A program made the translations under genes and the position numbers. A stretch of 64,000 nucleotides of DNA, from assembly GCF_000311785.1 (NCBI RefSeq), contig NZ_HE978537.1:185788-249787 (forward strand), written 5' to 3'. A model generated the notes under the pieces. The model was given only the letters and a program-made list of their open reading frames with translations, did no database searches and was not told the DNA's origin. Shown piece by piece: positions 1 to 64,000 of the stretch; within the stretch, counting starts at the first letter, position 1, and every line of letters begins with the position of its first letter. The stretch comes from Brevibacillus massiliensis. GTDB lineage: Bacteria > Bacillota > Bacilli > Brevibacillales > Brevibacillaceae.

Positions 1-519
1 TTGGGGGTCTGAATGATCTTTTCCTTCTCCATCCCGAGCGGGTACTCCCAGGCCGTGCCGGGAATAAAGCCCATCATCGTAATCAGATAGGGACAGGACG
101 AATGAGCTTCGATAAACCGCTCTTTATCCGTAAATCCGTTCAGCTTCATCACCAGTTCAAAATTGCTGATCTCCTCCCGGGTAAAATTGCGCTCGTGAAA
201 CCGACGCCCGTATTCTCTGGTCAGCGGGTCGTCGTACCAGATGGGAATATCTACGATGAGAGGGATTGCTCTTGGTGATGTTGATCTCCTTTAAGTACTC
301 CAGCAGATCGTTGGCCGAGATCACCTCCGGGTCAAACCGCACCAGATAGTAGGCATTGGAAGGACAAATGTCCAGGATTCCGGGAATTTGCCGCCTGCGC
401 AGTTCATTGGTGATCGCCAGCGCCTTGAAATTGCTCTCCTCACTCATATCCCGGGAAATTTCGGCGTAGATGTATTCGTCTCCGCCAAAGTCAAACCTCG
501 TTTCCGGCAGGGTAAACAA
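1..519 (-). pseudogene. Second PxpB/KipI-like carboxyltransferase subunit, frameshifted, cut by window edge
   Basis: The gene starts at a TTG (517-519) preceded by a GGGGGAG ribosome-binding site. Its first ~84 residues match the N-terminus of the intact pxpB at 4801-5688, including GGDEY near the start and ILDICPSNA. Around 264-272 the frame breaks. Moving to the adjacent frame restores the homologue without further stops (LIVDIPIWYDDP, then YLITMMGFIPG near position 60-90) up to the window edge. One base is missing or two are extra. The family is the KipI half of the KipI-KipA carboxyltransferase fold (PxpB of 5-oxoprolinase). It lies just downstream of the sigma-54 activator gene and may open a second pxp set outside the window. 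It is either decayed or a sequencing error. Confidence 0.8.
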
Positions 520-538
520 AGAGACTCCCCCTTATACC

Positions 539-2611
539 TTAGTACAGCAGTTTTTGCATGCGCCGGCTGACGGTAGCGGGACTCACACCCAGCACCTCTG
601 CCACCTTGTAGGCTGTGCCGTACTTTTTCAACGCCATGCTGATCAACTGGCTTTCCACCTCTTCCACCGCTTCCTTCAGCGGCATGATTTCCTGGACCAG
701 CGGCTTTTTCTCCCGGTCGCGGGCAAGCCCGCCGTACAGGTTGGACAAAACATCTTCCTGGGAAATGACGTCTGCTCTCGTCGTCACCATCAGGCGTTCG
801 ATGACGTTTTGCAATTCCCGGATATTCCCCGGCCAATCGTAGCCTTCCAGGACCTCCAGGGCTTCCCTGGTCAGACGCTTATCCAATTTGTGCAGTTCGT
901 TAAATTGCTGCAAAAAATGAATCGACAAGGGGACGATATCCAGCCTCCTCGCCCGAAGCGGCGGGATTTCCAGGGGAATGACGTGCAGGCGGTAGTACAG
1001 GTCTTCGCGAAACTTCTGCTGGGCCACCAGCTGCTTGATATTCTGGTTGGTGGCGGCAATCACGCGCACATCGACCGACACTGTTTTCACGCCGCCCACC
1101 CGCATGACTTCCCGCTCCTGCAGCACCCTGAGCAGCTTCACCTGCATGTTGTAAGGCAATTCGGTCACCTCGTCCAAAAAAATGCTGCCCCTGTGGGCCA
1201 ACTCGAACAGCCCCGGCTTTCCCCTCTGGTCGGCTCCGGTAAAGGCGCCCTTTTCATACCCGAACAGCTCGCTCTCCATCAGGTTTTCCGGTATGGCGCC
1301 GCAGTTCACCCGGATAAAAGGTTCGTTTTTGCGCGGACTGTACTCGTGGATGGCCTGTGCGAACACTTCTTTCCCGACGCCCGATTCGCCGATTAAAAGC
1401 ACGGTGGAGTCCACGCGGGAGATGTGCTTCAGCTCGTCCACCAGCCGTTCCATCACCTGCGAACGAAAGACCAGCTTCCGCTGGATATCCTGTCTGGTCA
1501 ACAGCTCATCCAACTCCTGCTTGTACTCTTTTGACTTTCGTTTGGCCAGCTCCAGTTCCGCCCGCAGCTCGTTGATTTCCGTTATATCCCGGGACAGGAT
1601 CACGACCTTCTCAACCCTGTCCTCGTGAAAAACGGGCGTAGCGACTGACCAGATCTTCCGGCCGCTCCTCGACTCCTGGATCATCGAAAGCTTTTTCTTC
1701 TGGACCAGGCACAAATCGACGATGTTTGGCTGAAAGATGCCGTCTTTCTCTAACTGGTGGACGTCTTTTCCCACCAATTCTTCCGGGCTGTCTTCCTGCC
1801 AGAATTCCTGCAAAAAGGTTCCTGCCATGCGGACGATTTCTCCCAGATGGTTGACGACGATGATCTGTTCGTTTGCCGAAGAATAGATCACCTGCAGGTC
1901 GTCATTCAGATTGCGGACCATCTCCAGTTCCTTGACGGCTTCCTCGTGCTGCTCCCGCGGCGAGAAAATATGGACAATCCCGATGATCTTGCCGTTCTCG
2001 TGCAGCGGCGAGAAATTTCCGCTGATCTGCTTGAAATTGATCGAGCTTTTGATGCTCAAAAGCTGCTTGCCCGAGAGGATCTCCTCCAGGTCTTTGTCCA
2101 TGCTGAGCAGGGTCTTGTAGTTGCGGTATAAGAGTACGCTCTTGGACAAACCCAGTATCTGTTCAGCCGTTTCATTCATGAAAGTTATTTCAAAATTGGA
2201 ATTGGTCGTAATGATCCCGGTGCCGGAGCTGTTGAATATCTGGTTGAGCTGCTGCAGCTTGTACTGGCTCAATTGGTTTCGCGCTTCCTGGGTCGTCATA
2301 TACCCCGTGATGTTTCCCGCGTCGTCCACTCCCAGGACGACGGAGATATTGTGATAAAAGGTGATTGGGCTGTGCTCCGGCACCTTCAGAATGTCGATCT
2401 TGTACTCGATTGGACCTCTGAGGTCTTGCGTGGCATTGATCTGTTGCAAAAGGGAATTCCGGTCGACGTATCCTATAATCTCCTGTTGTTCATCGCTGAC
2501 CAGCAGCAAATCAGCCTGGCTCTCCTCCAACAATTCGAGCGCTTCCAGCAGTGTGCTCTCTTTCGGCAACGGGAAGTAAACAGGTTGCAAAGCATTTTTC
2601 CACACAATCAA
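539..2611 (-). CDS. Sigma-54-dependent transcriptional activator (CBS-PAS-AAA+-HTH)
   Basis: This bacterial enhancer-binding protein of about 690 residues should activate sigma-54 RNA polymerase by ATP hydrolysis. From the N-terminus it has a CBS-like region (~1-115), a PAS domain (~125-220), a second PAS-like region (~240-345), a charged linker, the AAA+ core (~375-620) and a C-terminal helix-turn-helix. Seen motifs are Walker A GESGVGKE (~408), the sigma-54 contact loop GAFTGA (~455), FLDEV and the terminal VAEVLGVSPATVSRR. There is no receiver domain, so it probably senses a small ligand. An upstream ATG at 2653 is in frame. I prefer the TTG at 2609-2611 because GGAGGGG lies six bases before it and the likely promoter overlaps the ATG. 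It is the obvious regulator for the two -24/-12 promoters near 13.07 and 14.26 kb. Confidence 0.93.
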   Translation of the reverse strand: MIVWKNALQPVYFPLPKESTLLEALELLEESQADLLLVSDEQQEIIGYVDRNSLLQQINATQDLRGPIEYKIDILKVPEHSPITFYHNISVVLGVDDAGNITGYMTTQEARNQLSQYKLQQLNQIFNSSGTGIITTNSNFEITFMNETAEQILGLSKSVLLYRNYKTLLSMDKDLEEILSGKQLLSIKSSINFKQISGNFSPLHENGKIIGIVHIFSPREQHEEAVKELEMVRNLNDDLQVIYSSANEQIIVVNHLGEIVRMAGTFLQEFWQEDSPEELVGKDVHQLEKDGIFQPNIVDLCLVQKKKLSMIQESRSGRKIWSVATPVFHEDRVEKVVILSRDITEINELRAELELAKRKSKEYKQELDELLTRQDIQRKLVFRSQVMERLVDELKHISRVDSTVLLIGESGVGKEVFAQAIHEYSPRKNEPFIRVNCGAIPENLMESELFGYEKGAFTGADQRGKPGLFELAHRGSIFLDEVTELPYNMQVKLLRVLQEREVMRVGGVKTVSVDVRVIAATNQNIKQLVAQQKFREDLYYRLHVIPLEIPPLRARRLDIVPLSIHFLQQFNELHKLDKRLTREALEVLEGYDWPGNIRELQNVIERLMVTTRADVISQEDVLSNLYGGLARDREKKPLVQEIMPLKEAVEEVESQLISMALKKYGTAYKVAEVLGVSPATVSRRMQKLLY

Positions 2612-2660
2612 TGCGACCCCTCCAGAGAGATTAAGTGTTTGGAATTTTCCCACATCTATT

Positions 2661-2669
2661 ATTATAGCA
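2661..2669 (-). promoter_or_regulatory. Extended -10 promoter of the sigma-54 activator gene
   Basis: Read on the minus strand the bases are TGCTATAAT, a perfect -10 hexamer with the TGn extension. No good -35 is seen at the usual distance. Transcription would begin about where the upstream ATG lies, which supports the downstream TTG as the translation start. Confidence 0.5.
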
Positions 2670-2695
2670 AAAAGGGCGGCAAAGCATGCGAATAT

Positions 2696-2709
2696 TTTCA
2701 GATTTGAAA
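2696..2709. promoter_or_regulatory. TTTCA-N4-TGAAA palindrome upstream of the activator gene
   Basis: The bases are TTTCAGATTTGAAA, with five-base arms in perfect dyad symmetry. The same pattern occurs upstream of the coxG and hyuA sigma-54 promoters. I read it as a candidate binding site of the activator, here for autoregulation. It overlaps the T-tract of the pxpA terminator, so coincidence with A/T-rich sequence is possible. Confidence 0.45.
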
Positions 2710-2740
2710 AAAAGCAGCCAACCTGTTGTCAAGTTGGCTG
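2707..2740 (-). terminator. Rho-independent terminator after pxpA
   Basis: On the minus strand CAGCCAAC and GTTGGCTG form an eight-base stem with a ten-base loop, followed by a run of T residues. It closes the long cox-pxp operon and separates it from the activator gene. Confidence 0.85.
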
Positions 2741-2754
2741 TCCATCTATCCACG

Positions 2755-3525
2755 TTATGAGACATTCAATACATCGCGCGCCGGTTGAATCGCGATCCCC
2801 GCCTGTTGAAACGCGGCCTGGATCTGTTTGACCAACTCGATCGCCCCCGGCGTATCTCCATGAATACAGATCGTGTCCGCCGTTACCTCGGCCTCCTCGC
2901 CGTCAGGCGTCCGCACCCTGCCCTCTTTCACCATCCGGACGACCCGCTGTGCCATCTCTGTGTAATCCTTGATCGTCGGACCTGTACGGGTCAAGACAAT
3001 CGAGCCATCCTTCGTATGTTCCCGGTCGGCGTACACCTCCCTGGCGATCGGAATGCCCATCTGCCGGCCGATCTCTGCGACCGCCGAGCCGTTCAACGCG
3101 AAGACGATCATCTTGTCGGAGACACTCGCCAGTCCTTCCAGAATGGCCCTGGCTATTTTCTCATCTTCCATCGCCATCATGTACAGCGCCCCGTGCGGCT
3201 TGCAGTGCTGCAGTTCCAGTTTGCTGGCGGCGGCAAATTCCCGCAGGGCCCCGGTTTGGTAAAGGACGTAATCCTTGATTTCCTCTGCGGAGGCTGTCAT
3301 GTAGCGGCGGCCAAACCCCATCATATCGGGAAATCCGGGATGGGAGCCAATGCTGACTCCGTGCTCCTTCGCCAGCCTGACGGTCCTCGCCATCACGTGC
3401 GGATCGCCTCCATGATAGCCGCAGGCGATGTTGGCGGAAGAAATGTATTTCATCATTTCCTCGTCATTGCCCATCTGGTAAAGACCGAAGCTCTCCCCCA
3501 TATCGCAGTTCAGATCGACTTTCAC
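2755..3525 (-). CDS. pxpA: 5-oxoprolinase subunit A (LamB/YcsF family)
   Basis: PxpA works with PxpB and PxpC in ATP-dependent opening of 5-oxoproline to glutamate. Family signatures are present in order: DLNCDMGE at the start, ANIACGYHGGDP, HPGFPD, KPHGALY and ICIHGD. The ~256-residue length is normal. I choose the GTG at 3523-3525 because GGAG lies eight bases upstream and it gives the family-typical start M-K-V-D-L-N; a GTG at 3534 also exists. It is the last gene of the run pxpB-pxpC-biotin carrier-pxpA. Because a biotin carrier and other ring-opening enzymes sit alongside, the true substrate could be another lactam. Confidence 0.93.
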   Translation of the reverse strand: MKVDLNCDMGESFGLYQMGNDEEMMKYISSANIACGYHGGDPHVMARTVRLAKEHGVSIGSHPGFPDMMGFGRRYMTASAEEIKDYVLYQTGALREFAAASKLELQHCKPHGALYMMAMEDEKIARAILEGLASVSDKMIVFALNGSAVAEIGRQMGIPIAREVYADREHTKDGSIVLTRTGPTIKDYTEMAQRVVRMVKEGRVRTPDGEEAEVTADTICIHGDTPGAIELVKQIQAAFQQAGIAIQPARDVLNVS

Positions 3526-3568
3526 CCGTTTCACTCCTCACGCTTGCTGTCCGCAAAACGGCACAGCA

Positions 3569-3811
3569 TTATTTAAGCACCAGAAGCTCTTGCCCTGCGT
3601 CGACAATTCCCTCGTTATCCACGACAAACTTTTCGATGATGCCGTCTTCTTCCGCCTTCACTTCGTAGAAATTTTTCATCACTTCGATCAATCCCACGGT
3701 ATCCCCCGCTTTGACCGCATCCCCCTCTTTGAAGAATTCGGCTTCCTCCGGGCTCGGTTTGCGGTAAAAAACTCCCGGCAGCGGAGAGAGTATTGCTTTT
3801 TTCTGGCTCAT
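3569..3811 (-). CDS. Biotin carboxyl carrier protein-like (AccB-type biotinyl domain)
   Basis: This is an ~80-residue stand-alone biotinyl/lipoyl domain. The attachment motif EVMKNF is present, with Lys46 as the expected biotinylated residue, and it is preceded by the GD-x-V-x-x-GD-T-V pattern. The start at 3811 follows AAGGGGGAA; an earlier in-frame ATG would overlap pxpC. It lies between pxpC and pxpA, and small biotin carriers often accompany KipI/KipA/YcsF genes. KipI and KipA resemble the carboxyltransferase domain of urea amidolyase, so a biotin-dependent carboxyl transfer is conceivable. No biotin carboxylase gene is seen in the window; the housekeeping one might serve. Function is inferred. 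Confidence 0.85.
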   Translation of the reverse strand: MSQKKAILSPLPGVFYRKPSPEEAEFFKEGDAVKAGDTVGLIEVMKNFYEVKAEEDGIIEKFVVDNEGIVDAGQELLVLK

Positions 3812-3839
3812 CTTGCTTCCCCCTTGGACTTTTTTCTGA

Positions 3840-4808
3840 TCAAACGGCATCCGCTATCCGCTTCAATTTCTCCTGGACTTCCCGCCGCGCCTGCAACGCC
3901 TGTTCCAACGTGACAGCGACGAAATGCACTTTTTCGTTGGTCTTGATTTGCGCCATTCGATTCAGGTCACTGCTGATGACGGTCGCGATCGTCGCATATC
4001 CGCCGCCGGTCACGGCATCGTGGAGCAGCACGATCGGCTCTACGCCGTCAGGAACCTGAATTGACCCGATCGGGTACCCCAGGTCGGTGACGTTGGACGG
4101 GTTGCTCCCCGCGCCGAATGGCTGTTCCCGCTCGACGAAGCGGAGCCGCTCGCCCTTGTGCCTGTACCCGATCCGGTTTGCCTCAGGGGTGACCGTCCAT
4201 TCGATTTCGAGGAAGGTTTGCAAGCTCTCCTCGGTCAGGCGGTAGCTGCAGAGGCCGACTACGACTCTGATCTCATGTGATTTGCTGTAGACGGGAATCA
4301 ATTCCGGAGAAATCCTTGTCCCCGCCTTGACGTCTTTCACTTTCATCTCGCCGATCGGCACTTCGTCCCCGGCGGCCAGCGCCCGGCCTTCAAAACCGCC
4401 GATCCCGATCAGCGTATAGGTAGAGCGGGAGTTCATCACCAGCGGCACGTCGATGCCGCCTTCGACAGCGAGATACGTCCTCGCCCCCATCTGGACAAAA
4501 TCGAACGATAAGACGTCACCCGCTTTGACCTCCAGCGTTTCCCACATCGGCACGGAGACGCCGTTGATTTTGGGCGGGATCTGCCCCCCCGTCAGGCTGA
4601 TGCGCATCCCCCGCTCGAACAAAAGCTCCGGCCCCAGATAGGTAATCTCCAGCACAGCGGCATTGGGGTGGTTGCCTACCAGGAGGTTGGCGACTGTAAA
4701 AGCGTATTTGTCCATCGCGCCGGAGGGAGGCATGCCAATCTCGTAGAGTCCGATTCTGCCGTTGTCCTGAACAGTCGTCTGCAATCCGGGCTTGATCACT
4801 TTAATCAT
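3840..4808 (-). CDS. pxpC: 5-oxoprolinase subunit C (KipA, biotin-dependent carboxyltransferase fold)
   Basis: The 322-residue protein belongs to the KipA/PxpC family. It has the N-terminal VIKPGLQTTVQD, then LEITYLGPEL, and RPxGAGSNP-like and DAVTGGGY segments typical of the family. With PxpB it forms the carboxyltransferase-like half of 5-oxoprolinase. Its ATG (4806-4808) sits inside the end of pxpB with the overlap ATGATTAA, which suggests translational coupling. The nearest ribosome-binding site is GGGAGG about eight bases upstream. The 3' end is 28 bases before the biotin carrier start. Confidence 0.92.
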   Translation of the reverse strand: MIKVIKPGLQTTVQDNGRIGLYEIGMPPSGAMDKYAFTVANLLVGNHPNAAVLEITYLGPELLFERGMRISLTGGQIPPKINGVSVPMWETLEVKAGDVLSFDFVQMGARTYLAVEGGIDVPLVMNSRSTYTLIGIGGFEGRALAAGDEVPIGEMKVKDVKAGTRISPELIPVYSKSHEIRVVVGLCSYRLTEESLQTFLEIEWTVTPEANRIGYRHKGERLRFVEREQPFGAGSNPSNVTDLGYPIGSIQVPDGVEPIVLLHDAVTGGGYATIATVISSDLNRMAQIKTNEKVHFVAVTLEQALQARREVQEKLKRIADAV

Positions 4809-5688
4809 GGTATAACCTCCCCATTACCATCTCCGAGAACTTCTCCGGGTCGGCCAGCACGTCGCTTGGCGTAAACGAGAACTCTTTCTTGCGGTAGACG
4901 AACTCTCCCGCCTCGACCTGACTTCTGATCTCCTCGTATTCCTCTTTCGTGATGCTCCTGTAGCGGAAGATGTCCCCCTGCTTCGGAAACACCATCGAAT
5001 CGCGGAAGTCAGGCAGGGTCTGTTCCTTTTGGTAGATGGGCGCCGGGGCGATCCCGTACATCTGGTACCCGCCCGCTCCCTGCACCGGATAGATGACGGA
5101 GAAGGCGCCGCCAAAACCGAAGGTCCGCTCCGGGGTAAACGTACGGGGGCGTACGTACTTCGGCACTTCGATCTGCTTCTCGCGCGGCACGATCTGAAAG
5201 CACCAGGGCAGACCGGGAACGAAGCCGATCATGGAAACCAGGTAGGGAGCCCGCGTCAGCGCGTCGATAAACTCCTCTTTGCTGGCGTAGCCGTTGATGC
5301 GGGCCGAGTACTCCAGATCGGTCGACTCGGGATCCTGGTGCCGGTCGCGAAAGCGCATGACCGCTTCATGTGTCCAGGGATCTTCAAACCAGACCGGCAC
5401 GTCGACCAAGCGGGAGCTGATCGTGATGTCGTCCAGGTCTTTGACCGACTCTTCTATCGCCTTCAGCTCTTTGATCAAGTCGTCCGGGTGAAACACGTCG
5501 GGGTCGACACGCACCATGTATGACGCGTTGGACGGGCAAATATCCAAAATCCCTTCGATATTTTTTTCCTTCAGTTTCCTGGTGATGGCAATTCCTTTAA
5601 AATTGGCTTCCAGGCTCATCTCTTCCGACAGTTGAACGAAAACAAACTCGTCCCCGCCGTACTCGTATCGGGTATGTAGATTGCTCAT
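4801..5688 (-). CDS. pxpB: 5-oxoprolinase subunit B (KipI family)
   Basis: The 295-residue protein is a KipI/PxpB family member that pairs with PxpC. Visible family features are GGDEF at the N-terminus, ILDICPSNASYMVR, VDVPVWF and the core MIGFVPGLPW followed by VPKYVRPR and GFGG. In B. subtilis KipI also inhibits the sporulation kinase KinA, but the pxp context here argues for the enzymatic role. The ATG at 5688 follows GGAGGTGA. The stop codon overlaps the pxpC start and the start overlaps the end of the mocA-like gene, so the three are tightly coupled. The frameshifted gene at 1-519 is a paralogue. Confidence 0.92.
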   Translation of the reverse strand: MSNLHTRYEYGGDEFVFVQLSEEMSLEANFKGIAITRKLKEKNIEGILDICPSNASYMVRVDPDVFHPDDLIKELKAIEESVKDLDDITISSRLVDVPVWFEDPWTHEAVMRFRDRHQDPESTDLEYSARINGYASKEEFIDALTRAPYLVSMIGFVPGLPWCFQIVPREKQIEVPKYVRPRTFTPERTFGFGGAFSVIYPVQGAGGYQMYGIAPAPIYQKEQTLPDFRDSMVFPKQGDIFRYRSITKEEYEEIRSQVEAGEFVYRKKEFSFTPSDVLADPEKFSEMVMGRLYHD

Positions 5689-6335
5689 TTTCCCTCACCT
5701 CCGGGTATTGTCACATCAGAACTTTTTCTCTCGAGCATCCACAGGGCCTGCCTGTACGCCTCCCGGGTGTCGATGTCAAACAGGATGCCGGGATCGTCCA
5801 CCGGGATCCGGATTCGCTGCCGCATCGTCCCCAGTATCGGCTTCGCCCCCTGGTCGCCTTCCAATTTGTGGAATGCTTCTGCATCTACGTTGCCGAAAAA
5901 GACGGGGTGGCCTGCATCGCCTTGAAAAGCGGGCTGCACGACAAAGGGCTCCTGCCATTCCGACAGCAGGCCCGCTCCCCGCTGCATGACGGATTGGATG
6001 GTTTCGTCTGCGATCAGGGGAAGGTCGGCGAGAAATACCATGACTGCCGGATGGGCTGCCGCCTGCATTCCCCGGACAAGCGAAGAGCTTTGCCCGGAAG
6101 CGAAAGCGGGATTGACCACCCAGCGAAACCGGGAGTCGGCAATGCGGATTTCGCGCTGGATCTCCTCCGCCCGGTAGCCGATCACAGCGATCACCTCGGC
6201 CACCTTCGCCGCGAGCACTTGGCGGATCACCCGCTCCAGCAGACAGCTGCCTCCCAGCTTCAGCAGTTGTTTCGGCTCACCCATTCTCGTCGACATCCCT
6301 GCAGCGAGGATCACTGCTGATACCTGCGGTTTCAC
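5685..6335 (-). CDS. MocA-like molybdenum cofactor cytidylyltransferase
   Basis: This 216-residue protein belongs to the MobA/MocA nucleotidyltransferase family. It should add CMP to molybdopterin to make the MCD form of the cofactor, which CO-dehydrogenase-type hydroxylases use. The N-terminal signature LAAGMSTRMGEPKQLL binds nucleotide and the metal-binding segment FLADLP lies near the middle. The start is a GTG at 6335 with a GGGGGGAG site upstream. Its place among cox maturation genes supports cofactor supply to CoxL. It links the Mo-enzyme genes to the pxp genes by overlapping pxpB. Confidence 0.88.
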   Translation of the reverse strand: MKPQVSAVILAAGMSTRMGEPKQLLKLGGSCLLERVIRQVLAAKVAEVIAVIGYRAEEIQREIRIADSRFRWVVNPAFASGQSSSLVRGMQAAAHPAVMVFLADLPLIADETIQSVMQRGAGLLSEWQEPFVVQPAFQGDAGHPVFFGNVDAEAFHKLEGDQGAKPILGTMRQRIRIPVDDPGILFDIDTREAYRQALWMLERKSSDVTIPGGEGK

Positions 6336-6356
6336 ATCCCTTCTCCCCCCTTTACG

Positions 6357-7823
6357 TTATCTTGCCGCAGGCTGATGGATGCCGGGGCGCTCGCGCAAGA
6401 AGCCCGCGCCATGGCCGCTGCGGAAGGCCAAGACCTCGGCCATGATGCTGACGGCGATTTCCTCCGGCGAATCGGCCCCGATATCCAGTCCCACAGGACT
6501 GAACATGCGGGCCAGCTCTTCTGCCCGAAAGGTCACGCCTGCCCTCTCCAGGGCTTCCAGCAGGCGGTTGCTGCGGGAGCGCGGGCCGAGCACGCCTACG
6601 TACGGCGCCTTCGATTGCAAGGCGAACCGCAGCGCTTCCTGATCGCGCTCCAGGTGGTGATTCATGACGACGACATAGGTGCGCCGGCCGATGCTGACCT
6701 GTTCCCCGTACGTCTCGGCATTGGCGAGGATGCGCACCGCTCCCGGAAAGCGTTCGGCTGTGTTGTACCCCGGCCGCGGATCGACCACCGTCGTTTTCAA
6801 TCCCAGGTCGAGGCTTGCCTTCGCCAGCGGGATGGCATCGTGCCCTGCGCCGAAGATCATCAACTCCGCCGATGGGACATTTACATCGAGGAAGACGCTC
6901 GCCATTTTTCCGCCCGGCAGGAGAATCTCCCTCGTCTCCGACTTCGGGGACTGCTCGGACAGCTTCTGGCTAGCCAGCTCGACGACCTGAGATGCAGCGT
7001 CTCGTCGCCGAGACTGCCGATCGGCGTACCTTCCTCCGCGACGAACAGCCGACTGGACGAATCCTCTAGGACTGCGGGTGAGCGCATAGGCAAACTGCAG
7101 GAATCTTTCGGCAGCCCCCGCCATGGAGCGGCTGGTGTCACACAACAGGACAAACCGCGCCTTGCGAAGCGGGTGTCCCTTCCAGGCAGGGAAGATAGCG
7201 TCACCGCCCGCTTGCAGGCTGTTTCGCAAGGTGCTGCGAAAGTCCAGGCGCCTTCCCTTGTGATCCGTTCGCCAGCGCCTGCTTCGCTTCAGCCGGACGC
7301 TTGCGGCAAACATTTTTGCGGCATTCAGCATTTCGCCGAGCTGGTCGGCCAAAACCCGCGCCGCCGCCTGATGATCCGCTGTATGGCGGCTGGGTCGAGC
7401 GGCCCGCCACATGCCTTCTGCCGTTCTCGAACAGCTGCCTTGCACCTGATGGCCTGCGCCATCGTTCAGCCCCATCCCGAAGCTGTCGCCGGGCTTCGAT
7501 GAATCCGCCGTGTCCGGTCCGGTCTTCCCATCCGTACCCGGCGCTTGTTTTCCGCTGGCCGCAGAGATCAGAGGAGCCTGGCTGTCAGCCTCCATGGAAC
7601 CGCTCGAGTGGAAAAAGCGCTGGTAGAGCTGGTCGAACTTCTCCTGTTCTGCTCTGCTGGAACAAAACACCAACCGGAGCGCCAAACGGAATTGCCTTTC
7701 ATCTGAAATATCTACCGCCGTCAAAGCTTGCAAGGCCTCTATCGATTCTCCGGGACCGCACGAGAAGCCGCACTCACGCAAGCGCCGGCCAAACGCCAGC
7801 ACGCGATCGGAAAGCTTAGCCAT
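6357..7823 (-). CDS. Hybrid ORF: truncated CoxE (VWA) joined to XdhC-like maturation protein
   Basis: The open frame of 488 residues joins parts of two cox maturation proteins. Residues 1 to ~240 look like CoxE: an N-terminal GESIEAL region, a long low-complexity stretch, then a von Willebrand MIDAS motif DTSRS near ~230. CoxE proteins usually continue ~150 residues past that motif, but here only ~20 remain. From ~300 onward the sequence is XdhC-like, with the Rossmann segment IFGAGHDAIPLAKA and VDPRPGYNTAERFP. Between about 6985 and 7075 the adjacent frame reads the expected XdhC stretch FVAEEGTPIGSLGDETLH, so the reading frame is disturbed there. A deletion that fused the genes plus a small indel would explain it. 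The start at 7823 follows GGGAGCAG and overlaps coxD. Confidence 0.65.
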   Translation of the reverse strand: MAKLSDRVLAFGRRLRECGFSCGPGESIEALQALTAVDISDERQFRLALRLVFCSSRAEQEKFDQLYQRFFHSSGSMEADSQAPLISAASGKQAPGTDGKTGPDTADSSKPGDSFGMGLNDGAGHQVQGSCSRTAEGMWRAARPSRHTADHQAAARVLADQLGEMLNAAKMFAASVRLKRSRRWRTDHKGRRLDFRSTLRNSLQAGGDAIFPAWKGHPLRKARFVLLCDTSRSMAGAAERFLQFAYALTRSPRGFVQSAVRRGGRYADRQSRRRDAASQVVELASQKLSEQSPKSETREILLPGGKMASVFLDVNVPSAELMIFGAGHDAIPLAKASLDLGLKTTVVDPRPGYNTAERFPGAVRILANAETYGEQVSIGRRTYVVVMNHHLERDQEALRFALQSKAPYVGVLGPRSRSNRLLEALERAGVTFRAEELARMFSPVGLDIGADSPEEIAVSIMAEVLAFRSGHGAGFLRERPGIHQPAAR

Positions 7824-8714
7824 GTTCGCTGCTCCCGGCAAGCAGTGTTCCGCTTTGCAATGCACTTTCCACCAATTCCCAATCTCCACGGTCTTTCAGG
7901 AAACAGCCGAACGTTGCCCTGACCGCCTCTTCGGGCAGCTGTCCCCGGTGGAGACCATCAGGGCCTGGGCCCAGTCCAAGCTTTCCGCGACGCCGAGAAC
8001 CTTGTTCAGCGGCATGCGGCGCAGTCGCTCCATCACACCGGCAATCTGCTGGGCCAGCCGCATGTCGATGTCGGGCAGCCTGACTGCGAGGATGGCCGCT
8101 TCCTTCTCGGGATTCGGGTAGTCGATCCACTGGTAGAGACACCGGCGGCGCAACGCGTCACCGAGCTCCCGCGTCCGGTTTGAGGTAAGCACAACATAAG
8201 GACGATGGACAGCGGTGATGGTGCCCAGCTCCGGGATGGTCACCTGAAATTCGGCGAGGACCTCCAGCAGAAACGCTTCAAACTCTTCGTCGGCCCGGTC
8301 AACCTCGTCAATCAGCAAGACGGGCGACGCCTGCTCATCACCTATCGCTTCCAGCAGCGGGCGGCGCAGCAAGAACGCCGGACTGAAAATCTCCGCCTCC
8401 CTCTCCTGGGGCGTTGCTCCGCTGTTCTCCGTCAGTTTGAGGTGAAGCAGTTGCTTCTGGTAGTTCCATTCATACAGGACTGTATTCACATCCAGCCCCT
8501 CATAGCACTGGAGCCGGATCAAGCGAGTGCCCAGCACACGAGCCAACACCTTTGCGATCTCCGTCTTCCCGACGCCGGCCGGCCCTTCCACCAGCAGAGG
8601 TTTTTGCAGGGCCATGACGAGGTGCAACTCAGTCGCTTGAGCCTGATCGGTTACATAACCCTGATCCCGAAATGCGTTTTCAATCGTGGCAATCTGTTCC
8701 AGGATGCTCCTCAT
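7816..8714 (-). pseudogene. CoxD-like MoxR-family AAA+ ATPase, frameshifted near the 3' end
   Basis: The AAA+ ATPase belongs to the MoxR/CoxD type that helps assemble the Mo-Cu or Mo active site. Walker A GPAGVGKTE (~45) and Walker B VLLIDEVDRAD (~130) are intact. At 7943-7946 a run of four C (G on the coding strand) shifts the frame. If one more G is assumed, the protein continues GGQLPEEAVRATFGCFLKD to a stop at 7816 and is ~299 residues, overlapping the next gene by ATGGCTAA as expected in an operon. As read, the last ~40 residues are replaced by nonsense. The start at 8714 is an ATG. Either a homopolymer error or true decay is possible. Confidence 0.8.
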
Positions 8715-8745
8715 TCCCTTCTCTTCCTGCAGCGGTGCAGATAGC

Positions 8746-8780
8746 AGTGGACCCGCTCTTTTTCACGGAGCGGGTCCACT
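8746..8780. other. Perfect 13-bp inverted repeat between coxM and coxD
   Basis: AGTGGACCCGCTC and its exact complement flank a nine-base loop. Four T follow on the plus strand, so it looks like a terminator in the plus direction, where no gene ends. In the operon mRNA (minus strand) it forms the same stem without a T-tract. It may be a processing or stability element that separates structural from maturation genes. Confidence 0.7.
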
Positions 8781-8797
8781 TTTGTGACAGCCCTCGG

Positions 8798-9655
8798 CTA
8801 CAGCAAAATCTGACTTAGCGCACGCTCCGTATAGACCGCACTGAGATGTCGCCTGTATTCTTCGGAAGCGAACAGGTCGCTGCCGATCTCTCCGTCCTCA
8901 GCCGCCAGCGCTGCCGCTTCCCGAATATTCTCCGCTGTCGCTCTTTGGCCGAGCAGCGCCTGCTCTGCCGCTGTCGCTCTGTACGCGACATCGGCCACCC
9001 CGTTCATTCCGATCCGCACATAGTTGACTACTCCGTCCGGGTCGGTACCGGCGACAGCGCACACCCCGACCACGGCATACCCGGACGCAGGATGCGGGTA
9101 TTTCAGGTAGACGCTCTTCGTTCCCTCCGGCGGCACCGCGAAGGAGACAGACGTTACCAGACTTGTCTCCGGCAATGCGGTGATCAGCGGACCGAGGAAA
9201 AAGCCGTCTATTTCCACCACTTCCTGCCCGTCCTCGCCGTGCAGCTCGACGAGCGCGTCAAGTGCCAGCGCCACCCCCGGCAAATCGGCTGCCGGATCGG
9301 CGTGGGCGATATTTCCCCCGACTGTTCCGCGATTTCTCACCTGCAGGTCGCCGATCTGGCGGGCCGCATCAGCCAGGACCGGGATGTGCTCGCGAACGAG
9401 CGGATCTGACGCCAACTGGCTGTGAGTCGTCAACGCTCCGACGACCAGCCGGTTCCCTTCCTTCCGCACCCCGCGCAGCTCGGAGATCCGGCTGATATCG
9501 ACCAGTTTTCCCGGTGTTGTCAACCTGAATTTCATCAACGGGACAAGACTGTGTCCGCCGGCGAGCAGCTTCCCTTCCCCGTTGCTCTCCTGCAGCAGCC
9601 GGATCGCCTCTTCTACGGAAGCTGCACGGACGTACTCAAATGCACTCGGTATCAT
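8798..9655 (-). CDS. coxM: Molybdenum hydroxylase FAD subunit (CoxM-like)
   Basis: The 285-residue medium subunit binds FAD and passes electrons from the iron-sulfur subunit to an acceptor. The two FAD motifs of the family are present: AGGHSLVPLMKFR (32-44) and TVGGNIAHADPAAD (111-124). I choose the ATG at 9655 because it overlaps the coxL stop as ATGA and follows GGGGGGAG; an upstream in-frame start is less likely. The order S-L-M here differs from the M-S-L order of classical coxMSL operons. It is followed by the 13-bp hairpin and coxD. Confidence 0.92.
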   Translation of the reverse strand: MIPSAFEYVRAASVEEAIRLLQESNGEGKLLAGGHSLVPLMKFRLTTPGKLVDISRISELRGVRKEGNRLVVGALTTHSQLASDPLVREHIPVLADAARQIGDLQVRNRGTVGGNIAHADPAADLPGVALALDALVELHGEDGQEVVEIDGFFLGPLITALPETSLVTSVSFAVPPEGTKSVYLKYPHPASGYAVVGVCAVAGTDPDGVVNYVRIGMNGVADVAYRATAAEQALLGQRATAENIREAAALAAEDGEIGSDLFASEEYRRHLSAVYTERALSQILL

Positions 9656-12000
9656 TCGCCACTCCCCCCGTTTCGCATCGCCTTCCACACCTTCTCAGGC
9701 GTCAGCGGCATATCCAAATCTTTGATCCCAAACGGCCTCAGGGCATCCATCACCGCATTGGCGACAGCCGGCGGTGCCGCTGTCGTGCCGGTCTCTCCAA
9801 TCCCTTTGGCACCGAGCGGATTGACCGGTGACGGGGTCTCGGTAAAGGCCGTCTCAATGGTCGGGAAGAAGCGGGCCTTCGGCATCGTGTAGTCCATAAA
9901 CGTCCCGGATAAAAGCTGTCCGTTCTCCCCGTAGACCGCGCCTTCCCACAGCGCCTGCCCGACGCCCTGGGCGACGCCGCCATGCACCTGGCCCTCGGCC
10001 AGCATGGGATTGATCACGCGCCCCACGTCGTCGACGGCGACATACCGTTTCAGCTCCACCTGGCCGGTACTCCCGTCCACTTCCACGACGCAGATGTGAG
10101 CGCCAAACGGGTAAACGAAGTTGGACGGGTCGAAGAACGACTGCGCCTCCAGGGAAGGCTCCATGCCTTCCGGCAGGTTCCAGGCAAAATTGGCCGACTT
10201 GGCCATCTCCTGGAACGTGCGGGCCTGTCCGGGAACCCCCGCGACTTGGAAGATGCCTTCGGAGAATTCCAAATCTTCCTCCGCCACTTCCAGTTCGTGT
10301 GCGGCGATCTTTTTCGCCTTCTCGATGACCCGGTCGGTGGCGATCGCGACCGCGGCCCCGCCTACGGCTGTCGTCCGGGAACCGTACGTTCCCCACCCCA
10401 TGGAGATGCTCTGGGTATCGCCGTGGATGATTTCCACGTCCTCCATCGGGATGCCCAGTTTTTCCGCCACCACCTGTGAGAAGGCCGTCTCCGTTCCCTG
10501 ACCGTGCGGCGATGTCCCGGTATAGACGTTTACTTTTCCGCTGGGGTGAACGCGCACCGTGCTGTTCTCCCATACGCCGCCCTGAAATCCGATCGCTCCC
10601 GCCACCTTTGACGGGCCGAATCCGCACAGCTCAACGTACGTGGATACGCCGATGCCGATGTACCTGCCCTGTTTCCTCAGCTCTTCCTGCTCCTGGCGCA
10701 GCGCCTGATAGTCGATCATCTCCAAGGCTTTGTCCAGCGTGAGATGGTAGTCGCCGCTGTCGTAGACGCACCCCATCGGATTGGAGAAAGGGAATGCCTC
10801 TTTTTGCACCATGTTTTTCCGCCGGACTTCGACGGGATCCATGCCGATTTCGCGGGCGAACAGGTCTACCGCCCGTTCGATCTGGAACGTCGCCTCCGGC
10901 TTGCCCGCTCCTCGATACGCGTCAGTCGGCGTGGTGTTGGTGTAGACGCCGTACGTTACGACCGCCGCCCGCGGGATGGTGTAGGCTCCGGTCACCATCA
11001 AGCCGAAATCGATCGTCGGGCAGCCGGCGCCAAACGTGGACAGGTACGCCCCCAGATTGGCGGTATTCTTTACCCGCAGGGCCGTCATGATGCCGTCCCG
11101 CGTCCCGGCCAGCTCGATCTCGATCACCTCATCCCTGGCATGGGTCGTCGCCTTAAAATGTTCGCTCCGCTCCTCCGCCCATTTGACCGGCTGCTTCAAC
11201 TCACGCGCTACACATCCGACGACGGCCTCTTCCGTGTAAGTAGCGATTTTCGCGCCAAAGCCGCCGCCTACATCCGGAGCGATAATCCGCAGCTTCGATT
11301 CGGGAATGCCGAGCACCTCGGAATAGACCATGCGGTGGATGTGCGGGTTTTGCGTCGTACACCAGATCGTCATCTCGCCGCTGCCGGGATTGTACTGGGC
11401 GACGGCTGCCCGCGTCTCCATCGGATTGGGGATGACCCGCTGGTTGTACAACCGCTGTCTGACGACGACCTCTGCCTGTTCGAACACCTCGTCAGGGATC
11501 TCGCCCGCCTTCCAGACCAGGGCGAGATTGTTCGGCACGTCTTCATGGACGAGCGGCGCCCCTTCCTGCATCGCCGCTTCCTGCCCGACGACCGCCGGCA
11601 GTTCCTCGTACTCCACCACGATCAGGTCCAGGGCATCACGAGCCGTATAGCGGTCCTCGGCCACCGCCACCGCCACGGCTTCACCGGCGTACAAGACCTT
11701 GTCTACAGCGAGCGGACTCCGCGGTTTCGGCTTGAGGTCGGCGCCGGTGACAAACCACATCGCTGGAACCGCTTTCATTTTTTTGGCGATGTCCGCTCCG
11801 GTAAAGACAGCTTTCACGCCCGGCAGCTTGAGCGCTTCCGATACGTCAATTCGCTTGATCCGGGCGTGGGCGTAAGGACTGCGCAAAAAAGCGGCGTGCA
11901 GCATGCCCGGCAGCTTGATGTCGTCGGTGAAATTGCCGTTTCCGGTAATCAGGCGGGGATCTTCTTTTCTTTTGATACGTGCTCCAACCAAACCAGCCAT
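9652..12000 (-). CDS. coxL: Molybdenum hydroxylase large subunit (CoxL-like, form-II type)
   Basis: The 782-residue catalytic subunit binds the molybdopterin cofactor. It carries GGGFGAK (245-251), the active-site loop AYRGAGK (361-367) and a C-terminal GIGETGTTAAPPAVANA segment. True form-I CO dehydrogenases have AYxCSFR in the loop, so this is not a form-I CO oxidiser; the loop is close to the AYRGAGR of form-II and other hydroxylases. The likely chemistry is hydroxylation of a carbon next to nitrogen in a heterocycle, but the substrate is unknown. GGGGAGGG precedes the ATG. It is co-transcribed with coxS upstream and coxM downstream. Confidence 0.93.
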   Translation of the reverse strand: MAGLVGARIKRKEDPRLITGNGNFTDDIKLPGMLHAAFLRSPYAHARIKRIDVSEALKLPGVKAVFTGADIAKKMKAVPAMWFVTGADLKPKPRSPLAVDKVLYAGEAVAVAVAEDRYTARDALDLIVVEYEELPAVVGQEAAMQEGAPLVHEDVPNNLALVWKAGEIPDEVFEQAEVVVRQRLYNQRVIPNPMETRAAVAQYNPGSGEMTIWCTTQNPHIHRMVYSEVLGIPESKLRIIAPDVGGGFGAKIATYTEEAVVGCVARELKQPVKWAEERSEHFKATTHARDEVIEIELAGTRDGIMTALRVKNTANLGAYLSTFGAGCPTIDFGLMVTGAYTIPRAAVVTYGVYTNTTPTDAYRGAGKPEATFQIERAVDLFAREIGMDPVEVRRKNMVQKEAFPFSNPMGCVYDSGDYHLTLDKALEMIDYQALRQEQEELRKQGRYIGIGVSTYVELCGFGPSKVAGAIGFQGGVWENSTVRVHPSGKVNVYTGTSPHGQGTETAFSQVVAEKLGIPMEDVEIIHGDTQSISMGWGTYGSRTTAVGGAAVAIATDRVIEKAKKIAAHELEVAEEDLEFSEGIFQVAGVPGQARTFQEMAKSANFAWNLPEGMEPSLEAQSFFDPSNFVYPFGAHICVVEVDGSTGQVELKRYVAVDDVGRVINPMLAEGQVHGGVAQGVGQALWEGAVYGENGQLLSGTFMDYTMPKARFFPTIETAFTETPSPVNPLGAKGIGETGTTAAPPAVANAVMDALRPFGIKDLDMPLTPEKVWKAMRNGGSGE

Positions 12001-12002
12001 TG

Positions 12003-12530
12003 TCAGCTTCCCTCCCCTACTTGTACTGTGCCTTGGTCAACCGCGTTGCTGCCGCTTTCGGCCAGCAGTTTGGCCGCATGCTGGACGGCGCTGACGATGA
12101 ATTGGTAACCGGTGCAGCGGCAGATGACGCCCTCCAGCGCTTCCCTGATCTCTGCCTCGGTGGGATCGGGATTCTGCTGGAGCAAGCCGACCGATGCCAT
12201 CATCACGCCAGATGTGCAAAAGCCGCACTGCAATCCGTGCTTTTCCCAGAATCCCTGCTGGATCGGGTGCAGATTCTGCATGTCGCCCAGGCCCTCCACA
12301 GTCGTGATTTCCCCGCCGTCTGCCTGCACCGCCAGCACTGTGCAGGATTTGACGGCCTCCCCGTTCAACAGCACCGTACACGCACCGCACTGGCTGGTGT
12401 CGCAGCCAATGTGCGTGCCGGTGAGGCCCTGCTCATCGCGCAAGAAGTGTACAAGCAGCATGCGTGAATCCACTTCCGTGCTTTTCGCGACGCCGTTTAC
12501 GGTTACTGAAATTTCTGTCCTTTTCGTCAC
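12003..12530 (-). CDS. coxS: Molybdenum hydroxylase [2Fe-2S] subunit (CoxS-like)
   Basis: The small subunit of ~175 residues carries two [2Fe-2S] clusters that conduct electrons from the Mo site to FAD. The plant-type cluster motif CDTSQCGAC with a later C lies in the N-terminal half, and the second cluster cysteines are in CGFCTSG and CRCTGYQ. The GTG at 12528-12530 is the best start because GAGGAGGTGG is six bases upstream; a TTG at 12548 would overlap that site. It ends two bases before coxL. The C-terminal ~20 residues are a variable tail. Confidence 0.93.
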   Translation of the reverse strand: MTKRTEISVTVNGVAKSTEVDSRMLLVHFLRDEQGLTGTHIGCDTSQCGACTVLLNGEAVKSCTVLAVQADGGEITTVEGLGDMQNLHPIQQGFWEKHGLQCGFCTSGVMMASVGLLQQNPDPTEAEIREALEGVICRCTGYQFIVSAVQHAAKLLAESGSNAVDQGTVQVGEGS

Positions 12531-12557
12531 GACGATCCACCTCCTCAAAAATATGTA

Positions 12558-13010
12558 TCATGAAGGCAACATAAGTTGCTTCATTTCCTTATCTACTGCT
12601 TTAAAAAACTGTCCCAGAACCAGTTTGGCCACGCCGCCCATCACCCGCTGCCCTACCGACGCAAGAACTCCGGTCACCTGTACCTGCGAGGTGCAGATCA
12701 GCTTGGTTCCCTGCCCCTCCTCTTCCAATTTCATATCTGCAACAGCATCGATTTCACCCGGTTTCCCCTTGCCCCGGACGAGTAGCCGATAAAAGGCGGG
12801 CTCCTGTTGGTCGACTTGCTGTACCTCTCCGGTAAACAGCCCCTTCACCGGTCCGACGCTCAGGCCCATTTCAGCGTGGTAGACGCCTTCCTTCACCTCT
12901 TGAAACGACTGGCAGCCCGGCAGCGACTTCTTCAGCACCTGTTCATCCTGGATGTACTTCCAAACGTGTTCCCGCGGAATGTCAAACGTATATGTGTACT
13001 CGATTTGCAA
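12558..13010 (-). CDS. coxG: CoxG-like SRPBCC-family protein
   Basis: This 150-residue protein belongs to the CoxG/SRPBCC (START-like) family often found with CO-dehydrogenase-like hydroxylases. CoxG proteins are thought to anchor or assist the enzyme at the membrane. The family signs are W-x-x-I-x-D near residue 20, LPGCQSF and a central GPVKGLFTGEV stretch. It is the first gene of the operon. The start is a TTG (13008-13010) with AAGGAGTG about nine bases upstream. The sigma-54-like promoter at 13059-13074 lies ~50 bases before it. Confidence 0.88.
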   Translation of the reverse strand: MQIEYTYTFDIPREHVWKYIQDEQVLKKSLPGCQSFQEVKEGVYHAEMGLSVGPVKGLFTGEVQQVDQQEPAFYRLLVRGKGKPGEIDAVADMKLEEEGQGTKLICTSQVQVTGVLASVGQRVMGGVAKLVLGQFFKAVDKEMKQLMLPS

Positions 13011-13058
13011 CGAAGCTCACTCCTTAACGCGTGATAACGCCGTGTTCCCGTGATGAAG

Positions 13059-13074
13059 TGCAAATTCCATGCCA
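13059..13074 (-). promoter_or_regulatory. Sigma-54 (-24/-12) promoter of the cox-pxp operon
   Basis: On the minus strand the bases are TGGCATGGAATTTGCA. Compared with the consensus TGGCACG-N4-TTGCW, only the sixth base differs, and the GG-GC distance is the required ten bases. It lies 49 bases before the coxG start codon. Two palindromes at 13128-13162 lie ~90-110 bases upstream of the predicted start site, as expected for activator sites. Confidence 0.85.
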
Positions 13075-13127
13075 GGGCTGGACGTGCTGAAACGCCTTCG
13101 TTTTCCCGCCATTCATCCACCTGGACA

Positions 13128-13162
13128 TTTCAATATTGAACAGGACTCTTTCATTATTGAAA
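13128..13162. promoter_or_regulatory. Paired palindromes, likely activator-binding sites for coxG
   Basis: TTTCAATATTGAAC (13128-13141, containing the perfect 12-base palindrome TTCAATATTGAA) and TTTCATTATTGAAA (13149-13162) have centres 21 bases apart, i.e. two helical turns. They sit ~100 bases upstream of the sigma-54 start site. Both share the TTTCA-N4-TGAAA pattern found at 2696-2709. Confidence 0.65.
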
Positions 13163-13177
13163 AATTCTCACAACAAG

Positions 13178-14032
13178 TCATCTCCCAATGCCGATCAGAA
13201 TAACGCCGGCTGTGATGACGATCGACATCGCGACCCGCCTCACCCCCCGGAGCTCCTTCAACACGAGGATCCCCAGCACTGTTCCGATCACGGTTCCGAT
13301 CTCCCGTATCGGGGCCACGTAGGAAAGTGGCGACAGCTGCATGGCAAACATGAACAGCATCGTCGAGCCGGGAACGAGCAAAGCTCCGAGCAGCACGGTG
13401 TGCCAATGCTTCCGGCATTCGCCGACGGCCGCTTGCGACCTCAGCACGGTGCGCAGCGCAATCAACAAATACGTGATGTAAGTCAACTGGATCAAAATGA
13501 TCGGAGACATGTGCTGCAAGATCACCTTGTCGGCAACGGTATACCCTGTGATGCAAAGCCCCACCCCGACTCCGGCTGCCACGCCCTTCAGCCCCGGGCC
13601 ATTCCCCCCGGTGATTTTGGACGGCGAAATCCCGCTGATGGCAAACAGCCCACCCACGATGCAGTCAAGGCCGACCCAGCCGATCCAACTGAGCGATTCG
13701 CGAAACAGCATAACTCCCAAAACCGTCACCAGCAGCGCGCCCGTTCCCCTGATCAGCGGGTAGACCTGGGACAAATCGCTATATGTGTAAGCTTTATCCA
13801 GCAGCAGGTAGTACCCGATCTGATACAAGATGCTCAGCGCGACAAAAAACCAGACGTGCAGGGGGATGCGGAAATGGGCCAGTTCCGCGATAAAAAAAGG
13901 CAGCAAAAGAAAAAAAGCCACAAACGTCGCCATCCAAAGAAACACGGTTTTGTGCTTTTCCTTCTTGGTGATAAAGTTCCAAGCGGCATGCATAATGCCC
14001 GAGCACAGCACGAGCAAAAGCGGGATGGTCAT
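13178..14032 (-). CDS. EamA/DMT-family membrane transporter
   Basis: The 284-residue protein has about ten hydrophobic segments arranged as two EamA repeats, each opening with a short loop and ending near an LFRES/VLKEL-type motif (MLFRESLSW at ~107 and LVLKELRG at ~260). Members of this drug/metabolite transporter superfamily move small metabolites in either direction. It lies between the cox operon and hyuA, on the same strand as cox, but is separated from coxG by the sigma-54 promoter. Its own promoter is unclear. A role in moving the pathway substrate is plausible but unproven. The ribosome-binding site (AGAGAGG) is rather far, about eleven bases. Confidence 0.85.
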   Translation of the reverse strand: MTIPLLLVLCSGIMHAAWNFITKKEKHKTVFLWMATFVAFFLLLPFFIAELAHFRIPLHVWFFVALSILYQIGYYLLLDKAYTYSDLSQVYPLIRGTGALLVTVLGVMLFRESLSWIGWVGLDCIVGGLFAISGISPSKITGGNGPGLKGVAAGVGVGLCITGYTVADKVILQHMSPIILIQLTYITYLLIALRTVLRSQAAVGECRKHWHTVLLGALLVPGSTMLFMFAMQLSPLSYVAPIREIGTVIGTVLGILVLKELRGVRRVAMSIVITAGVILIGIGR

Positions 14033-14145
14033 GCAACCAGAACCTCTCTTTTGTTATTCGAATTTTCTGTCTATATTCCATTCTATCTTAGCACAGCCCG
14101 CTGTGAATGAAAACAACTTTGCTGCAAACGGCATGTTTCGTCGGA

Positions 14146-14179
14146 TTTCAAAACCAAAAGACATCTTCCAAAAATGAAA
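14146..14179. promoter_or_regulatory. Candidate activator-binding sites upstream of hyuA
   Basis: TTCCAAAAATGAAA (14166-14179) matches TTTCA-N4-TGAAA in nine of ten arm bases. TTTCAAAACCAAAA (14146-14159) matches only one arm fully. Their centres are 20 bases apart and about 110-130 bases upstream of the predicted sigma-54 start site. Confidence 0.45.
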
Positions 14180-14255
14180 GCTTCCGTTCCCGCCAATCGC
14201 TTTTGAGCGGGACGATTTGACATGCATACGGGCTTTTTTTCGCGCGGGTCCCGCT

Positions 14256-14271
14256 TGGCATTGAATGTGCA
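14256..14271 (+). promoter_or_regulatory. Sigma-54 (-24/-12) promoter of hyuAB
   Basis: The bases TGGCATTGAATGTGCA keep the TGGCA of the -24 box, TGCA of the -12 box and the exact GG-GC spacing. Three non-invariant positions differ from the consensus. It lies 53 bases before the GTG start of hyuA, which has an AAGGAGGAGG ribosome-binding site. Confidence 0.75.
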
Positions 14272-14323
14272 CGAACGAGTGACGATGTATGTTTAACATC
14301 AAAGCGCAAAAGGAGGAGGCTGC

Positions 14324-16355
14324 GTGGGACATTATCGCGTTGCAGTTGACGTAGGAGGCACATTTACCGATGTCTTTATCTTTGACGAACAGAAAGGAGA
14401 GATTACGGTCACCAAAGTATCCTCTACGCCTGATAACCCGGCCGAGGGCATTATGCAGGGCGTAAAGCAAGCCGACGTTCCCCTTGGGGAAATCACGCTG
14501 TTTTCCCACGGCACGACGGTCGGCACCAATGCGCTGATCACCAGACGGCTGCCCAAAACAGCCTTCATCGCGACGAAGGGCTTTCGCGATGTGCCGGAGA
14601 TCCGGCGCGGCACAAAGCTCGACCTGTGGGACGCGTACGAAGATGTCGCTCCCCCCTACATCCGTCGGCGTGACCGCTTCGAGGTCACCGAGCGAATCGA
14701 CTACTCCGGTCAGCTCATCACGCCCCTGAATGAACAGGAGGCAAGAGAAATCGCGGGAATATTGCGCAAACGAGGAATCGAATCCGTTGCCATCGGCTTT
14801 ATGAACGCCTATGTCAACCCGGAAAACGAACAGCGAATGAAGGCGATCCTTCAGGAAGAGCTGCCGGAGGCGTACATCTGCACCTCCAGTGAAACCATTC
14901 CGGAGATGTTCGAACACGAGCGGATCAGCACGACGATTGTCAATGCTGTCCTCGGACCCATTGTCGGTTCCTATATTAAGGAACTGTCGGCATCCCTGCA
15001 GGAAGAAGGGTATGGCGGCGATGTGCTCGTGCTGCACTCGGGCGGGGGCGTCATGACTGCCGATACTGTGCCGCGCTTCGCTGCCCGACTCGCCAGCTCC
15101 GGAATCGCCGCCGGGGCCATCGCCAGCGCCCACATCGCCAAACTGTGCGGTTTCCAAAATGCGATCGGCCTGGATATGGGCGGTACCAGCACCGATATCT
15201 CGCTGATGTTCGACGGGCAGCTGCGCGTCACCAAGGACTGGTACATCGAGTACGGGTATCCGATCGGCTTTCCCAGCATCGAGATTTTGACCATTGGGGC
15301 TGGTGGCGGCAGCCTGGCCTGGATCGATCAGGGCGGTTCGCTGCGAAACGGCCCTCACAGCGCCGGTGCCGCCCCTGGACCGGCCTGCTACCAAAAAGGC
15401 GGACAGCAGCCGACCAATACCGATGCCAACCTGCTGCTCGGACGGCTGAACACGCATCTGCTGGGCGGACAGCTCATCCTGGACAAGGAGAGGGCGAGAG
15501 AGGTAATCGCGGAAAAGATCGGGGCGCCGTTTGGCTACAGCGAAGTGGAAGCTGCCAATGCGATCATCAAGGTGGCAAACGCCAACATGTGCGACGCGCT
15601 GCGCCTGATCTCGATCCGGCGCGGATACGACCCGCGCGACTTCGCCCTGGTCGTGTTCGGCGGCGCAGGGGCGCTGCACGGCGCTCACCTGGCCAAAGAG
15701 ATGGAGATCCCCACTGTCATCGTCCCGCCCTATCCCGGCATCACTTCCGCCATGGGCTGCCTCTTGGTCGACGTCCGGCACGACCTGTTCCGCACCTACC
15801 TGGCCCGGGCCCAAGACGTCACCCCCGACGATCTGGAAACAGCGTACAGGGAGATGGAGGAACAGGCGGCAAAGCTGCTCAGTGAAGAAGGGGTCGAAGT
15901 GGAGAACGTTCAGCTGATCCGCTATATCGACATGCGTTACATCGGCCAGTGGCGCTCGCTCTCCATTCCGCTCTCCCGGCCGGCCAGCTCGCTCGCGGAG
16001 GCGCTGGAGCTGTTCCACCGGGAGCACGAGCGGGAATTCGCCTTTTCCAATCCCCGATCAGGGCGTGGAAATCTACGGCCTGCGCGTGGAAGCGACCGGG
16101 GTCGTGCCAAAACCCGCCCTGCCCACCGAAGAGCCGCATGGACATCTCGAAGATGCCGTCAAGGAAATCCGCAGCGTCTACTTCGAGGAAGGCGGCGGCT
16201 ATGTGGAGACGACCGTCTACGACCGCAGCAAAATCCCCGTCGGCTCTGTGTTTCACGGACCGGCGATCGTCGAGCAGTTGGACTCGACGGTCGTAGTGCC
16301 GCCCGGATTTACCGCCGAGGTGGATGCGTATAAAAACATCCTCTTAACTTACTAA
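14324..16355 (+). pseudogene. hyuA: Hydantoinase/oxoprolinase subunit A (HyuA), frameshifted at a C4 run
   Basis: HyuA-type proteins use ATP to open hydantoin, oxoproline or related rings together with HyuB. The actin-fold phosphate motifs DVGGTFTD (9-16) and LDMGGTSTD (~285) are intact. At 16052-16055 four C residues shift the frame after FSNP. With one C fewer, the protein continues DQGVEIYGLRVEATGVV to a stop at 16353-16355, giving ~676 residues, the normal size. As read, the last ~95 residues are out of frame and stop at 16333. The start is a GTG after AAGGAGGAGG, and hyuB begins 17 bases downstream of the restored stop. Sequencing error or true loss cannot be separated here. Confidence 0.85.
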
Positions 16356-16372
16356 AAGGGAGGGTAAAAGAT

Positions 16373-18340
16373 ATGGCTGAAACAAATGCAACACCAACCA
16401 AACTGGACCCCGTCACTTTTGAAGTGTTAAAAAACGCCTTTGTCAATCTCGTCGACCAGATGTCGGAACAAATTTTGCGCACCTGCTATTCCTTTGTCAT
16501 CTACAGCCGGGACTTCAGCTCGGCGATCTGCGACGCTCGGGGCAACACGATCATGCAGGGCACGCAGGACATCTCGGTTCACGTCGGCACGCTTCACTTG
16601 TCGGCAAAAGCCGTCATTGAGGACTTCGGCGACGACATTCACCCCGGAGATGTGTTTCTCATCAATGACCCTTATCGCGGCGGGACCCATTTTTGCGATG
16701 TCCGCGTGATCCGGCCAGTCTTTTACGAGGGGAAGCTGATCTCGTTCATGCAGTGCAACGGCCACTGGGCCGACGTGGGCGGCTACGTGCCCGGTTCGTT
16801 CAACGTCCAGTCAAAAGACCACTACGGAGAGGGTTTGCGCATCCCGCCCGTGCGCATCTGGAGCAAAGGGAACTACCTGACAGATGTCGCCGGCCTGCTC
16901 GTCTCCAACATGCGGGTGCCGGAAGAGCGCCTGGGGGATTTGCGGGCCCAGGCGGAGGCGACCCGGGTGGGAGAGCTGCAGCTTTTGCGGCTGATCGAGA
17001 AATACGGCGCAGACACTGTCCTGACAGCCTTTGATGAGGTGCAAAACTACGTCGAAAGACTGGCCCGGGGGCAAATTTCCGATCTGCCGGACGGAACCTG
17101 GGAGACGACCGACTACATCGACATGGATCCGGAAATCGGCGACATGCTGATCCCGATTCGGATCAAGCTGACGATTCAAGGCGACGAACTCTTTTACGAC
17201 CTGTCCGGTTCCCATCCGGCGATTAGCTGTTTTCTCAACTCCGGGTTCGGCGCATCGTTCTCCGCCGTCATCTCCGGGACGAAGACGTTCTTTCCGGACA
17301 TCCCGCTCAACTCCGGATTTTACCGGCTGGTGCACGTGAACTTGCCGGAAAATTCCGTCGTCAATGCTCCGTGGCCGGTCGCCGTAACCGGTTTTTGCTC
17401 GGGGGCGTACGAAAAAATCATGAACGCCATCTTTGAACTCTGGTCCTACATCATGCCGGAGCGGGCGCTCGCCTGTTCGTTCAATCTGGAGTACCTCTTG
17501 ATCGGCGGCTGGGACCGGCGCGAAGGATACCAGAACTACTTCATGTGGTACGACTGGATGGCCGGCGGACACGGCGGACGTGCCCACAAAGACGGCGGAA
17601 ATGTGCTGTCGCCCGTCTTTGGCGTGGGTCTCAGCATCCAGCCTTGCGAAGGCCAGGAACGGCTTTCTCCGGTCATCACCACGCATCACGAGATCGTCAC
17701 CGATTCCGGCGGGCCGGGCCGGTATCGCGGCGGGTGCGGACTGCGTAAGGGAGGCATTTTGACCAACTGCGAAAATACGGTGATGTCGTACTGCTGCGAC
17801 CGCTCCCGCTCGGTCACCTGGGGCATCCTCGGCGGACTTCCCTCTCTCCCGCACGGAGCCTGGCTGAATCCGGGCACGGCCGATGAGAAGTTTTTGGGCA
17901 CCGTCTTTTCCAACATCCCTTTAAAACCGGGCGACTCCTTTGACCGCCCTTCTGCCGGCGGGGGCGGCCTGGGCGACCCGCTGCAGCGCGATCCCCACGC
18001 CGTGCTGGAGGACGTAATCGACCAGTACGTCTCCATTGAGCGGGCGAGAAAAGATTACGGTGTCGTGATCAAAGAAAACGACTGGGAAGTGTATGACTAT
18101 GAAATTGACTGGGAGGCGACCGAGACAGAGCGCGCGTACATCCGCGCCCACCGCAAGGAGTGGCTGTGGGAAGACATCGCTTCTGTCGCGCAAAAATTCC
18201 GTGCCGGTGAAATTGACGAACTCGACCTGATTCGCCGCTACGGAGTGATCATGGACTACACCAGCGGCGAAATCCTGCCCACGTCCACAGAGCAGTACCG
18301 CGAAATGCTGTACAAGCGCACCCTGGCGTATTGGTCATAA
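16373..18340 (+). CDS. hyuB: Hydantoinase/oxoprolinase subunit B (HyuB)
   Basis: The 655-residue protein is a HyuB-family partner of HyuA. Family features include the N-terminal LDPVTFEVLKNAF, SRDFSSAICDARG, INDPYRGGTH (metal or substrate region) and the C-terminal SGGPGRYRGGCGLRKG and PSAGGGGLGDPLQR. The family includes N-methylhydantoinase, 5-oxoprolinase and subunits of acetophenone carboxylase-like enzymes, so the substrate is not fixed by sequence. An extra ~90-residue C-terminal tail rich in acidic residues follows the conserved core. AGGGAGGG precedes the ATG. It ends 6 bases before a strong terminator. Confidence 0.92.
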   Translation: MAETNATPTKLDPVTFEVLKNAFVNLVDQMSEQILRTCYSFVIYSRDFSSAICDARGNTIMQGTQDISVHVGTLHLSAKAVIEDFGDDIHPGDVFLINDPYRGGTHFCDVRVIRPVFYEGKLISFMQCNGHWADVGGYVPGSFNVQSKDHYGEGLRIPPVRIWSKGNYLTDVAGLLVSNMRVPEERLGDLRAQAEATRVGELQLLRLIEKYGADTVLTAFDEVQNYVERLARGQISDLPDGTWETTDYIDMDPEIGDMLIPIRIKLTIQGDELFYDLSGSHPAISCFLNSGFGASFSAVISGTKTFFPDIPLNSGFYRLVHVNLPENSVVNAPWPVAVTGFCSGAYEKIMNAIFELWSYIMPERALACSFNLEYLLIGGWDRREGYQNYFMWYDWMAGGHGGRAHKDGGNVLSPVFGVGLSIQPCEGQERLSPVITTHHEIVTDSGGPGRYRGGCGLRKGGILTNCENTVMSYCCDRSRSVTWGILGGLPSLPHGAWLNPGTADEKFLGTVFSNIPLKPGDSFDRPSAGGGGLGDPLQRDPHAVLEDVIDQYVSIERARKDYGVVIKENDWEVYDYEIDWEATETERAYIRAHRKEWLWEDIASVAQKFRAGEIDELDLIRRYGVIMDYTSGEILPTSTEQYREMLYKRTLAYWS

Positions 18341-18346
18341 GGGTCA

Positions 18347-18378
18347 GGGAGGGGCTGCCTTGGCCTCTCCCCCCTTTT
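18347..18378 (+). terminator. Rho-independent terminator after hyuB
   Basis: GGGAGGGGC pairs with GCCTCTCCC across a seven-base loop (one G-U pair), followed by CCCTTTT. The remaining bases to 18527 hold no gene I can support. Confidence 0.8.
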
Positions 18379-18527
18379 CACATGGATACCAAATAGAAAG
18401 GAAGTGACCGCAGGAGGATCAAAAAAGCGCGAAAAAGGAGGACTACGCGCCTTTTGGCAGTAGGCATCTGGCTGACTGCGACCCGCGACCGGAAATCGGT
18501 TCGGGGAAGAGCTTTTAAGAGAATTCC

Positions 18528-20123
18528 TTATACAGTTTGCGGTTCCCCGCCGATAATCGTCATTTCGATATCTGTCTGCAATAGTTCATCCGGATCTTCC
18601 AGCCCCATCAGATTACGGGAATAAACCGTCATATCAGCCAATTTGCCCCTCGACAGCGTCCCCTTTACCTGCTCCTCGTTTGTCGCATAGGCGCCGCCAA
18701 CCGTGAACAGGGTCAAGGCTTCCAGCATGGACAGCTTCTCTTTTTCGTTCCAGCCGCCATGAGCCTGCCCCGGGGCCCGCCGGGTAACCGCGGCGTGAAT
18801 GCCGAGCAGTGGATCGATCGGTTCGACTGGCGCATCTGAACCGCCCGCACATAACACACCTGCGGCAAGCAGGGATTTCCACGCGTACAGATACGCTTCT
18901 CTCGTCTCTCCCAGTCTCTCCAGCACCCAAGGATAGTCGCCCACCACGAACCTCGGTTGAATGTCGGCGATCCGGCTGGGCACGGCCAACCGTCGAACCA
19001 AGTCGGCCCGGAGAACGGAGACGTGGATGAGCCGGTCACGCTGCCTCGCTACCGGCAGCTGATCAAGAATATCCAAGACATTTTCCAAGGCCTTATCCCC
19101 GATGGTATGTACGGCGATCGGCATGGAGTGGTCCCTCGCCGCTTTGATCAGCTGGAACAGGGCTTCCTGGTCATGCATGGCCTCTCCATACTGCCCAGGC
19201 TCATCACAATAAGGCTCCGAGAGCAGGGCGGTTCTTCTCCCCAAGGCGCCATCGGCAAAAATCTTGATCGCCCCGATCTGCAATCTCTCATTGCCATACC
19301 CGGCATACATCCCCCTTTCCATCAATTGGCCCAGGTAGGGGGAATCGATCAGCAGGTTGCAGCGCAGCCCGCGGTGCTCCTGATTGAGCAGCTCGTCGTA
19401 CATTTTGTACGTCTGGTCGAGGCCGCCCAAATAATGCGGGTCATTTGTATGAACACTCGTTAACCCCCGTTTCACGGCAAGTCCCATCGCTTGTCCCAAC
19501 GCCTGCTTGATCTCATCATACGTTCTTTGCGGGATGTGGCGCGTGATCAGTTGGGATGCGGATTCGAGCAGCAGTCCGGTAGGTTTTCCCGTATCAGGGT
19601 CAAGCACTACGCTTCCCCCCGGCGGGACCTCGAGGGACGGGTGATAATGACTGCATTCCAGCGCCTTGGAATTGACCAGAAAGGCGTGATGACAGATCCG
19701 CTTCAGGTAGAGCGGACAGTGAGGTGCGACATGGTCTAGCTCATCGATGGTCGGAATCGCGCCGTCATCAAAGAGGTTCTCGTCCCAGCCCATCCCGATC
19801 AGCCACTGTCCGGGAGACATCGTATTCGCTTTTTCCCTGATCTTGTCGAGCATTTCCCTCTTCGATTTGACACCTGTCAGATTGAGATCCAGAAAATGGA
19901 GAGCCACCCCTGAGAGATGCAGGTGGCTGTCTATCAATCCCGGGGTAGCCATTTTCCCCTGCAAATCGATGATTCGGGAACCGGCTCTGCCCCACTGCAG
20001 CACCATTTCCCGATGCGATCCCACGTCCGCGATTCTGCCATTCTCGACGACTACCGCTTCGACAATGGGATGGTTGGCATCAAGTGTATAGATCAGCCCA
20101 TTGGTAATGATCGTCCTTGCCAT
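18528..20123 (-). CDS. YtcJ-like amidohydrolase (metal-dependent hydrolase)
   Basis: The 531-residue protein belongs to the amidohydrolase superfamily, YtcJ type. The metal-binding DSHLHL (~65) follows the typical GLID, and later histidines and aspartate are visible in HTIGD (~320) and GSDAPVEP (~415). Enzymes of this group cleave amides or formamides; the substrate cannot be read from sequence. The ATG follows GGAGGTG at eight bases. It lies next to the hydantoinase genes but faces them and has its own upstream region without a sigma-54 site, so a shared pathway is only possible. Note the His-to-Val variation and Cys in CAGGSDAP. Confidence 0.88.
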   Translation of the reverse strand: MARTIITNGLIYTLDANHPIVEAVVVENGRIADVGSHREMVLQWGRAGSRIIDLQGKMATPGLIDSHLHLSGVALHFLDLNLTGVKSKREMLDKIREKANTMSPGQWLIGMGWDENLFDDGAIPTIDELDHVAPHCPLYLKRICHHAFLVNSKALECSHYHPSLEVPPGGSVVLDPDTGKPTGLLLESASQLITRHIPQRTYDEIKQALGQAMGLAVKRGLTSVHTNDPHYLGGLDQTYKMYDELLNQEHRGLRCNLLIDSPYLGQLMERGMYAGYGNERLQIGAIKIFADGALGRRTALLSEPYCDEPGQYGEAMHDQEALFQLIKAARDHSMPIAVHTIGDKALENVLDILDQLPVARQRDRLIHVSVLRADLVRRLAVPSRIADIQPRFVVGDYPWVLERLGETREAYLYAWKSLLAAGVLCAGGSDAPVEPIDPLLGIHAAVTRRAPGQAHGGWNEKEKLSMLEALTLFTVGGAYATNEEQVKGTLSRGKLADMTVYSRNLMGLEDPDELLQTDIEMTIIGGEPQTV

Positions 20124-20396
20124 CCGAACACCTCCGAAAGATGTGAGATATTGAAGCCGACTCTCCCTTCGGCAGCTCCTTCAGATGAAAATTCGACTTC
20201 TTATTCCCCATTGCCTGCTTTCCCCAAACATTTGTCTAGTCGAACAATCCGCTAGAATCCGTCAGCATATTCAATAAACCCCCTCCTCCAATGTCGTCAG
20301 CGCCTAACGGTCAGTTTGTTGACTCCTCTTGAAAATCCCTTCTGTCAGGTCAACCATTCGTTTTCGGAACGTCCATGACTTCTTGGACGGTTCAAC

Positions 20397-20439
20397 AAAA
20401 AAGGCTCTTCCTTGCCTGGGATTCCAGTCAGGAAGAGCC
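20397..20439 (-). terminator. Rho-independent terminator of the small membrane-protein gene
   Basis: On the minus strand GGCTCTTCCT and AGGAAGAGCC form a ten-base stem with an inner CTGG/CCAG extension, followed by six T. Apart from this and a small CGTCCA/TGGACG dyad at 20370-20389, the 380 bases between 20124 and 20503 show nothing else I can support. Confidence 0.88.
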
Positions 20440-20503
20440 GTTCGACTTAAGCTTGGCCTCGATCGTTCATTCTAGACCAGCTTGCAAAGCGGGCTTTTAT
20501 CAT

Positions 20504-20875
20504 CTATTTCCCTTCGCCTCCAACCGAATAAGTATAAATCCAGCCCGGCTCGCTGGAAAATGTGACGTCAAGGTGATACGGATCGTACTGTCGGCCTGTT
20601 TTGCGCTCGATCATCCACGTTTCATCGGGATACGCCTTTCGTAAATACTGATTGAGCTGTTCTGTCTTTTTCGCCACTTGATAATCGATCCAAAACGAAC
20701 GCAAAGTGAAAAAGCCGATTTCACAGACGACCAGACAAGCGGCAAGGTACAAAATAACCCTCCGCCGCCTGGTTGCAGCGGCCGCAATCAGGAGGATCAG
20801 CACCGGCACGGCAGCAACAATGAGTTCAATCACGTCCTTCGGGTGAAGCAAGCGTTGCCCTCCTCTTTCTTCCAT
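20504..20875 (-). CDS. Small membrane protein of unknown function
   Basis: I do not recognise this gene with certainty. From the ATG at 20875 (upstream AGGTAGAG) it encodes 123 residues with two hydrophobic segments (~16-35 and ~40-62), then a soluble C-terminal domain with YLRKAYPDETW and YDPYHLDVTFSSEPGW. The soluble part recalls small Bacillales proteins of the DUF3139 type, but this is a guess. An ATG at 20908 is also in frame. A TATAAT lies on the minus strand near 20932. It is monocistronic with its own terminator. The 308 bases upstream (20876-21183) hold a dyad at 21134-21163 and no other gene. Confidence 0.6.
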   Translation of the reverse strand: MEERGGQRLLHPKDVIELIVAAVPVLILLIAAAATRRRRVILYLAACLVVCEIGFFTLRSFWIDYQVAKKTEQLNQYLRKAYPDETWMIERKTGRQYDPYHLDVTFSSEPGWIYTYSVGGEGK

Positions 20876-21183
20876 CCTCGCTCTACCTGAACGAATAATA
20901 ATCTTCATGATAATTTTACCAATATATGTATTATACCTTTCATTACCAATCCAAAAGCAAGATAAAAAAGGGAAGGAGCATGTGGAGAAGGCTGAGAAGC
21001 TGTATTCACCTATGATTCGGAGACACTCGAGGTCGTAATGGTTCTGAAATGGATGGAGAAACGCAAACACCTTACGCTGTGCTTGTGGGGAAGCTCCCGA
21101 CACTGCCCTAGCGGCGAGCACGGCCGAATGCCGCTCTGCCCGGACAATCATCCGGGGGAGCGGGATGCCGTGCCCCCATCAGC

Positions 21184-22446
21184 TTACTCCTCTAGATACG
21201 GAATGGTCAGCGGCCCGAGCGGCAGGACGGCTACAGACATATCCTCGCCGTACTTTTGCTTCAACTCCGCCAGCGTCGCCTCTATGTCGCGGCATGGCTT
21301 AAACATCGCCTTCTCCAGGTCTTCATCGGACAGTGTGGAATAGACGTATACATCTGCCCACACCTGGATGACGGCCTGTTTTTGCACCTGCCACTGATCG
21401 AACATTTCGAAGGAAGGATCATTGATCATCTCCAGAATTTCTTCCGGAGTCTTGCGCATTTGCAGGATGTTTGCATAATTGCCGTGATTGGGCAGCCCGT
21501 CCGAACACTCTGCGGCACAGATGATCGTCCCGCCTTTTTTCACGATCTTGTGGGCGGCGCTCATCCCTTTTACCGCCTGGTAGAGATTTTGATCCAGCGG
21601 ATAGCCGGAGTTGGAGGTGATGACCACGTCAAAGCGCTGGTCGCACTTGATCATCGCGTGTTCCTTGGCAAAGGCGCAGCCGACGTCGTGGGCCTCGAAC
21701 AGCTCGCCGGCAAACACCTGGGTGATCTCCTTCTCCCGGTTCAGCGTAACGTTCAGCATAAAGTGGGGCTTGCACATCCGGTTGATCTCCCGGGTCATGT
21801 CCTGCAGCGGATTGTTCACCATATTGCCCCAGGTGGAGAGCGGGTCGCCGATCATCCTCGCGTTGTGAAAGGTCAGGATCGTCTCGATGCCGGCAATTCC
21901 TGGCATGATGCCCTTTGGTCCGCCGGAAAATCCGGCAAAGAAATGGGGCTCAATAAACCCGGTTACGATGCGAAAATCCGCTTCTACATACTCCTTGTTC
22001 AAATACACATCACAGCCAAAGGAGCTTTTGCCCACCTTTGCCAACGTCTCCTTCTCGTGGCAGTGGTTATTGATGATGCGGATATTCTCGACTACCCACT
22101 CGCCCAGCATCTGTACAAACTCTTCCCGCGTCTGGTCGCGATGCGTCCCGGTGCCGTTGATGATGATAAAATTCTCCCGTGGAACGTGGGAGAGCTCCTC
22201 GATCAGCCAGGGGACCAGCTTGTGGTTTGGCGTCGGCCGGGTAATGTCGCTGATGACGATGGCCACCTTGTCTGTCTCTTTGACCATTTCCCGCAGCGGC
22301 GGTGTGCCAATCGGCTCGCGAAGCGCTTTCAACACGGCCGCCCGCTCATCCGCGAGACCCGGAAGGTGCCTCGGCTCCACGAGGACAGCGTGGTCGGGAA
22401 CCTCTATAGTCAAGCCTTCTTTGCCGTACATAAGAGTTGTCTTCAC
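21184..22446 (-). CDS. larA: LarA-family nickel-pincer hydroxyacid racemase/epimerase
   Basis: This 420-residue protein belongs to the lactate racemase superfamily that uses the nickel-pincer nucleotide. The catalytic residues known for L. plantarum LarA (His108, His174, Lys184, His200) map to His102, His168, Lys178 and His194 with exactly the same spacing, in GTGTH, EPHFFAGFSGGPK and FHN. The family includes racemases for lactate, malate, hydroxyglutarate and phenyllactate and a gluconate 2-epimerase. The neighbours (glycerate kinase, GlcD, GlcF, KdgT) suggest a short sugar acid such as glycerate, but that is inference. The GTG start directly follows the glycerate kinase stop (TAAGTG). Cofactor genes larB, larC and larE are not in the window. 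Confidence 0.9.
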   Translation of the reverse strand: MKTTLMYGKEGLTIEVPDHAVLVEPRHLPGLADERAAVLKALREPIGTPPLREMVKETDKVAIVISDITRPTPNHKLVPWLIEELSHVPRENFIIINGTGTHRDQTREEFVQMLGEWVVENIRIINNHCHEKETLAKVGKSSFGCDVYLNKEYVEADFRIVTGFIEPHFFAGFSGGPKGIMPGIAGIETILTFHNARMIGDPLSTWGNMVNNPLQDMTREINRMCKPHFMLNVTLNREKEITQVFAGELFEAHDVGCAFAKEHAMIKCDQRFDVVITSNSGYPLDQNLYQAVKGMSAAHKIVKKGGTIICAAECSDGLPNHGNYANILQMRKTPEEILEMINDPSFEMFDQWQVQKQAVIQVWADVYVYSTLSDEDLEKAMFKPCRDIEATLAELKQKYGEDMSVAVLPLGPLTIPYLEE

Positions 22447-23589
22447 TTAGGATAACCTCGCTTTTCCGTCATAAGTTCGCAATACCTGTTCCGCCCGCTC
22501 CGCCAGCAATTCCGGGGCCCGCTGCATCGCTTCCTTAAGCGTCATCGGGGCGTTTACAATACTGTGTATGCCGGTAATGCCGTACTGATACAGCTCGCTG
22601 ATGCCGCGGCCGATCGAACCGGCCAGCACGAACACGGGTACCCCCAGCTTCTGCGCCTCCTGCGCTACCCCCATCGGAGTTTTGCCCGAAGCGGTCTGAA
22701 AGTCGATCTGCCCTTCGCCGGTGAAGACCAGATCCGCCCCCTGCAGCGCATCGCGAAGCCCGGTATACTCGATGACGACATCGATGCCCCGGCGCATCGC
22801 CGCTGGGAAAAAGGCTTGAAACGCCCCGCCAATCCCACCGGCGGCACCGGCTCCCGGACGGTCGTGAATCCGCATGCCTGTCTTTGCCTCGATCAAGTCT
22901 GCCCAATGGGACAAGCCCTCATCCAAGCTGGCGGCCATCTCCGGAGTCGCCCCTTTTTGCGGACCAAATACGTGGGAAGCGCCGCTTGGACCGACAAGCG
23001 GATTCTGCACATCTGTGGCGATCAGGAAAGAAGCTTCGGCAATCCGCCGGTCAAAACCGCTGTCGTCGATGGCGGCGATCTGCCGCAATTCGCCGCCTCC
23101 AAAGCCAACCGGTTCCCCTTTGGCATTCAGGAGCCGCATCCCCAGCGCCTGCAGCATGCCGGCGCCGCCGTCGTTGGTGGCGCTGCCGCCAATCGCCAAA
23201 ATGAAGCGGCGGCATCCGTCATCCAAGGCTTGTCTGATCAATTCGCCCGTCCCATAGGTCGTCGTGACCAGCGGATTTCTCTCTTCGGGGGAAATCAGGT
23301 AGAGTCCGGAGGCGCTGGCCATCTCGATCACACATGTCTCCCCGTCACCGAGCAGTCCGTACTCGGCTGCTACCGGGGAGCCCAGCGGCCCCGTCACCGT
23401 AACCGGCACGCGCTTCCCGCCAGTCGCGGCCACCAAGCTGTCCAGCGTCCCTTCCCCGCCATCGGCGACAGGAATCAGGAGCGTCTTCGCGTCAGGCAGG
23501 TATCGCTTGATTCCTTTCTCAATGGCGATTGCCGCTTCCATGGCCGAGACACTGCCCTTAAACGAATCGGGTGCTATGACGATTTTCAT
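22447..23589 (-). CDS. glxK: Glycerate kinase (GlxK/GarK family)
   Basis: The 380-residue enzyme phosphorylates D-glycerate, in this family typically to 2-phosphoglycerate. Family motifs are IAPDSFKGS at the N-terminus, IPVADGGEGT, GGSATNDGGAGM and FTGEGQIDFQTASGK. I choose the ATG at 23589 after AGAGGTGGGA; an upstream in-frame start would extend into a region with no conservation. It lies after glcF and directly before larA in one operon, so LarA could feed or correct the stereochemistry of its substrate. Confidence 0.93.
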   Translation of the reverse strand: MKIVIAPDSFKGSVSAMEAAIAIEKGIKRYLPDAKTLLIPVADGGEGTLDSLVAATGGKRVPVTVTGPLGSPVAAEYGLLGDGETCVIEMASASGLYLISPEERNPLVTTTYGTGELIRQALDDGCRRFILAIGGSATNDGGAGMLQALGMRLLNAKGEPVGFGGGELRQIAAIDDSGFDRRIAEASFLIATDVQNPLVGPSGASHVFGPQKGATPEMAASLDEGLSHWADLIEAKTGMRIHDRPGAGAAGGIGGAFQAFFPAAMRRGIDVVIEYTGLRDALQGADLVFTGEGQIDFQTASGKTPMGVAQEAQKLGVPVFVLAGSIGRGISELYQYGITGIHSIVNAPMTLKEAMQRAPELLAERAEQVLRTYDGKARLS

Positions 23590-23688
23590 GACTGTCCCAC
23601 CTCTTGCAAGAGTTGCAATATTTATTATACAGAGCATTTTTGCCAAAATCCAAAAATTTCGCCCGGAGCTGGAGGCGAACCTCCAACA

Positions 23689-24984
23689 CTACAGCGCCCG
23701 AGCCAGCAGATCCATGATGTGCACCGCTTCCATCTGGCCTTCCAGCCCGGCCCGGATGATGCCTTTTTTCATCTGCAAGAGGCAGCCGGGATTTGACGTC
23801 GCGATGATGTGTGCCTTTGTCTCCTTCACGTGCTCCATCTTGTCGTCCAAGATTTGCATCGACATGTCAAAGTTGGTGATGTTGTAGATCCCGGCAGACC
23901 CGCAGCAGCTGTCAGCCCCGGACATTTCGACGAGTTCCACGCCGGGGATGCTTTTCAGCAGCTGGCGAGGCTGGTTGCGAACGCCTTGACCGTGGGCCAG
24001 ATGACAGGAATCCTGGTAGGTGACGCGGGCGTTCAAGGGCTTGGTAAAGACGAGCGGCGGCAGCTCAGCGAGCACCTCATTGGCATCTCTCACCTTCGCG
24101 ACAAACGCCATGGCCCGCTCCTTCCATTCAGGATCGTCCGCGAACCAGTGGTGGTACTCCTTCAGCGCAGCGCCGCAGCCGCCGGCGTTGTTGACGACCA
24201 GGTCGACACCTGCCCGCTCAAACGCTTCAATATTGCGCTTGGCCAGTTCGATGGCGCCGTCTTTTTCCCCGGCATGGGCGTGCAGCGCCCCGCAGCAAGC
24301 CTGATTTTCCACAAACACGACTCTGCAGCCCGCCTTCGTCAAGAGGCCCGCTGTCGCCTGGTTCGTCTCAAAAAACATCACATCCATGACACAGCCCGTA
24401 AACATCCCGACCGTCAAGACCGTCTCCGCCGTCTGCGCCGGCATCACCTGCTTGCGCTGTTTACGCTCCTTCGGCGATGCGATCTTATCGACTGCCTGCT
24501 GCATCTCGGCCATTTCCCGCGGCAGGATGTTGATCAAGCCCGTCTTGTTGGCCAGGGTCTGCAGCCCCGTGCTCTGAGCCGCCCACAGCGCTGTTCCCAG
24601 CGCCTTCATCCGCTCGGGATAGGGAAATACCTTCTCAAACACGAGCTTGCGGACAAATGGCGGTTTCGACTCGCTCTTTTTCTTTTCTTCGACCACTTCC
24701 CGCGCCGTCTCTACCAGGCTGCCGTATGGCACCCCGGCCGGACAAGCCGTTTCGCAAGCGCGGCAGCCGAGACAGGCGTACATGTTTTTCTCAAATTCCT
24801 GATCGATGGCCAGTTGGCTGCTTGCAACTCCCTTCATCAGGGCGATGCGGCCGCGCGGACTGTGCGATTCCAAGCCTGTCTCCCGGTAAGTGGGGCAGGC
24901 CGGCAGGCAGAATCCGCAGTGCATGCAGTTCATGATCTCATCCATGTTGAATTTGGCCAAAAGCCCTTGCTTTGCCTTGTTCAT
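23689..24984 (-). CDS. glcF: Glycolate oxidase iron-sulfur subunit (GlcF)
   Basis: GlcF passes electrons from the GlcD flavin toward the quinone pool. Two ferredoxin-type cysteine clusters are visible near the N-terminus (CMHCGFCLPACP ~20 and CLGCRACETACP ~72), which should hold two [4Fe-4S] clusters. Two CCG-domain cysteine pairs follow (ACCGALH ~230 and SCCGSAG ~365). The 431-residue length is normal. Its ATG overlaps the glcD stop as ATGA. Substrate could be glycolate, lactate or another 2-hydroxyacid. Confidence 0.93.
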   Translation of the reverse strand: MNKAKQGLLAKFNMDEIMNCMHCGFCLPACPTYRETGLESHSPRGRIALMKGVASSQLAIDQEFEKNMYACLGCRACETACPAGVPYGSLVETAREVVEEKKKSESKPPFVRKLVFEKVFPYPERMKALGTALWAAQSTGLQTLANKTGLINILPREMAEMQQAVDKIASPKERKQRKQVMPAQTAETVLTVGMFTGCVMDVMFFETNQATAGLLTKAGCRVVFVENQACCGALHAHAGEKDGAIELAKRNIEAFERAGVDLVVNNAGGCGAALKEYHHWFADDPEWKERAMAFVAKVRDANEVLAELPPLVFTKPLNARVTYQDSCHLAHGQGVRNQPRQLLKSIPGVELVEMSGADSCCGSAGIYNITNFDMSMQILDDKMEHVKETKAHIIATSNPGCLLQMKKGIIRAGLEGQMEAVHIMDLLARAL

Positions 24985-26393
24985 CGTTTCACCACCACTC
25001 TGCGACGTCCGCTGCCCGCGAACATCTTCCCGGGATTCATGATGTTGTTCGGGTCGAACGCGGCCTTGATCCGCTTCATCAACTCGATTCCTCCCTCGCC
25101 CACTTTTAGGTCGAGGTAATTCATCTTGGCCATGCCGACGCCATGCTCCCCGGTAATCGTCCCTCCGAGGCGGATCGCCGTGCGAAAAATTTCTTCAAAA
25201 GCTTGCTCCACACGGTGAATCTCTTCCTTGTCCCGCTCGTCGGTCATGCAGGTCGGGTGCAGGTTGCCGTCTCCGGCGTGGCCAAAGGTGCAGATCTGCA
25301 CCTGGTACTTCTCCGCAATGCGCTCCACTTCTTTCACCATCTCGGCCAGCCGGGAGCGGGGAACCGTCGCGTCTTCGAGAATCGTCGTGGGACGCAGACG
25401 GGACAGCGCAGCCAAGGCCGATCGCCTCGCCGCGAGCAGCTTGGCTCCCTCCTCGGCCGTTTGCGCGAGCTGCACATCGGCCGCTCCTTCCTGTTTGGCA
25501 ATGGCGGCGATTTTCTCAATATCCCGCACCACCAAGTCTTCCGGTCCGTCCTGCTCGATCAAGAGCATCGATTTCATCTCCAGCGGCAGTCCCAGCTTGG
25601 CAAAGTCGTCCACGACTTTCATGGTGGACTGGTCGAGAAATTCGATCGTCGCCGGGATGATTTTGGAGGCGATGACTTTTTCCACGGTCCTGGCCGCATC
25701 GACGATATTGGTGTAGTAGGCGACAAGCGTCCGCTTCGATTCCGGCAGCGGGAGCAGCTTTACCGTGATTTCGGTAATGATCCCGAGGGTGCCTTCCGAT
25801 CCGGCCATCAGTCTGGTCATGTCGTACCCGGCGACGTCTTTCATGTTTTTCCCGCCGCAGCGCAGCACTTCCCCCGATGGCAGGACGTATTCCAGCCCCA
25901 GGATGTAATCCTTGGTGACTCCGTACTTCAGCCCTCTCATGCCGCCCGCGCATTGGGCCATATTCCCGCCGACCGTCGATATCCGCATGCTGCCCGGATC
26001 AGGCGGGTAAAACAAGCCGACCGCTTCGACAGCCTTATGCAGGTCGGCCGTGACGACTCCTGGTCCAAGCGTTGCCGTCAGATTTTTTTGGTCAATTTCA
26101 TAAATTTTGTCAAACCGGTTCATATTTACGACGATGCCGCCTTCAACCGGAATCGTCCCCCCGGCCAGATTGGTTCCCGACCCGCGGGGCACGATCGGGA
26201 TGCCGTGGGCATTCGCCAGCTTCAAGATGGCGGACACCTCTTCTGTACCCCCCGGCATGACGACCGCATCGGGCATGGCTTGGTGAATGGGCGTCGCGTC
26301 ATAGGAATACGCGTACAGCTCATTCGGCGTATCCAAAAAATACTTTTCTCCTACAATGGCAATCAGGTCTTCCCGAATTCCCTTGTCCAGCAT
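24981..26393 (-). CDS. glcD: Glycolate oxidase FAD subunit (GlcD)
   Basis: The 470-residue FAD-linked oxidase belongs to the VAO/PCMH family. The FAD-binding stretch VPRGSGTNLAGG (~68) and the PDPGSMRISTVGGN segment (~130) are typical, and the C-terminal TFGHAGDGNLHP and TGEHGVG motifs complete the active site. It oxidises a 2-hydroxyacid such as glycolate or D-lactate together with GlcF. GGGGGAA precedes the ATG. It is first in the operon glcD-glcF-glxK-larA. A promoter with a GntR-type operator over the start site lies at 26424-26453. Confidence 0.93.
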   Translation of the reverse strand: MLDKGIREDLIAIVGEKYFLDTPNELYAYSYDATPIHQAMPDAVVMPGGTEEVSAILKLANAHGIPIVPRGSGTNLAGGTIPVEGGIVVNMNRFDKIYEIDQKNLTATLGPGVVTADLHKAVEAVGLFYPPDPGSMRISTVGGNMAQCAGGMRGLKYGVTKDYILGLEYVLPSGEVLRCGGKNMKDVAGYDMTRLMAGSEGTLGIITEITVKLLPLPESKRTLVAYYTNIVDAARTVEKVIASKIIPATIEFLDQSTMKVVDDFAKLGLPLEMKSMLLIEQDGPEDLVVRDIEKIAAIAKQEGAADVQLAQTAEEGAKLLAARRSALAALSRLRPTTILEDATVPRSRLAEMVKEVERIAEKYQVQICTFGHAGDGNLHPTCMTDERDKEEIHRVEQAFEEIFRTAIRLGGTITGEHGVGMAKMNYLDLKVGEGGIELMKRIKAAFDPNNIMNPGKMFAGSGRRRVVVKR

Positions 26394-26423
26394 CTTATTT
26401 CCCCCGTCTATCCTAGTGATCAG

Positions 26424-26453
26424 GTCATCAGATGACTTCTAAAAATTATATCA
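26424..26453 (-). promoter_or_regulatory. glcD promoter with overlapping GntR-type operator
   Basis: On the minus strand TGATATAAT (26445-26453) is an extended -10 box. The perfect palindrome GTCATCAGATGAC (26424-26436) lies just downstream, near +1. A repressor bound there would block transcription. The likely repressor is the FadR-type regulator at 28104-28823. Confidence 0.65.
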
Positions 26454-26571
26454 TTCCTTCTGTTTGGACAACAGTCCCTTTTGCCGTGTTCCCCCTGAAA
26501 TGAACCTTTCCTTCCGCCAAAAAATAAGACTTACGAAATATTATATCCATTGCAAATCATATGATAATTTA

Positions 26572-26613
26572 TTGAATTCCTATTTTTCTTTTGCTAAAAT
26601 CCTCTTCAGATGA
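26572..26613 (+). promoter_or_regulatory. Plus-strand promoter with GntR-type operator, toward kdgT
   Basis: TTGAAT (26572-26577), a 17-base spacer and TGCTAAAAT (-10 at 26595-26600, with the TGn extension) form a sigma-A promoter. TCTTCAGATGA (26603-26613) covers the start site and matches TCATCAGATGA with one change. It would drive the remnant ORF and kdgT. Confidence 0.65.
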
Positions 26614-26644
26614 TCATATATTTGCGTCTGGGAGGTGGAGCAAA

Positions 26645-26845
26645 GATGGATTCCAGCATTTAGGTTGAACTTTTCAAGAGCAAGAAGTACCGCGACGGCC
26701 GTTCCTCTACGGTTTGGCGGTGGCCGGCGAAGAAGGGGTAAGAACCGTCCTGCGAAATCTCATCTCCGATTTTAAGCTGACGATGGCTTTATCGGGCTTG
26801 CGTTCTACAGCCGAAATCGACAGCTCCATCCTCTTCCGAGTTTGA
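26645..26845 (+). pseudogene. Remnant of an FMN-dependent 2-hydroxyacid dehydrogenase gene
   Basis: A strong ribosome-binding site GGGAGGTGG is followed by ATG and only five sense codons before TAG. From 26696 to the stop at 26843-26845 another frame encodes RPFLYGLAVAGEEGVR and ISDFKLTMALSGLRS, which is the C-terminal end of the FMN-dependent alpha-hydroxyacid dehydrogenase/oxidase family (lactate dehydrogenase LldD type). The catalytic and most FMN-binding parts are absent. An internal deletion seems to have joined the start of one gene to the end of the oxidase. Its position suggests that a hydroxyacid oxidase once belonged to the operon. Confidence 0.7.
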
Positions 26846-26867
26846 AAAAATGTTTTTGAAAGCGCAA

Positions 26868-26878
26868 TCATCAGATAA
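26868..26878. promoter_or_regulatory. Third GntR-type operator copy, before kdgT
   Basis: TCATCAGATAA matches the palindrome TCATCAGATGA seen at 26425-26435 in ten of eleven bases. It lies 25 bases before the kdgT start codon. Confidence 0.5.
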
Positions 26879-26902
26879 TCATACCTCCTTCGAAAGCGAG
26901 AG

Positions 26903-28018
26903 ATGTCGATGCAGATCATGAAATCGGTGGAAAAAGTACCCGGGGGGCTCATGGTTGTTCCGCTGCTGCTCGGAGCCTTGTTAAATACGATTGACCAGAT
27001 GCACGTTCCGTTTATCATGGAGTTCCTGAAAGGATTGGGAGCCGCGCCGACAGCGGACGGCAACTACGAGTTTTTGAAGATCGGCGGCTTTTCCGAGGCT
27101 CTGTTCAAGAACGGAGCGATTCCCCTGATCGCCCTCTTCCTGTTCTGCGCGGGCAGCCAAATGAACCTGCGGGTCGGCGGCCGCGCCCTGAAAAAAGGCG
27201 TTCTGCTTACGGCGAGCAAATACCTGACCGGCGTGGCAGTCGGGTTTCTCTTCGCCATGTTCTTCGATCCGATGAACGGACTGCTCGGCCTGTCCACATT
27301 GGCCATCATCGCGGCCATGACCAACGGCAACGGCGGGATGTACGTCGCCTTGACGGGACAGTACGGTAACCGCTCCGACGTCGGTGCGGTCTCGGTCCTG
27401 TCCCTGAACGACGGCCCGTTTTTCACCTTGATGGCGCTCGGCATGCTGGGCCAGAGTTTCCCGGTCATCGCCTTTATCGCCGTGCTCTTGCCGATTGGAC
27501 TCGGCATGCTCCTCGGCAATCTCGATCCGCGGATTCGCGAGTTCTTAAAGCCCGGCGAGACTCTGCCCGTTCCCTTCTTCGCCTTTGCGCTTGGAGCGGG
27601 GATGAATCTGGCCAACTTTTTCAACCCGGAAGTCGTCGGCGCAGGTCTTGCCCTTGGGATCGGGACGACCGTCTTGACGGGGTTGACCGGGATCCTGGTA
27701 TTTAAGATCTTTCGCGAAAAAAGCCAGATCGCTCCCGTTGCCGAAGCCTCCACGGCTGGCAACGCGGTCGGGACTCCGGCGGCGATTGCAGCGGCGGCGA
27801 CCGTTGCCGCAGGCTCCGGGATGATGACCCAGGCCGAGGCTCAGGCCTACCACGATATCGTCAACATCGCCACCGCGCAAATATCGCTCTCCACCCTGAC
27901 AACGGCCATCCTCTGCCCCGTTGCCGTGATTTTAATGGACAAATACCAGCGGCGCAAAGGCATTGACGGCAAGTTGGAGCCGGAAGAATTGAAGCAAGAC
28001 AAACAGGCTGCTTCCTGA
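26903..28018 (+). CDS. 2-keto-3-deoxygluconate permease family transporter (KdgT-like)
   Basis: The 371-residue membrane protein resembles E. coli KdgT over its length. Matching segments are MKSVEKVPGGLMVVPLLLGAL at the start, GLSTLAIIAAMTNGNGGMY, GNLDPRIREF and PFFAFALGAGMNL, plus about ten hydrophobic segments. KdgT imports 2-keto-3-deoxygluconate by proton symport; in this context a hydroxy- or keto-acid is likely. The start is uncertain: ATG at 26903, 26909 or 26918, none with a good ribosome-binding site. It is divergent from glcD and followed by the GntR regulator. Confidence 0.87.
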   Translation: MSMQIMKSVEKVPGGLMVVPLLLGALLNTIDQMHVPFIMEFLKGLGAAPTADGNYEFLKIGGFSEALFKNGAIPLIALFLFCAGSQMNLRVGGRALKKGVLLTASKYLTGVAVGFLFAMFFDPMNGLLGLSTLAIIAAMTNGNGGMYVALTGQYGNRSDVGAVSVLSLNDGPFFTLMALGMLGQSFPVIAFIAVLLPIGLGMLLGNLDPRIREFLKPGETLPVPFFAFALGAGMNLANFFNPEVVGAGLALGIGTTVLTGLTGILVFKIFREKSQIAPVAEASTAGNAVGTPAAIAAAATVAAGSGMMTQAEAQAYHDIVNIATAQISLSTLTTAILCPVAVILMDKYQRRKGIDGKLEPEELKQDKQAAS

Positions 28019-28026
28019 CGAAGAGA

Positions 28027-28060
28027 CAACCCCTAAAGCAGATGCTTTGGGGGTTGCTTG
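28027..28060 (+). terminator. Terminator-like hairpin after the KdgT-like permease
   Basis: CAACCCCTAAAGC and GCTTTGGGGGTTG pair almost fully around a short loop, followed by the modest tract CTTGTG. It may only partly terminate before the regulator gene. Confidence 0.6.
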
Positions 28061-28103
28061 TGTAGTAAAATGAAAAGAGAACGAGACAAAGGATGGAATT
28101 ACA

Positions 28104-28823
28104 TTGCCAATTCAACAAATTTCCAGCAAAAAAATATACGAAGTGATTACAGATGAACTGAAGCAGATGATTCTGGATGGACAGTTAAAACCAGGCGACA
28201 AGCTGGACTCCGTGCAGCTGTTGGCGGAGAAGTTCCAGGTCGGACGCTCTGCCGTCAGGGAAGCGCTTAGCGCCTTGCAAGCGATGGGACTGGTAGAAAT
28301 GAAGCAGGGCGAGGGCACCTTTGTCCGCAAATTCGAAACCTCCAGCCTGACCGCTCCCTTGTCCACCATACTGATGGGTTTTGAAGATATCCTGGAACTG
28401 CTGGAGATTCGCAAAATCCTCGAAGTCGGCAGCGCCGGTCTGGCAGCGCGGAAATGGGCAGATGAGGATTTGGCCGCCATCGAACAAGCACTCGAACACA
28501 TGCGAGAAGGTGTCGACTCGGAAGAAGCCAGTGATCAGGCTGACATCGACTTCCATCAGGCCATCGCCTACGCCAGCCACAATCGCCTGCTGATCGACAT
28601 GATGAAGACCATCGCCGGAGCCATGAACAAAAGCATGCGCAACACCCGGAAAATGTGGCTGTTTGGCGAGCGGGCCAGCGCAGAGAGGCTGTACAGGGAG
28701 CACGTGTTGATCTATAAAGCGATCCGCGACCGCGACGCCTTGATGGCGCAGCAAAGAATGCTGCACCATTTGCTGAAGGTAGAGGATGTGCTGCACAACC
28801 GCATGGAGCTCGGCGACGAGTGA
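28104..28823 (+). CDS. FadR-subfamily GntR transcriptional regulator
   Basis: The 239-residue protein has an N-terminal winged helix (LKPGDKLDSVQLLAEKFQVGRSAVREAL, ~30-57) and a C-terminal FCD ligand-binding domain with D-x-x-FH (~153) and further histidines. FadR-type regulators of glycolate, lactate and sugar-acid genes bind short palindromes and are released by the acid. The three TCATCAGATGA-like sites in the glcD-kdgT intergenic region are its likely targets. The start is a TTG at 28104 with AAGGATGG eight bases before it. Confidence 0.9.
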   Translation: MPIQQISSKKIYEVITDELKQMILDGQLKPGDKLDSVQLLAEKFQVGRSAVREALSALQAMGLVEMKQGEGTFVRKFETSSLTAPLSTILMGFEDILELLEIRKILEVGSAGLAARKWADEDLAAIEQALEHMREGVDSEEASDQADIDFHQAIAYASHNRLLIDMMKTIAGAMNKSMRNTRKMWLFGERASAERLYREHVLIYKAIRDRDALMAQQRMLHHLLKVEDVLHNRMELGDE

Positions 28824-28848
28824 AAACAGCTGAAGGAGGAGCGTTTCC

Positions 28849-29265
28849 ATGGGACAAAAAACACCCGCTCCATCCGCGATTCTTCTCTTTGACGGCGACT
28901 GCAGCCTGTGCAGCCGCACCGTTCAATTCGTCATCCCCAGAGATCGGCAGGGCCGGGTAAAATTCGCTTCGCTGCAGTCGGAGGCGGGACAGCAGCTGCT
29001 TGAGAGGCATGGCTTGCCAGCGCAGGGTGCAGACACAGTCGTCCTCATCGAAGACGGCCGCTCTTATGTCAAATCAACGGCGGCTCTCCGGCTGCTGCGC
29101 TGCATGTCCGGCTTGTGGCCGGTACTGTACGCCCTGATTATCGTTCCCCTGCCGCTGCGCGACCGGGTGTACGACTGGGTGGCCCGCAACCGTTACCGCT
29201 GGTTTGGCAAGCAGTCCAGCTGCCTCATGCCGACGCCGGAGATCAGGGAGAGGTTCCTGGATTGA
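28849..29265 (+). CDS. DCC-family (DUF393) thiol-disulfide oxidoreductase-like protein
   Basis: The 138-residue protein carries the signature FDGDCSLCSR near residue 14, which gives the DCC family its name (D-x-x-C-x-x-C). The rest matches the family pattern with FASLQSEAG, YVKSTAALRLL and a closing RNRYRWFGK. The role of the family is not firmly known. AAGGAGGAGCG precedes the ATG. It starts 25 bases after the GntR gene and could be read through from it. Confidence 0.87.
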   Translation: MGQKTPAPSAILLFDGDCSLCSRTVQFVIPRDRQGRVKFASLQSEAGQQLLERHGLPAQGADTVVLIEDGRSYVKSTAALRLLRCMSGLWPVLYALIIVPLPLRDRVYDWVARNRYRWFGKQSSCLMPTPEIRERFLD

Positions 29266-29278
29266 CCTGGGGATGCCG

Positions 29279-30172
29279 TTATTTTCCCGCCAGCTGCTTG
29301 ATCGCGTCATCTATCTCAGGGTAGCGAAACTGGAAGCCGCAATCGAGCAGCTTTTGCGGGATGACCCGCTGCCCTTCCAGCAGGAGGACAGCCAGTTCGC
29401 CAAAGATCAGCTTCATCAGCATGGCCGGAACGGGAAACCAATGCGGACGGCCCAGTCCTCTGGCAACGGCCCGGCCAAACTGGTCGTTGGTGACCGGGTT
29501 CGGGGCCGTGGCGTTGACCGGCCCGCTGACCTGCTCATTGCGGATGCAAAAATCGATCAGTCTCACCATGTCTTCGATGTGGATCCAGGACAGCCATTGG
29601 CTGCCGCTGCCGACCTTGCCGCCGACTCCCAGCCTGTAGGGAAGCACCATCTTCGGATAGGCCCCGCCGTCGTTTCCCAGCACGATCCCGACGCGGATTT
29701 TCACCGTCCGCGGCGCGTTGACCAGGTCGGCCGCCGCTTCCCACTTCTCCACGACATCGGACAAAAAATCGACGATTCGGGCGGGACTGCTCTCATCGTA
29801 CGTATCTGTATCGGAAGTCCCGTAGATGGAGATGCCGGATGCGTTGACCAGCACCGGGGGTTTTTGTTCCAGCCTGTCAAACAGTTCTCCTAGCTTTTCG
29901 GCAGCCGTTAGGCGGGACGAGACGATCCGCTCTTTGGCACTCTGTGTCCACCTTTGGTTGATCGACTCGCCGGCCAGGTTGACCACGGCATCCAATCCCT
30001 CGAGCATATCCCGCTTGTCTGCCAGCTCGTCCCAGCTTACAACCTTGGCATCGGGCAAACCCCGTGCGCGTGAAGAACGGGAAATGGCGATAACCTCGTC
30101 GCCTTGACTTGCAAGATGCCTGACCAGATGCTTCCCGATAAATCCGGTTGCGCCTGTGACTGCGATTTTCAT
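29279..30172 (-). CDS. TIGR01777-family NAD(P)-dependent epimerase (YfcH-like)
   Basis: The 297-residue protein has the Rossmann motif GATGFIGKHL at the start, VNLAGESINQRWT (~65-77), the active-site-like SGISIYG and the conserved SWIHIEDMVRL (~190), all typical of the YfcH/SDR39U1 group. Substrate is unknown. The ATG at 30172 follows GGAGGGG at five bases. It converges with the DCC gene with only 13 bases between, and shares an upstream region with the TetR gene. TATAAT lies on the minus strand near 30212. Confidence 0.88.
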   Translation of the reverse strand: MKIAVTGATGFIGKHLVRHLASQGDEVIAISRSSRARGLPDAKVVSWDELADKRDMLEGLDAVVNLAGESINQRWTQSAKERIVSSRLTAAEKLGELFDRLEQKPPVLVNASGISIYGTSDTDTYDESSPARIVDFLSDVVEKWEAAADLVNAPRTVKIRVGIVLGNDGGAYPKMVLPYRLGVGGKVGSGSQWLSWIHIEDMVRLIDFCIRNEQVSGPVNATAPNPVTNDQFGRAVARGLGRPHWFPVPAMLMKLIFGELAVLLLEGQRVIPQKLLDCGFQFRYPEIDDAIKQLAGK

Positions 30173-30244
30173 TTGCACCCCTCCGCTCTTGTCATGTTCC
30201 CTTCATTATAACCCAATACTTGGCAAAACGGATATCTGTTCTTC

Positions 30245-30305
30245 TTGACTGCAGCAGCCGCTTATTGTACATTTATGGAAAACAAATGTTAGTTGTTCGA
30301 CTAAC
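30245..30305 (+). promoter_or_regulatory. Promoter and operator of the TetR-type regulator operon
   Basis: TTGACT (30245-30250), a 17-base spacer and TACATT (30268-30273) form a sigma-A promoter. Just downstream, GTTAGT and ACTAAC (30288-30305) are perfect inverted arms with a six-base centre, a good candidate for the TetR protein's own operator. Confidence 0.65.
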
Positions 30306-30325
30306 TTACTTAAAGGAGAGTCCCC

Positions 30326-30931
30326 ATGGCGAAACCAAACGTCATATCCAAGCAGGATCTGATCGAATCAGCCAAGCAGTGCATCGTGGAACACGGGATT
30401 CAGCAGTTGACGCTGAAGGCGGTAGCCGAAAAGGCGGGCGTCTCACAGGGCACCGTCTACTATCACTTCCGGCAAAAAGAACAGCTTTTGCTTGATGTCG
30501 TAAGCGATCTCTGCCACAGCTCGTGGAAAAAGATCCAACAGCCGCAGCCAGGTGATCCGGATGTGATCCGTTCTGCATTGGAATCGGCCCGCAGCCGCTG
30601 CACGGCAGACTCGTCTTACCATCAGCTGTTCTTTTCCCTGGTCGTCTCCGGCCTCCAACACGAGGAGATCCGCAAACAGTTGGGGGAGCTGATCGAAACG
30701 GAAAACCGCTTTTTGCAAGATCAGCTCGCCGCCCTGTGGCCGCACCCGCCGGTACAAGGTGTCTCCCGAAAAACCTGGGCGATTCTGCTCAATGCGATGA
30801 TTGACGGACTTGCCCTGCAGGCACTGGTATGTGAAAGCTTTTCCGCGGATGAGGTGTACGGCGAACTGTACCAGTTGATCCGCCGTATCACGGCCGTGTC
30901 CCAAGCGGCTCCAGAGTCAAGGGAGGAATAA
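30326..30931 (+). CDS. TetR/AcrR-family transcriptional regulator
   Basis: The 201-residue protein has an N-terminal TetR helix-turn-helix (TLKAVAEKAGVSQGTVYYHFRQKEQLL, ~30-55) and a variable helical ligand-binding domain. AAAGGAGAG precedes the ATG. It is followed after two bases by a small membrane-protein gene, so it most likely represses that operon through the GTTAGT/ACTAAC site. The inducer is unknown. Confidence 0.9.
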   Translation: MAKPNVISKQDLIESAKQCIVEHGIQQLTLKAVAEKAGVSQGTVYYHFRQKEQLLLDVVSDLCHSSWKKIQQPQPGDPDVIRSALESARSRCTADSSYHQLFFSLVVSGLQHEEIRKQLGELIETENRFLQDQLAALWPHPPVQGVSRKTWAILLNAMIDGLALQALVCESFSADEVYGELYQLIRRITAVSQAAPESREE

Positions 30932-30933
30932 TC

Positions 30934-31329
30934 ATGCCGCGAAAAAAATGGCTGCCCGCTTTGTCGTTCGCAGTCGGCGTCTGGCTCGTCGTCATTCTCT
31001 GTTTTCGCCTCTTCGGCCAGACATTATTGCTGCCGCCGGCCTCCGCTGGCCTCTCCCCCCTCCGGTTTGGCCTGTTGGAGGCTGTCACTGCGATCCTGTT
31101 GTACCTGGTTGCCTGGTGTTATGGCAAAGTCGACCGATCCCCTGAAGCGGGACGCCGCTTTGCCGTCATCGGCACGGCAACGGGACTCTGCCTGGATACG
31201 TTCGTATTCTGGAATCACGAGCTGTTCTTACCTGGTTGGTCCCCTGACCAACTGCTCTCATTCGCCGTCTGGCTCTGTTTTGCTTACGCTTTGTACCTGA
31301 TCATTCCGCCCCTGGCCAATCGGACTTGA
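30934..31329 (+). CDS. Small four-helix membrane protein (DUF5367-like)
   Basis: The 131-residue protein has four hydrophobic segments (~8-30, ~42-65, ~75-95, ~103-127). A TetR gene followed by such a protein is typical of the DUF5367 group, but I rate that match as moderate. It may have a transport or stress role under the TetR regulator. GGGAGG lies before the ATG and overlaps the end of the TetR gene. Confidence 0.75.
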   Translation: MPRKKWLPALSFAVGVWLVVILCFRLFGQTLLLPPASAGLSPLRFGLLEAVTAILLYLVAWCYGKVDRSPEAGRRFAVIGTATGLCLDTFVFWNHELFLPGWSPDQLLSFAVWLCFAYALYLIIPPLANRT

Positions 31330-31436
31330 GGAAAACCAACGCCCTCATTTCCCGGCGCTGCAGCCGATGGTTTTTGGCGGGAAGGAATTCAACGTTTCCC
31401 ATTGAATTAAACTAAGAGGAGACGATTGGAAAAGAA

Positions 31437-32366
31437 ATGGGGAAACTCACGGTGGAAAACGTACAGGTGCTAATCGTCGGAGCAGGTATCGCCGGCATCG
31501 CAGCGGCAGTCTGGTGCAAGCGGCTGGGCCTGACAGCCGTTTGCATTGAACGCAGCGATCACATCGGCGGGCAGTTGCAGCAGATTCATAACGAGATCTG
31601 GGACTATCCGCCGAAGACCTATGCCAACGGCGCTGCCTTTCTTCAGGAATTGAAGGCGTTTGCCGCATCGGCAGAGGTGGATTGCAGGTTGAATGAAGCG
31701 TTGATCGCCATTGACATCAGCCAAAAACGGGTCGTAACGGAAAAGCAAACGTATCAGGTGGAGTACGTGATCCTGGCGACAGGTGTCAAGCAAAACCAGC
31801 TCTCTTCGCTCGCGGGCTCATCAATCGTCCTGCCGCCTTCCTTCTCTACCACGACACATGGAGCAAAGCTTGCGGGCAAGCGGATTTTGATCATCGGGGG
31901 CGGCGATCGGGCCTTCGAGAGTGCGTACAACCTGTCCGAATACGCCCGGCATATCTGGATTGCAGTCCGCGGAAGCCGCCTGCGGGCCCGGCCCGAGTGG
32001 ACGAAGCGGCTGTCTTCCCGCTCCAACGTTACGCTGTTCATGGAAACGGAGTTGCTGCGGACGGCAGAGGAACACACGCCAAGAGGCGTCTTCCTGCAGA
32101 TCCAAGGGCGGGTCGAGCCGCTTTTTCTTCCCGTAGACTGGGTCCTGCCGCGGATTGGCGTCAGGGGCAACAGCGATGAAGTACCTGGCTTGTCCCGCTA
32201 CGGCGAAGGTTTTTTGCTGACCAATACGTTCCAGGAAACGAGCATTCCGTGGATTTACGCCGTCGGTGACGTAACCAACGGAGCAGCTTATGCTTCCCTT
32301 TCGCTCGCCGCGGGCCAGGCCATGAGAGCAACCAAGCACATATCACAGCAACTCAAAAAGGGATGA
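31437..32366 (+). CDS. Thioredoxin-reductase-like FAD oxidoreductase without the CxxC pair
   Basis: The 309-residue flavoprotein has an FAD-binding [10 protein letters not shown] (~16), an NADPH-binding [12 protein letters not shown] (~145) and the C-terminal VYAVGD-like [10 protein letters not shown] (~278). The order matches thioredoxin reductase, yet the redox CxxC expected between the NADPH motif and ~130 is absent. It may be a ferredoxin/flavodoxin-NADP reductase-like enzyme or act on another small substrate. The start has an AGGAG 14 bases upstream, which is long. The NUDIX gene follows after seven bases. Confidence 0.85.
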
Positions 32367-32373
32367 ACACAAA

Positions 32374-32847
32374 ATGTACTTCTTTTCGGATGACTTCGGG
32401 CTGCCGGTAGAGCTTACGTTTGACGAATCCGTTTACCGGAAGCGCACGGCTGGGCATGTACTGGTCTTTCCTTTTTTTGAAGGCAAGCTGCTGTTCACGG
32501 TTCACACCAAACGCGGCATCGAGCTGCCCGGCGGCAAGGTGGAGCCGGGCGAAACCAGTCTCGCGGCGGCTGTCCGCGAAACCTATGAGGAGACGGGATG
32601 CTCCCTTGACTTCATCCAAAAAATCGGCCAGTACGTGGTGGACCAGACGTTGGTCAAAGACATCTTCGTCGCCCGCGTGGAACAGCACGTCACGGAGATG
32701 AGAGGCGGCAGCGTAGGCGGTATGATGCTGTTTGAGACCATCCCGGAAGACGTCAAGAGAGACCCCCGCTTCAGCCGCTATCTGTACGACGATGTCTACC
32801 CGCTGACCCTCGCCTACCTCCGCGACAACGGGCTCATTCCCAATTAG
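32374..32847 (+). CDS. ytkD: NUDIX hydrolase (YtkD-like)
   Basis: The 157-residue protein carries a complete Nudix box, GGKVEPGE followed by REtYEETG (~51-73). Beyond the box it matches B. subtilis YtkD in the start (M-Y-x-F), GQYVV, and the end [15 protein letters not shown]. YtkD removes oxidised purine nucleoside triphosphates and can act on RNA 5' ends. It is co-transcribed with the flavoprotein gene upstream and ends at a bidirectional terminator. Confidence 0.87.
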
Positions 32848-32853
32848 ACGGTA

Positions 32854-32889
32854 AACAGGTCTTGTGTCGTCCTTCGACCAAGACCTGTT
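32854..32889. terminator. Bidirectional terminator between ytkD and the MFS gene
   Basis: AACAGGTCTTG and CAAGACCTGTT are perfect 11-base arms. On the plus strand ACGTTTTC follows. It overlaps the stop codon region of the MFS gene on the minus strand. Confidence 0.7.
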
Positions 32890-34300
32890 ACGTTTTCGAT
32901 TTGGTTCTGCCTCTTTTTAAAAAGCTGCTGATCGGTCTGGCCGGATCGAAGCCGAGAATCTCATGCATCTCCTGCTGTTTTTTCGCTTCCTCATCCAATT
33001 CTGCGGGCTCTTCTTTTGCCTCTGCGGCCGCTTCCTTCATCTGCTGGAGAACTTCATTGTCATCCGCCGATTTTGCCGCGTCCGCCTGTCCCGCCGCGCT
33101 CTTCTGCTGCTGCTTGTGCTTTTGCGGCGTAATCAGGAAAAACGCGATGACTGCAAACAGGAGCGTTAAAGAAGCGATCGAGTAAAACATCACATTGGTG
33201 GAGAAGCCAAGCAGCCAGGTAAAGACAGGCGGCCCGACAGCCACGCCGATAAACCGGACGCCGTTGTACAGCGAGGTGATCATGCCTCGCTCCGATTTTT
33301 TTACGGCCCCGATAATCATGCTGTTCAGGCAGGGCAGGATCATCCCGGTGCCGATGCTGCCGATGACCAGAATGCCGACCAACAGGTAGACGTTTTTCAT
33401 GAAGCTGGCCAGCAGGTAAGATAAGGAGAGCAGCAGCATTCCCGCAATGATAAATACCCGCATCAGCGTCAGCTTCTTTTTGATGATCGCCCCCGACAGA
33501 TAGGCGGTTATGCTCATCGCCAACAGCGGGATCGCCAGAAAGCCTCCTTTTAATACTCCGTCGATGCCGTATTTCTCCTCGAAGAGATCAGACAGGTAAA
33601 ACAGCACGCCAAACAGCGTGAACAGGCAAATGCTGCCGATGAAAAAAGCGGGAACCAGCCACTTGCCATGCTTCTTAAACACCTGCTTGATCGAGCCCAG
33701 GTACTGTTTGAAGGGCATCGGTTCTTTCTTTCGCTGCTTTTCCTTGACGAAGAAGGCGAAAAACAGCAGCGTAATGCCGCAAATGATCGGAAAGGCGAGA
33801 AACACCATGTACCAGGCGATCAGGGCCAGCAAGGAGCCGATGATCGGACTGAGCACCTTGCCCAACCCGTTTGAGGTTTCCAACAGGCCAAGCGCCCTGC
33901 TTTCCGCGGCGCCGTTAAACAAGTCCCCCACCAGCGCCATCGCGATTGGCGCAGTACCGGCAGCGCCAATTCCCTGGAGCACGCGGCCGATCATGATGAT
34001 CGTGTACGGGTTTTTCCACCAGAGCGCAGCCAATCCGGCCAGCAGTCCGCCGATTCCGTACACCGACAGAGCGATTAATACGACCGCCTTCCGGTTAAAC
34101 CGATCGGACAGGTAGCCAGCAAGCGGAATCACGATTCCTGCGGAAATCGAGAAAGCGGTAATGAGCAAGCTGGACTGTAACGACGTTAAATGCAACACAG
34201 ATTTCATGGTCGGGAGCACCGGGATCAACATGGAGTTGCCCAGCACCATGACCAGCGGAACACCAGCCAAACCAAAGAGATTCTTCGTGCTTTGAGCCAT
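32888..34300 (-). CDS. MFS drug-efflux-type transporter with a long charged C-terminal tail
   Basis: The 470-residue protein has about twelve transmembrane segments and the MFS loop motif GYLSDRFNRK (~60), with the efflux-type GRVLQGIGAAGTAP region (~105). After the last helix (~390) there is an ~80-residue cytoplasmic tail rich in K, E, Q and A, unusual for this family. The start at 34300 follows GAGGAGTGG; upstream in-frame codons lack a site. It lies downstream of the enolase-superfamily gene, 17 bases away, so the pair is probably one transcript, perhaps exporting or importing a substrate of that enzyme. Confidence 0.88.
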   Translation of the reverse strand: MAQSTKNLFGLAGVPLVMVLGNSMLIPVLPTMKSVLHLTSLQSSLLITAFSISAGIVIPLAGYLSDRFNRKAVVLIALSVYGIGGLLAGLAALWWKNPYTIIMIGRVLQGIGAAGTAPIAMALVGDLFNGAAESRALGLLETSNGLGKVLSPIIGSLLALIAWYMVFLAFPIICGITLLFFAFFVKEKQRKKEPMPFKQYLGSIKQVFKKHGKWLVPAFFIGSICLFTLFGVLFYLSDLFEEKYGIDGVLKGGFLAIPLLAMSITAYLSGAIIKKKLTLMRVFIIAGMLLLSLSYLLASFMKNVYLLVGILVIGSIGTGMILPCLNSMIIGAVKKSERGMITSLYNGVRFIGVAVGPPVFTWLLGFSTNVMFYSIASLTLLFAVIAFFLITPQKHKQQQKSAAGQADAAKSADDNEVLQQMKEAAAEAKEEPAELDEEAKKQQEMHEILGFDPARPISSFLKRGRTKSKT

Positions 34301-34317
34301 GTCCACTCCTCGTCTCT

Positions 34318-35439
34318 TTAGATGTATGTTCTCTCGTCCCAACGAAAGGCAGCGATTCGCTCAAGATCGAGCTCCACTCCAAGCCCAACGCCGTCGGGAA
34401 GCGTCACCCTCCCGCCGCTTGGCGCCAGGGGCACAAGCTGCTGAAGGGGATTTTCCATCACGTCCCACTCTACCGGTTCCAGTTCCTCGTCGGCCATTTT
34501 ACTCCAGGGCGGCAGGCATGCTTGGGCGAATAGGGCGTAAAGCCTGGACAGCGCTCCATCGAAAGCATGCGGTGAGACGCGCAGCCCAAACTGTCTGATT
34601 GTCTCCAGGGTGGAGCGGTAACTGTCAATTCCATCCAAATGCATCGTATCAGGCTGGGCGATATCGATTGCGCCTTGCGCCAGCAGGGGTAAAAACTGTT
34701 CTGCCGACTGCAGGTTCTCGCCGCCCGCCAGCGGGATAGACAGCCGGGAGCGAAGCAGCTTGTAATCAGCCGTTCGATTCATCGGCAGCGGCTCTTCCAA
34801 CCACAGCAGGTTATCCCATTGCGAAAACAAGCGCTGCCACTCCATGGCCGTGGCGGCATCGTAACTTTGATTGGCGTCGAGAGCGATTTGCACCGCGCCT
34901 GCCAGTGAACTTTGCAGCGCCTGAATGTGCTTTTGGTCTTCCGCGATCCGCTTCCCGCCGATCTTTACCTTTACTTTGTCGAATCCGGCTGCGACCGCCT
35001 GTTCGACCAGCTTGATCGAATGACGCTGCCAGTCAGGCCGATCGCTGTAGGATTGAAAAGAAGCGTAGACCGGTACTTGGGCTTGCCATCTGCCGCCCCA
35101 GAGGTCACAGATCGAAAGCCCGGCGGCCTTGGCGGCAATTTCGGTGAGCGCCATGCTGACTCCCGTGGCTATTCGCTGATGCCATTTGTTGATTATTTTC
35201 ACCAATGGACGTCGATTCGTTGCTGCTTTTCCAATCAAAAACGGGACGATTCGCTCGCGAAACCCGAGCTCCAGCGTAGGCAGCCAGTCGACGCATTCTC
35301 CCCAGCCTTCGAGACCGCTCTCTGTCCTCAGGCGAAACAGACAGCAGGTCCGGTATTTTTTGTAGCCGTTGGCATCTCCGTACGGCTGCGGCAGGCGGTA
35401 CAGCAGCGGAAACGTGTCAACCTGTTTAATCGTCACCAT
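34318..35439 (-). CDS. Enolase-superfamily enzyme (mandelate racemase/muconate cycloisomerase group)
   Basis: The 373-residue protein has the catalytic set of the muconate-lactonising subgroup: K-x-K in KVKIG (~165), metal ligands in DANQS (~193), WLEEPLP (~220) and AGGENL (~244), and a later SPHAFD (~298). Members include o-succinylbenzoate synthase, dipeptide epimerases and N-succinylamino-acid racemases; which one is not clear. No other menaquinone gene is nearby, so MenC is unlikely. The ATG lies within the last 14 bases of yteA. Confidence 0.85.
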   Translation of the reverse strand: MVTIKQVDTFPLLYRLPQPYGDANGYKKYRTCCLFRLRTESGLEGWGECVDWLPTLELGFRERIVPFLIGKAATNRRPLVKIINKWHQRIATGVSMALTEIAAKAAGLSICDLWGGRWQAQVPVYASFQSYSDRPDWQRHSIKLVEQAVAAGFDKVKVKIGGKRIAEDQKHIQALQSSLAGAVQIALDANQSYDAATAMEWQRLFSQWDNLLWLEEPLPMNRTADYKLLRSRLSIPLAGGENLQSAEQFLPLLAQGAIDIAQPDTMHLDGIDSYRSTLETIRQFGLRVSPHAFDGALSRLYALFAQACLPPWSKMADEELEPVEWDVMENPLQQLVPLAPSGGRVTLPDGVGLGVELDLERIAAFRWDERTYI

Positions 35440-36217
35440 TGCTGATGTCCTCTACTCCCGGTCCGGCGCCATCCTGATCCTCCAACTCGCGCAGGTACTC
35501 CTCATAACGAATAGAATTCCCTTTTCCTTCCCCTTTTTCCATATACGCTTCATACTGGAATCCACGGTTAAAATGGACGCTGTCCGGGCCGTGATAGCCG
35601 TGAATATCGGTGTAGGCGATCTGCTCTACCGGTTCGACAAAGCCGTCCGGCTCGCCTGATTCAATCATCATGTCATTGTAGTCCGTCTTGTCGTTGTCCT
35701 CGTAAGACCAAGGCGTGCTGGACGTACCCCAATTCTCTACGATCTGCCAGGTGTCTTCTCCGTCAAAAGCATTGGTGTCATCCCGCTCATCCAGCGATGA
35801 GCGGCCAAACGGGGGCATTTCAATTTGTTCTTCAATCGGCCGCTGATCATTCACGTCGGGGGCCGGAGCGTGTTCTTTGCAGGTGAGGGTATGGGGAATC
35901 GCTTCCAGCCGCTCTGCCGGTATCGGCTGGCCGCAGACGCTGCAGTACCCGTAACTGCCATCCTCCATCCGGCTCAGGGCCTGATCGATCTGACGCATTG
36001 TCTCTCGGTCGAGGAAGTACAGGGCGATGTCCTTCTCCCGTTCGAACATCTCTGTGCCGATATCTGCCGGGTGGTTGTCGTACATGGAAAACTCGGAGAA
36101 GGATTCGGACATCTGGTTCTCCAGGTTGTAGCGATTATTTTCTTCCAGGCTTGCCAGCAGGCTCTCCTTTTCGTCCAACAGCCGCCGCTTCAGCTTCGCG
36201 AGCAACTCCTTGTCCAT
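35426..36217 (-). CDS. yteA: YteA-family sporulation protein (DksA/TraR zinc finger)
   Basis: The 263-residue protein has an N-terminal coiled-coil (~1-60), a DksA/TraR-type zinc finger (CSVCGQPIPAERL with a downstream TCKEH, ~92-115) and a long acidic C-terminal region, as in B. subtilis YteA. Its role in sporulating cells is not well defined. GAAGGTGCTCAC precedes the ATG. A CATACTA box upstream suggests forespore-type sigma control, but this is weak evidence. Confidence 0.88.
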   Translation of the reverse strand: MDKELLAKLKRRLLDEKESLLASLEENNRYNLENQMSESFSEFSMYDNHPADIGTEMFEREKDIALYFLDRETMRQIDQALSRMEDGSYGYCSVCGQPIPAERLEAIPHTLTCKEHAPAPDVNDQRPIEEQIEMPPFGRSSLDERDDTNAFDGEDTWQIVENWGTSSTPWSYEDNDKTDYNDMMIESGEPDGFVEPVEQIAYTDIHGYHGPDSVHFNRGFQYEAYMEKGEGKGNSIRYEEYLRELEDQDGAGPGVEDISNGDD

Positions 36218-36248
36218 GTGAGCACCTTCCTTTGTCGTTCTATTTGGC

Positions 36249-36255
36249 TAGTATG
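36249..36255 (-). promoter_or_regulatory. Possible sporulation-sigma -10 box before yteA
   Basis: On the minus strand the bases are CATACTA, the ideal -10 of sigma-G/F. No convincing -35 is seen at 17-18 bases upstream. The site lies 32 bases from the yteA ATG. Confidence 0.3.
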
Positions 36256-36357
36256 CCTCAAGTCGTTCCATCGAAAACTTTGCTTTGCACAGCTTTTTTG
36301 GAGGGCCTGTCGTTGTGGCCGAAGGGCTTGTTTTTGCATTTATGCTTCAGTGGACAA

Positions 36358-36387
36358 GTATTAGCTGAAACTAGTCCGTTCATAATA
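36358..36387 (+). promoter_or_regulatory. Sigma-G-like promoter of the ger operon
   Basis: GTATT (36358-36362), 18 bases, then CATAATA (36381-36387). The -10 matches CATNHTA fully and the -35 matches GHATR except the last base. Germinant-receptor operons are generally made in the forespore under sigma-G, so this fits. The first start codon is ~57 bases downstream. Confidence 0.6.
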
Positions 36388-36444
36388 AGATGAATCATTT
36401 TGAACGGTACATAACCAAAAATCTTACATCAGGTGATGGTGTTT

Positions 36445-37929
36445 ATGTTCTGGAAAAAAGGTAAGCGTGGCAACAACGATCGGAAAGATAAACCTCAGAA
36501 TGCGACCCAGACAGCAGTAACGCTGGATGGCCTCAGACAATTTTTAGCCAACATGGAAGATGCAGAGATCATTCAACGCCAAACCAAAACAGGCCAAAAA
36601 ATAACACTTGTTTATATCAGAACCTTAATCGACCAGGAACGTTTAAATGAATCCGTAATGGAACCGCTTACCCACTGTTCTCATGACACGATTCACGAAT
36701 GTATAGCAACCTCCAGGCTAACAAATATCACCACTGTAGCGGAGGCAAAAAAACAGTTGGTACAAGGCTCCATACTGCTGAATGATTTGTCGCAGAATAA
36801 ATGGTGGGCGGTACATCTGGAAAATCCATTGAGTCGCGGCATCGAATCATCTGCAACGGAAACGATCATATACGGAGCGAGAGACAGCTTCAGTGAACAA
36901 ATTGAAAAAAATATCACGTTGATTCGCAGACGGCTGCCAATCACTGCCCTAAAAACGGAGAAGTTTACAATCGGTTCGCTAAGTCAAACAACAGTTGTAC
37001 TCATGTATATTGAAGGGTTAACCAACCCTGATCATATTTCCAATGCGAGAAGCAAACTCTCCGCTATTGATTTTGATCAATTTCTTGATTCGTCCGAGGT
37101 TGCCTTTTTTATGGAAGATCATATACACAGCATCTTTCCACAGTTTCAAGAAACCGACCGCCCGGATGCCTGCGCATACTCATTGGGCTTGGGTAAACTA
37201 ATTTTTTTGGTAGACAATACGCCATATGCCTTAATTGCTCCGATCACATTTTTTAATCTTTTTCAGTCTCCCGAAGATTACTTTCTTCGCTGGATCGTTG
37301 CCAGCTTTTTTCGTTGTATTCGATATCTCAGCTTTGTTCTTGCGGTGACACTGATCCCTCTCTATGTAGCGTTAACAACACATCACTATCAGATGATTCC
37401 ACTGGAAATTATTTCGGTTTTACTGGAATCCAGGAGCAAGCTTCCCTTTACTCCCTTTTGGGAAGCGTTCCTAATGCTGATGACATTAGAGGTCATAAAA
37501 GAAGCAAGTCTGAGAATGCCGACAAAATCAGGTCAAACATTGGGAGTGATAGGCGGTATTGTCATTGGTCAAGCTACGGTTGCAGCCGGGTTCGCCAGTA
37601 AAGTGTTAATTGTTCTGGTTGGTATTTCCGCCATCGCTTCATTTTTGGTCCCCAATTACGAAGTGACCAAATCCAGCACGCTCATTCAATTTTTTTTCCT
37701 TGTACTTTCGGCTATTCTGGGGGTTTTTGGAATAGCACTGGGGGGAATAGCAGTTCTCGCTCACTTAAATGGACTTACTTCTCTCAAGCAACCGTATTTT
37801 GCTCCTGTAACTCCATTTTATAGAAAAGATTGGATAGATCTTTTCATTCGAGGTCCCCTGCTTTGGATGAAAACGCGCCCTGAGTATGTGTCTCCCCTTC
37901 AGAAATGGCGGTCCAACCGAAGGAGATGA
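36445..37929 (+). CDS. gerA-like: Spore germinant receptor A subunit (GerA family)
   Basis: The 494-residue protein has an N-terminal soluble domain (~1-265), then four to five hydrophobic segments with PLEIISVLLESRSKLPFTPFWEAF and EASLRMPTKSGQTLGVIGG, which are hallmarks of GerAA-type subunits. It sits in the spore inner membrane with the B and C subunits and takes part in germinant sensing. I choose ATG 36445 because AGGTGATG is seven bases upstream; the in-frame GTG/ATG before it overlap that site. The coding bases are clearly richer in A/T than the flanks. Confidence 0.93.
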   Translation: MFWKKGKRGNNDRKDKPQNATQTAVTLDGLRQFLANMEDAEIIQRQTKTGQKITLVYIRTLIDQERLNESVMEPLTHCSHDTIHECIATSRLTNITTVAEAKKQLVQGSILLNDLSQNKWWAVHLENPLSRGIESSATETIIYGARDSFSEQIEKNITLIRRRLPITALKTEKFTIGSLSQTTVVLMYIEGLTNPDHISNARSKLSAIDFDQFLDSSEVAFFMEDHIHSIFPQFQETDRPDACAYSLGLGKLIFLVDNTPYALIAPITFFNLFQSPEDYFLRWIVASFFRCIRYLSFVLAVTLIPLYVALTTHHYQMIPLEIISVLLESRSKLPFTPFWEAFLMLMTLEVIKEASLRMPTKSGQTLGVIGGIVIGQATVAAGFASKVLIVLVGISAIASFLVPNYEVTKSSTLIQFFFLVLSAILGVFGIALGGIAVLAHLNGLTSLKQPYFAPVTPFYRKDWIDLFIRGPLLWMKTRPEYVSPLQKWRSNRRR

Positions 37930-37933
37930 TTAC

Positions 37934-39040
37934 ATGGCAACATTTGCAAGTTCATCTACCTATAGCGGCGTTTATGTTGTATTCATGGTGAACAGGTTGC
38001 AAATCCTATTCACTATTCTGATCTTGCCTATGTATTTGGTACATTCCTACATGATTTGGGGAATTATCGCAATAGGAATTCTGTCACAGCTTAATCTGCT
38101 GATTCTATCGAAATGGTTTTCTTCCGATTTTGCTGCAAAGGGTTACAACGGGTTTGTGGAGCTTTTCGGTGAGAGGACGGTTCGTTTATTTGTCATTGCC
38201 GGGTTGTTCCCCATATTACTCAATATCGTCGTAAACACACTAGGTTATGTCCAAATGGTCCATACATTTATATTTCCCTCTATGGATAACAAATGGCTGA
38301 TTTTATCCATATTCCTGGTGGGCTGTTATGTTGCCGCTAAAGGGATGGCGAATACAATCCGTTTTGTTATGATCGCCTTTTTAAGCGGGGCTTGGATCAT
38401 TCTGCTGTTCCTTCCTTTATTCTTTCCGCCGGAAGCTTCGCTTTACGATTTATATCCCCTGGTCCCAACAGACTGGTCCATAGGCCCTTGGAAATCGTGG
38501 CTGGCCTTATGGTCATCTTTTTCAGGACCGGAATATTTAATATGTTTGACTACATGGTTAAGCCCACAACAAAAGATACGAAAATATTTAACTTTGGCGA
38601 ATGCCATTACCGTCTTTGAATATGTGTATTTGTTCGTAGCATCGTTATTGTTTTTTGGTCCCCATTACTTGAACGCAATCAATTTTCCCGTGGTTCATAT
38701 GGGCCGTTACCTGCAGTCTCCCGTAATTGAGCGGATTGATACGATTTTGCTCTCCATACATATGTTTAATTACGTGTTTGCTATTGCCATCTTGTTGTTA
38801 TGCTTCTATGGGGCTGTTCGAATTATCTTGGGAAGATTGCATAAACAGACCACCCGAACCGGATATGTGTCAGCTTGTCTCGTGATACTTATTTGTATGT
38901 TCATTGTAGATAAGTGGTTTTGGAATGCGACCGCGAGAGAAAACTTCTGGGTGACCTTACAGATGTGGTTGGGAGCATTCACCTACTCCCTCATTCCGGT
39001 ATTTCTTCTGTTGGCGATTAAACGAAAGGGAGCTGTCTAA
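37934..39040 (+). CDS. gerB-like: Spore germinant receptor B subunit (GerAB-type permease)
   Basis: The 368-residue protein has about ten transmembrane segments and belongs to the spore germination permease family, related to APC amino acid transporters. The B subunit is thought to bind the germinant, often an amino acid. The ATG at 37934 has AGGAGATGATT upstream. It follows the A subunit by four bases and runs into the C subunit after one. Confidence 0.93.
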   Translation: MATFASSSTYSGVYVVFMVNRLQILFTILILPMYLVHSYMIWGIIAIGILSQLNLLILSKWFSSDFAAKGYNGFVELFGERTVRLFVIAGLFPILLNIVVNTLGYVQMVHTFIFPSMDNKWLILSIFLVGCYVAAKGMANTIRFVMIAFLSGAWIILLFLPLFFPPEASLYDLYPLVPTDWSIGPWKSWLALWSSFSGPEYLICLTTWLSPQQKIRKYLTLANAITVFEYVYLFVASLLFFGPHYLNAINFPVVHMGRYLQSPVIERIDTILLSIHMFNYVFAIAILLLCFYGAVRIILGRLHKQTTRTGYVSACLVILICMFIVDKWFWNATARENFWVTLQMWLGAFTYSLIPVFLLLAIKRKGAV

Positions 39041-39041
39041 T

Positions 39042-40127
39042 ATGGTGCATAGGAAACGGGCAGTGTTATTGGCCTTCTTCTTTAGTATTGTGTTAACCAC
39101 GGGGTGTTCTCCGTTTGTGGAGAACAATACAATCGAAGAGATCGCCCCAGTGACTTTTTGGTATGTAAGCAGTGGTGGAGAAGGAAAGCTAAAAATCAGC
39201 ACGTTGGTGCCGCCTCTGGTCAAAGAAAAAAAGCGTCTGCTCACGCTACAGGTTGAACTTGTGAAGCAAGGGATCAAGCAATTCAATTTAATCAATTACC
39301 GTGAATTGAAAGCCGGACAAACTCGCATGTTGCTCATCAGCGAAGAACTTGCGAAACAGGGAGTCATTTCGTTGATTAATACCTTGTTGACAGACCCTGA
39401 ACTTTCTCAACGTCTTTATCTGGCAGTTGTAAGAGGAAATTTCGAAGACTACATAAGGAATCAATTGAATGCGCAGCCAAGCCTTGATTATTTTCTTTAT
39501 GCCATGTTGAAACACTACGAAAAACATTATCAAGGTGAAATGACGATCGTCAATCTGCACCAATTTATGAAAAAGTTATACTCCCGATTTTCCGATCCGA
39601 TATTACCAGTCTTCAAGGCCAACAAAAGCAGTTTCACTTACGAGGGAACCGCTTTTTTCAGAAATGACAAACTAGCAGCGACCATCAAAACTATGGACGA
39701 TCAACTCTTCCAACTGTTTGACAACGATTACTACGTCAAGATTCTTGCTATGCCAGCGTTATCCGTCACGATCGGCCGTGTCCGCTCAACTGTTCATATG
39801 GAATTAGATGCCAATTATTCGTCACTGTCAATCAAAATAGATTTGAGCGGCAGAATTGAAGAATATCGGGGTGAGAAGAATATCCTCTATCCGGAAGAAG
39901 TAGCGAATCTCACGAACGAGATCAAATCCTATTTGGAGAAAAACACAAAGGCGTTATTTAAGAAAATGCAACAAGAGAAAGTGGATCCTCTGCAAGTAGG
40001 AAACCTCTCCCTCCACCCTTTTGCGAAGCCGCTTAAGAAAGAAGAGTGGTCAAGATACTGGCAACAAATGAAGATTAACGTCGACTATCAGCTTCATCTT
40101 CAACCTTTAATCAATATAAAAAAATAA
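39042..40127 (+). CDS. gerC-like: Spore germinant receptor C subunit, lipoprotein (GerAC-type)
   Basis: The 361-residue protein starts with a positively charged signal peptide and a lipobox LTTGC, with Cys22 as the expected lipid-modified residue. The rest matches the GerAC fold in three domains, ending with VDYQLHLQPL. It is anchored at the spore inner membrane. AAAGGGAG lies upstream. The operon A-B-C is complete and ends in a shared terminator with ileS. Confidence 0.92.
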   Translation: MVHRKRAVLLAFFFSIVLTTGCSPFVENNTIEEIAPVTFWYVSSGGEGKLKISTLVPPLVKEKKRLLTLQVELVKQGIKQFNLINYRELKAGQTRMLLISEELAKQGVISLINTLLTDPELSQRLYLAVVRGNFEDYIRNQLNAQPSLDYFLYAMLKHYEKHYQGEMTIVNLHQFMKKLYSRFSDPILPVFKANKSSFTYEGTAFFRNDKLAATIKTMDDQLFQLFDNDYYVKILAMPALSVTIGRVRSTVHMELDANYSSLSIKIDLSGRIEEYRGEKNILYPEEVANLTNEIKSYLEKNTKALFKKMQQEKVDPLQVGNLSLHPFAKPLKKEEWSRYWQQMKINVDYQLHLQPLINIKK

Positions 40128-40167
40128 CCTCCTCCACTGGCATTTGTTCAGCCAGTGAGGAGGCTTT
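40117..40167. terminator. Shared terminator of gerC (plus) and ileS (minus)
   Basis: CCTCCTCCACTGGC (40128-40141) and GCCAGTGAGGAGG (40151-40163) form a long stem. On the minus strand it is followed by TTATTTTTTT, a good terminator for ileS; on the plus strand only CTTTG follows. Confidence 0.85.
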
Positions 40168-40182
40168 GCAGAGCATTAAACA

Positions 40183-42969
40183 CTATTGTACGTCGGCAAA
40201 ATGTTCTTCTACGATCGAGGCGCAGCGGCCGCACACTTCAGGATGTGCCGGATTGATCCCTACATCCGGTTTGACGATCCGGCAGCGCTCACACTTGACG
40301 CCTTCAGCGGGCAAGACCCGTACAGAAATCCCTTCCAGCGCCATTGCTTCTGCGGGTGCCGCCTCCGCCGGCGAGTGAAGGTCGACATGGGCGACGATAA
40401 ACAGGTCAGCCAACTCGTTCATCTTCGTCAGCGTCTGGTACGCTTTTTCACCCGGGTACAGCTCCAGCTTGGCGTCGACGGAGTTGCCGAACACCTTTTG
40501 GCGGCGGGCTTCTTCCATCGCTTTCAGCACCTCGTCGCGGATCTCAAGGAAGTCGTTCCACTTGACTTCCGCCTCAGCGCCAAACGCCAGGTGCTGCTCA
40601 TTAGGGCGCGGCATATCGGTCAACTGTACGCTCGCCTCGGAGACACCCGGAATGTAGCGCCAGACCTCATCGGCCGTATGCGGCAAGATCGGGGCGACCA
40701 GCCGGACCAAATCCAGCAGGACGTCGTACATGACGGTCTGGGCCGCCCGTCTTTTCACGCTGTCAGGCGCCTCGACATACAGGCGATCCTTGCAGATATC
40801 CAGGTAGAAAGCGGACAGGTCGATCGTACAGAAGTTGTGCACCGTATGGAAGACCGTATGGAATTGGTATTCGTCGTAAGCCTTGATCACGCGATCCGTC
40901 ACTTTGGCCGCCTTTGCCAGCACGAAGCGGTCCAGTTCGTTCAGCTGCTCGTAGGAAACGCGGTCTTTTGCCGGATCAAAGCCGTTCAGGTTCCCCAGCA
41001 GAAAGCGGAACGTATTGCGGATTTTGCGGTACACTTCGGCGATCTGGCTGAGAATCGCATCAGAGATGCGCTGGTCTGCCTGGTAATCGACGGAAGCGAC
41101 CCACAGGCGCAAGATGTCCGCTCCCAGCTTGTCGACCACCTCTTGCGGCACGATGACGTTGCCCAGTGATTTCGACATCTTGCGGCCTTCGCCGTCCAGC
41201 GTAAAGCCGTGGCTGAGCACTCCCTTGTAAGGAGCTTTGCCGTGCACGGCGACAGAGGTGGACAAGGACGAGTTGAACCAGCCGCGATACTGGTCGGACC
41301 CTTCCAGGTAGAGGTCGGCCGGCCAGACGAGATCATCGCGCTCGGCCAGAACCGCCTCATGGCTGGAACCGGAGTCAAACCAAACGTCCATGATATCCGT
41401 CTCTTTGCGGAATTCCTTCGCTCCGCAGCTCGGACAGGTCAGCCCCTGCGGTACCAGCTCCGCAGCATCGCGGGAGAACCAGACCTGGGATCCTTCTTGG
41501 CGGAACAGCTTGGACACGTGGTCAATCGTCTGATCGTTGATGATCGCTTCATTACAGGACTTGCAGTAGAAGATCGGAATCGGCACGCCCCAGACCCGCT
41601 GGCGGGAAATGCACCAGTCGCCGCGGTCGGCCACCATGTTGGCCAGCCTGGTTTCGCCCCAGTGGGGAATCCACTTTACCTCCTTGATCGCGTCGAGGAG
41701 CTGCTGGCGGAACCCGTCAATGGAAGCAAACCACTGTTCGGTGGCACGGTAGATCACCGGTTTTTTCGTCCGCCAGTCGTGCGGATACGAGTGGGTGATG
41801 AAGCCCAGTTTCAGCAGCGCCCCTGTCTCCTTCAGCTTTTCCGTTACCGCTTTGTTGGCGTCTTCATAGAACAGTCCGGCAAATCCGGGCGCTTCATCGG
41901 TCATCTTCCCTTCGTGGTCGACCGGACAGAGCACGCCGATGCCGTACTTCATCCCGATGTTGAAGTCGTCCTCCCCATGTCCGGGAGCGGTGTGGACACA
42001 GCCCGTACCGGCGTCAAGCGTGACGTGCTCGCCGAGCAGCAGCGGCGATTCCCGATCGTAGAACGGATGGCTCGTGACGATTCCCTCCAGCTCCGCTCCT
42101 TTGATCGTGGACAGCACTTCGACAGACTCCCAGCCGATTTCCTTGGCAGCGGCTTCGACCAATCCGGAGGCGAGCAGGTATTTGGCTCCGTCCGCTTTGA
42201 CTACGCTGTACTCCAGTTCCGGGTGTACGCAGATGGCCAGGTTTGCCGGAATCGTCCACGGCGTCGTCGTCCAGATGACCACGCCTGTTTCCGTATCCAG
42301 CTTGCCCTTGCCGTCTTTTACCATGAAATTGACGTAGATGGACGGAGAGCGCTTGTCCTTGTACTCGATCTCTGCGTCGGCCAGCGCAGTCTCGGAAGAC
42401 GGCGACCAGTATACGGAGCGCAAGCCCTTGTAGATGTACCCCTTTTTCGCCATTTCGCCAAACACTTTGATCTGCCGCGCCTCGTACTCCGGACGCAGGG
42501 TCACATACGGATTGGCCCAATCTCCGCGCACTCCCAGCCGCTTAAACTGCGAACGCTGCTTGTCGATGTACGACCAGGCGTACTCTTCGCAACGTTTGCG
42601 GAAGTCGTTCACTTCGATATTGCGGCGATCCAGACCTTGCGCGTTGATGATCGCCTGCTCGATCGGCAGCCCGTGCGTATCCCAGCCGGGTACGTAAGGA
42701 GCGTGGAAACCGGCCATCGACTTGTAACGAACGATGAAGTCTTTCAAAATTTTATTCAAGGCGTGCCCGATGTGAATGTCTCCGTTGGCATACGGGGGGC
42801 CGTCATGCAGAACGAAGAAAGGGCGGCCCTTGGTGCGTTCCTGCACTTTGGCGTAAATGTCCAGCTCATCCCAGTGCGCCTGAATTTCCGGCTCACGGTT
42901 CGGCAGGTTGCCGCGCATCGGGAATTCCGTTTTGGGCAAGTTCAATGTTTTGCTATAGTCGATACTCAT
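40183..42969 (-). CDS. ileS: Isoleucyl-tRNA synthetase
   Basis: The ~928-residue class I synthetase charges tRNA-Ile and edits valine. HIGH is at 66-69 and KMSKS near 600. The C-terminal zinc-binding cysteines (CERCR and CGRCASI) mark the bacterial IleS1 type, normally mupirocin-sensitive. The ATG at 42969 follows GGAGTGA. It is preceded by an isoleucine T-box leader and lies at the end of the divIVA-ylm gene block, as in B. subtilis. Confidence 0.97.
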
Positions 42970-42999
42970 CACTGTCACTCCTACTATTTGCTGTATTGG

Positions 43000-43262
43000 A
43001 ACAAAAAAGCCTCCCCCATCCCCTTAGGGACGAGAAAGGCTCCCGTGGTACCACCCTATTGAATCAAAGACTTGATCCACTTAAAGCATTCGTAACGAGA
43101 ATGACCCGCTCACCTACTGGCCAGGCCCTACGGCGCCCAGCGTTCGGATATGAACTCCCGGGTGATTTTCGGCAAAGTGTACTGATCAGGTTCGCAGCTC
43201 CCCCTGACTCTCTTGGCAGCCTTCTCTGCCTACTCGTCCCGTTCATCGTCAAATAAAAAGTT
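43000..43262 (-). ncRNA. T-box leader of ileS
   Basis: On the minus strand the conserved T-box AGGGTGGTACCACG (43044-43057) is followed by a hairpin with GGCTTTTTT (around 43003-43042), the terminator that competes with the antiterminator. Upstream is a long stem I. Its likely specifier codon is ATC (isoleucine) at 43184-43186, within GAACCTGATCAGTA. Uncharged tRNA-Ile would favour read-through into ileS. Confidence 0.93.
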
Positions 43263-43270
43263 TGCTATAA

Positions 43271-43300
43271 ATTATAACACCATTTTTAACAGAAAATCAA
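43271..43300 (-). promoter_or_regulatory. ileS promoter
   Basis: On the minus strand TTGATT (43295-43300), an 18-base spacer and TATAAT (43271-43276) preceded by TGT, an extended -10. It lies directly before the T-box leader. Confidence 0.8.
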
Positions 43301-43304
43301 GCTC

Positions 43305-43790
43305 TTATGTTTCCGAGAGGCTGGCATTCGCCTCTTCAAGATCGTCCCAGTCGCCGTTTTCCAGCATCTCCAACTGCGCTTCGAGCAGCGTGCGAAAACG
43401 CATCCGGTAGACGGATGCCCGTTTTTTCAAATCTTCTATCTCAATCGCCACCTTGCGCGACTTGGCCAACGCTTCGTTGACGATCCGATCCGCGTTTTTT
43501 TCCGCTTCCTTTAAAATGAGCTGGCTCTCCTTGCGGGCGTTTGCTTTGACTTCTTCAGCCGTCTCTTGGGCCACCAAGATGGATTTGCTGAGATTCTCCT
43601 CCATGCTCTTATAATGCTCGACCCGCTCATTTAAGAGGGCAATCCGCTCCTCCAACTCTTTCTTTTCCTTGGTCAACAGTTCAAAGTCTTTGATGACCTG
43701 ATCGAGAAACTCGTTGACTTCATCTACGTTGTACCCGCGAAAACCGGTACTGAATTCTTTGTTGTGTATGTCTAACGGAGTCAAAGGCAC
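43305..43790 (-). CDS. divIVA: Cell-division protein DivIVA
   Basis: The ~161-residue protein has the conserved N-terminal lipid-binding domain (MPLTPLDIHNKEFS...FRGYNVDEVNEFLD) and a long coiled coil (~30-140). DivIVA marks poles and septa and in Bacillus guides Min proteins and chromosome anchoring. The start is the GTG at 43790, giving M-P-L-T-P, because AGAGGGG is six bases upstream; a GTG at 43808 overlaps that site. It follows ylmH in the typical order. Confidence 0.94.
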   Translation of the reverse strand: MPLTPLDIHNKEFSTGFRGYNVDEVNEFLDQVIKDFELLTKEKKELEERIALLNERVEHYKSMEENLSKSILVAQETAEEVKANARKESQLILKEAEKNADRIVNEALAKSRKVAIEIEDLKKRASVYRMRFRTLLEAQLEMLENGDWDDLEEANASLSET

Positions 43791-43895
43791 AAGAACACCC
43801 CTCTTCACCCTTTTATCAAAATGGTTTTTTCATAGAATTTCGACAGGAGTCAAGACTTTCCTGCTTTTTTTGCATTTTTTTCGCATCCTCCCAGG

Positions 43896-44669
43896 CTAGA
43901 TGAAGACGCCGACTGTCAAGCGAATGCGTCCGCTCCGGGTTGTGCCGGATACGTCCAAAACCTTGCAGCGGCCCATGCCTGCAAGTGACAGCACATCGCC
44001 GGCTTGAACGAGATGAGACGGATCATCAACCACCTTCCAGTTTACTTTCACCTTTCCTCCCCGGATGGGAACAAGCGCTTTGGCCCGCGACAGGTGATAG
44101 ACCTCCCCAAGCACCGCGTCAAGCCGCGGCGATGCCACGGTGATGCTCCTCTCGGCGAGGTTTCTGACCGGCGGCCGCAGCTGTGTCCAGGGGACGCTGA
44201 CGAGTTCGACCGGGATGCGGTGAATCTGCGTGACTTGCGAGCGGGCAAACTCCACGATTTCCTTGGCGATCACGGTTTGGCAGCCCAACTCGTCCAGCAG
44301 GATATCGCCAAATTTTTCTCGTTTCAGCCCAATATGAAGGAGTGCCCCCATCACGTCCCGATGCTGCAGCTTCACGAAGCGCTGATCCCCCTTTATCTCG
44401 ACGAGCGCGAGCCCGAAATCCTCCGCAGCGGGAGTGATGTACTCAGGGAAAACCAGTGCGCGTACTCGTTCAGCCTCAGGGTAACCGCCGTTCCCTTCCA
44501 CCTTCACGTCTCTCACCTGTGAAGTGAGGCTTCTCAGGATCGCAAACTGCCGCGGATCGAGGAAATCGGTCAGACGTACTATATGTGTACGCTCCACCTG
44601 TCCCAATATTTCCAGCGACCGTTCGACAAAAGGCAACTCCTCTTTGCGAAAATGATCGTATAATCCCAT
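43896..44669 (-). CDS. ylmH: YlmH, S4-domain RNA-binding protein
   Basis: The 257-residue protein has an N-terminal domain with FLDPRQFAIL and a C-terminal S4 domain (~180-257, SPRLDAVLGEVYHLSRAKA). In B. subtilis YlmH acts on stalled ribosomes/peptidyl-tRNA in quality control and is part of the division cluster. GAGGAAG precedes the ATG. Its place between ylmG and divIVA is conserved. Confidence 0.94.
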   Translation of the reverse strand: MGLYDHFRKEELPFVERSLEILGQVERTHIVRLTDFLDPRQFAILRSLTSQVRDVKVEGNGGYPEAERVRALVFPEYITPAAEDFGLALVEIKGDQRFVKLQHRDVMGALLHIGLKREKFGDILLDELGCQTVIAKEIVEFARSQVTQIHRIPVELVSVPWTQLRPPVRNLAERSITVASPRLDAVLGEVYHLSRAKALVPIRGGKVKVNWKVVDDPSHLVQAGDVLSLAGMGRCKVLDVSGTTRSGRIRLTVGVFI

Positions 44670-44678
44670 CTGACTTCC

Positions 44679-44957
44679 TCACACGAAACGGTATCCCGTA
44701 ATCATTCCCAGCAAGGTCAGCACACCGTAACGGGCAAACGTCAAAGCAATCAAAGCGACAATCGGGGAAATGTCAATAAAACCAAGCGGTGGAATAAACC
44801 GGCGAAACGGCGCCAGATACGGTTCAACCAACCGTTCCAACAATTGACCGATCTGGGTTTCGCGCATCTGAGGAACCCACGACATCAGCACGTAGGCAAT
44901 CACCATAAACTGGTACACCTGAAAAGCAAAGTTAATGACATAAATTAAGCTGGACAT
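44679..44957 (-). CDS. ylmG: YggT-family membrane protein YlmG
   Basis: The 92-residue protein has two transmembrane segments (~5-25, ~60-85) with the family motif SWVPQMR between and PFRRFIPPLGFIDISPIVA. YggT proteins affect membrane and division functions in an undefined way. GAGGTGA is at the right distance from the ATG. Confidence 0.93.
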   Translation of the reverse strand: MSSLIYVINFAFQVYQFMVIAYVLMSWVPQMRETQIGQLLERLVEPYLAPFRRFIPPLGFIDISPIVALIALTFARYGVLTLLGMITGYRFV

Positions 44958-44978
44958 AAATCACCTCAAAGTCGGTAG

Positions 44979-45410
44979 TTACTCTTCAATGACACCGGAA
45001 ATCGTTCCCTGGATGTCGACGTTTTCCGGCGTGCAGACAAAAATGTGATCCCCCACCTTTTGGATGTCGCCGTTCAGCGCGTACACCGTTCCGCTTAAAA
45101 AATCGACAATCCGCTTCGCTTGTTCCTTCTCTACCCGCTGCAAATTGATGACGACAGGCCGGCGGTTGCGCAGGTTGTCCGCTATGTCCTGTGCATCACT
45201 GTAGTGGCGCGGCTCAAACAGCATCAGGCGGATTCCCGTCTGCTCCCGGGCTGCGTGCAGGCTGACCACGTTGTTTTTTACCGGCTGCTGCCGCTTGGAG
45301 AGGACCTCCTCCTTCTCGCGCTGTTCCTCGATCGTCTCTTCAATCAGCTCTTCTTGATCCAAGCCGAAAAAGCCCATGATTTTATTCATAACTCCCATCG
45401 TCTGCTTCAT
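44979..45410 (-). CDS. sepF: Cell-division protein SepF
   Basis: The ~143-residue protein has a short N-terminal amphipathic helix ([10 protein letters not shown]), a charged linker and the C-terminal SepF domain with [20 protein letters not shown]. SepF helps FtsZ bundling and septum attachment. Three in-frame ATG codons lie at the start (45410, 45398, 45389); none has ideal spacing from GGGAGG, so the exact N-terminus is uncertain. Confidence 0.93.
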
Positions 45411-45433
45411 CCTCCCATCTGCCCCGAGGTTTG

Positions 45434-46135
45434 TCAGGGGCGCACCAAAATGGAGCCCAGGCGCACAAACGTCGCTCCTTCTTCAATCGCTACTTCAAAA
45501 TCCCCGGACATTCCCATCGACAGTTCTTCAACGGTCACATGAGGCAGCTTCAGGGCTTGTAAGCGTTTTTGCCATTCCGCAAGGCCGCGAAAGACAGGCC
45601 GGGCCGCTTCCGCATTTTCGACCTGAGGAGCCATTGTCATCAGTCCGGCAATTCTTATATGTTTCATATTACTGGTTTCCTCGGCAAAAGCCAAGACATC
45701 ACCCGGATTTAGCCCAAATTTTGTCTCTTCGCCGGAAATATTGATCTGTAGGAAGCAGGGAACGACAATATCCAAGGCAGCTGCCCGTTTTTCGATCTCC
45801 TCCGCCAGGGACATTCGATCCAGCGAATGGATGTAGTCAAACCGGCCTACCACTTCTTTTACCTTGTTGGTCTGCAGATGGCCAATAAAATGCCAGGTTC
45901 CCGTTTCGCCAAATCGCTGCCACTTCGGCAAAGCGTCCTGCACCCGATTCTCGCCGATATGCCCGACGCCTGCGGCCAGGATTTCCCCTACAGCTGCGGC
46001 GTCGACGTACTTGGTGACGGCGATGATTTTCACGTCTTCCCGGTTTCGGCCGCTGCGCCTGCATGCTGCCTCAATCCGCTGCTCAATCTCCTTCAGGCGG
46101 TTTTGCACCATCTCTTTCGTCACAAGTTGCTCCAT
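45434..46135 (-). CDS. ylmE: YggS-family PLP homeostasis protein
   Basis: The ~233-residue single-domain PLP-binding protein has [10 protein letters not shown] (PLP lysine region ~38), [18 protein letters not shown] and [22 protein letters not shown]. Such proteins buffer pyridoxal phosphate. The ATG at 46135 comes just after the ylmD stop (TAGGATG) and depends on coupling; AAGGAG is 12 bases upstream. Confidence 0.93.
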
Positions 46136-46136
46136 C

Positions 46137-46973
46137 CTAGGAAACATCTCCTTCCGCTCGCCAACCGATGAACGACGCCATCCGGCCGGTCTTGCCCGCT
46201 TCTCCGCGATGGGAGAAAAACAAATCTTTACGACAGTTCGTACACCACTCCGTGCGTAAAATCCGCTCTTTTGCCACACCCGCCTCCTCGAGGATCAGCT
46301 CATTGAGGAGCGGCAAATCGAGCAGATAACGATCTTCCACTTTATCCGGAACCACCGCCGCGCTCCAGCGCGCGGTTGCGGCCTGTACCTGTATTACGAT
46401 TCGCCCGTCCACCTGGTAGCAGCACCCGCCGATCGCAGGACCGATTGCCACCAGCAGCTTGGACGGATCTGAGCCGTACTCTCTTGCAAAAGCCTTGACC
46501 ATTTCCGAGGAAATCTTCCCTACCGTGCCCTTCCAGCCTGCATGTGCAAGGCCGACCGCACTGGACTTTGGATCGAGAAAGTACAGCGGGACACAATCGG
46601 CATAAAAGGATGTGAGCAGGACATCAGACAGGTCTGTATGTAATCCGTCTGCTGCGGGAATCGCCTCCTGCAGCTGTTCTCTTCCCGCTCCCCGTCTGTC
46701 TGCCGTTACCCGGCAAATCTTCGTGCCGTGCACCTGATCCCCGCAGGTCCAGGATGAAAAAGGAAACCCCAGCCGCTTCGTCAAAAGACGCCTGTTGGCG
46801 ACAACCTCAGCCGGATCGTCCCCCACGTGCAAACCGTGATTTTGGGAGGAAAACGGAGGTCGGCTATGGCCGCCTGTCCGAAGCGTGAAACCCGCGCATA
46901 AACCGGGATACATTGCCTCCCATTCGCGCAGGTGCAGCGTATGGGTATGCTCAGACCTGACAAATGATTCCAA
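46137..46973 (-). CDS. ylmD: Multicopper-like YfiH/LACC1-family protein YlmD
   Basis: The 278-residue protein carries the family's zinc site, with DQVHG (His ~78), ADCVPLYF (Cys ~125) and HAGWKGT (His ~142). The bacterial family has purine nucleoside phosphorylase/adenosine deaminase activity, despite older annotation as laccase. The start is a TTG with GGGAGGG eight bases upstream. It is adjacent to yggS in the conserved order. Confidence 0.92.
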   Translation of the reverse strand: MESFVRSEHTHTLHLREWEAMYPGLCAGFTLRTGGHSRPPFSSQNHGLHVGDDPAEVVANRRLLTKRLGFPFSSWTCGDQVHGTKICRVTADRRGAGREQLQEAIPAADGLHTDLSDVLLTSFYADCVPLYFLDPKSSAVGLAHAGWKGTVGKISSEMVKAFAREYGSDPSKLLVAIGPAIGGCCYQVDGRIVIQVQAATARWSAAVVPDKVEDRYLLDLPLLNELILEEAGVAKERILRTEWCTNCRKDLFFSHRGEAGKTGRMASFIGWRAEGDVS

Positions 46974-47116
46974 CTAGACAACCCTCCCGGCATGTTCTTA
47001 GCTATTCTCATCTTACCCAGTTTCGTCCAAAGCCGCAACACGTACAAAAGTACCACCCTATGGCGAAGAGGCCCGAGGCTGCATCTGCAGCTCGGGCCCT
47101 TTGTGACGTCGCATCC

Positions 47117-47395
47117 TTATGCACGGTAATCATCCTCCTGTTTTGCCTCCAGCCGGAGAGCCTCCTCCAGCCGCACCAGAACAACGTCTTTGCCTATTTT
47201 CACAATGTTTCTCCAGGGGATCACATAGTCGTTTCCAGAGCTGAACAGACCGAGGAACTTTCCCGGACCGGGGATGATAATCGCTTCGACGCGGCCCTGC
47301 CGAAGGTCAATCTCCAGGTCGGATATCTGTCCCAGACGTTTGCCGTCCAGGATGTTGACGACCTCTTTCGTCTGAAATTCCGATATTTTCACCAT
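47117..47395 (-). CDS. ylmC: YlmC/YmxH-family PRC-barrel sporulation protein
   Basis: The ~92-residue protein is a single PRC-barrel domain with MVKISEFQTKEVVNILDGKRLGQ and VPW-like VIPWRNIVKIG. Such proteins occur next to sigG in Bacillales. I choose ATG 47395 with GGGTGAG close upstream; a GTG at 47404 is also possible. It follows sigG after ~150 bases, a stretch that shows no other gene; a long in-frame upstream extension is not conserved. Confidence 0.88.
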   Translation of the reverse strand: MVKISEFQTKEVVNILDGKRLGQISDLEIDLRQGRVEAIIIPGPGKFLGLFSSGNDYVIPWRNIVKIGKDVVLVRLEEALRLEAKQEDDYRA

Positions 47396-47547
47396 ACCGC
47401 TCACCCACTTTTTATCCTCCATACACCATGTATATGTTGCCGGCCGCTGCTTTACTCCAAGAAACCAGACCGGCAAGGCCATCTTTCTGCCCTGATGCAG
47501 AAAGAAAAACAAAAGCTCCCGCCTGGCAGGAAGCTCTTTTGCAATGG

Positions 47548-48327
47548 CTAGATTTGCACGTGTTTTTGCATGTGGGCGATGGCCGCCTTTTCCAGCCGGG
47601 AGACCTGTGCCTGTGAAATACCGATCTCCTCCGCTACTTCCATCTGTGTTTTCCCTTCGTAAAAGCGCATGGATAAGATCATTTTTTCCCTTTCTCCGAG
47701 CCGCTGCATGCCCTCCCTGAGGGCGATTTCTTCTACCCACAAGACGTCCTTGTTCTTCTCGTCGCTGATCTGGTCCATGACGTAGATCGGATCGCCGCCG
47801 TCCTGATAAATAGGCTCAAAGAGCGAGACGGGGTCCTGGATCGCGTCAAGTGCGAATACGACGTCTTCTTTGGGGACGTTCAGCTCTTCTGATATCTCCA
47901 TGATCGTCGGTTCCCGAGAGTGCTTGTTCGTCAGGTTGTCCCGTACCTGAAGGGCTTTGTAGGCGATGTCGCGAAGGGAGCGCGAGACGCGAATCGGGTT
48001 GTTGTCGCGCAGGTAGCGGCGGATTTCCCCGATGATCATCGGTACAGCATACGTGGAAAATTTGACATTCTGCCCCAGATCAAAATTGTCGATGGCCTTC
48101 ATCAAGCCAATGCAGCCAACTTGAAACAAGTCGTCGACGTATTCCCCCCGGTTGTTAAAGCGCTGGATGACGCTGAGGACGAGCCGCAAATTGCCGTTCA
48201 CCAGCTTTTCACGCGCGGAATACTCGCCACCTTGCAATCGCACGAAGAGTTCCCGCATCTCCTTATTGGTCAGTACGGGAAGCTTTGAGGTGTCTACTCC
48301 ACAGATCTCTACCTTGTTGCGCGTCAC
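47548..48327 (-). CDS. sigG: Forespore sigma factor SigG
   Basis: The 259-residue late forespore sigma factor matches B. subtilis SigG closely: RNKVEICGVDTSKLPVL at the N-terminus, region 2 with FNNRGEYVDDLFQVGCIGLMKAID and FSTYAVPMIIGEIRRYLRD, and region 4 with MEVAEEIGISQAQVSRLEK. The GTG at 48327 follows AGGAGGG. A sigma-F-like promoter and a small hairpin lie in the 156 bases after sigE. Confidence 0.97.
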   Translation of the reverse strand: MTRNKVEICGVDTSKLPVLTNKEMRELFVRLQGGEYSAREKLVNGNLRLVLSVIQRFNNRGEYVDDLFQVGCIGLMKAIDNFDLGQNVKFSTYAVPMIIGEIRRYLRDNNPIRVSRSLRDIAYKALQVRDNLTNKHSREPTIMEISEELNVPKEDVVFALDAIQDPVSLFEPIYQDGGDPIYVMDQISDEKNKDVLWVEEIALREGMQRLGEREKMILSMRFYEGKTQMEVAEEIGISQAQVSRLEKAAIAHMQKHVQI

Positions 48328-48412
48328 GTCATTCCCTCCTTGGAGAAGCAAAAGTTCCTATTCCGGATGTCGAAAGGCCGCGTGGCGGGCGCCTAAGCTG
48401 CCGAGTGGAGGG

Positions 48413-48427
48413 GTCCGCAAAGCGGAC
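48413..48427. other. Short hairpin in the sigE-sigG gap
   Basis: GTCCGC-AAA-GCGGAC is a perfect six-base stem with a three-base loop. No T-tract follows in the minus direction. It lies downstream of the sigma-F-like promoter, in the sigG leader, and could affect leader folding or read-through from sigE. Confidence 0.5.
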
Positions 48428-48453
48428 ATCCACTTTCTGGTACGGTCTAGGAA

Positions 48454-48482
48454 CAGTATCTCCCCGAGTTGGGAATTTATGC
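48454..48482 (-). promoter_or_regulatory. Sigma-F-like promoter of sigG
   Basis: On the minus strand GCATA (48478-48482), 14 bases, then GGAGATACTG (48454-48463). The -10 fits GGNNANAHTR at every fixed position and the -35 fits GYATA. sigG is known to be under sigma-F in B. subtilis. Confidence 0.7.
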
Positions 48483-48483
48483 G

Positions 48484-49206
48484 TTACACCATCTTGTTGA
48501 ATTCTTTTCGCAAACGCTTGATAATTCGCTTTTCAAGCCGGGAAATGTACGACTGGGAGATGCCCAACAGATCCGCCACGTCCTTCTGGGTCTTCTCCTC
48601 TTCGCCGGAGAGGCCGAAGCGCAGCTCCATGATCGTCCGCTCCCGTTCGGTAAGCTTATCCAACGCCTTTTTCAACAGTTTTCGATCCACCTGGTCTTCA
48701 ATATTGCGATAGATCGTATCGTTCTCCGTCCCCAAAACATCGGACAGCAGCAGCTCATTTCCGTCCCAGTCGATGTTGAGCGGTTCGTCAAAGGAGACTT
48801 CAGATCGGATCTTATTGTTCCGCCGCAGGTACATCAAAATCTCATTTTCGATGCAGCGCGATGCATACGTCGCCAGCTTGATGTTCTTCTCGGGATCAAA
48901 CGTATTGACCGCTTTGATCAGGCCGATCGTCCCGATGCTGACCAGGTCCTCGATATTGATCCCGGTGTTTTCAAACTTTCGGGCGATATAGACAACCAGC
49001 CGGAGATTTCGCTCGATCAGCATGCTGCGTACGGCTACATCGCCAGATGGAAGGCGAGCGAGCAGAATTTCTTCTTCTTCTCGCGTCAGAGGGGGTGGCA
49101 GGGCTTCACTGCCGCCGATGTAGTAGATCTCTTCTCCACGGACACCCAGCAGCAATAAAAGACGGTACCAGAATAATTGGACAGATAGACGAATTTTTAC
49201 GTACAT
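48484..49206 (-). CDS. sigE: Mother-cell sigma factor SigE (precursor)
   Basis: The 240-residue protein is pro-SigE. The hydrophobic N-terminal pro-segment (~1-28, with [10 protein letters not shown]) is removed by Spo[21 protein letters not shown] follows. Region 2 has [19 protein letters not shown] and region 4 has [28 protein letters not shown] precedes the ATG, two bases after the spoIIGA stop. The pair is controlled from the spoIIG promoter at 50195-50236. Confidence 0.97.
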
Positions 49207-49208
49207 TG

Positions 49209-50168
49209 CTAGCCCTCCTGTTCAAAAGGTTTAGACTCCTCTTCTGCAGCAGCCTGCAAAAGAGCGGGATGAACAATGGCCTGGTAGTTACCGTTGGCGG
49301 CCAGCGGGATCGGGTTCAGTCCGATGAGAACCTTCTGGCTTTCAAAGCGTCTGCCGTTTTGCCTGACGACGAACGTCTCCGGCTTGATTGCGACAAGAAA
49401 ATCCATACCGCGCGATACGCTGCGAAAAGGAACCAGCCGCAGCCTGTTCTGCCACTCTTGCGGCAGCTCGGGAATGATCTGCTCGAGACTGTCCAGCTTC
49501 TCCTCCCGGGCGACCAGACTGGCCAATTCGGCAGGCAGCAGGCGGGCGAACAAACGGGCCTCCATAATCGTTACGGGTATCCGCGTGATCGGCTCGTAGA
49601 GCTGGTTGCCCGTGTCGACCAATCCCCGGCAGATCACGCTTTCCCCGGCCACCTTGGCCGCCACTTCCACGTGGAAGGCTTCCAACCGCTTCGGTTCCGA
49701 GATGGCATGATAGCTCCGCCGGCTGAGAAAGTAGACCAAGACAAAACCGGACAGTACCACGATCACCGTCGGCTTGGAGCCGACTCCAAAGCTGTCGCTG
49801 TGCACCGCCAATATCCCGCCTACCACTTCACTCTGCGAGGACAAAAGGTAATGCAGTCCATAAACCCCTCCACCGAAAACAAAGGCGACAAAATAAAAAA
49901 TGCAGAGGTTTTGCAGAAAGGTGAGCAGCCTGCGAAAACCAAAGGCGATCCACATCATCGCTGTGGAGAAAGACAGCTTGACCGCCCATTGAAACAACCC
50001 GGCGAACTCGGGCAAAAAGTAAAAGGCGACATAGGCAGTTCCGAACGCCGCCGCTGCAGCCAATCTCCACCAGACGATTTTTTCTTTGCGGAAGAAGGCG
50101 GTAAACCACAACAATAAAACATCGATCGCAAAATTGAGGAGTAAAATGATATCGAGGTAGACAACCAT
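49209..50168 (-). CDS. spoIIGA: Sigma-E processing protease SpoIIGA
   Basis: The ~319-residue aspartic protease has five N-terminal transmembrane segments (~1-150) and a soluble domain with the active site GLVDTGN (Asp ~185). It cleaves pro-SigE at the septum after a SpoIIR signal. I take the ATG at 50168, giving M-V-V-Y-L-D; the preceding ATG and GTG overlap the GGGGGTGAGG site. Identity is also clear from its position directly before sigE. Confidence 0.95.
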
Positions 50169-50194
50169 CATCCTCACCCCCGTCCGGCAAGGAC

Positions 50195-50236
50195 AGTATA
50201 TATCAATGTTTATTCAAAGTCTGTCACATCTTGACA
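50195..50236 (-). promoter_or_regulatory. spoIIG promoter with Spo0A boxes
   Basis: On the minus strand GTGACA (50222-50227) and TATACT (50195-50200) are 21 bases apart, much longer than usual. In B. subtilis the spoIIG promoter has the same odd long spacer and needs Spo0A. Two 0A-box-like sequences, TGTCAAG (50230-50236) and TGACAGA (50220-50226), start ten bases apart and overlap the -35. Confidence 0.7.
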
Positions 50237-50270
50237 GCTTACCCGTACTTTTTTTGTAGAAAGGAGAGGA

Positions 50271-50305
50271 TAAAAAAACAGCCTATCCCGGCAGGATAAG
50301 CTGTT
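50271..50305 (-). terminator. Rho-independent terminator after ftsZ
   Basis: On the minus strand AACAGCTTATCC and GGGATAGGCTGTT form the stem, followed by seven T. It separates ftsZ from the spoIIG promoter. Confidence 0.87.
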
Positions 50306-50331
50306 TTCGCCGATCGATTGCACGATCCGGA

Positions 50332-51477
50332 TTACTTCTTGTTTCTGCGGCGGTTGCGCAGGAAGGCGGGAATGTCCAGATTGTCGAGATTGCTCATCGA
50401 AAATACGGACTTCTCGACTTCTTCTTCGCGGCTTCTGGCGGTTGGCGCAGCAGACGACTGCTGCTGTGCCGGACGGATGCTGCCTGCCGCAGGACGGCGT
50501 TCTGCGGCGCTTTGCTGCTGCTGCTTCTCTTCAAAGCCGGTCGCGATGACCGTAACGACGATCTCGTTTTTCAGATCCTCGTTGATCACTGCGCCAAAAA
50601 TCATGTTGACGTCGAGGTCGGCAGCAGACGAAACGATATCGGCCGCTTCGTTTACCTCGTACAAGCTTAAATTCGTACCGCCCGTAATGTTCATCAAGAC
50701 ACCGCGGGCTCCGTCAATCGAAGTCTCCAGCAGCGGGCTGGAGATGGCCCGGCGGGCAGCTTCCGCAGCGCGGTTTTCCCCGCTGCCGATACCGATCCCC
50801 ATCAGCGCGGAACCGCGTTCGGTCATAATCGTCTTCACGTCGGCGAAGTCGAGGTTGATCAAGCCAGGCACGGCGATCAATTCGGATATGCCTTGGACAC
50901 CTTGGCGCAGCACGTTGTCCGCCTCGCGGAACGCTTCGAGCATCGGCGTGTTTTTATCGACAATCTCCAGAATGCGGTCATTGGGAATGACGATGAGTGT
51001 ATCCACTTTTTCTTTCAGACTGGCAATCCCGCTCTCCGCTTGCAGCGAGCGCTTGCGGCCCTCAAAGGAGAACGGGCGCGTGACTACACCTACGGTCAGG
51101 GCACCCAGTTCTTTGGCGATTTCTGCGATGACAGGAGCAGCGCCAGTACCCGTGCCTCCGCCCATTCCGGCCGTGACAAAGACCATGTCGGCACCCCGCA
51201 GGGCGTGTTCGATCATTTCGCGGCTTTCTTCCGCCGCTTTTTTTCCCACTTCCGGGTTGGCTCCGGCTCCCAAACCGCGAGTCAGCTTCTCGCCGATCTG
51301 CAGTTTCGACTCGGCACTGGACAGGTGAAGAGCTTGAGCATCCGTGTTGACGGTAATAAATTCTACTCCCCTGACGCCAGCAGCGATCATGCGGTTTACT
51401 GCATTGCTCCCGCCGCCGCCGCAACCGATAACTTTAATTCGGGCAAATTGTTCCATCTCTAAGTCAAATTCCAGCAT
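50332..51477 (-). CDS. ftsZ: Cell-division GTPase FtsZ
   Basis: The 381-residue tubulin homologue has the GTP-binding signature GGGTGTG (106-112), NTDAQAL and the T7-loop region [11 protein letters not shown]. The C-terminal linker is rich in Q, A and S, and ends in the conserved peptide [14 protein letters not shown] that binds FtsA, SepF and others. GAGGAGG lies eleven bases before the ATG. It is downstream of ftsA by 104 bases. Confidence 0.98.
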
Positions 51478-51581
51478 CTTGCCTGTTCCTCCTCATCTTT
51501 GCTACACGCTGAAGGAGCATCTGCCCACGATAATTCCTTGAGGGCGCCCTTGTTTCGTATTTCTGAATGGATCGTTAACCA

Positions 51582-52838
51582 CTAAATAAACTCGCTAAAC
51601 CAATTCTTTACCCGCTCCATAAAATTGCCTGAATCCTTCTGCTTGGGAGCGGCAGGCTTCGCATTTGGCTTGACGGCAGCAGGCGCGCGGCCGCTCTTTC
51701 GTTCGACAAAAGAAGTGGCGTATTGAATCAACCCCACTCCGGTCGTGTAAGCGGGATCGCGGACTCCTATGTAATTGGGGATCGCGATGCGGACAGGAGC
51801 GTCCAATTCCTCTTTGGCCAGCTCCAGCATCCCCGGCATCGAAACGGTTCCGCCTGTCAATACATACCCGCCTGCGACGTCCTCGTGGAAGCCCATGCGG
51901 TACACTTCCTCTTCGATCAGCGCAAAAATTTCCACAGCGCGCGGCTCGATGATGTTGGCCAGATCCACCTGTGTGAACTGCTTTTCCACTTCGCTGCCAA
52001 TCCGGGTCACCTTGAACCGCTCTTCTTCGGATGCCTCGTCAACAAGCGCGCAGCCGTGCTTTACCTTGATCTTTTCGGCAACGTCTGTATGGGTTCTCAG
52101 CCCGAGGGCAATGTCGTTGGTGATGTGATCGCCGCCGATGCCGATGCAGGAAGTCGCGACCAGTTGTCCCTGCTCAAATACAGCGACAGTCGTGGAGCCT
52201 GCGCCGATGTCGACCAGGACCACGCCCAGGTTTTTGTCGTCTTTGGTCAAGGCGACCTGACTTGCTGCCAATGGCTGCAAAAAGATCCCGGCAACTCGCA
52301 GGTTGGCGCGCTCTACACAGCGTACAATGTTGTGTATGACCGTTTTGGAACCGGTCACAATCGTGCCTTCCATCTCCAAGCGGACGCCAATCATCCCGCG
52401 CGGGTCCTTAATGCTTCCCAGACCGTCAACGATAAACTCCTTGGGTACGACTTCGATTATTTCGCGGTCGGGCGGAAAAGCAACGACTTTTGCCGCTTGT
52501 ATCACCCGCTCGATATCTTCATCCCTTATCTCCCTGTCTTCACTGGAAACAGCTACGACACCTTGAGTTTCAAACAATTCGATATGGTTGCCGGTGATCC
52601 CGACAAACACGTTTTCGATTGAAACGCCTACCATGCGCTCGGCGTGATCGACGGCTTCCCGGATGGCATGCACGGTTTGGTCGATATCAACAATAGCCCC
52701 TTTTTTGATCCCTTCGGAGTAGGCTTGTCCTACACCGATGATGTTGATCGAGCCAGTCCCGATTTCGCCGATAATGACGCGAACCTTGGACGTCCCGATG
52801 TCTAAGCTGACAATAAGTTCGTTATGGTTACTCACCAA
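51582..52838 (-). CDS. ftsA: Cell-division protein FtsA
   Basis: The 418-residue actin-like protein tethers FtsZ to the membrane. ATP motifs are DIGTSKVRVI (~13), VDIGAGSTTVAVF (~205) and LTGGTVSMPGM (~335). The C-terminus ends with the amphipathic membrane helix FMERVKNWFSEFI. The start is a TTG at 52838 or the adjoining GTG at 52835, after GGAGGAGGTG. A sigma-H-like promoter lies upstream. Confidence 0.97.
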   Translation of the reverse strand: MVSNHNELIVSLDIGTSKVRVIIGEIGTGSINIIGVGQAYSEGIKKGAIVDIDQTVHAIREAVDHAERMVGVSIENVFVGITGNHIELFETQGVVAVSSEDREIRDEDIERVIQAAKVVAFPPDREIIEVVPKEFIVDGLGSIKDPRGMIGVRLEMEGTIVTGSKTVIHNIVRCVERANLRVAGIFLQPLAASQVALTKDDKNLGVVLVDIGAGSTTVAVFEQGQLVATSCIGIGGDHITNDIALGLRTHTDVAEKIKVKHGCALVDEASEEERFKVTRIGSEVEKQFTQVDLANIIEPRAVEIFALIEEEVYRMGFHEDVAGGYVLTGGTVSMPGMLELAKEELDAPVRIAIPNYIGVRDPAYTTGVGLIQYATSFVERKSGRAPAAVKPNAKPAAPKQKDSGNFMERVKNWFSEFI

Positions 52839-52893
52839 ACCAGTGACACCTCCTCCATCAAAACTTGACTATCTCTGCAACACCTGCATATTC

Positions 52894-52922
52894 TATTCCA
52901 CACAGGACAATCATTCCCTTTT
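52894..52922 (-). promoter_or_regulatory. Sigma-H-like promoter of ftsA-ftsZ
   Basis: On the minus strand AAAGGGAAT (52914-52922), 11 bases, then GTGGAATAG (52894-52902). Against RnAGGAWWW and RnnGAATWW each box has one mismatch. B. subtilis ftsAZ also has a sigma-H promoter used at sporulation onset. Confidence 0.55.
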
Positions 52923-52993
52923 TTCTCATGATGGTTTTTCAAAAAAAAGTACAATGTACCTAGATCTCTGGAAGGATTTGTCTGGACATCCGC

Positions 52994-53341
52994 CTAATCG
53001 CGCTGGCTCAGCCATTTGGAGAGGATAATCCGGCGGATGACAGCCAGGTTGTTAAACAGGCGCACGCCAAAGGCGACAATCGCAGCCAGATATAAATCTA
53101 TACCCAAAAACGCGCCAAGAAACGCCAGCCCGGCGGCGAGTGACGTGTTAAAAAAGAACCCGGAAATAAACACTCTCACGTTGAACATGCGCTCCAGGTA
53201 AGAGCGTATCCCTCCGAAAATCGTGTCAAGACCCGCAAGCAGGGCAATCGACAAGTAATTGCTGTACTCCTGCGGGATGCGCAAATCCAGCAAGAACCCA
53301 ACTGCAACGCCGATGATCAATCCTAGTACCGGAAGCCACAT
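52994..53341 (-). CDS. sbp: Small basic protein Sbp (DUF1290)
   Basis: The 115-residue membrane protein has three to four hydrophobic segments and the conserved LAGLDTIFGGIRSYLE, matching Sbp of the ylxX-sbp-ftsA block. Function is unknown. Its start comes five bases before the end of ylxX in the minus direction, and the site overlaps that gene. Confidence 0.92.
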   Translation of the reverse strand: MWLPVLGLIIGVAVGFLLDLRIPQEYSNYLSIALLAGLDTIFGGIRSYLERMFNVRVFISGFFFNTSLAAGLAFLGAFLGIDLYLAAIVAFGVRLFNNLAVIRRIILSKWLSQRD

Positions 53342-53345
53342 TGTT

Positions 53346-54098
53346 TTATGAATCTCCTTTTGCTTTCACTGGTTTCATATAGTGAATCGTCTGATTCCCC
53401 GTAAAAGGCGGCAGCGTCAAGGTATCCCGTTTTTCCAAAACGACCGTCTTGTTGGCCAGCTGGAACGTTTCTTCAATGCCGCTTAATTTCAGGCCCGATA
53501 CCAGCACCTCCGGGTCGCCCAGAGCGGCAATCTCGTAAGGCGGCCTGATCGTGTACGTGTTCACCTGAATGTACTGTCCGACATTGCGGATGGCGCTCGT
53601 GGCTACCAGCCGCTGACCGTTGATCGCCACAGCTTTTGCCCCGTTGACCAACAGCTCGTTGACCAGCCAGCGAAGGTCTTCGTCGATCAGCAAATCGGGG
53701 AGTGCCTCTGTCCCGGCAGGACTTCCGTCGTCCGTGCCAAGCGGTCCCGGCGGGAGCTTCATGTCCTCGATGCGCACCACCACGCCTGGGCCTTCCGCGC
53801 TTTCGAGGCCGGCGAGCTTGCGGGCGCGGGCCAGTTCTTCTTTCATGACCGAGATGCTCTCCCGCTCGTTTAAAGACGTGTCGTACTGATACAGCAGGTG
53901 CTCGAATTTGGAGATGTCGTTTAACAGGTTTTGATGCTTCTCTATTTCTTTTTGCAGGGAGATCCGAAGTTCATTCAAGCTGCGTGACTCCACCTTCTCC
54001 GGTTTGAGCGTACTCTGCAATTGAGTAGCCAGCATAACTCCAATAATAACACTAATAGCTGTCAGAATAAACGTAATTTTACGGTTTTGTCCCAGCAT
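53346..54098 (-). CDS. ylxX: DUF881-family protein YlxX
   Basis: The 250-residue protein has one N-terminal transmembrane helix (~8-25), a coiled coil (~35-95) and the DUF881 domain with GPGVVVRIED, WLVNELLVNGAKAVAINGQRL and the closing Tyr-x-x-Pro-like segment. It is the second of two tandem DUF881 genes. The role in division or sporulation is unclear. Confidence 0.9.
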   Translation of the reverse strand: MLGQNRKITFILTAISVIIGVMLATQLQSTLKPEKVESRSLNELRISLQKEIEKHQNLLNDISKFEHLLYQYDTSLNERESISVMKEELARARKLAGLESAEGPGVVVRIEDMKLPPGPLGTDDGSPAGTEALPDLLIDEDLRWLVNELLVNGAKAVAINGQRLVATSAIRNVGQYIQVNTYTIRPPYEIAALGDPEVLVSGLKLSGIEETFQLANKTVVLEKRDTLTLPPFTGNQTIHYMKPVKAKGDS

Positions 54099-54119
54099 TC
54101 CAAACGCTTCCTTATCCCC

Positions 54120-54833
54120 TTATGATGAGGTATTTTGGGTTTTGACGTCGCCCACCAGGGCTGGTATTTGCAGCAGGTCTTTTTTCGCGGTTTCGATCTG
54201 GACAAACCCTTGCAGGATGTCCATGACACCGCCGGGAAGATTCAAGGCGTTCTCCAAGGTAGCGGGATCGCCGATCGCGCTGATGACAAACGGCACGGAT
54301 GATTTGACGCCGTTGACGATGATCGTCGGCCCGACGCAGCGAATCGCCGAATTGCCCATGACCCGCTGGCCGTTGATGCTGATCGATTCCGCGCCGGCGG
54401 CCCGCAGTTCATTAACAACGAGGCGGACATCCTGCTCGTGTATGATGTACTTCGTCACGTCGCCGGAATTGGACGCATTGGGATTGTCCTTCATCGTCAC
54501 GACAATGCCCGGTCCCTCTACCGGAACCATCCCCGCCATCATCCGAGCCGCCTCCAATTCGTTCAGAATGGCCGCCGCTTCAGACTGGTGCTCCGCCATT
54601 TTCTCCTCTTCTTCCGCAACCTGGCGCTGAAGTTTCAACAAATCTTCCTCCAGTTGGCGGGTTTGCTTCTTCTCCGCCAGGATCCTCTCGTTCAGACTGA
54701 CCTCCTGCTGCCACTGCTGATCTCCTTGCCTCTCCATCGCCCGCAGCCTGGTCAATTCTATCGAACTCGCAATGAGAAAGCCTGTACAAATGGTCACAAA
54801 CGTTAAATAGACGTGAAATTTACGTACCCTCAT
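54120..54833 (-). CDS. ylxW: DUF881-family protein YlxW
   Basis: The ~237-residue protein has one N-terminal transmembrane helix, a coiled coil (~35-100) and DUF881 with VEGPGIVVTMKDN and LVVNELRAAGAESISINGQRV. It is a paralogue of ylxX next door. The ATG at 54833 overlaps the divIB stop (TAATG); an in-frame upstream extension lies inside divIB and is not credible. Confidence 0.9.
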   Translation of the reverse strand: MRVRKFHVYLTFVTICTGFLIASSIELTRLRAMERQGDQQWQQEVSLNERILAEKKQTRQLEEDLLKLQRQVAEEEEKMAEHQSEAAAILNELEAARMMAGMVPVEGPGIVVTMKDNPNASNSGDVTKYIIHEQDVRLVVNELRAAGAESISINGQRVMGNSAIRCVGPTIIVNGVKSSVPFVISAIGDPATLENALNLPGGVMDILQGFVQIETAKKDLLQIPALVGDVKTQNTSS

Positions 54834-55660
54834 TACCTTGCGGCTCCTTTTGTTTGTCTGGCTTGGTCCGATTGGTCCGTTTGTCCTTGCTGCCGGTCCC
54901 CGGATTCCTCTGTTTCCTTTGGAGCGGGGTACTCGCTGAACCAAGTAGCCTCCAGCATATGTATCACACCTTTTTTGCCTTCGGGTATATCGCTGGCAAT
55001 CGCCGGATAGTAAGCCATCCGCTCAGCCAGCTGGTAAATAACCGTTCTCACCTCGTTGCCGTCCCGCATGTACAGCGTCACCCGCTGTTTGTCGTACGGG
55101 GTCGGCGTCAGGGCGATCTCCGAGATTTCATTGCGGATCGACACCGGCAGTTTGGCCAGGGCAGCGGAGAGTTCCGGCAGGAGTTCGGGCGACGTCCAAT
55201 TGCGGACGAGGGGATCGTCTATCACATTCGCTTTCATTTTGTTATCGTCTAAACGAACCCCGTTTTCAAGCAGCGGCATGAAGTCTCCTTTGGCGTCGAC
55301 GAGAAACGCGACCCGTTTGTACTCGACGACGTCAAGTCTAATGACGCCGGGGAACTTGCGTGATACGGTGATCGTTTTGATTCCGGCAAGCTGCTTGACG
55401 TTTTCCTGCACGTCCTTTTGCCAAACGTTGAAAAACTGCATGCCAGGAGCGAGCCCAGAGGCAGCCGTGATTTCCTCCTTGGTGTACAGCACGTTTCCCG
55501 CAACCTCAATCACCGCCACCTTGCTGTACGAAGAGCGAAAAAACAGGACGGCCAACACGAGCAGAAAAAACAGCAGAAGCAAAAGCAGCACGCGCCGATT
55601 TCCCCTGCGCTTCGGTGCGATTCTCTTTACCTGCGGAATGCGTTCCTCATAAACCGCCAT
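54833..55660 (-). CDS. divIB: Cell-division protein DivIB/FtsQ
   Basis: The ~275-residue protein has a short basic cytoplasmic segment, one transmembrane helix (~27-45), the POTRA domain (VIEVAGNVLYTKEEI ~50-118) and a beta domain, as in FtsQ/DivIB. It is an extracytoplasmic divisome protein. The start at 55660 follows GGGAGGGGC; the 22 residues upstream in frame are not conserved. Confidence 0.94.
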   Translation of the reverse strand: MAVYEERIPQVKRIAPKRRGNRRVLLLLLLFFLLVLAVLFFRSSYSKVAVIEVAGNVLYTKEEITAASGLAPGMQFFNVWQKDVQENVKQLAGIKTITVSRKFPGVIRLDVVEYKRVAFLVDAKGDFMPLLENGVRLDDNKMKANVIDDPLVRNWTSPELLPELSAALAKLPVSIRNEISEIALTPTPYDKQRVTLYMRDGNEVRTVIYQLAERMAYYPAIASDIPEGKKGVIHMLEATWFSEYPAPKETEESGDRQQGQTDQSDQARQTKGAAR

Positions 55661-55754
55661 CTCTTGCCCCTCCCGTTGTACTTGCGGCAATTTGCTCTCA
55701 TTCCCAAAAGCATTGAAAAGCGGCATACCTCGATATGCCGCTTTACCTTCATCA

Positions 55755-57017
55755 TCAGCTTATACTAGTTGTACGCTGAATGTCAGCACCCAGTTGTTGG
55801 AGCTGCCACTCGAGCCGTTCGTATCCACGGTCAATGTGATGTACTTGCTCAATCGTGGTAACCCCCTCGGCGCCTAAGCCGGCTAATACGAGGGCTGCTC
55901 CTGCACGCAAGTCCGTCGCTTCCACCGCAGCACCGTACAATTTATTGACGCCACGAATGAATGCAGTACCCAAATCTACATAGATAGAAGCACCCATTCG
56001 CGTTAATTCATTGACGTGTTTGAATCTTCCTTCAAAAATGGTCTCCTTGATCATGCTTATTCCTCTGGCCTGCGCCAGAAAAACCATCATTTGGGCTTGT
56101 AGGTCGGTTGGAAAGCCGGGGAACGGTTGAGTAATGATCCGATCGATTGCACGCGGCCTGGTAGTGCTTTTAACTTCCATTATATCATGGTAGGTTTTGA
56201 TTTCAACACCACAGTTGCGGGCAATCTCGATTAATGCTGTCAAGTGTTCCGGCATGGTATTGGTCAGCTGAATATGGCCCTGCGCCACGCCAACCGCAAG
56301 CACGTGAGTGCCGGTGACAATCCGGTCGGGAATGATGCGATAGCTGACCGTCCGCAGGCGGGGAACACCCACGATCTCGATCGTATCCGAGCCGGCCCCG
56401 CGTACCCTCGCCCCCATCGCATTGAGGAAGCTTTGCAAATCGACAATCTCCGGCTCGCGGGCTGCGTTGCAAATCCGGGTCGTGCCCTTGGCCAAAACGG
56501 CAGCCATCATGAGATTTTCTGTTGCCCCTACACTGGGGAAAGAGAGAAAGATGTTGTTTCCACGAAGCTGTTTTGTACGAAAAGTGGTATACCCATCAAC
56601 CTCTTCAATTTTCGCGCCAAGCGCTGTTAACCCGGAAAGGTGTAGATCAATCCGCCGCTCCCCGATGACGCAGCCACCGGGGCGGGAAATGGTCACTTCA
56701 CCAAACCGCGAAAGGAGTGGCCCCATCAAGAAAATCGAAGAGCGCATCAACCCCATCAGATCATCCGGAACATGCGTGACAGAAATGGAAGTCGTATCCA
56801 CACTGACACATCCGTCTACATGGCTGGCTTTCGCACCGAGGGCTGTCAATATTTGTAACATTACATCAATATCTTTTAAATGCGGGACGTCGTAGATGTG
56901 AAATTGCCCCTCCCCAAGTACAGTGGCTGCCAGTATGGGAAGGGCCGCATTTTTAGCACCTTGAATGCGAAGCGATCCGGACAGAGGTCTTCCACCTTCG
57001 ATAGTAAAAGTTTCCAA
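55755..57017 (-). CDS. murA: UDP-N-acetylglucosamine 1-carboxyvinyltransferase
   Basis: The 420-residue enzyme transfers enolpyruvate to UDP-GlcNAc, the first committed step of peptidoglycan synthesis. The fosfomycin-target cysteine is at 116 (RPGGCVIGER), and IQGAKNAALPILAA starts the enzyme fold. The start is a TTG after GGAGGTGAAAG. It lies between murB and divIB. Confidence 0.97.
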   Translation of the reverse strand: METFTIEGGRPLSGSLRIQGAKNAALPILAATVLGEGQFHIYDVPHLKDIDVMLQILTALGAKASHVDGCVSVDTTSISVTHVPDDLMGLMRSSIFLMGPLLSRFGEVTISRPGGCVIGERRIDLHLSGLTALGAKIEEVDGYTTFRTKQLRGNNIFLSFPSVGATENLMMAAVLAKGTTRICNAAREPEIVDLQSFLNAMGARVRGAGSDTIEIVGVPRLRTVSYRIIPDRIVTGTHVLAVGVAQGHIQLTNTMPEHLTALIEIARNCGVEIKTYHDIMEVKSTTRPRAIDRIITQPFPGFPTDLQAQMMVFLAQARGISMIKETIFEGRFKHVNELTRMGASIYVDLGTAFIRGVNKLYGAAVEATDLRAGAALVLAGLGAEGVTTIEQVHHIDRGYERLEWQLQQLGADIQRTTSIS

Positions 57018-57032
57018 ACTTTCACCTCCGTG

Positions 57033-57938
57033 TTACCCCTCGCCCACCACCAGTACTTCCGGATGCAAGTCGATGCCATCTCTCTCTTTAATCGTTTTTC
57101 TGACATGCTCCATCAGGGTGAGGACGTCGGTAGCCAAGGCACCCCCACGATTGACGATGAAATTGGCGTGAATCTCCGAGATTTGTGCTCTTCCGTAACT
57201 GAATCCCTTCAGGCCTGCCGCTTCGATCAACCGACCGGCGTGATCTCCGGGGGGATTGCGAAATACACTTCCTGCGCAGGGCATCGTCAAAGGCTGTGTC
57301 TGACGGCGGCGATTCTTGTAGGAAGCCAAAGTAGCGGCTATCTTTTTGCGATCACCTGTACGCAGTTGGAATACCGCCTCGAGCACGACGCCTTTCTTTG
57401 CCTGCAACAGCGACGTGCGATAACTAAACTCCATTTCCTCGTTAGTCAACACCTTCGTTTCGCCGTCTTCAAAGAGGACTTCGGCTTCTTTAAGAATACG
57501 TGAAAGATCTGATCCATGGGCCCCTGCATTCATGTACACGGCTCCGCCAACCGTACCTGGAATCCCGCCGGCAAACTCCAATCCTGTCAACCCCATTTTG
57601 CCCGTCTCAACCGTCAAGCGAACCATGGAATATCCGGCACCAACACGCACCTCTTCACCCTTAAACTCACAGTGACTTAAGCCCTCAGTCACTTTGAACA
57701 CGACTCCGCGAATCCCTCCATCCCTCACTAGAAGGTTGGAGCCGCGTCCAATTACACTCCACGGGAGGCCGTGACGATTGACAATCTGTACTGCTGCAAT
57801 GATGGACGCTTTGTCTTTCGGCTGGATTAACAAGTCTGCCGGACCGCCGATTCGCCAAGTCGTATGGTTGGCAAGAGGTTCATTGACTAACACTTTACCA
57901 ACATCGGCTCGTATCAACTCTTCTGCAATCTCTTTCAT
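57033..57938 (-). CDS. murB: UDP-N-acetylmuramate dehydrogenase
   Basis: The 301-residue FAD enzyme reduces the MurA product to UDP-MurNAc. It is type II: TTWRIGGPADLLIQP, VIGRGSNLLVRDGG, the FAD/active-site GIPGTVGGAVYMNAGAHG and CAGSVFRNP with the catalytic Ser. The ATG at 57938 has AGGAGG upstream. Confidence 0.97.
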   Translation of the reverse strand: MKEIAEELIRADVGKVLVNEPLANHTTWRIGGPADLLIQPKDKASIIAAVQIVNRHGLPWSVIGRGSNLLVRDGGIRGVVFKVTEGLSHCEFKGEEVRVGAGYSMVRLTVETGKMGLTGLEFAGGIPGTVGGAVYMNAGAHGSDLSRILKEAEVLFEDGETKVLTNEEMEFSYRTSLLQAKKGVVLEAVFQLRTGDRKKIAATLASYKNRRRQTQPLTMPCAGSVFRNPPGDHAGRLIEAAGLKGFSYGRAQISEIHANFIVNRGGALATDVLTLMEHVRKTIKERDGIDLHPEVLVVGEG

Positions 57939-58034
57939 CTTCGAACCTCCTGACACAAATGCTAGGTAGGAACCTGAGTCTTATCACGTGTTTGCTTCAT
58001 ACTATGCGGCCGCCTACAACGGCGTGACAGACGC

Positions 58035-59141
58035 CTAGCGGCCGGGAGCGCACAGGTTTCTGAGCAGGCGGCTGATGTCGCGGGCGGCGTCCGGCTTCCC
58101 GAGCGAGAGCGAGCTTGCGTGCATCGTCTGCCAGCGCTCATCGCTTAGCAAAATGGCGGCCAGCGCCTGCTCCAGCGTCTTCCCTGAAAGTTCACTCTCC
58201 AGGAGGACAGCAGCTGCACCCGATCGTTCCAGACCCCGGGCATTCTTCTCCTGATGGTTGTTTGTCACATACGGAGATGGTATCAAAATGGCGGGGATGC
58301 CGAGCGCTGTCAATTCGGCCAGCGTCGATGCACCTGCACGTCCAACGATCACATGGGTTGCCGCCAAGACATCCGGCATGTTGTGTATAAACGGCAGCAC
58401 TGACACATTGCCAGGCAGCTCCCCTCTTTCCCTTACAGCCGCGGAAATACGGTCATAATGGACCTCTCCGGTAACGTATACAAAATGATAACCAGTATAT
58501 GTCGACAGGACGGGGATAAGTTCTAGGGTAGCATCATTAATAGCTTTCGCCCCCCGGCTTCCGCCGACGATCAGGACAATGCGCTTCCCATCCGGCACTC
58601 CGAGAGATTTCCGGCCCGCCTGCGGGTTGCCGTGAAGCACTTCAGTCGCGCAAGGATTGCCCGTAAAGACGGCCTTTTCCCGCGGAAAAGAGTCCAGCGA
58701 GTCCGCAAACGAGACGGCTACCTTGTCCGAAAAACGGGCCAAAAAGCTGTTCGTCAAACCGGGAACGGCATTTTGCTCGTGAATCAGCGTCGGAATGCCG
58801 AGGCGGGCTGCCGCATAGACGACCGGCCCGCAGACGTAGCCGCCTGTTCCAACCACGACATCGGGCTTCCACTCGCGCAGGATCTCTTTGGACCGCCCCA
58901 CCGCGCGAACGAATTTCCACGCTGTCCGCAGGTTTTCCCACGTCAGCTTCCGCTTGAGCCCGGCGATGTCGATCGCTTCAAACGGGATGCCCTGCCTCGG
59001 CACCAGTTTGGCTTCGAGGCCGGTGCCCGAACCGATATACAAAAAGCTAGCCTGCGGTTCCTGACGCAAAATTTCTTTTGCTACCGCAAGCGCTGGATAA
59101 ATGTGTCCGCCTGTACCTCCACCGGTCAGGACGACGCGCAT
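58035..59141 (-). CDS. murG: Undecaprenyl-PP-MurNAc-pentapeptide GlcNAc transferase
   Basis: The ~368-residue glycosyltransferase makes lipid II at the inner face of the membrane. Visible are GGGTGGHIYPALA (~7), VVGTGGYVCGP, HEQNAVPG and VIVGRAGASTLAEL with PSPYVTNNHQEKNA. AGGTGATG precedes the ATG; it is ~30 bases after spoVE. Confidence 0.97.
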   Translation of the reverse strand: MRVVLTGGGTGGHIYPALAVAKEILRQEPQASFLYIGSGTGLEAKLVPRQGIPFEAIDIAGLKRKLTWENLRTAWKFVRAVGRSKEILREWKPDVVVGTGGYVCGPVVYAAARLGIPTLIHEQNAVPGLTNSFLARFSDKVAVSFADSLDSFPREKAVFTGNPCATEVLHGNPQAGRKSLGVPDGKRIVLIVGGSRGAKAINDATLELIPVLSTYTGYHFVYVTGEVHYDRISAAVRERGELPGNVSVLPFIHNMPDVLAATHVIVGRAGASTLAELTALGIPAILIPSPYVTNNHQEKNARGLERSGAAAVLLESELSGKTLEQALAAILLSDERWQTMHASSLSLGKPDAARDISRLLRNLCAPGR

Positions 59142-59170
59142 ATTCATCACCTATTTTCCAAACTTCCGAA

Positions 59171-60262
59171 TTAGCGAGAGAAGCGCGAGATGTTGAGCAG
59201 CACCCCCATCCCAGTCAGCACCAACGTCAGGGACGACCCCCCGTAGCTGAGAAACGGCAGCGTGATTCCGGTTACCGGGAACATGCCGGTCACGACCCCG
59301 ACGTTGATGATCACTTGTACGGCGATGGTGCCGATAATTCCCAGCGCCAAAAGGTTGCCGAACAGATCAGGGGCGGTGATCGCTACCCGCATGCCGCGCC
59401 ACAACAAGAGCAGGAAGAGCAGGAGGACGAAGGTCCCTCCGATAAACCCCAACTCTTCGGCAATAATCGAAAAGATAAAGTCGTTATACGGTTCCGGCAG
59501 GTAGGCAAACTTCTGCCGGCTTTGGCCCAAGCCGAGTCCGAAGAGTCCGCCGGGACCGATCGCGTAGAGCGATTGGATGATCTGATAGCCGGCGCCGCGC
59601 GGATCGCTCCACGGGTCGATGAAGGCGGTAATCCGGTCCATGCGGTAAGGAGCGGAGATAACCAGCCCGGCGAATCCGACCAACCCGAGGAAGGCAAAAA
59701 AGAGGTAGTGGCTGATCCGCGCACCGGCGGCAAAAATCATCAGGATCGCAGCCCCCATCAAAACCGTTCCGGTCCCCAGGTCGGGCTGCAGCATGATCAG
59801 GCCAAAGCAGACCACCGGGATGGCCAGGGCGGGCATCAACCCTTTGCGAAACAGCACGATCTCCTTCTGACGGTCAGAGAGCCACCTGGCGAGAAAGGCG
59901 ACCACGCCAAATTTGGCAAACTCCCCCGGCTGAATGCCGAACGAACCGATGCCAAGCCAGCTTTTGGAGCCGTTCACCTCGATCCCGACCAGCAAAACCA
60001 CCACCAAGAGCCCGATGCTGGCCATGTACCCGACCTTCGCCCATTTCTTCCAGACCCAGTAATCGATGTTCATCATGATGTACATCGCAGTAATCCCGAG
60101 CAGGGCGAAGATTATCTGACGCTTGACAAAATAGTAAGGGTCGTGCAAGATGTTCTCCGCGAAAACCGCACTGGCGCTGTATACCATCACGATGCCGATT
60201 CCGAGCAGGCAGAGCGTTGCAAAGAGAATTACGAAGTCAGGAGCAGTACGTACCTTCGTCAT
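59171..60262 (-). CDS. spoVE: SEDS-family FtsW/SpoVE
   Basis: The 363-residue membrane protein has about ten helices and the SEDS motifs NGSKSWLGIGSFGIQPGEFAK, LQPDLGTG and PFLSYGGSSL. SEDS proteins polymerise lipid II. The position between murD and murG is that of spoVE in B. subtilis; whether it serves vegetative septation or cortex synthesis cannot be told here. AAGGATGG precedes the ATG. Confidence 0.93.
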   Translation of the reverse strand: MTKVRTAPDFVILFATLCLLGIGIVMVYSASAVFAENILHDPYYFVKRQIIFALLGITAMYIMMNIDYWVWKKWAKVGYMASIGLLVVVLLVGIEVNGSKSWLGIGSFGIQPGEFAKFGVVAFLARWLSDRQKEIVLFRKGLMPALAIPVVCFGLIMLQPDLGTGTVLMGAAILMIFAAGARISHYLFFAFLGLVGFAGLVISAPYRMDRITAFIDPWSDPRGAGYQIIQSLYAIGPGGLFGLGLGQSRQKFAYLPEPYNDFIFSIIAEELGFIGGTFVLLLFLLLLWRGMRVAITAPDLFGNLLALGIIGTIAVQVIINVGVVTGMFPVTGITLPFLSYGGSSLTLVLTGMGVLLNISRFSR

Positions 60263-60310
60263 TGCAAGCCATCCTTTCTTGCACCGCCCCGACTTGGCGA
60301 AGGGACGGAC

Positions 60311-61681
60311 TTATAGGCTTGTTTTCAGTCTATGCACGCTATTTTTAAACATGCTCCCCCGCACTTCAAATGACGGGAACATATCCCAACTTGCACAGGC
60401 AGGACTAAGCAGTACGACGTCGCCTTCCTGTGCCAGTCCGGCAGCGGCGCTGACGGCCTCATCCACAGTATCGACGCGAACGGACTGGCTGATTCCTGCT
60501 TCCCCGGCCCGCGCAAGCAAAATATCCGCCGTCTGGCCGTACGTGACGATCGCCTTTACATGCTTCCTTAGAACGGGCACCAGTTCGCGAAAGTCGATCC
60601 CCCGGTCCAATCCCCCGGCGATCAGCACAACCGGCTGCCTAAAGACGCCGATCGATCGGCTGCAGGCTTCCGGGTTGGTCGCTTTGGAATCATTGTAATA
60701 CTTCACACCGGCAATTTCATCGACGTATTCCAGACGATGCTCCACTCCTTGAAAGCGGGACAACACCCTGGCGATTGCCGCATCGTCTGCACCTGCCAGC
60801 TTGCTGATCGCGATCGCCGCAAGCGCATTTTCCAAATTATGAACACCTGGCAGGGCAACATCGGCTGCTGCCATAATCTCCGTCGGCTCGCCGCCCGCTT
60901 CCTTGAACAAGATTCGCCCGTTCTGGACGAATGCGCCTGCCGACACCGGCTGCGTTCGGCTGAAATAGTAGATCCTGGCTGGCAGGTGAAGTCCGAATTC
61001 CCTTACCTCTGCCTGATCGTAGGAGAGAACCGCGCAGTCTTCCGCTGTTTGATTGGCGAACAGCTTCGCTTTGCTGGCCCGGTAATCCTGCACCGTATGG
61101 TGGTAGTCGAGATGCGCCTGATACAAGTTCAGCAGGGCGCCGATTCGCGGTCGAAACGAGATCGTCCCCTTCAGCTGAAAGCTGCTTAACTCCGCTACCA
61201 GCCATTGGTCGGCTGTGACGGCTTCCGCCAATTCGCAGAGCACGGTTCCGATATTGCCGCCGACTTTGGCGTCGATCCCGGCCTCTGCCAGCATCAGACC
61301 GACGAGGGTAGTCGTCGTCGTCTTCCCGTTGGAACCGGTAATGCCGATCAGCGGCGCTTTGGACAATTGGTACGCCAGCTCTACCTCAGTCATCACTGGG
61401 ATCCCCAGTTCCAACGCTCTGGCGACCGGTTTTGCTTCGTAGGGGATGCCCGGATTTTTGACGACGAGGTCAACACCCGCATCGATCAGATCCTCCGGAT
61501 GTCCGTCCGTAATGACGCGAATGCCGAGCGCTTCCAGTTCCTCTGCCCCGATTGCTTGTTCGCGCGGTTTTTGGTCGTTCACCACGACCTTAGCACCAAA
61601 GCGGTGAAGCAGTTTTGCAACTGCCACACCGCTTTTGGCCAGGCCCAAAACGACTGCGCGTTTGTCTCGATAATATTCCAT
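60311..61681 (-). CDS. murD: UDP-MurNAc-L-alanine--D-glutamate ligase
   Basis: The 456-residue Mur ligase has the ATP motif GITGSNGKTTTT (~115), NLYQAHLDYHHTV with the conserved His, and ATNPEAC with GGLDRGIDF near the end. It adds D-Glu in peptidoglycan precursor synthesis. AGAGGTGG precedes the ATG, which directly follows the mraY stop. Confidence 0.97.
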   Translation of the reverse strand: MEYYRDKRAVVLGLAKSGVAVAKLLHRFGAKVVVNDQKPREQAIGAEELEALGIRVITDGHPEDLIDAGVDLVVKNPGIPYEAKPVARALELGIPVMTEVELAYQLSKAPLIGITGSNGKTTTTTLVGLMLAEAGIDAKVGGNIGTVLCELAEAVTADQWLVAELSSFQLKGTISFRPRIGALLNLYQAHLDYHHTVQDYRASKAKLFANQTAEDCAVLSYDQAEVREFGLHLPARIYYFSRTQPVSAGAFVQNGRILFKEAGGEPTEIMAAADVALPGVHNLENALAAIAISKLAGADDAAIARVLSRFQGVEHRLEYVDEIAGVKYYNDSKATNPEACSRSIGVFRQPVVLIAGGLDRGIDFRELVPVLRKHVKAIVTYGQTADILLARAGEAGISQSVRVDTVDEAVSAAAGLAQEGDVVLLSPACASWDMFPSFEVRGSMFKNSVHRLKTSL

Positions 61682-61682
61682 G

Positions 61683-62648
61683 TCAGCGAACCACCTCTAA
61701 GTAAACACCTAATCCGGCGAATACCATCGCAACCAGCCAAAAGGTCACGACAACACGCCACTCGGACCAGCCGGTCAGCTCGAAGTGATGGTGCAGCGGA
61801 CTCATGCGAAAAATCCGCTTGCCTCTCGTCTTGAACGAAACGACCTGCAGAATGACAGAGAGCGTCTCCACCACGAATACTCCACCGATCACCGCCAAAA
61901 GCAGTTCCGTCTTGGTCATGATGGCGACACCTGCCAACGCTCCGCCCAGTGCCAAGGATCCGGTATCGCCCATGAACACGCGGGCCGGATGGGCGTTGAA
62001 GACGAGAAATCCGAGTACTGCCCCCACGATTGCGGCGCTGAAAATGGCAGTGTCCGCTTTGCCCAGCATCCAGGCGATGATCGCATAGGCTCCGAAGGCG
62101 ATCGCTCCGGTTCCAGCCAAGAGTCCGTCCAGGCCGTCCGTGATGTTGACAGCGTTTGTCGTGCCGACAAACAGAAAGACGAGAAAGGGAAAATACAGCC
62201 ATCCCAGGTGAATGTCCCAGGGGGTGCCCGGCACGTGCAGGCTGGTATCGTGCCCCATCGTGATCAGCAATGCGTAGGCGAGGATCGCCAGCAGAATTTG
62301 GGCGAGAAATTTTTGTTTCGCCGTCAGGCCGAGATTCCGCTTTTTGTTAATCTTGATAAAATCATCTAAAAAGCCAATGAGTCCATACCCCAAGGTAACG
62401 AGCATCAGAAAGAAGATCTCCATCGACAGATTGGCAAATTTGAGCACTGTAAAGATCAGAGCAAGCATAATGATCGTACCGCCCATCGTCGGCGTTCCCG
62501 CTTTTTTTTGATGGGACTTGGGTCCCTCTACGCGGATGCTTTGGCCGAATTTCATCCGGCGCAGCACCGGAATAAACAGCGGGCCCACCAGGACGGCGAT
62601 CAGAGATGCAGCGATTATCGTAATGATAAGTACGTTGTCAAAGAGCAT
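61683..62648 (-). CDS. mraY: Phospho-MurNAc-pentapeptide transferase
   Basis: The 321-residue membrane enzyme makes lipid I. Motifs are GTPTMGG (~51), [14 protein letters not shown] (~92), [12 protein letters not shown] (~165), [11 protein letters not shown] (~227) and PLHHHFEL (~285), the HHH motif of the active site. GGAGGTT precedes the ATG. Confidence 0.97.
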
Positions 62649-62694
62649 GCCATAACCTCCTTTCTTGATGTGTTCGCCCGTTCAACACCACCCG

Positions 62695-64000
62695 TCACTT
62701 TTTTGGATGCAGCGCAGCGATTGCTTCGCGAGCTGCTTCCCGATCGTCAAACGGCAGCACCTGACCCTTGATAATCTGGTAAGTCTCGTGGCCTTTGCCG
62801 GCGATTAAAATCACATCGTCGGCGCCAGCCCGGCCGACAGCGTAAGCGATCGCTTCCCTTCGGTCCGGCAGGCTGAGGTAGCGGCTGGCAGGCACACTCG
62901 CAAGACCCGCAACCATGTCGGCGATGATTGCTTCCGGATCTTCCGAGCGCGGGTTATCTGAAGTTAAGACGGTAAGATCAGCGTATTTTGTTGCAATTTG
63001 CGCCATAATCGGGCGCTTGCCCCTGTCCCGGTCGCCGCCGCACCCGACGACGCAAAAAACCCTTCCCCGGGCGAATTCCTTGATCGTGGTCAAGGCGTTT
63101 TCCAAACTGTCCGGTGTATGGGAGTAATCCACCAAAACCGTGAAATCCTGGCCGGCCTTGACCGCTTCGAAGCGGCCGCTGACTCCTTCAACGGCCTCGA
63201 GCGCCTCCTTGATATCGGCGAGCGAAATCCCTTCCACCAGGGCTGCCGTCAACGCCGCCAGGGCATTGTAGACGTTGAACTTGCCCATCAAGCGCAGGCA
63301 AAGCTTTACGTCTCCGGCGAAGGTGCGCGCGGTGAAGGAAACCCCGCCGCTCGTCAGCTTGATCTCTTCCGCCCGCACGTCAGCGGGCTGATCAATCCCG
63401 TATGTAAGCACGCGTGCCGCGGTGGCCCGGGCAAACTGTGCAGAGACCGGATCGTCCGCGTTCAGCACGGCAGTCTTTGGCGAATCGTGACGATAGCGAT
63501 TGCCGAGCTGGGCAAACAACAGCGATTTGGCCGCAGCGTACTTCTCCATCGTCTGGTGGTAGTCGAGGTGGTCCTGCGTCAAATTGGTGAAGACAGCCGT
63601 GTGGAAGTCAACCCCCCAGACCCGCCCCATATCGAGCGCGTGGGAAGAGACCTCCATAATCGCGTATTCCGTATGCGCATCCAGCATGCGCCGGAAGCTT
63701 TTTTGCAGGAACAGTGCATCGGGTGTCGTGTTTTTCAGCTCTTCACTGACGTCTCCGATCCGCATATGTATCGTGCCGATCAGACCTGTGCGTTTTTGCC
63801 TGTGACGCAAAATGTGATCCAACAAGTGAGTCGTCGTCGTTTTTCCATTTGTGCCCGTTACCCCGATCACTTTCAAGGCTGCAGTGGGCGACCCGTAAAA
63901 CTTGTCGGCGATCATGGCTGCAGCCCGGCGGGTATCGGGAACAACCGCCACGGTTCCGTCGAGGTTTAATTCTCTTTCCGCCAGGACCGCAGCGGCTCCC
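62695..64000 (-). CDS. murE: UDP-MurNAc-tripeptide synthetase, N-terminus beyond the window
   Basis: The Mur ligase is open to the window edge; roughly 60-80 N-terminal residues are missing. ATP motif GVTGTNGKTTTTHLL and the meso-diaminopimelate signature DNPRSEDP are seen, so it adds meso-A2pm rather than lysine. It ends KGHETYQ and DDREAAREAI. Confidence 0.96.
   Translation of the reverse strand, partial: GAAAVLAERELNLDGTVAVVPDTRRAAAMIADKFYGSPTAALKVIGVTGTNGKTTTTHLLDHILRHRQKRTGLIGTIHMRIGDVSEELKNTTPDALFLQKSFRRMLDAHTEYAIMEVSSHALDMGRVWGVDFHTAVFTNLTQDHLDYHQTMEKYAAAKSLLFAQLGNRYRHDSPKTAVLNADDPVSAQFARATAARVLTYGIDQPADVRAEEIKLTSGGVSFTARTFAGDVKLCLRLMGKFNVYNALAALTAALVEGISLADIKEALEAVEGVSGRFEAVKAGQDFTVLVDYSHTPDSLENALTTIKEFARGRVFCVVGCGGDRDRGKRPIMAQIATKYADLTVLTSDNPRSEDPEAIIADMVAGLASVPASRYLSLPDRREAIAYAVGRAGADDVILIAGKGHETYQIIKGQVLPFDDREAAREAIAALHPKK

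Follow-up and report, generated by a model that had tools for sequence, protein, structure and literature searches.

Genes and predicted promoters at the locus

The window analysed here, a stretch of 64,000 nucleotides from Brevibacillus massiliensis, contains a long operon on the minus strand, a hyu gene pair on the plus strand and, between them, a gene for an EamA transporter (13178–14032, minus strand) that is divergent from hyuA. The operon begins with a coxG-like gene (12558–13010), which has a TTG start with AAGGAG upstream, and continues with genes for the 2Fe-2S subunit (coxS-like, 12003–12548), the large subunit (coxL-like, 9652–12000, active-site motif AYRGAGKPE) and the FAD subunit (coxM-like, 8798–9688) of a molybdenum hydroxylase. 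These are followed by a MoxR/CoxD-type AAA ATPase (7896–8714), a single 510-residue frame in which an N-terminal part of CoxE is fused to a C-terminal part of XdhC (6357–7889), a MocA-like molybdenum cofactor cytidylyltransferase (5685–6335), PxpB/KipI-like and PxpC/KipA-like carboxyltransferase subunits (CD, 4801–5688; AB, 3840–4808), a biotinyl carrier protein (3569–3811) and PxpA (LamB/YcsF, 2755–3534). The coxS-like, coxM-like, ATPase, MocA-like and three Pxp genes were assigned from profile matches, and the biotinyl carrier from a VMKNF motif read from the sequence. Beyond pxpA lies the gene for a sigma-54 activator (539–2611, minus strand), and a terminator-like stem 3′ of pxpA (2715–2740, minus strand), between operon and activator gene, suggests that the latter is likely transcribed on its own. 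On the plus strand, hyuA (14324–16333) is predicted to encode a subunit of an ATP-dependent cyclic amidase, with the caprolactamase alpha subunit as its closest named family at a score below the cut-off, and hyuB (16373–18340) encodes the partner subunit by profile match.

Several genes of the pathway look altered relative to those of related bacteria. CoxE and XdhC are encoded by two genes in relatives such as Brevibacillus borstelensis (locus L068), and about 1 kb seems to have been lost here. Most relatives have the biotin carboxylase gene accC between the biotinyl gene and pxpA; it is missing here (window positions 3535–3570) and, judged by spacing, also from B. borstelensis and from L063, L066, L070 and L160. 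Immediately beyond the activator gene, the coding sequence of a second PxpB-like protein is split over two frames (window about 257–280; L111 19144–19167), through either a frameshift or a sequence error. With accC absent, CoxE fused to XdhC and the second PxpB frameshifted, the pathway may be decaying in part in this genome.

The initial annotation had placed sigma-54 promoters at 13059–13074 on the minus strand (TGGCATGGAATTTGCA, here P1) and at 14256–14271 on the plus strand (TGGCATTGAATGTGCA, here P2), oriented apart around the EamA gene, with molybdenum hydroxylase genes after the former and hyu genes after the latter. Both sequences are present at these positions, and the layout is as it described, with coxG-coxS-coxL-coxM downstream of P1 and hyuA-hyuB downstream of P2. 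Its statement that both promoters keep the −24/−12 core and spacing holds for P1, which matches TGGCAY-N5-TTGCW in full (GG and GC at fixed spacing), but not entirely for P2, in which a G replaces the first T of TTGC as the one deviation from the sigma-54 promoter pattern. P1 is the single match to TGGCAYN5TTGCW in the window, where 0.10 would be expected. The predicted P1 start is at about 13048, some 38 nt ahead of the TTG start of coxG, and the predicted P2 start at about 14282, some 42 nt ahead of the GTG start of hyuA. The looser pattern TGGCAYN6TGCW gives 81 matches in the genome and 37 for a reversed control, so that about half of such loose matches are the chance expectation, and P2, with a score of 12.3, ranks fourth in the window. 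For these reasons P2 is not significant by its own −24/−12 sequence, which is at chance level; with the reversed control yielding nearly half as many matches, acceptance of P2 on this match alone was dropped.

Paired palindromes and the activator

Palindrome pairs that were absent from the initial annotation lie ahead of both promoters and are predicted to be enhancers. The pair upstream of P1 (UAS1, 13128–13162) consists of two TTTCA-N4-TGAAA palindromes, TTTCAATAATGAAA and GTTCAATATTGAAA, which are 21 bp apart, contain 1 mismatch in 20 and lie 53 bp upstream of the promoter. The corresponding pair upstream of P2 (UAS2, 14146–14179) is degenerate (TTTCAAAACCAAAA / TTCCAAAAATGAAA), with 3 mismatches in 20, a spacing of 20 bp and a distance of 76 bp from the promoter. 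Each promoter has in this pair a putative upstream enhancer for an activator, as expected of a sigma-54 promoter. Across the 5.06 Mb genome, pairs with at most 3 mismatches occur at three places in the two spacings, two of which are UAS1 and UAS2: the P1 pair and one further site were found at the 21-bp spacing, whereas a spacing of 20 bp gave the P2 pair alone. Local shuffles equalled the P2 pair in 3 of 5000 cases and the P1 pair in 0 of 5000. A joint scan for a promoter and a palindrome pair within about 215 bp of one another returned P1 and P2 only in the window.

The activator, placed at the operon's other end by the initial annotation, is a true one by its domains and motifs. Its 690 residues comprise CBS-like and PAS regions, an AAA+ domain (PF00158, 239 bits) with the Walker A sequence GESGVGKE and the GAFTGA motif, and a Fis-type HTH (HTH_50/HTH_8); sigma-54 itself is also encoded in the genome. 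Orthologues of the activator in related bacteria are 46–73% identical over the full length, as against 38.5% for its best paralogue in this genome. The view that sigma-54 control of such genes is unusual in sporulating Bacillales has to be given up, since the genome has about 43 sigma-54 activator genes by strong matches to the activator domain, and N-methylhydantoinase A is over-represented among the sigma-54 targets predicted for Bacilli in a published scan (PMC12316311).

Conservation of predicted enhancer, promoter and activator

A CoxL search gave 49 loci, more than half of them from Bacillales and the best matches from Brevibacillus; genomes were compared at the family and class levels, the genus level comprising this genome alone. 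In all 15 loci with an activator orthologue, a UAS1-type pair bearing no more than 1 mismatch stands ahead of the first operon gene, together with a −24/−12 site as the counterpart of P1, a count to be read with the facts that the enhancer consensus was derived from these same loci and that the relatives are not independent of one another. The joint signal was found in 0 of 12 Bacillota loci with cox genes in which no activator orthologue was seen, three of which are incomplete stretches (L074, L082 and L108) while a fourth, from Alteribacillus (L079), ends before the activator's usual place. The promoter keeps to the first gene of the operon although that gene differs between relatives, being coxG in Brevibacillus and Aneurinibacillus, a PxpB-like gene in Siminovitchia and Bacillus badius, and moeA in Bacillus piscicola (L077).

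Linkage across genomes is a more independent test than the locus counts. Among 399 Bacilli genomes, 22 carry the activator and 6 have the exact pair, all 6 of them together with the activator (hypergeometric 1.4e-8, with the relatedness of the genomes left in) and with enhancer and activator separated by no more than about 13 kb. Among 39 genomes at the level of the family Brevibacillaceae, 9 have the pair at a tolerance of 1 mismatch, and 8 of these carry the activator. The ninth (L159) retains the activator's 3′ remnant only: a deletion at L159 9366–13753 (G011) has fused coxL, cut to its first 43%, with the final 14% of the activator gene, which marks this as a decaying copy of the system with enhancer and promoter retained. 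The initial annotation had proposed a search of related genomes as a check, and promoter plus enhancer were missing there only where no activator orthologue was found, an outcome in favour of its proposal.

Clusters elsewhere vary in their regulator and gene content. In two of the 12 loci, from Evansella clarkii (L098 2771–8759) and Neobacillus mesonae (L071 19515–21211), a non-orthologous activator with about 39% identity is encoded within or close to the cluster, where a −24/−12 site is present and a TTTCA pair is not, which suggests that the regulator was replaced. Genes of molybdenum cofactor synthesis (moeA, moaE, moaA and others) stand ahead of the cox genes in L077 (4837–8938), L079 and L072, in L077 directly after the enhancer and promoter.

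HyuA and HyuB orthologues that are 70–84% identical lie near the activator in L157, L158, L194, L198, L201, L202, L204, L206 and L207. A palindrome pair and a sigma-54 site precede hyuA in L157, L194, L198 and L204, and in L158 the site ahead of hyuA is TGGTATACTCCTTGCT, accompanied by a 3-mismatch pair. The position of the EamA gene is occupied in some relatives by an NCS1 permease gene, which in L157, L158 and L198 faces away from hyuA and has its own −24/−12 site. The palindromes are weaker or of a TTGCA type in L201, L202, L206 and L207, the TTGCA type being that of the more distant orthologues in L206 and L207, and no pair was found by the rule used in L199, L203 and L208. P2 gains support from this arrangement, in which the activator adjoins hyuAB elsewhere, often with enhancer and promoter. 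A second hyuA homologue is present at G000 C1:9398–17190, with two −24/−12 sites nearby and an activator gene that is interrupted by a stop or frameshift.

It could be argued that the activator works on P1 alone, P2 being degenerate or a chance match and hyuAB being expressed from another promoter or a relic. The chance-level −24/−12 sequence of P2 and the three mismatches and 20-bp spacing of UAS2 fit this explanation. We nevertheless consider it unlikely: the 20-bp pair is unique in the genome and stands at the correct distance from P2, the same spacing occurs with 0 mismatches in the relatives L194, L197, L200 and L205, and it is the close hyuAB orthologues that carry enhancer and promoter in the four loci named above. 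The promoters might instead be real and be driven by another of the roughly 43 activators, a number that leaves many candidates, and the Evansella cluster provides an example of a sigma-54 site with a non-orthologous activator and no TTTCA pair. Control of the present promoters by another activator appears quite improbable, given that the pair follows the orthologue group of the 539–2611 activator in loci (15/15 as against 0/12) and in genomes (6/6), at the short distances seen in the six exact-pair genomes. That the −24/−12 matches and palindromes are all chance features of AT-rich sequence has in its favour the half of loose genome matches that chance would supply; we give it almost no weight, as joint matches of promoter and pair numbered 0 in 100 shuffled windows and the elements persist in several families whose operons begin with different genes. 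The preferred reading, that a single local regulon under the 539–2611 activator has P1 and P2 as its sigma-54 promoters, with a likely role in catabolism of a cyclic amide or N-heterocycle, is in our judgement very probable. The proposal that both promoters drive the two operons under this activator is strongly supported at the level of comparative sequence, by the locus and genome counts and by hyuAB adjoining the activator elsewhere.

Predicted regulon and relation to known systems

In the mechanism that we envisage, the N-terminal CBS/PAS regions of the activator would sense a compound of the pathway. Conservation and linkage suggest that an activator dimer binds each TTTCA-N4-TGAAA palindrome. 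A hexamer may form on the pair, whose palindromes are two helical turns apart. The GAFTGA loop would then touch the sigma-54 polymerase at the −24/−12 site, with ATP used for opening; this contact and ATP-driven opening are established for the activator family. The leftward output would be the molybdenum hydroxylase, its maturation genes and the Pxp/biotin lactam-opening module, and the rightward output HyuAB as an ATP-dependent cyclic amidase. Elsewhere the regulon also takes in the NCS1 permease and molybdenum cofactor synthesis.

This regulon likely serves to break down a cyclic amide or N-heterocycle, which would supply nitrogen or carbon. In the pathway, a cyclic amide would be taken up and opened with the use of ATP, and an N-heterocycle would be hydroxylated, in an order of steps that we infer. 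Because many related bacteria have this switch ahead of the same set of catabolic genes, these probably form one pathway of nitrogen-ring breakdown under one signal. A broader reading, on which we are evenly divided, is that an undescribed catabolic pathway spread over Bacillales is defined by a single activator and a single enhancer code; in it the molybdenum hydroxylase, HyuAB and the biotin-linked Pxp complex would share one imported cyclic amide as their substrate, the latter two being unrelated ATP-dependent ring-opening enzymes. No description of this regulon was found in open-licence papers on sigma-54 in Brevibacillus or on sigma-54-controlled molybdenum hydroxylase or hyu genes in Bacillus.

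The analysis extends a promoter pair to a candidate regulon whose activator is named, whose enhancer motif can be read from sequence and whose gene list is kept in several Bacillales families. Shared control would tie together the molybdenum hydroxylase, two ATP-dependent ring-opening systems, the NCS1 permease and molybdenum cofactor synthesis, and would narrow the substrate search for enzymes annotated merely as "CO dehydrogenase", "5-oxoprolinase" or "hydantoinase". In genomes where the genes lie scattered, the enhancer may help to locate pathway members.

The enzymes resemble several characterized systems without matching any of them fully. Aerobic CO dehydrogenase CoxMSL likewise has three subunits and cox-type maturation genes, but the CoxL of this locus carries AYRGAGKPE in place of the AYxCSFR loop of form I CO dehydrogenase and scores under the CO dehydrogenase cut-off; with the form I loop lacking, CO oxidation was ruled out. 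For 5-oxoprolinase PxpABC, the PxpA subfamily cut-off was passed (345.7 over 226), while PxpB reached 69.7 of 145.6 and PxpC 246.8 of 500. Caprolactamase CapAB is the best match of HyuA and HyuB (alpha 491 bits, beta 340 bits), at scores far under the 1000-bit equivalog cut-offs, and HyuAB also resembles the ATP-dependent hydantoinases (PMC8453981).

Among regulators, RocR, AcoR and BkdR of B. subtilis are activators of sigma-54 catabolic regulons of a similar kind. The best-named NCBIfam match of the activator is PrdR, which activates proline reductase genes in Clostridia, at 433 bits below a curated cut-off of 795; the target genes are unlike, and no prd genes were found among the window genes scanned. 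The PrdR enhancer is TGT-N10-12-ACA (PMC6615313), and identity with PrdR was ruled out by the score and the different palindrome. GabR of the gab and SoxR of the sox genes in B. thuringiensis likewise combine a sensory N-terminus with AAA+ and HTH domains, are encoded near a catabolic operon, and have regulons in which an inverted-repeat enhancer lies near a TGGCAY-TTGCA promoter (PMC4279683, PMC4941409). Compared with these PAS-type activator regulons of Bacilli, the present locus has other genes and an enhancer composed of two TTTCA-N4-TGAAA palindromes 20–22 bp apart.
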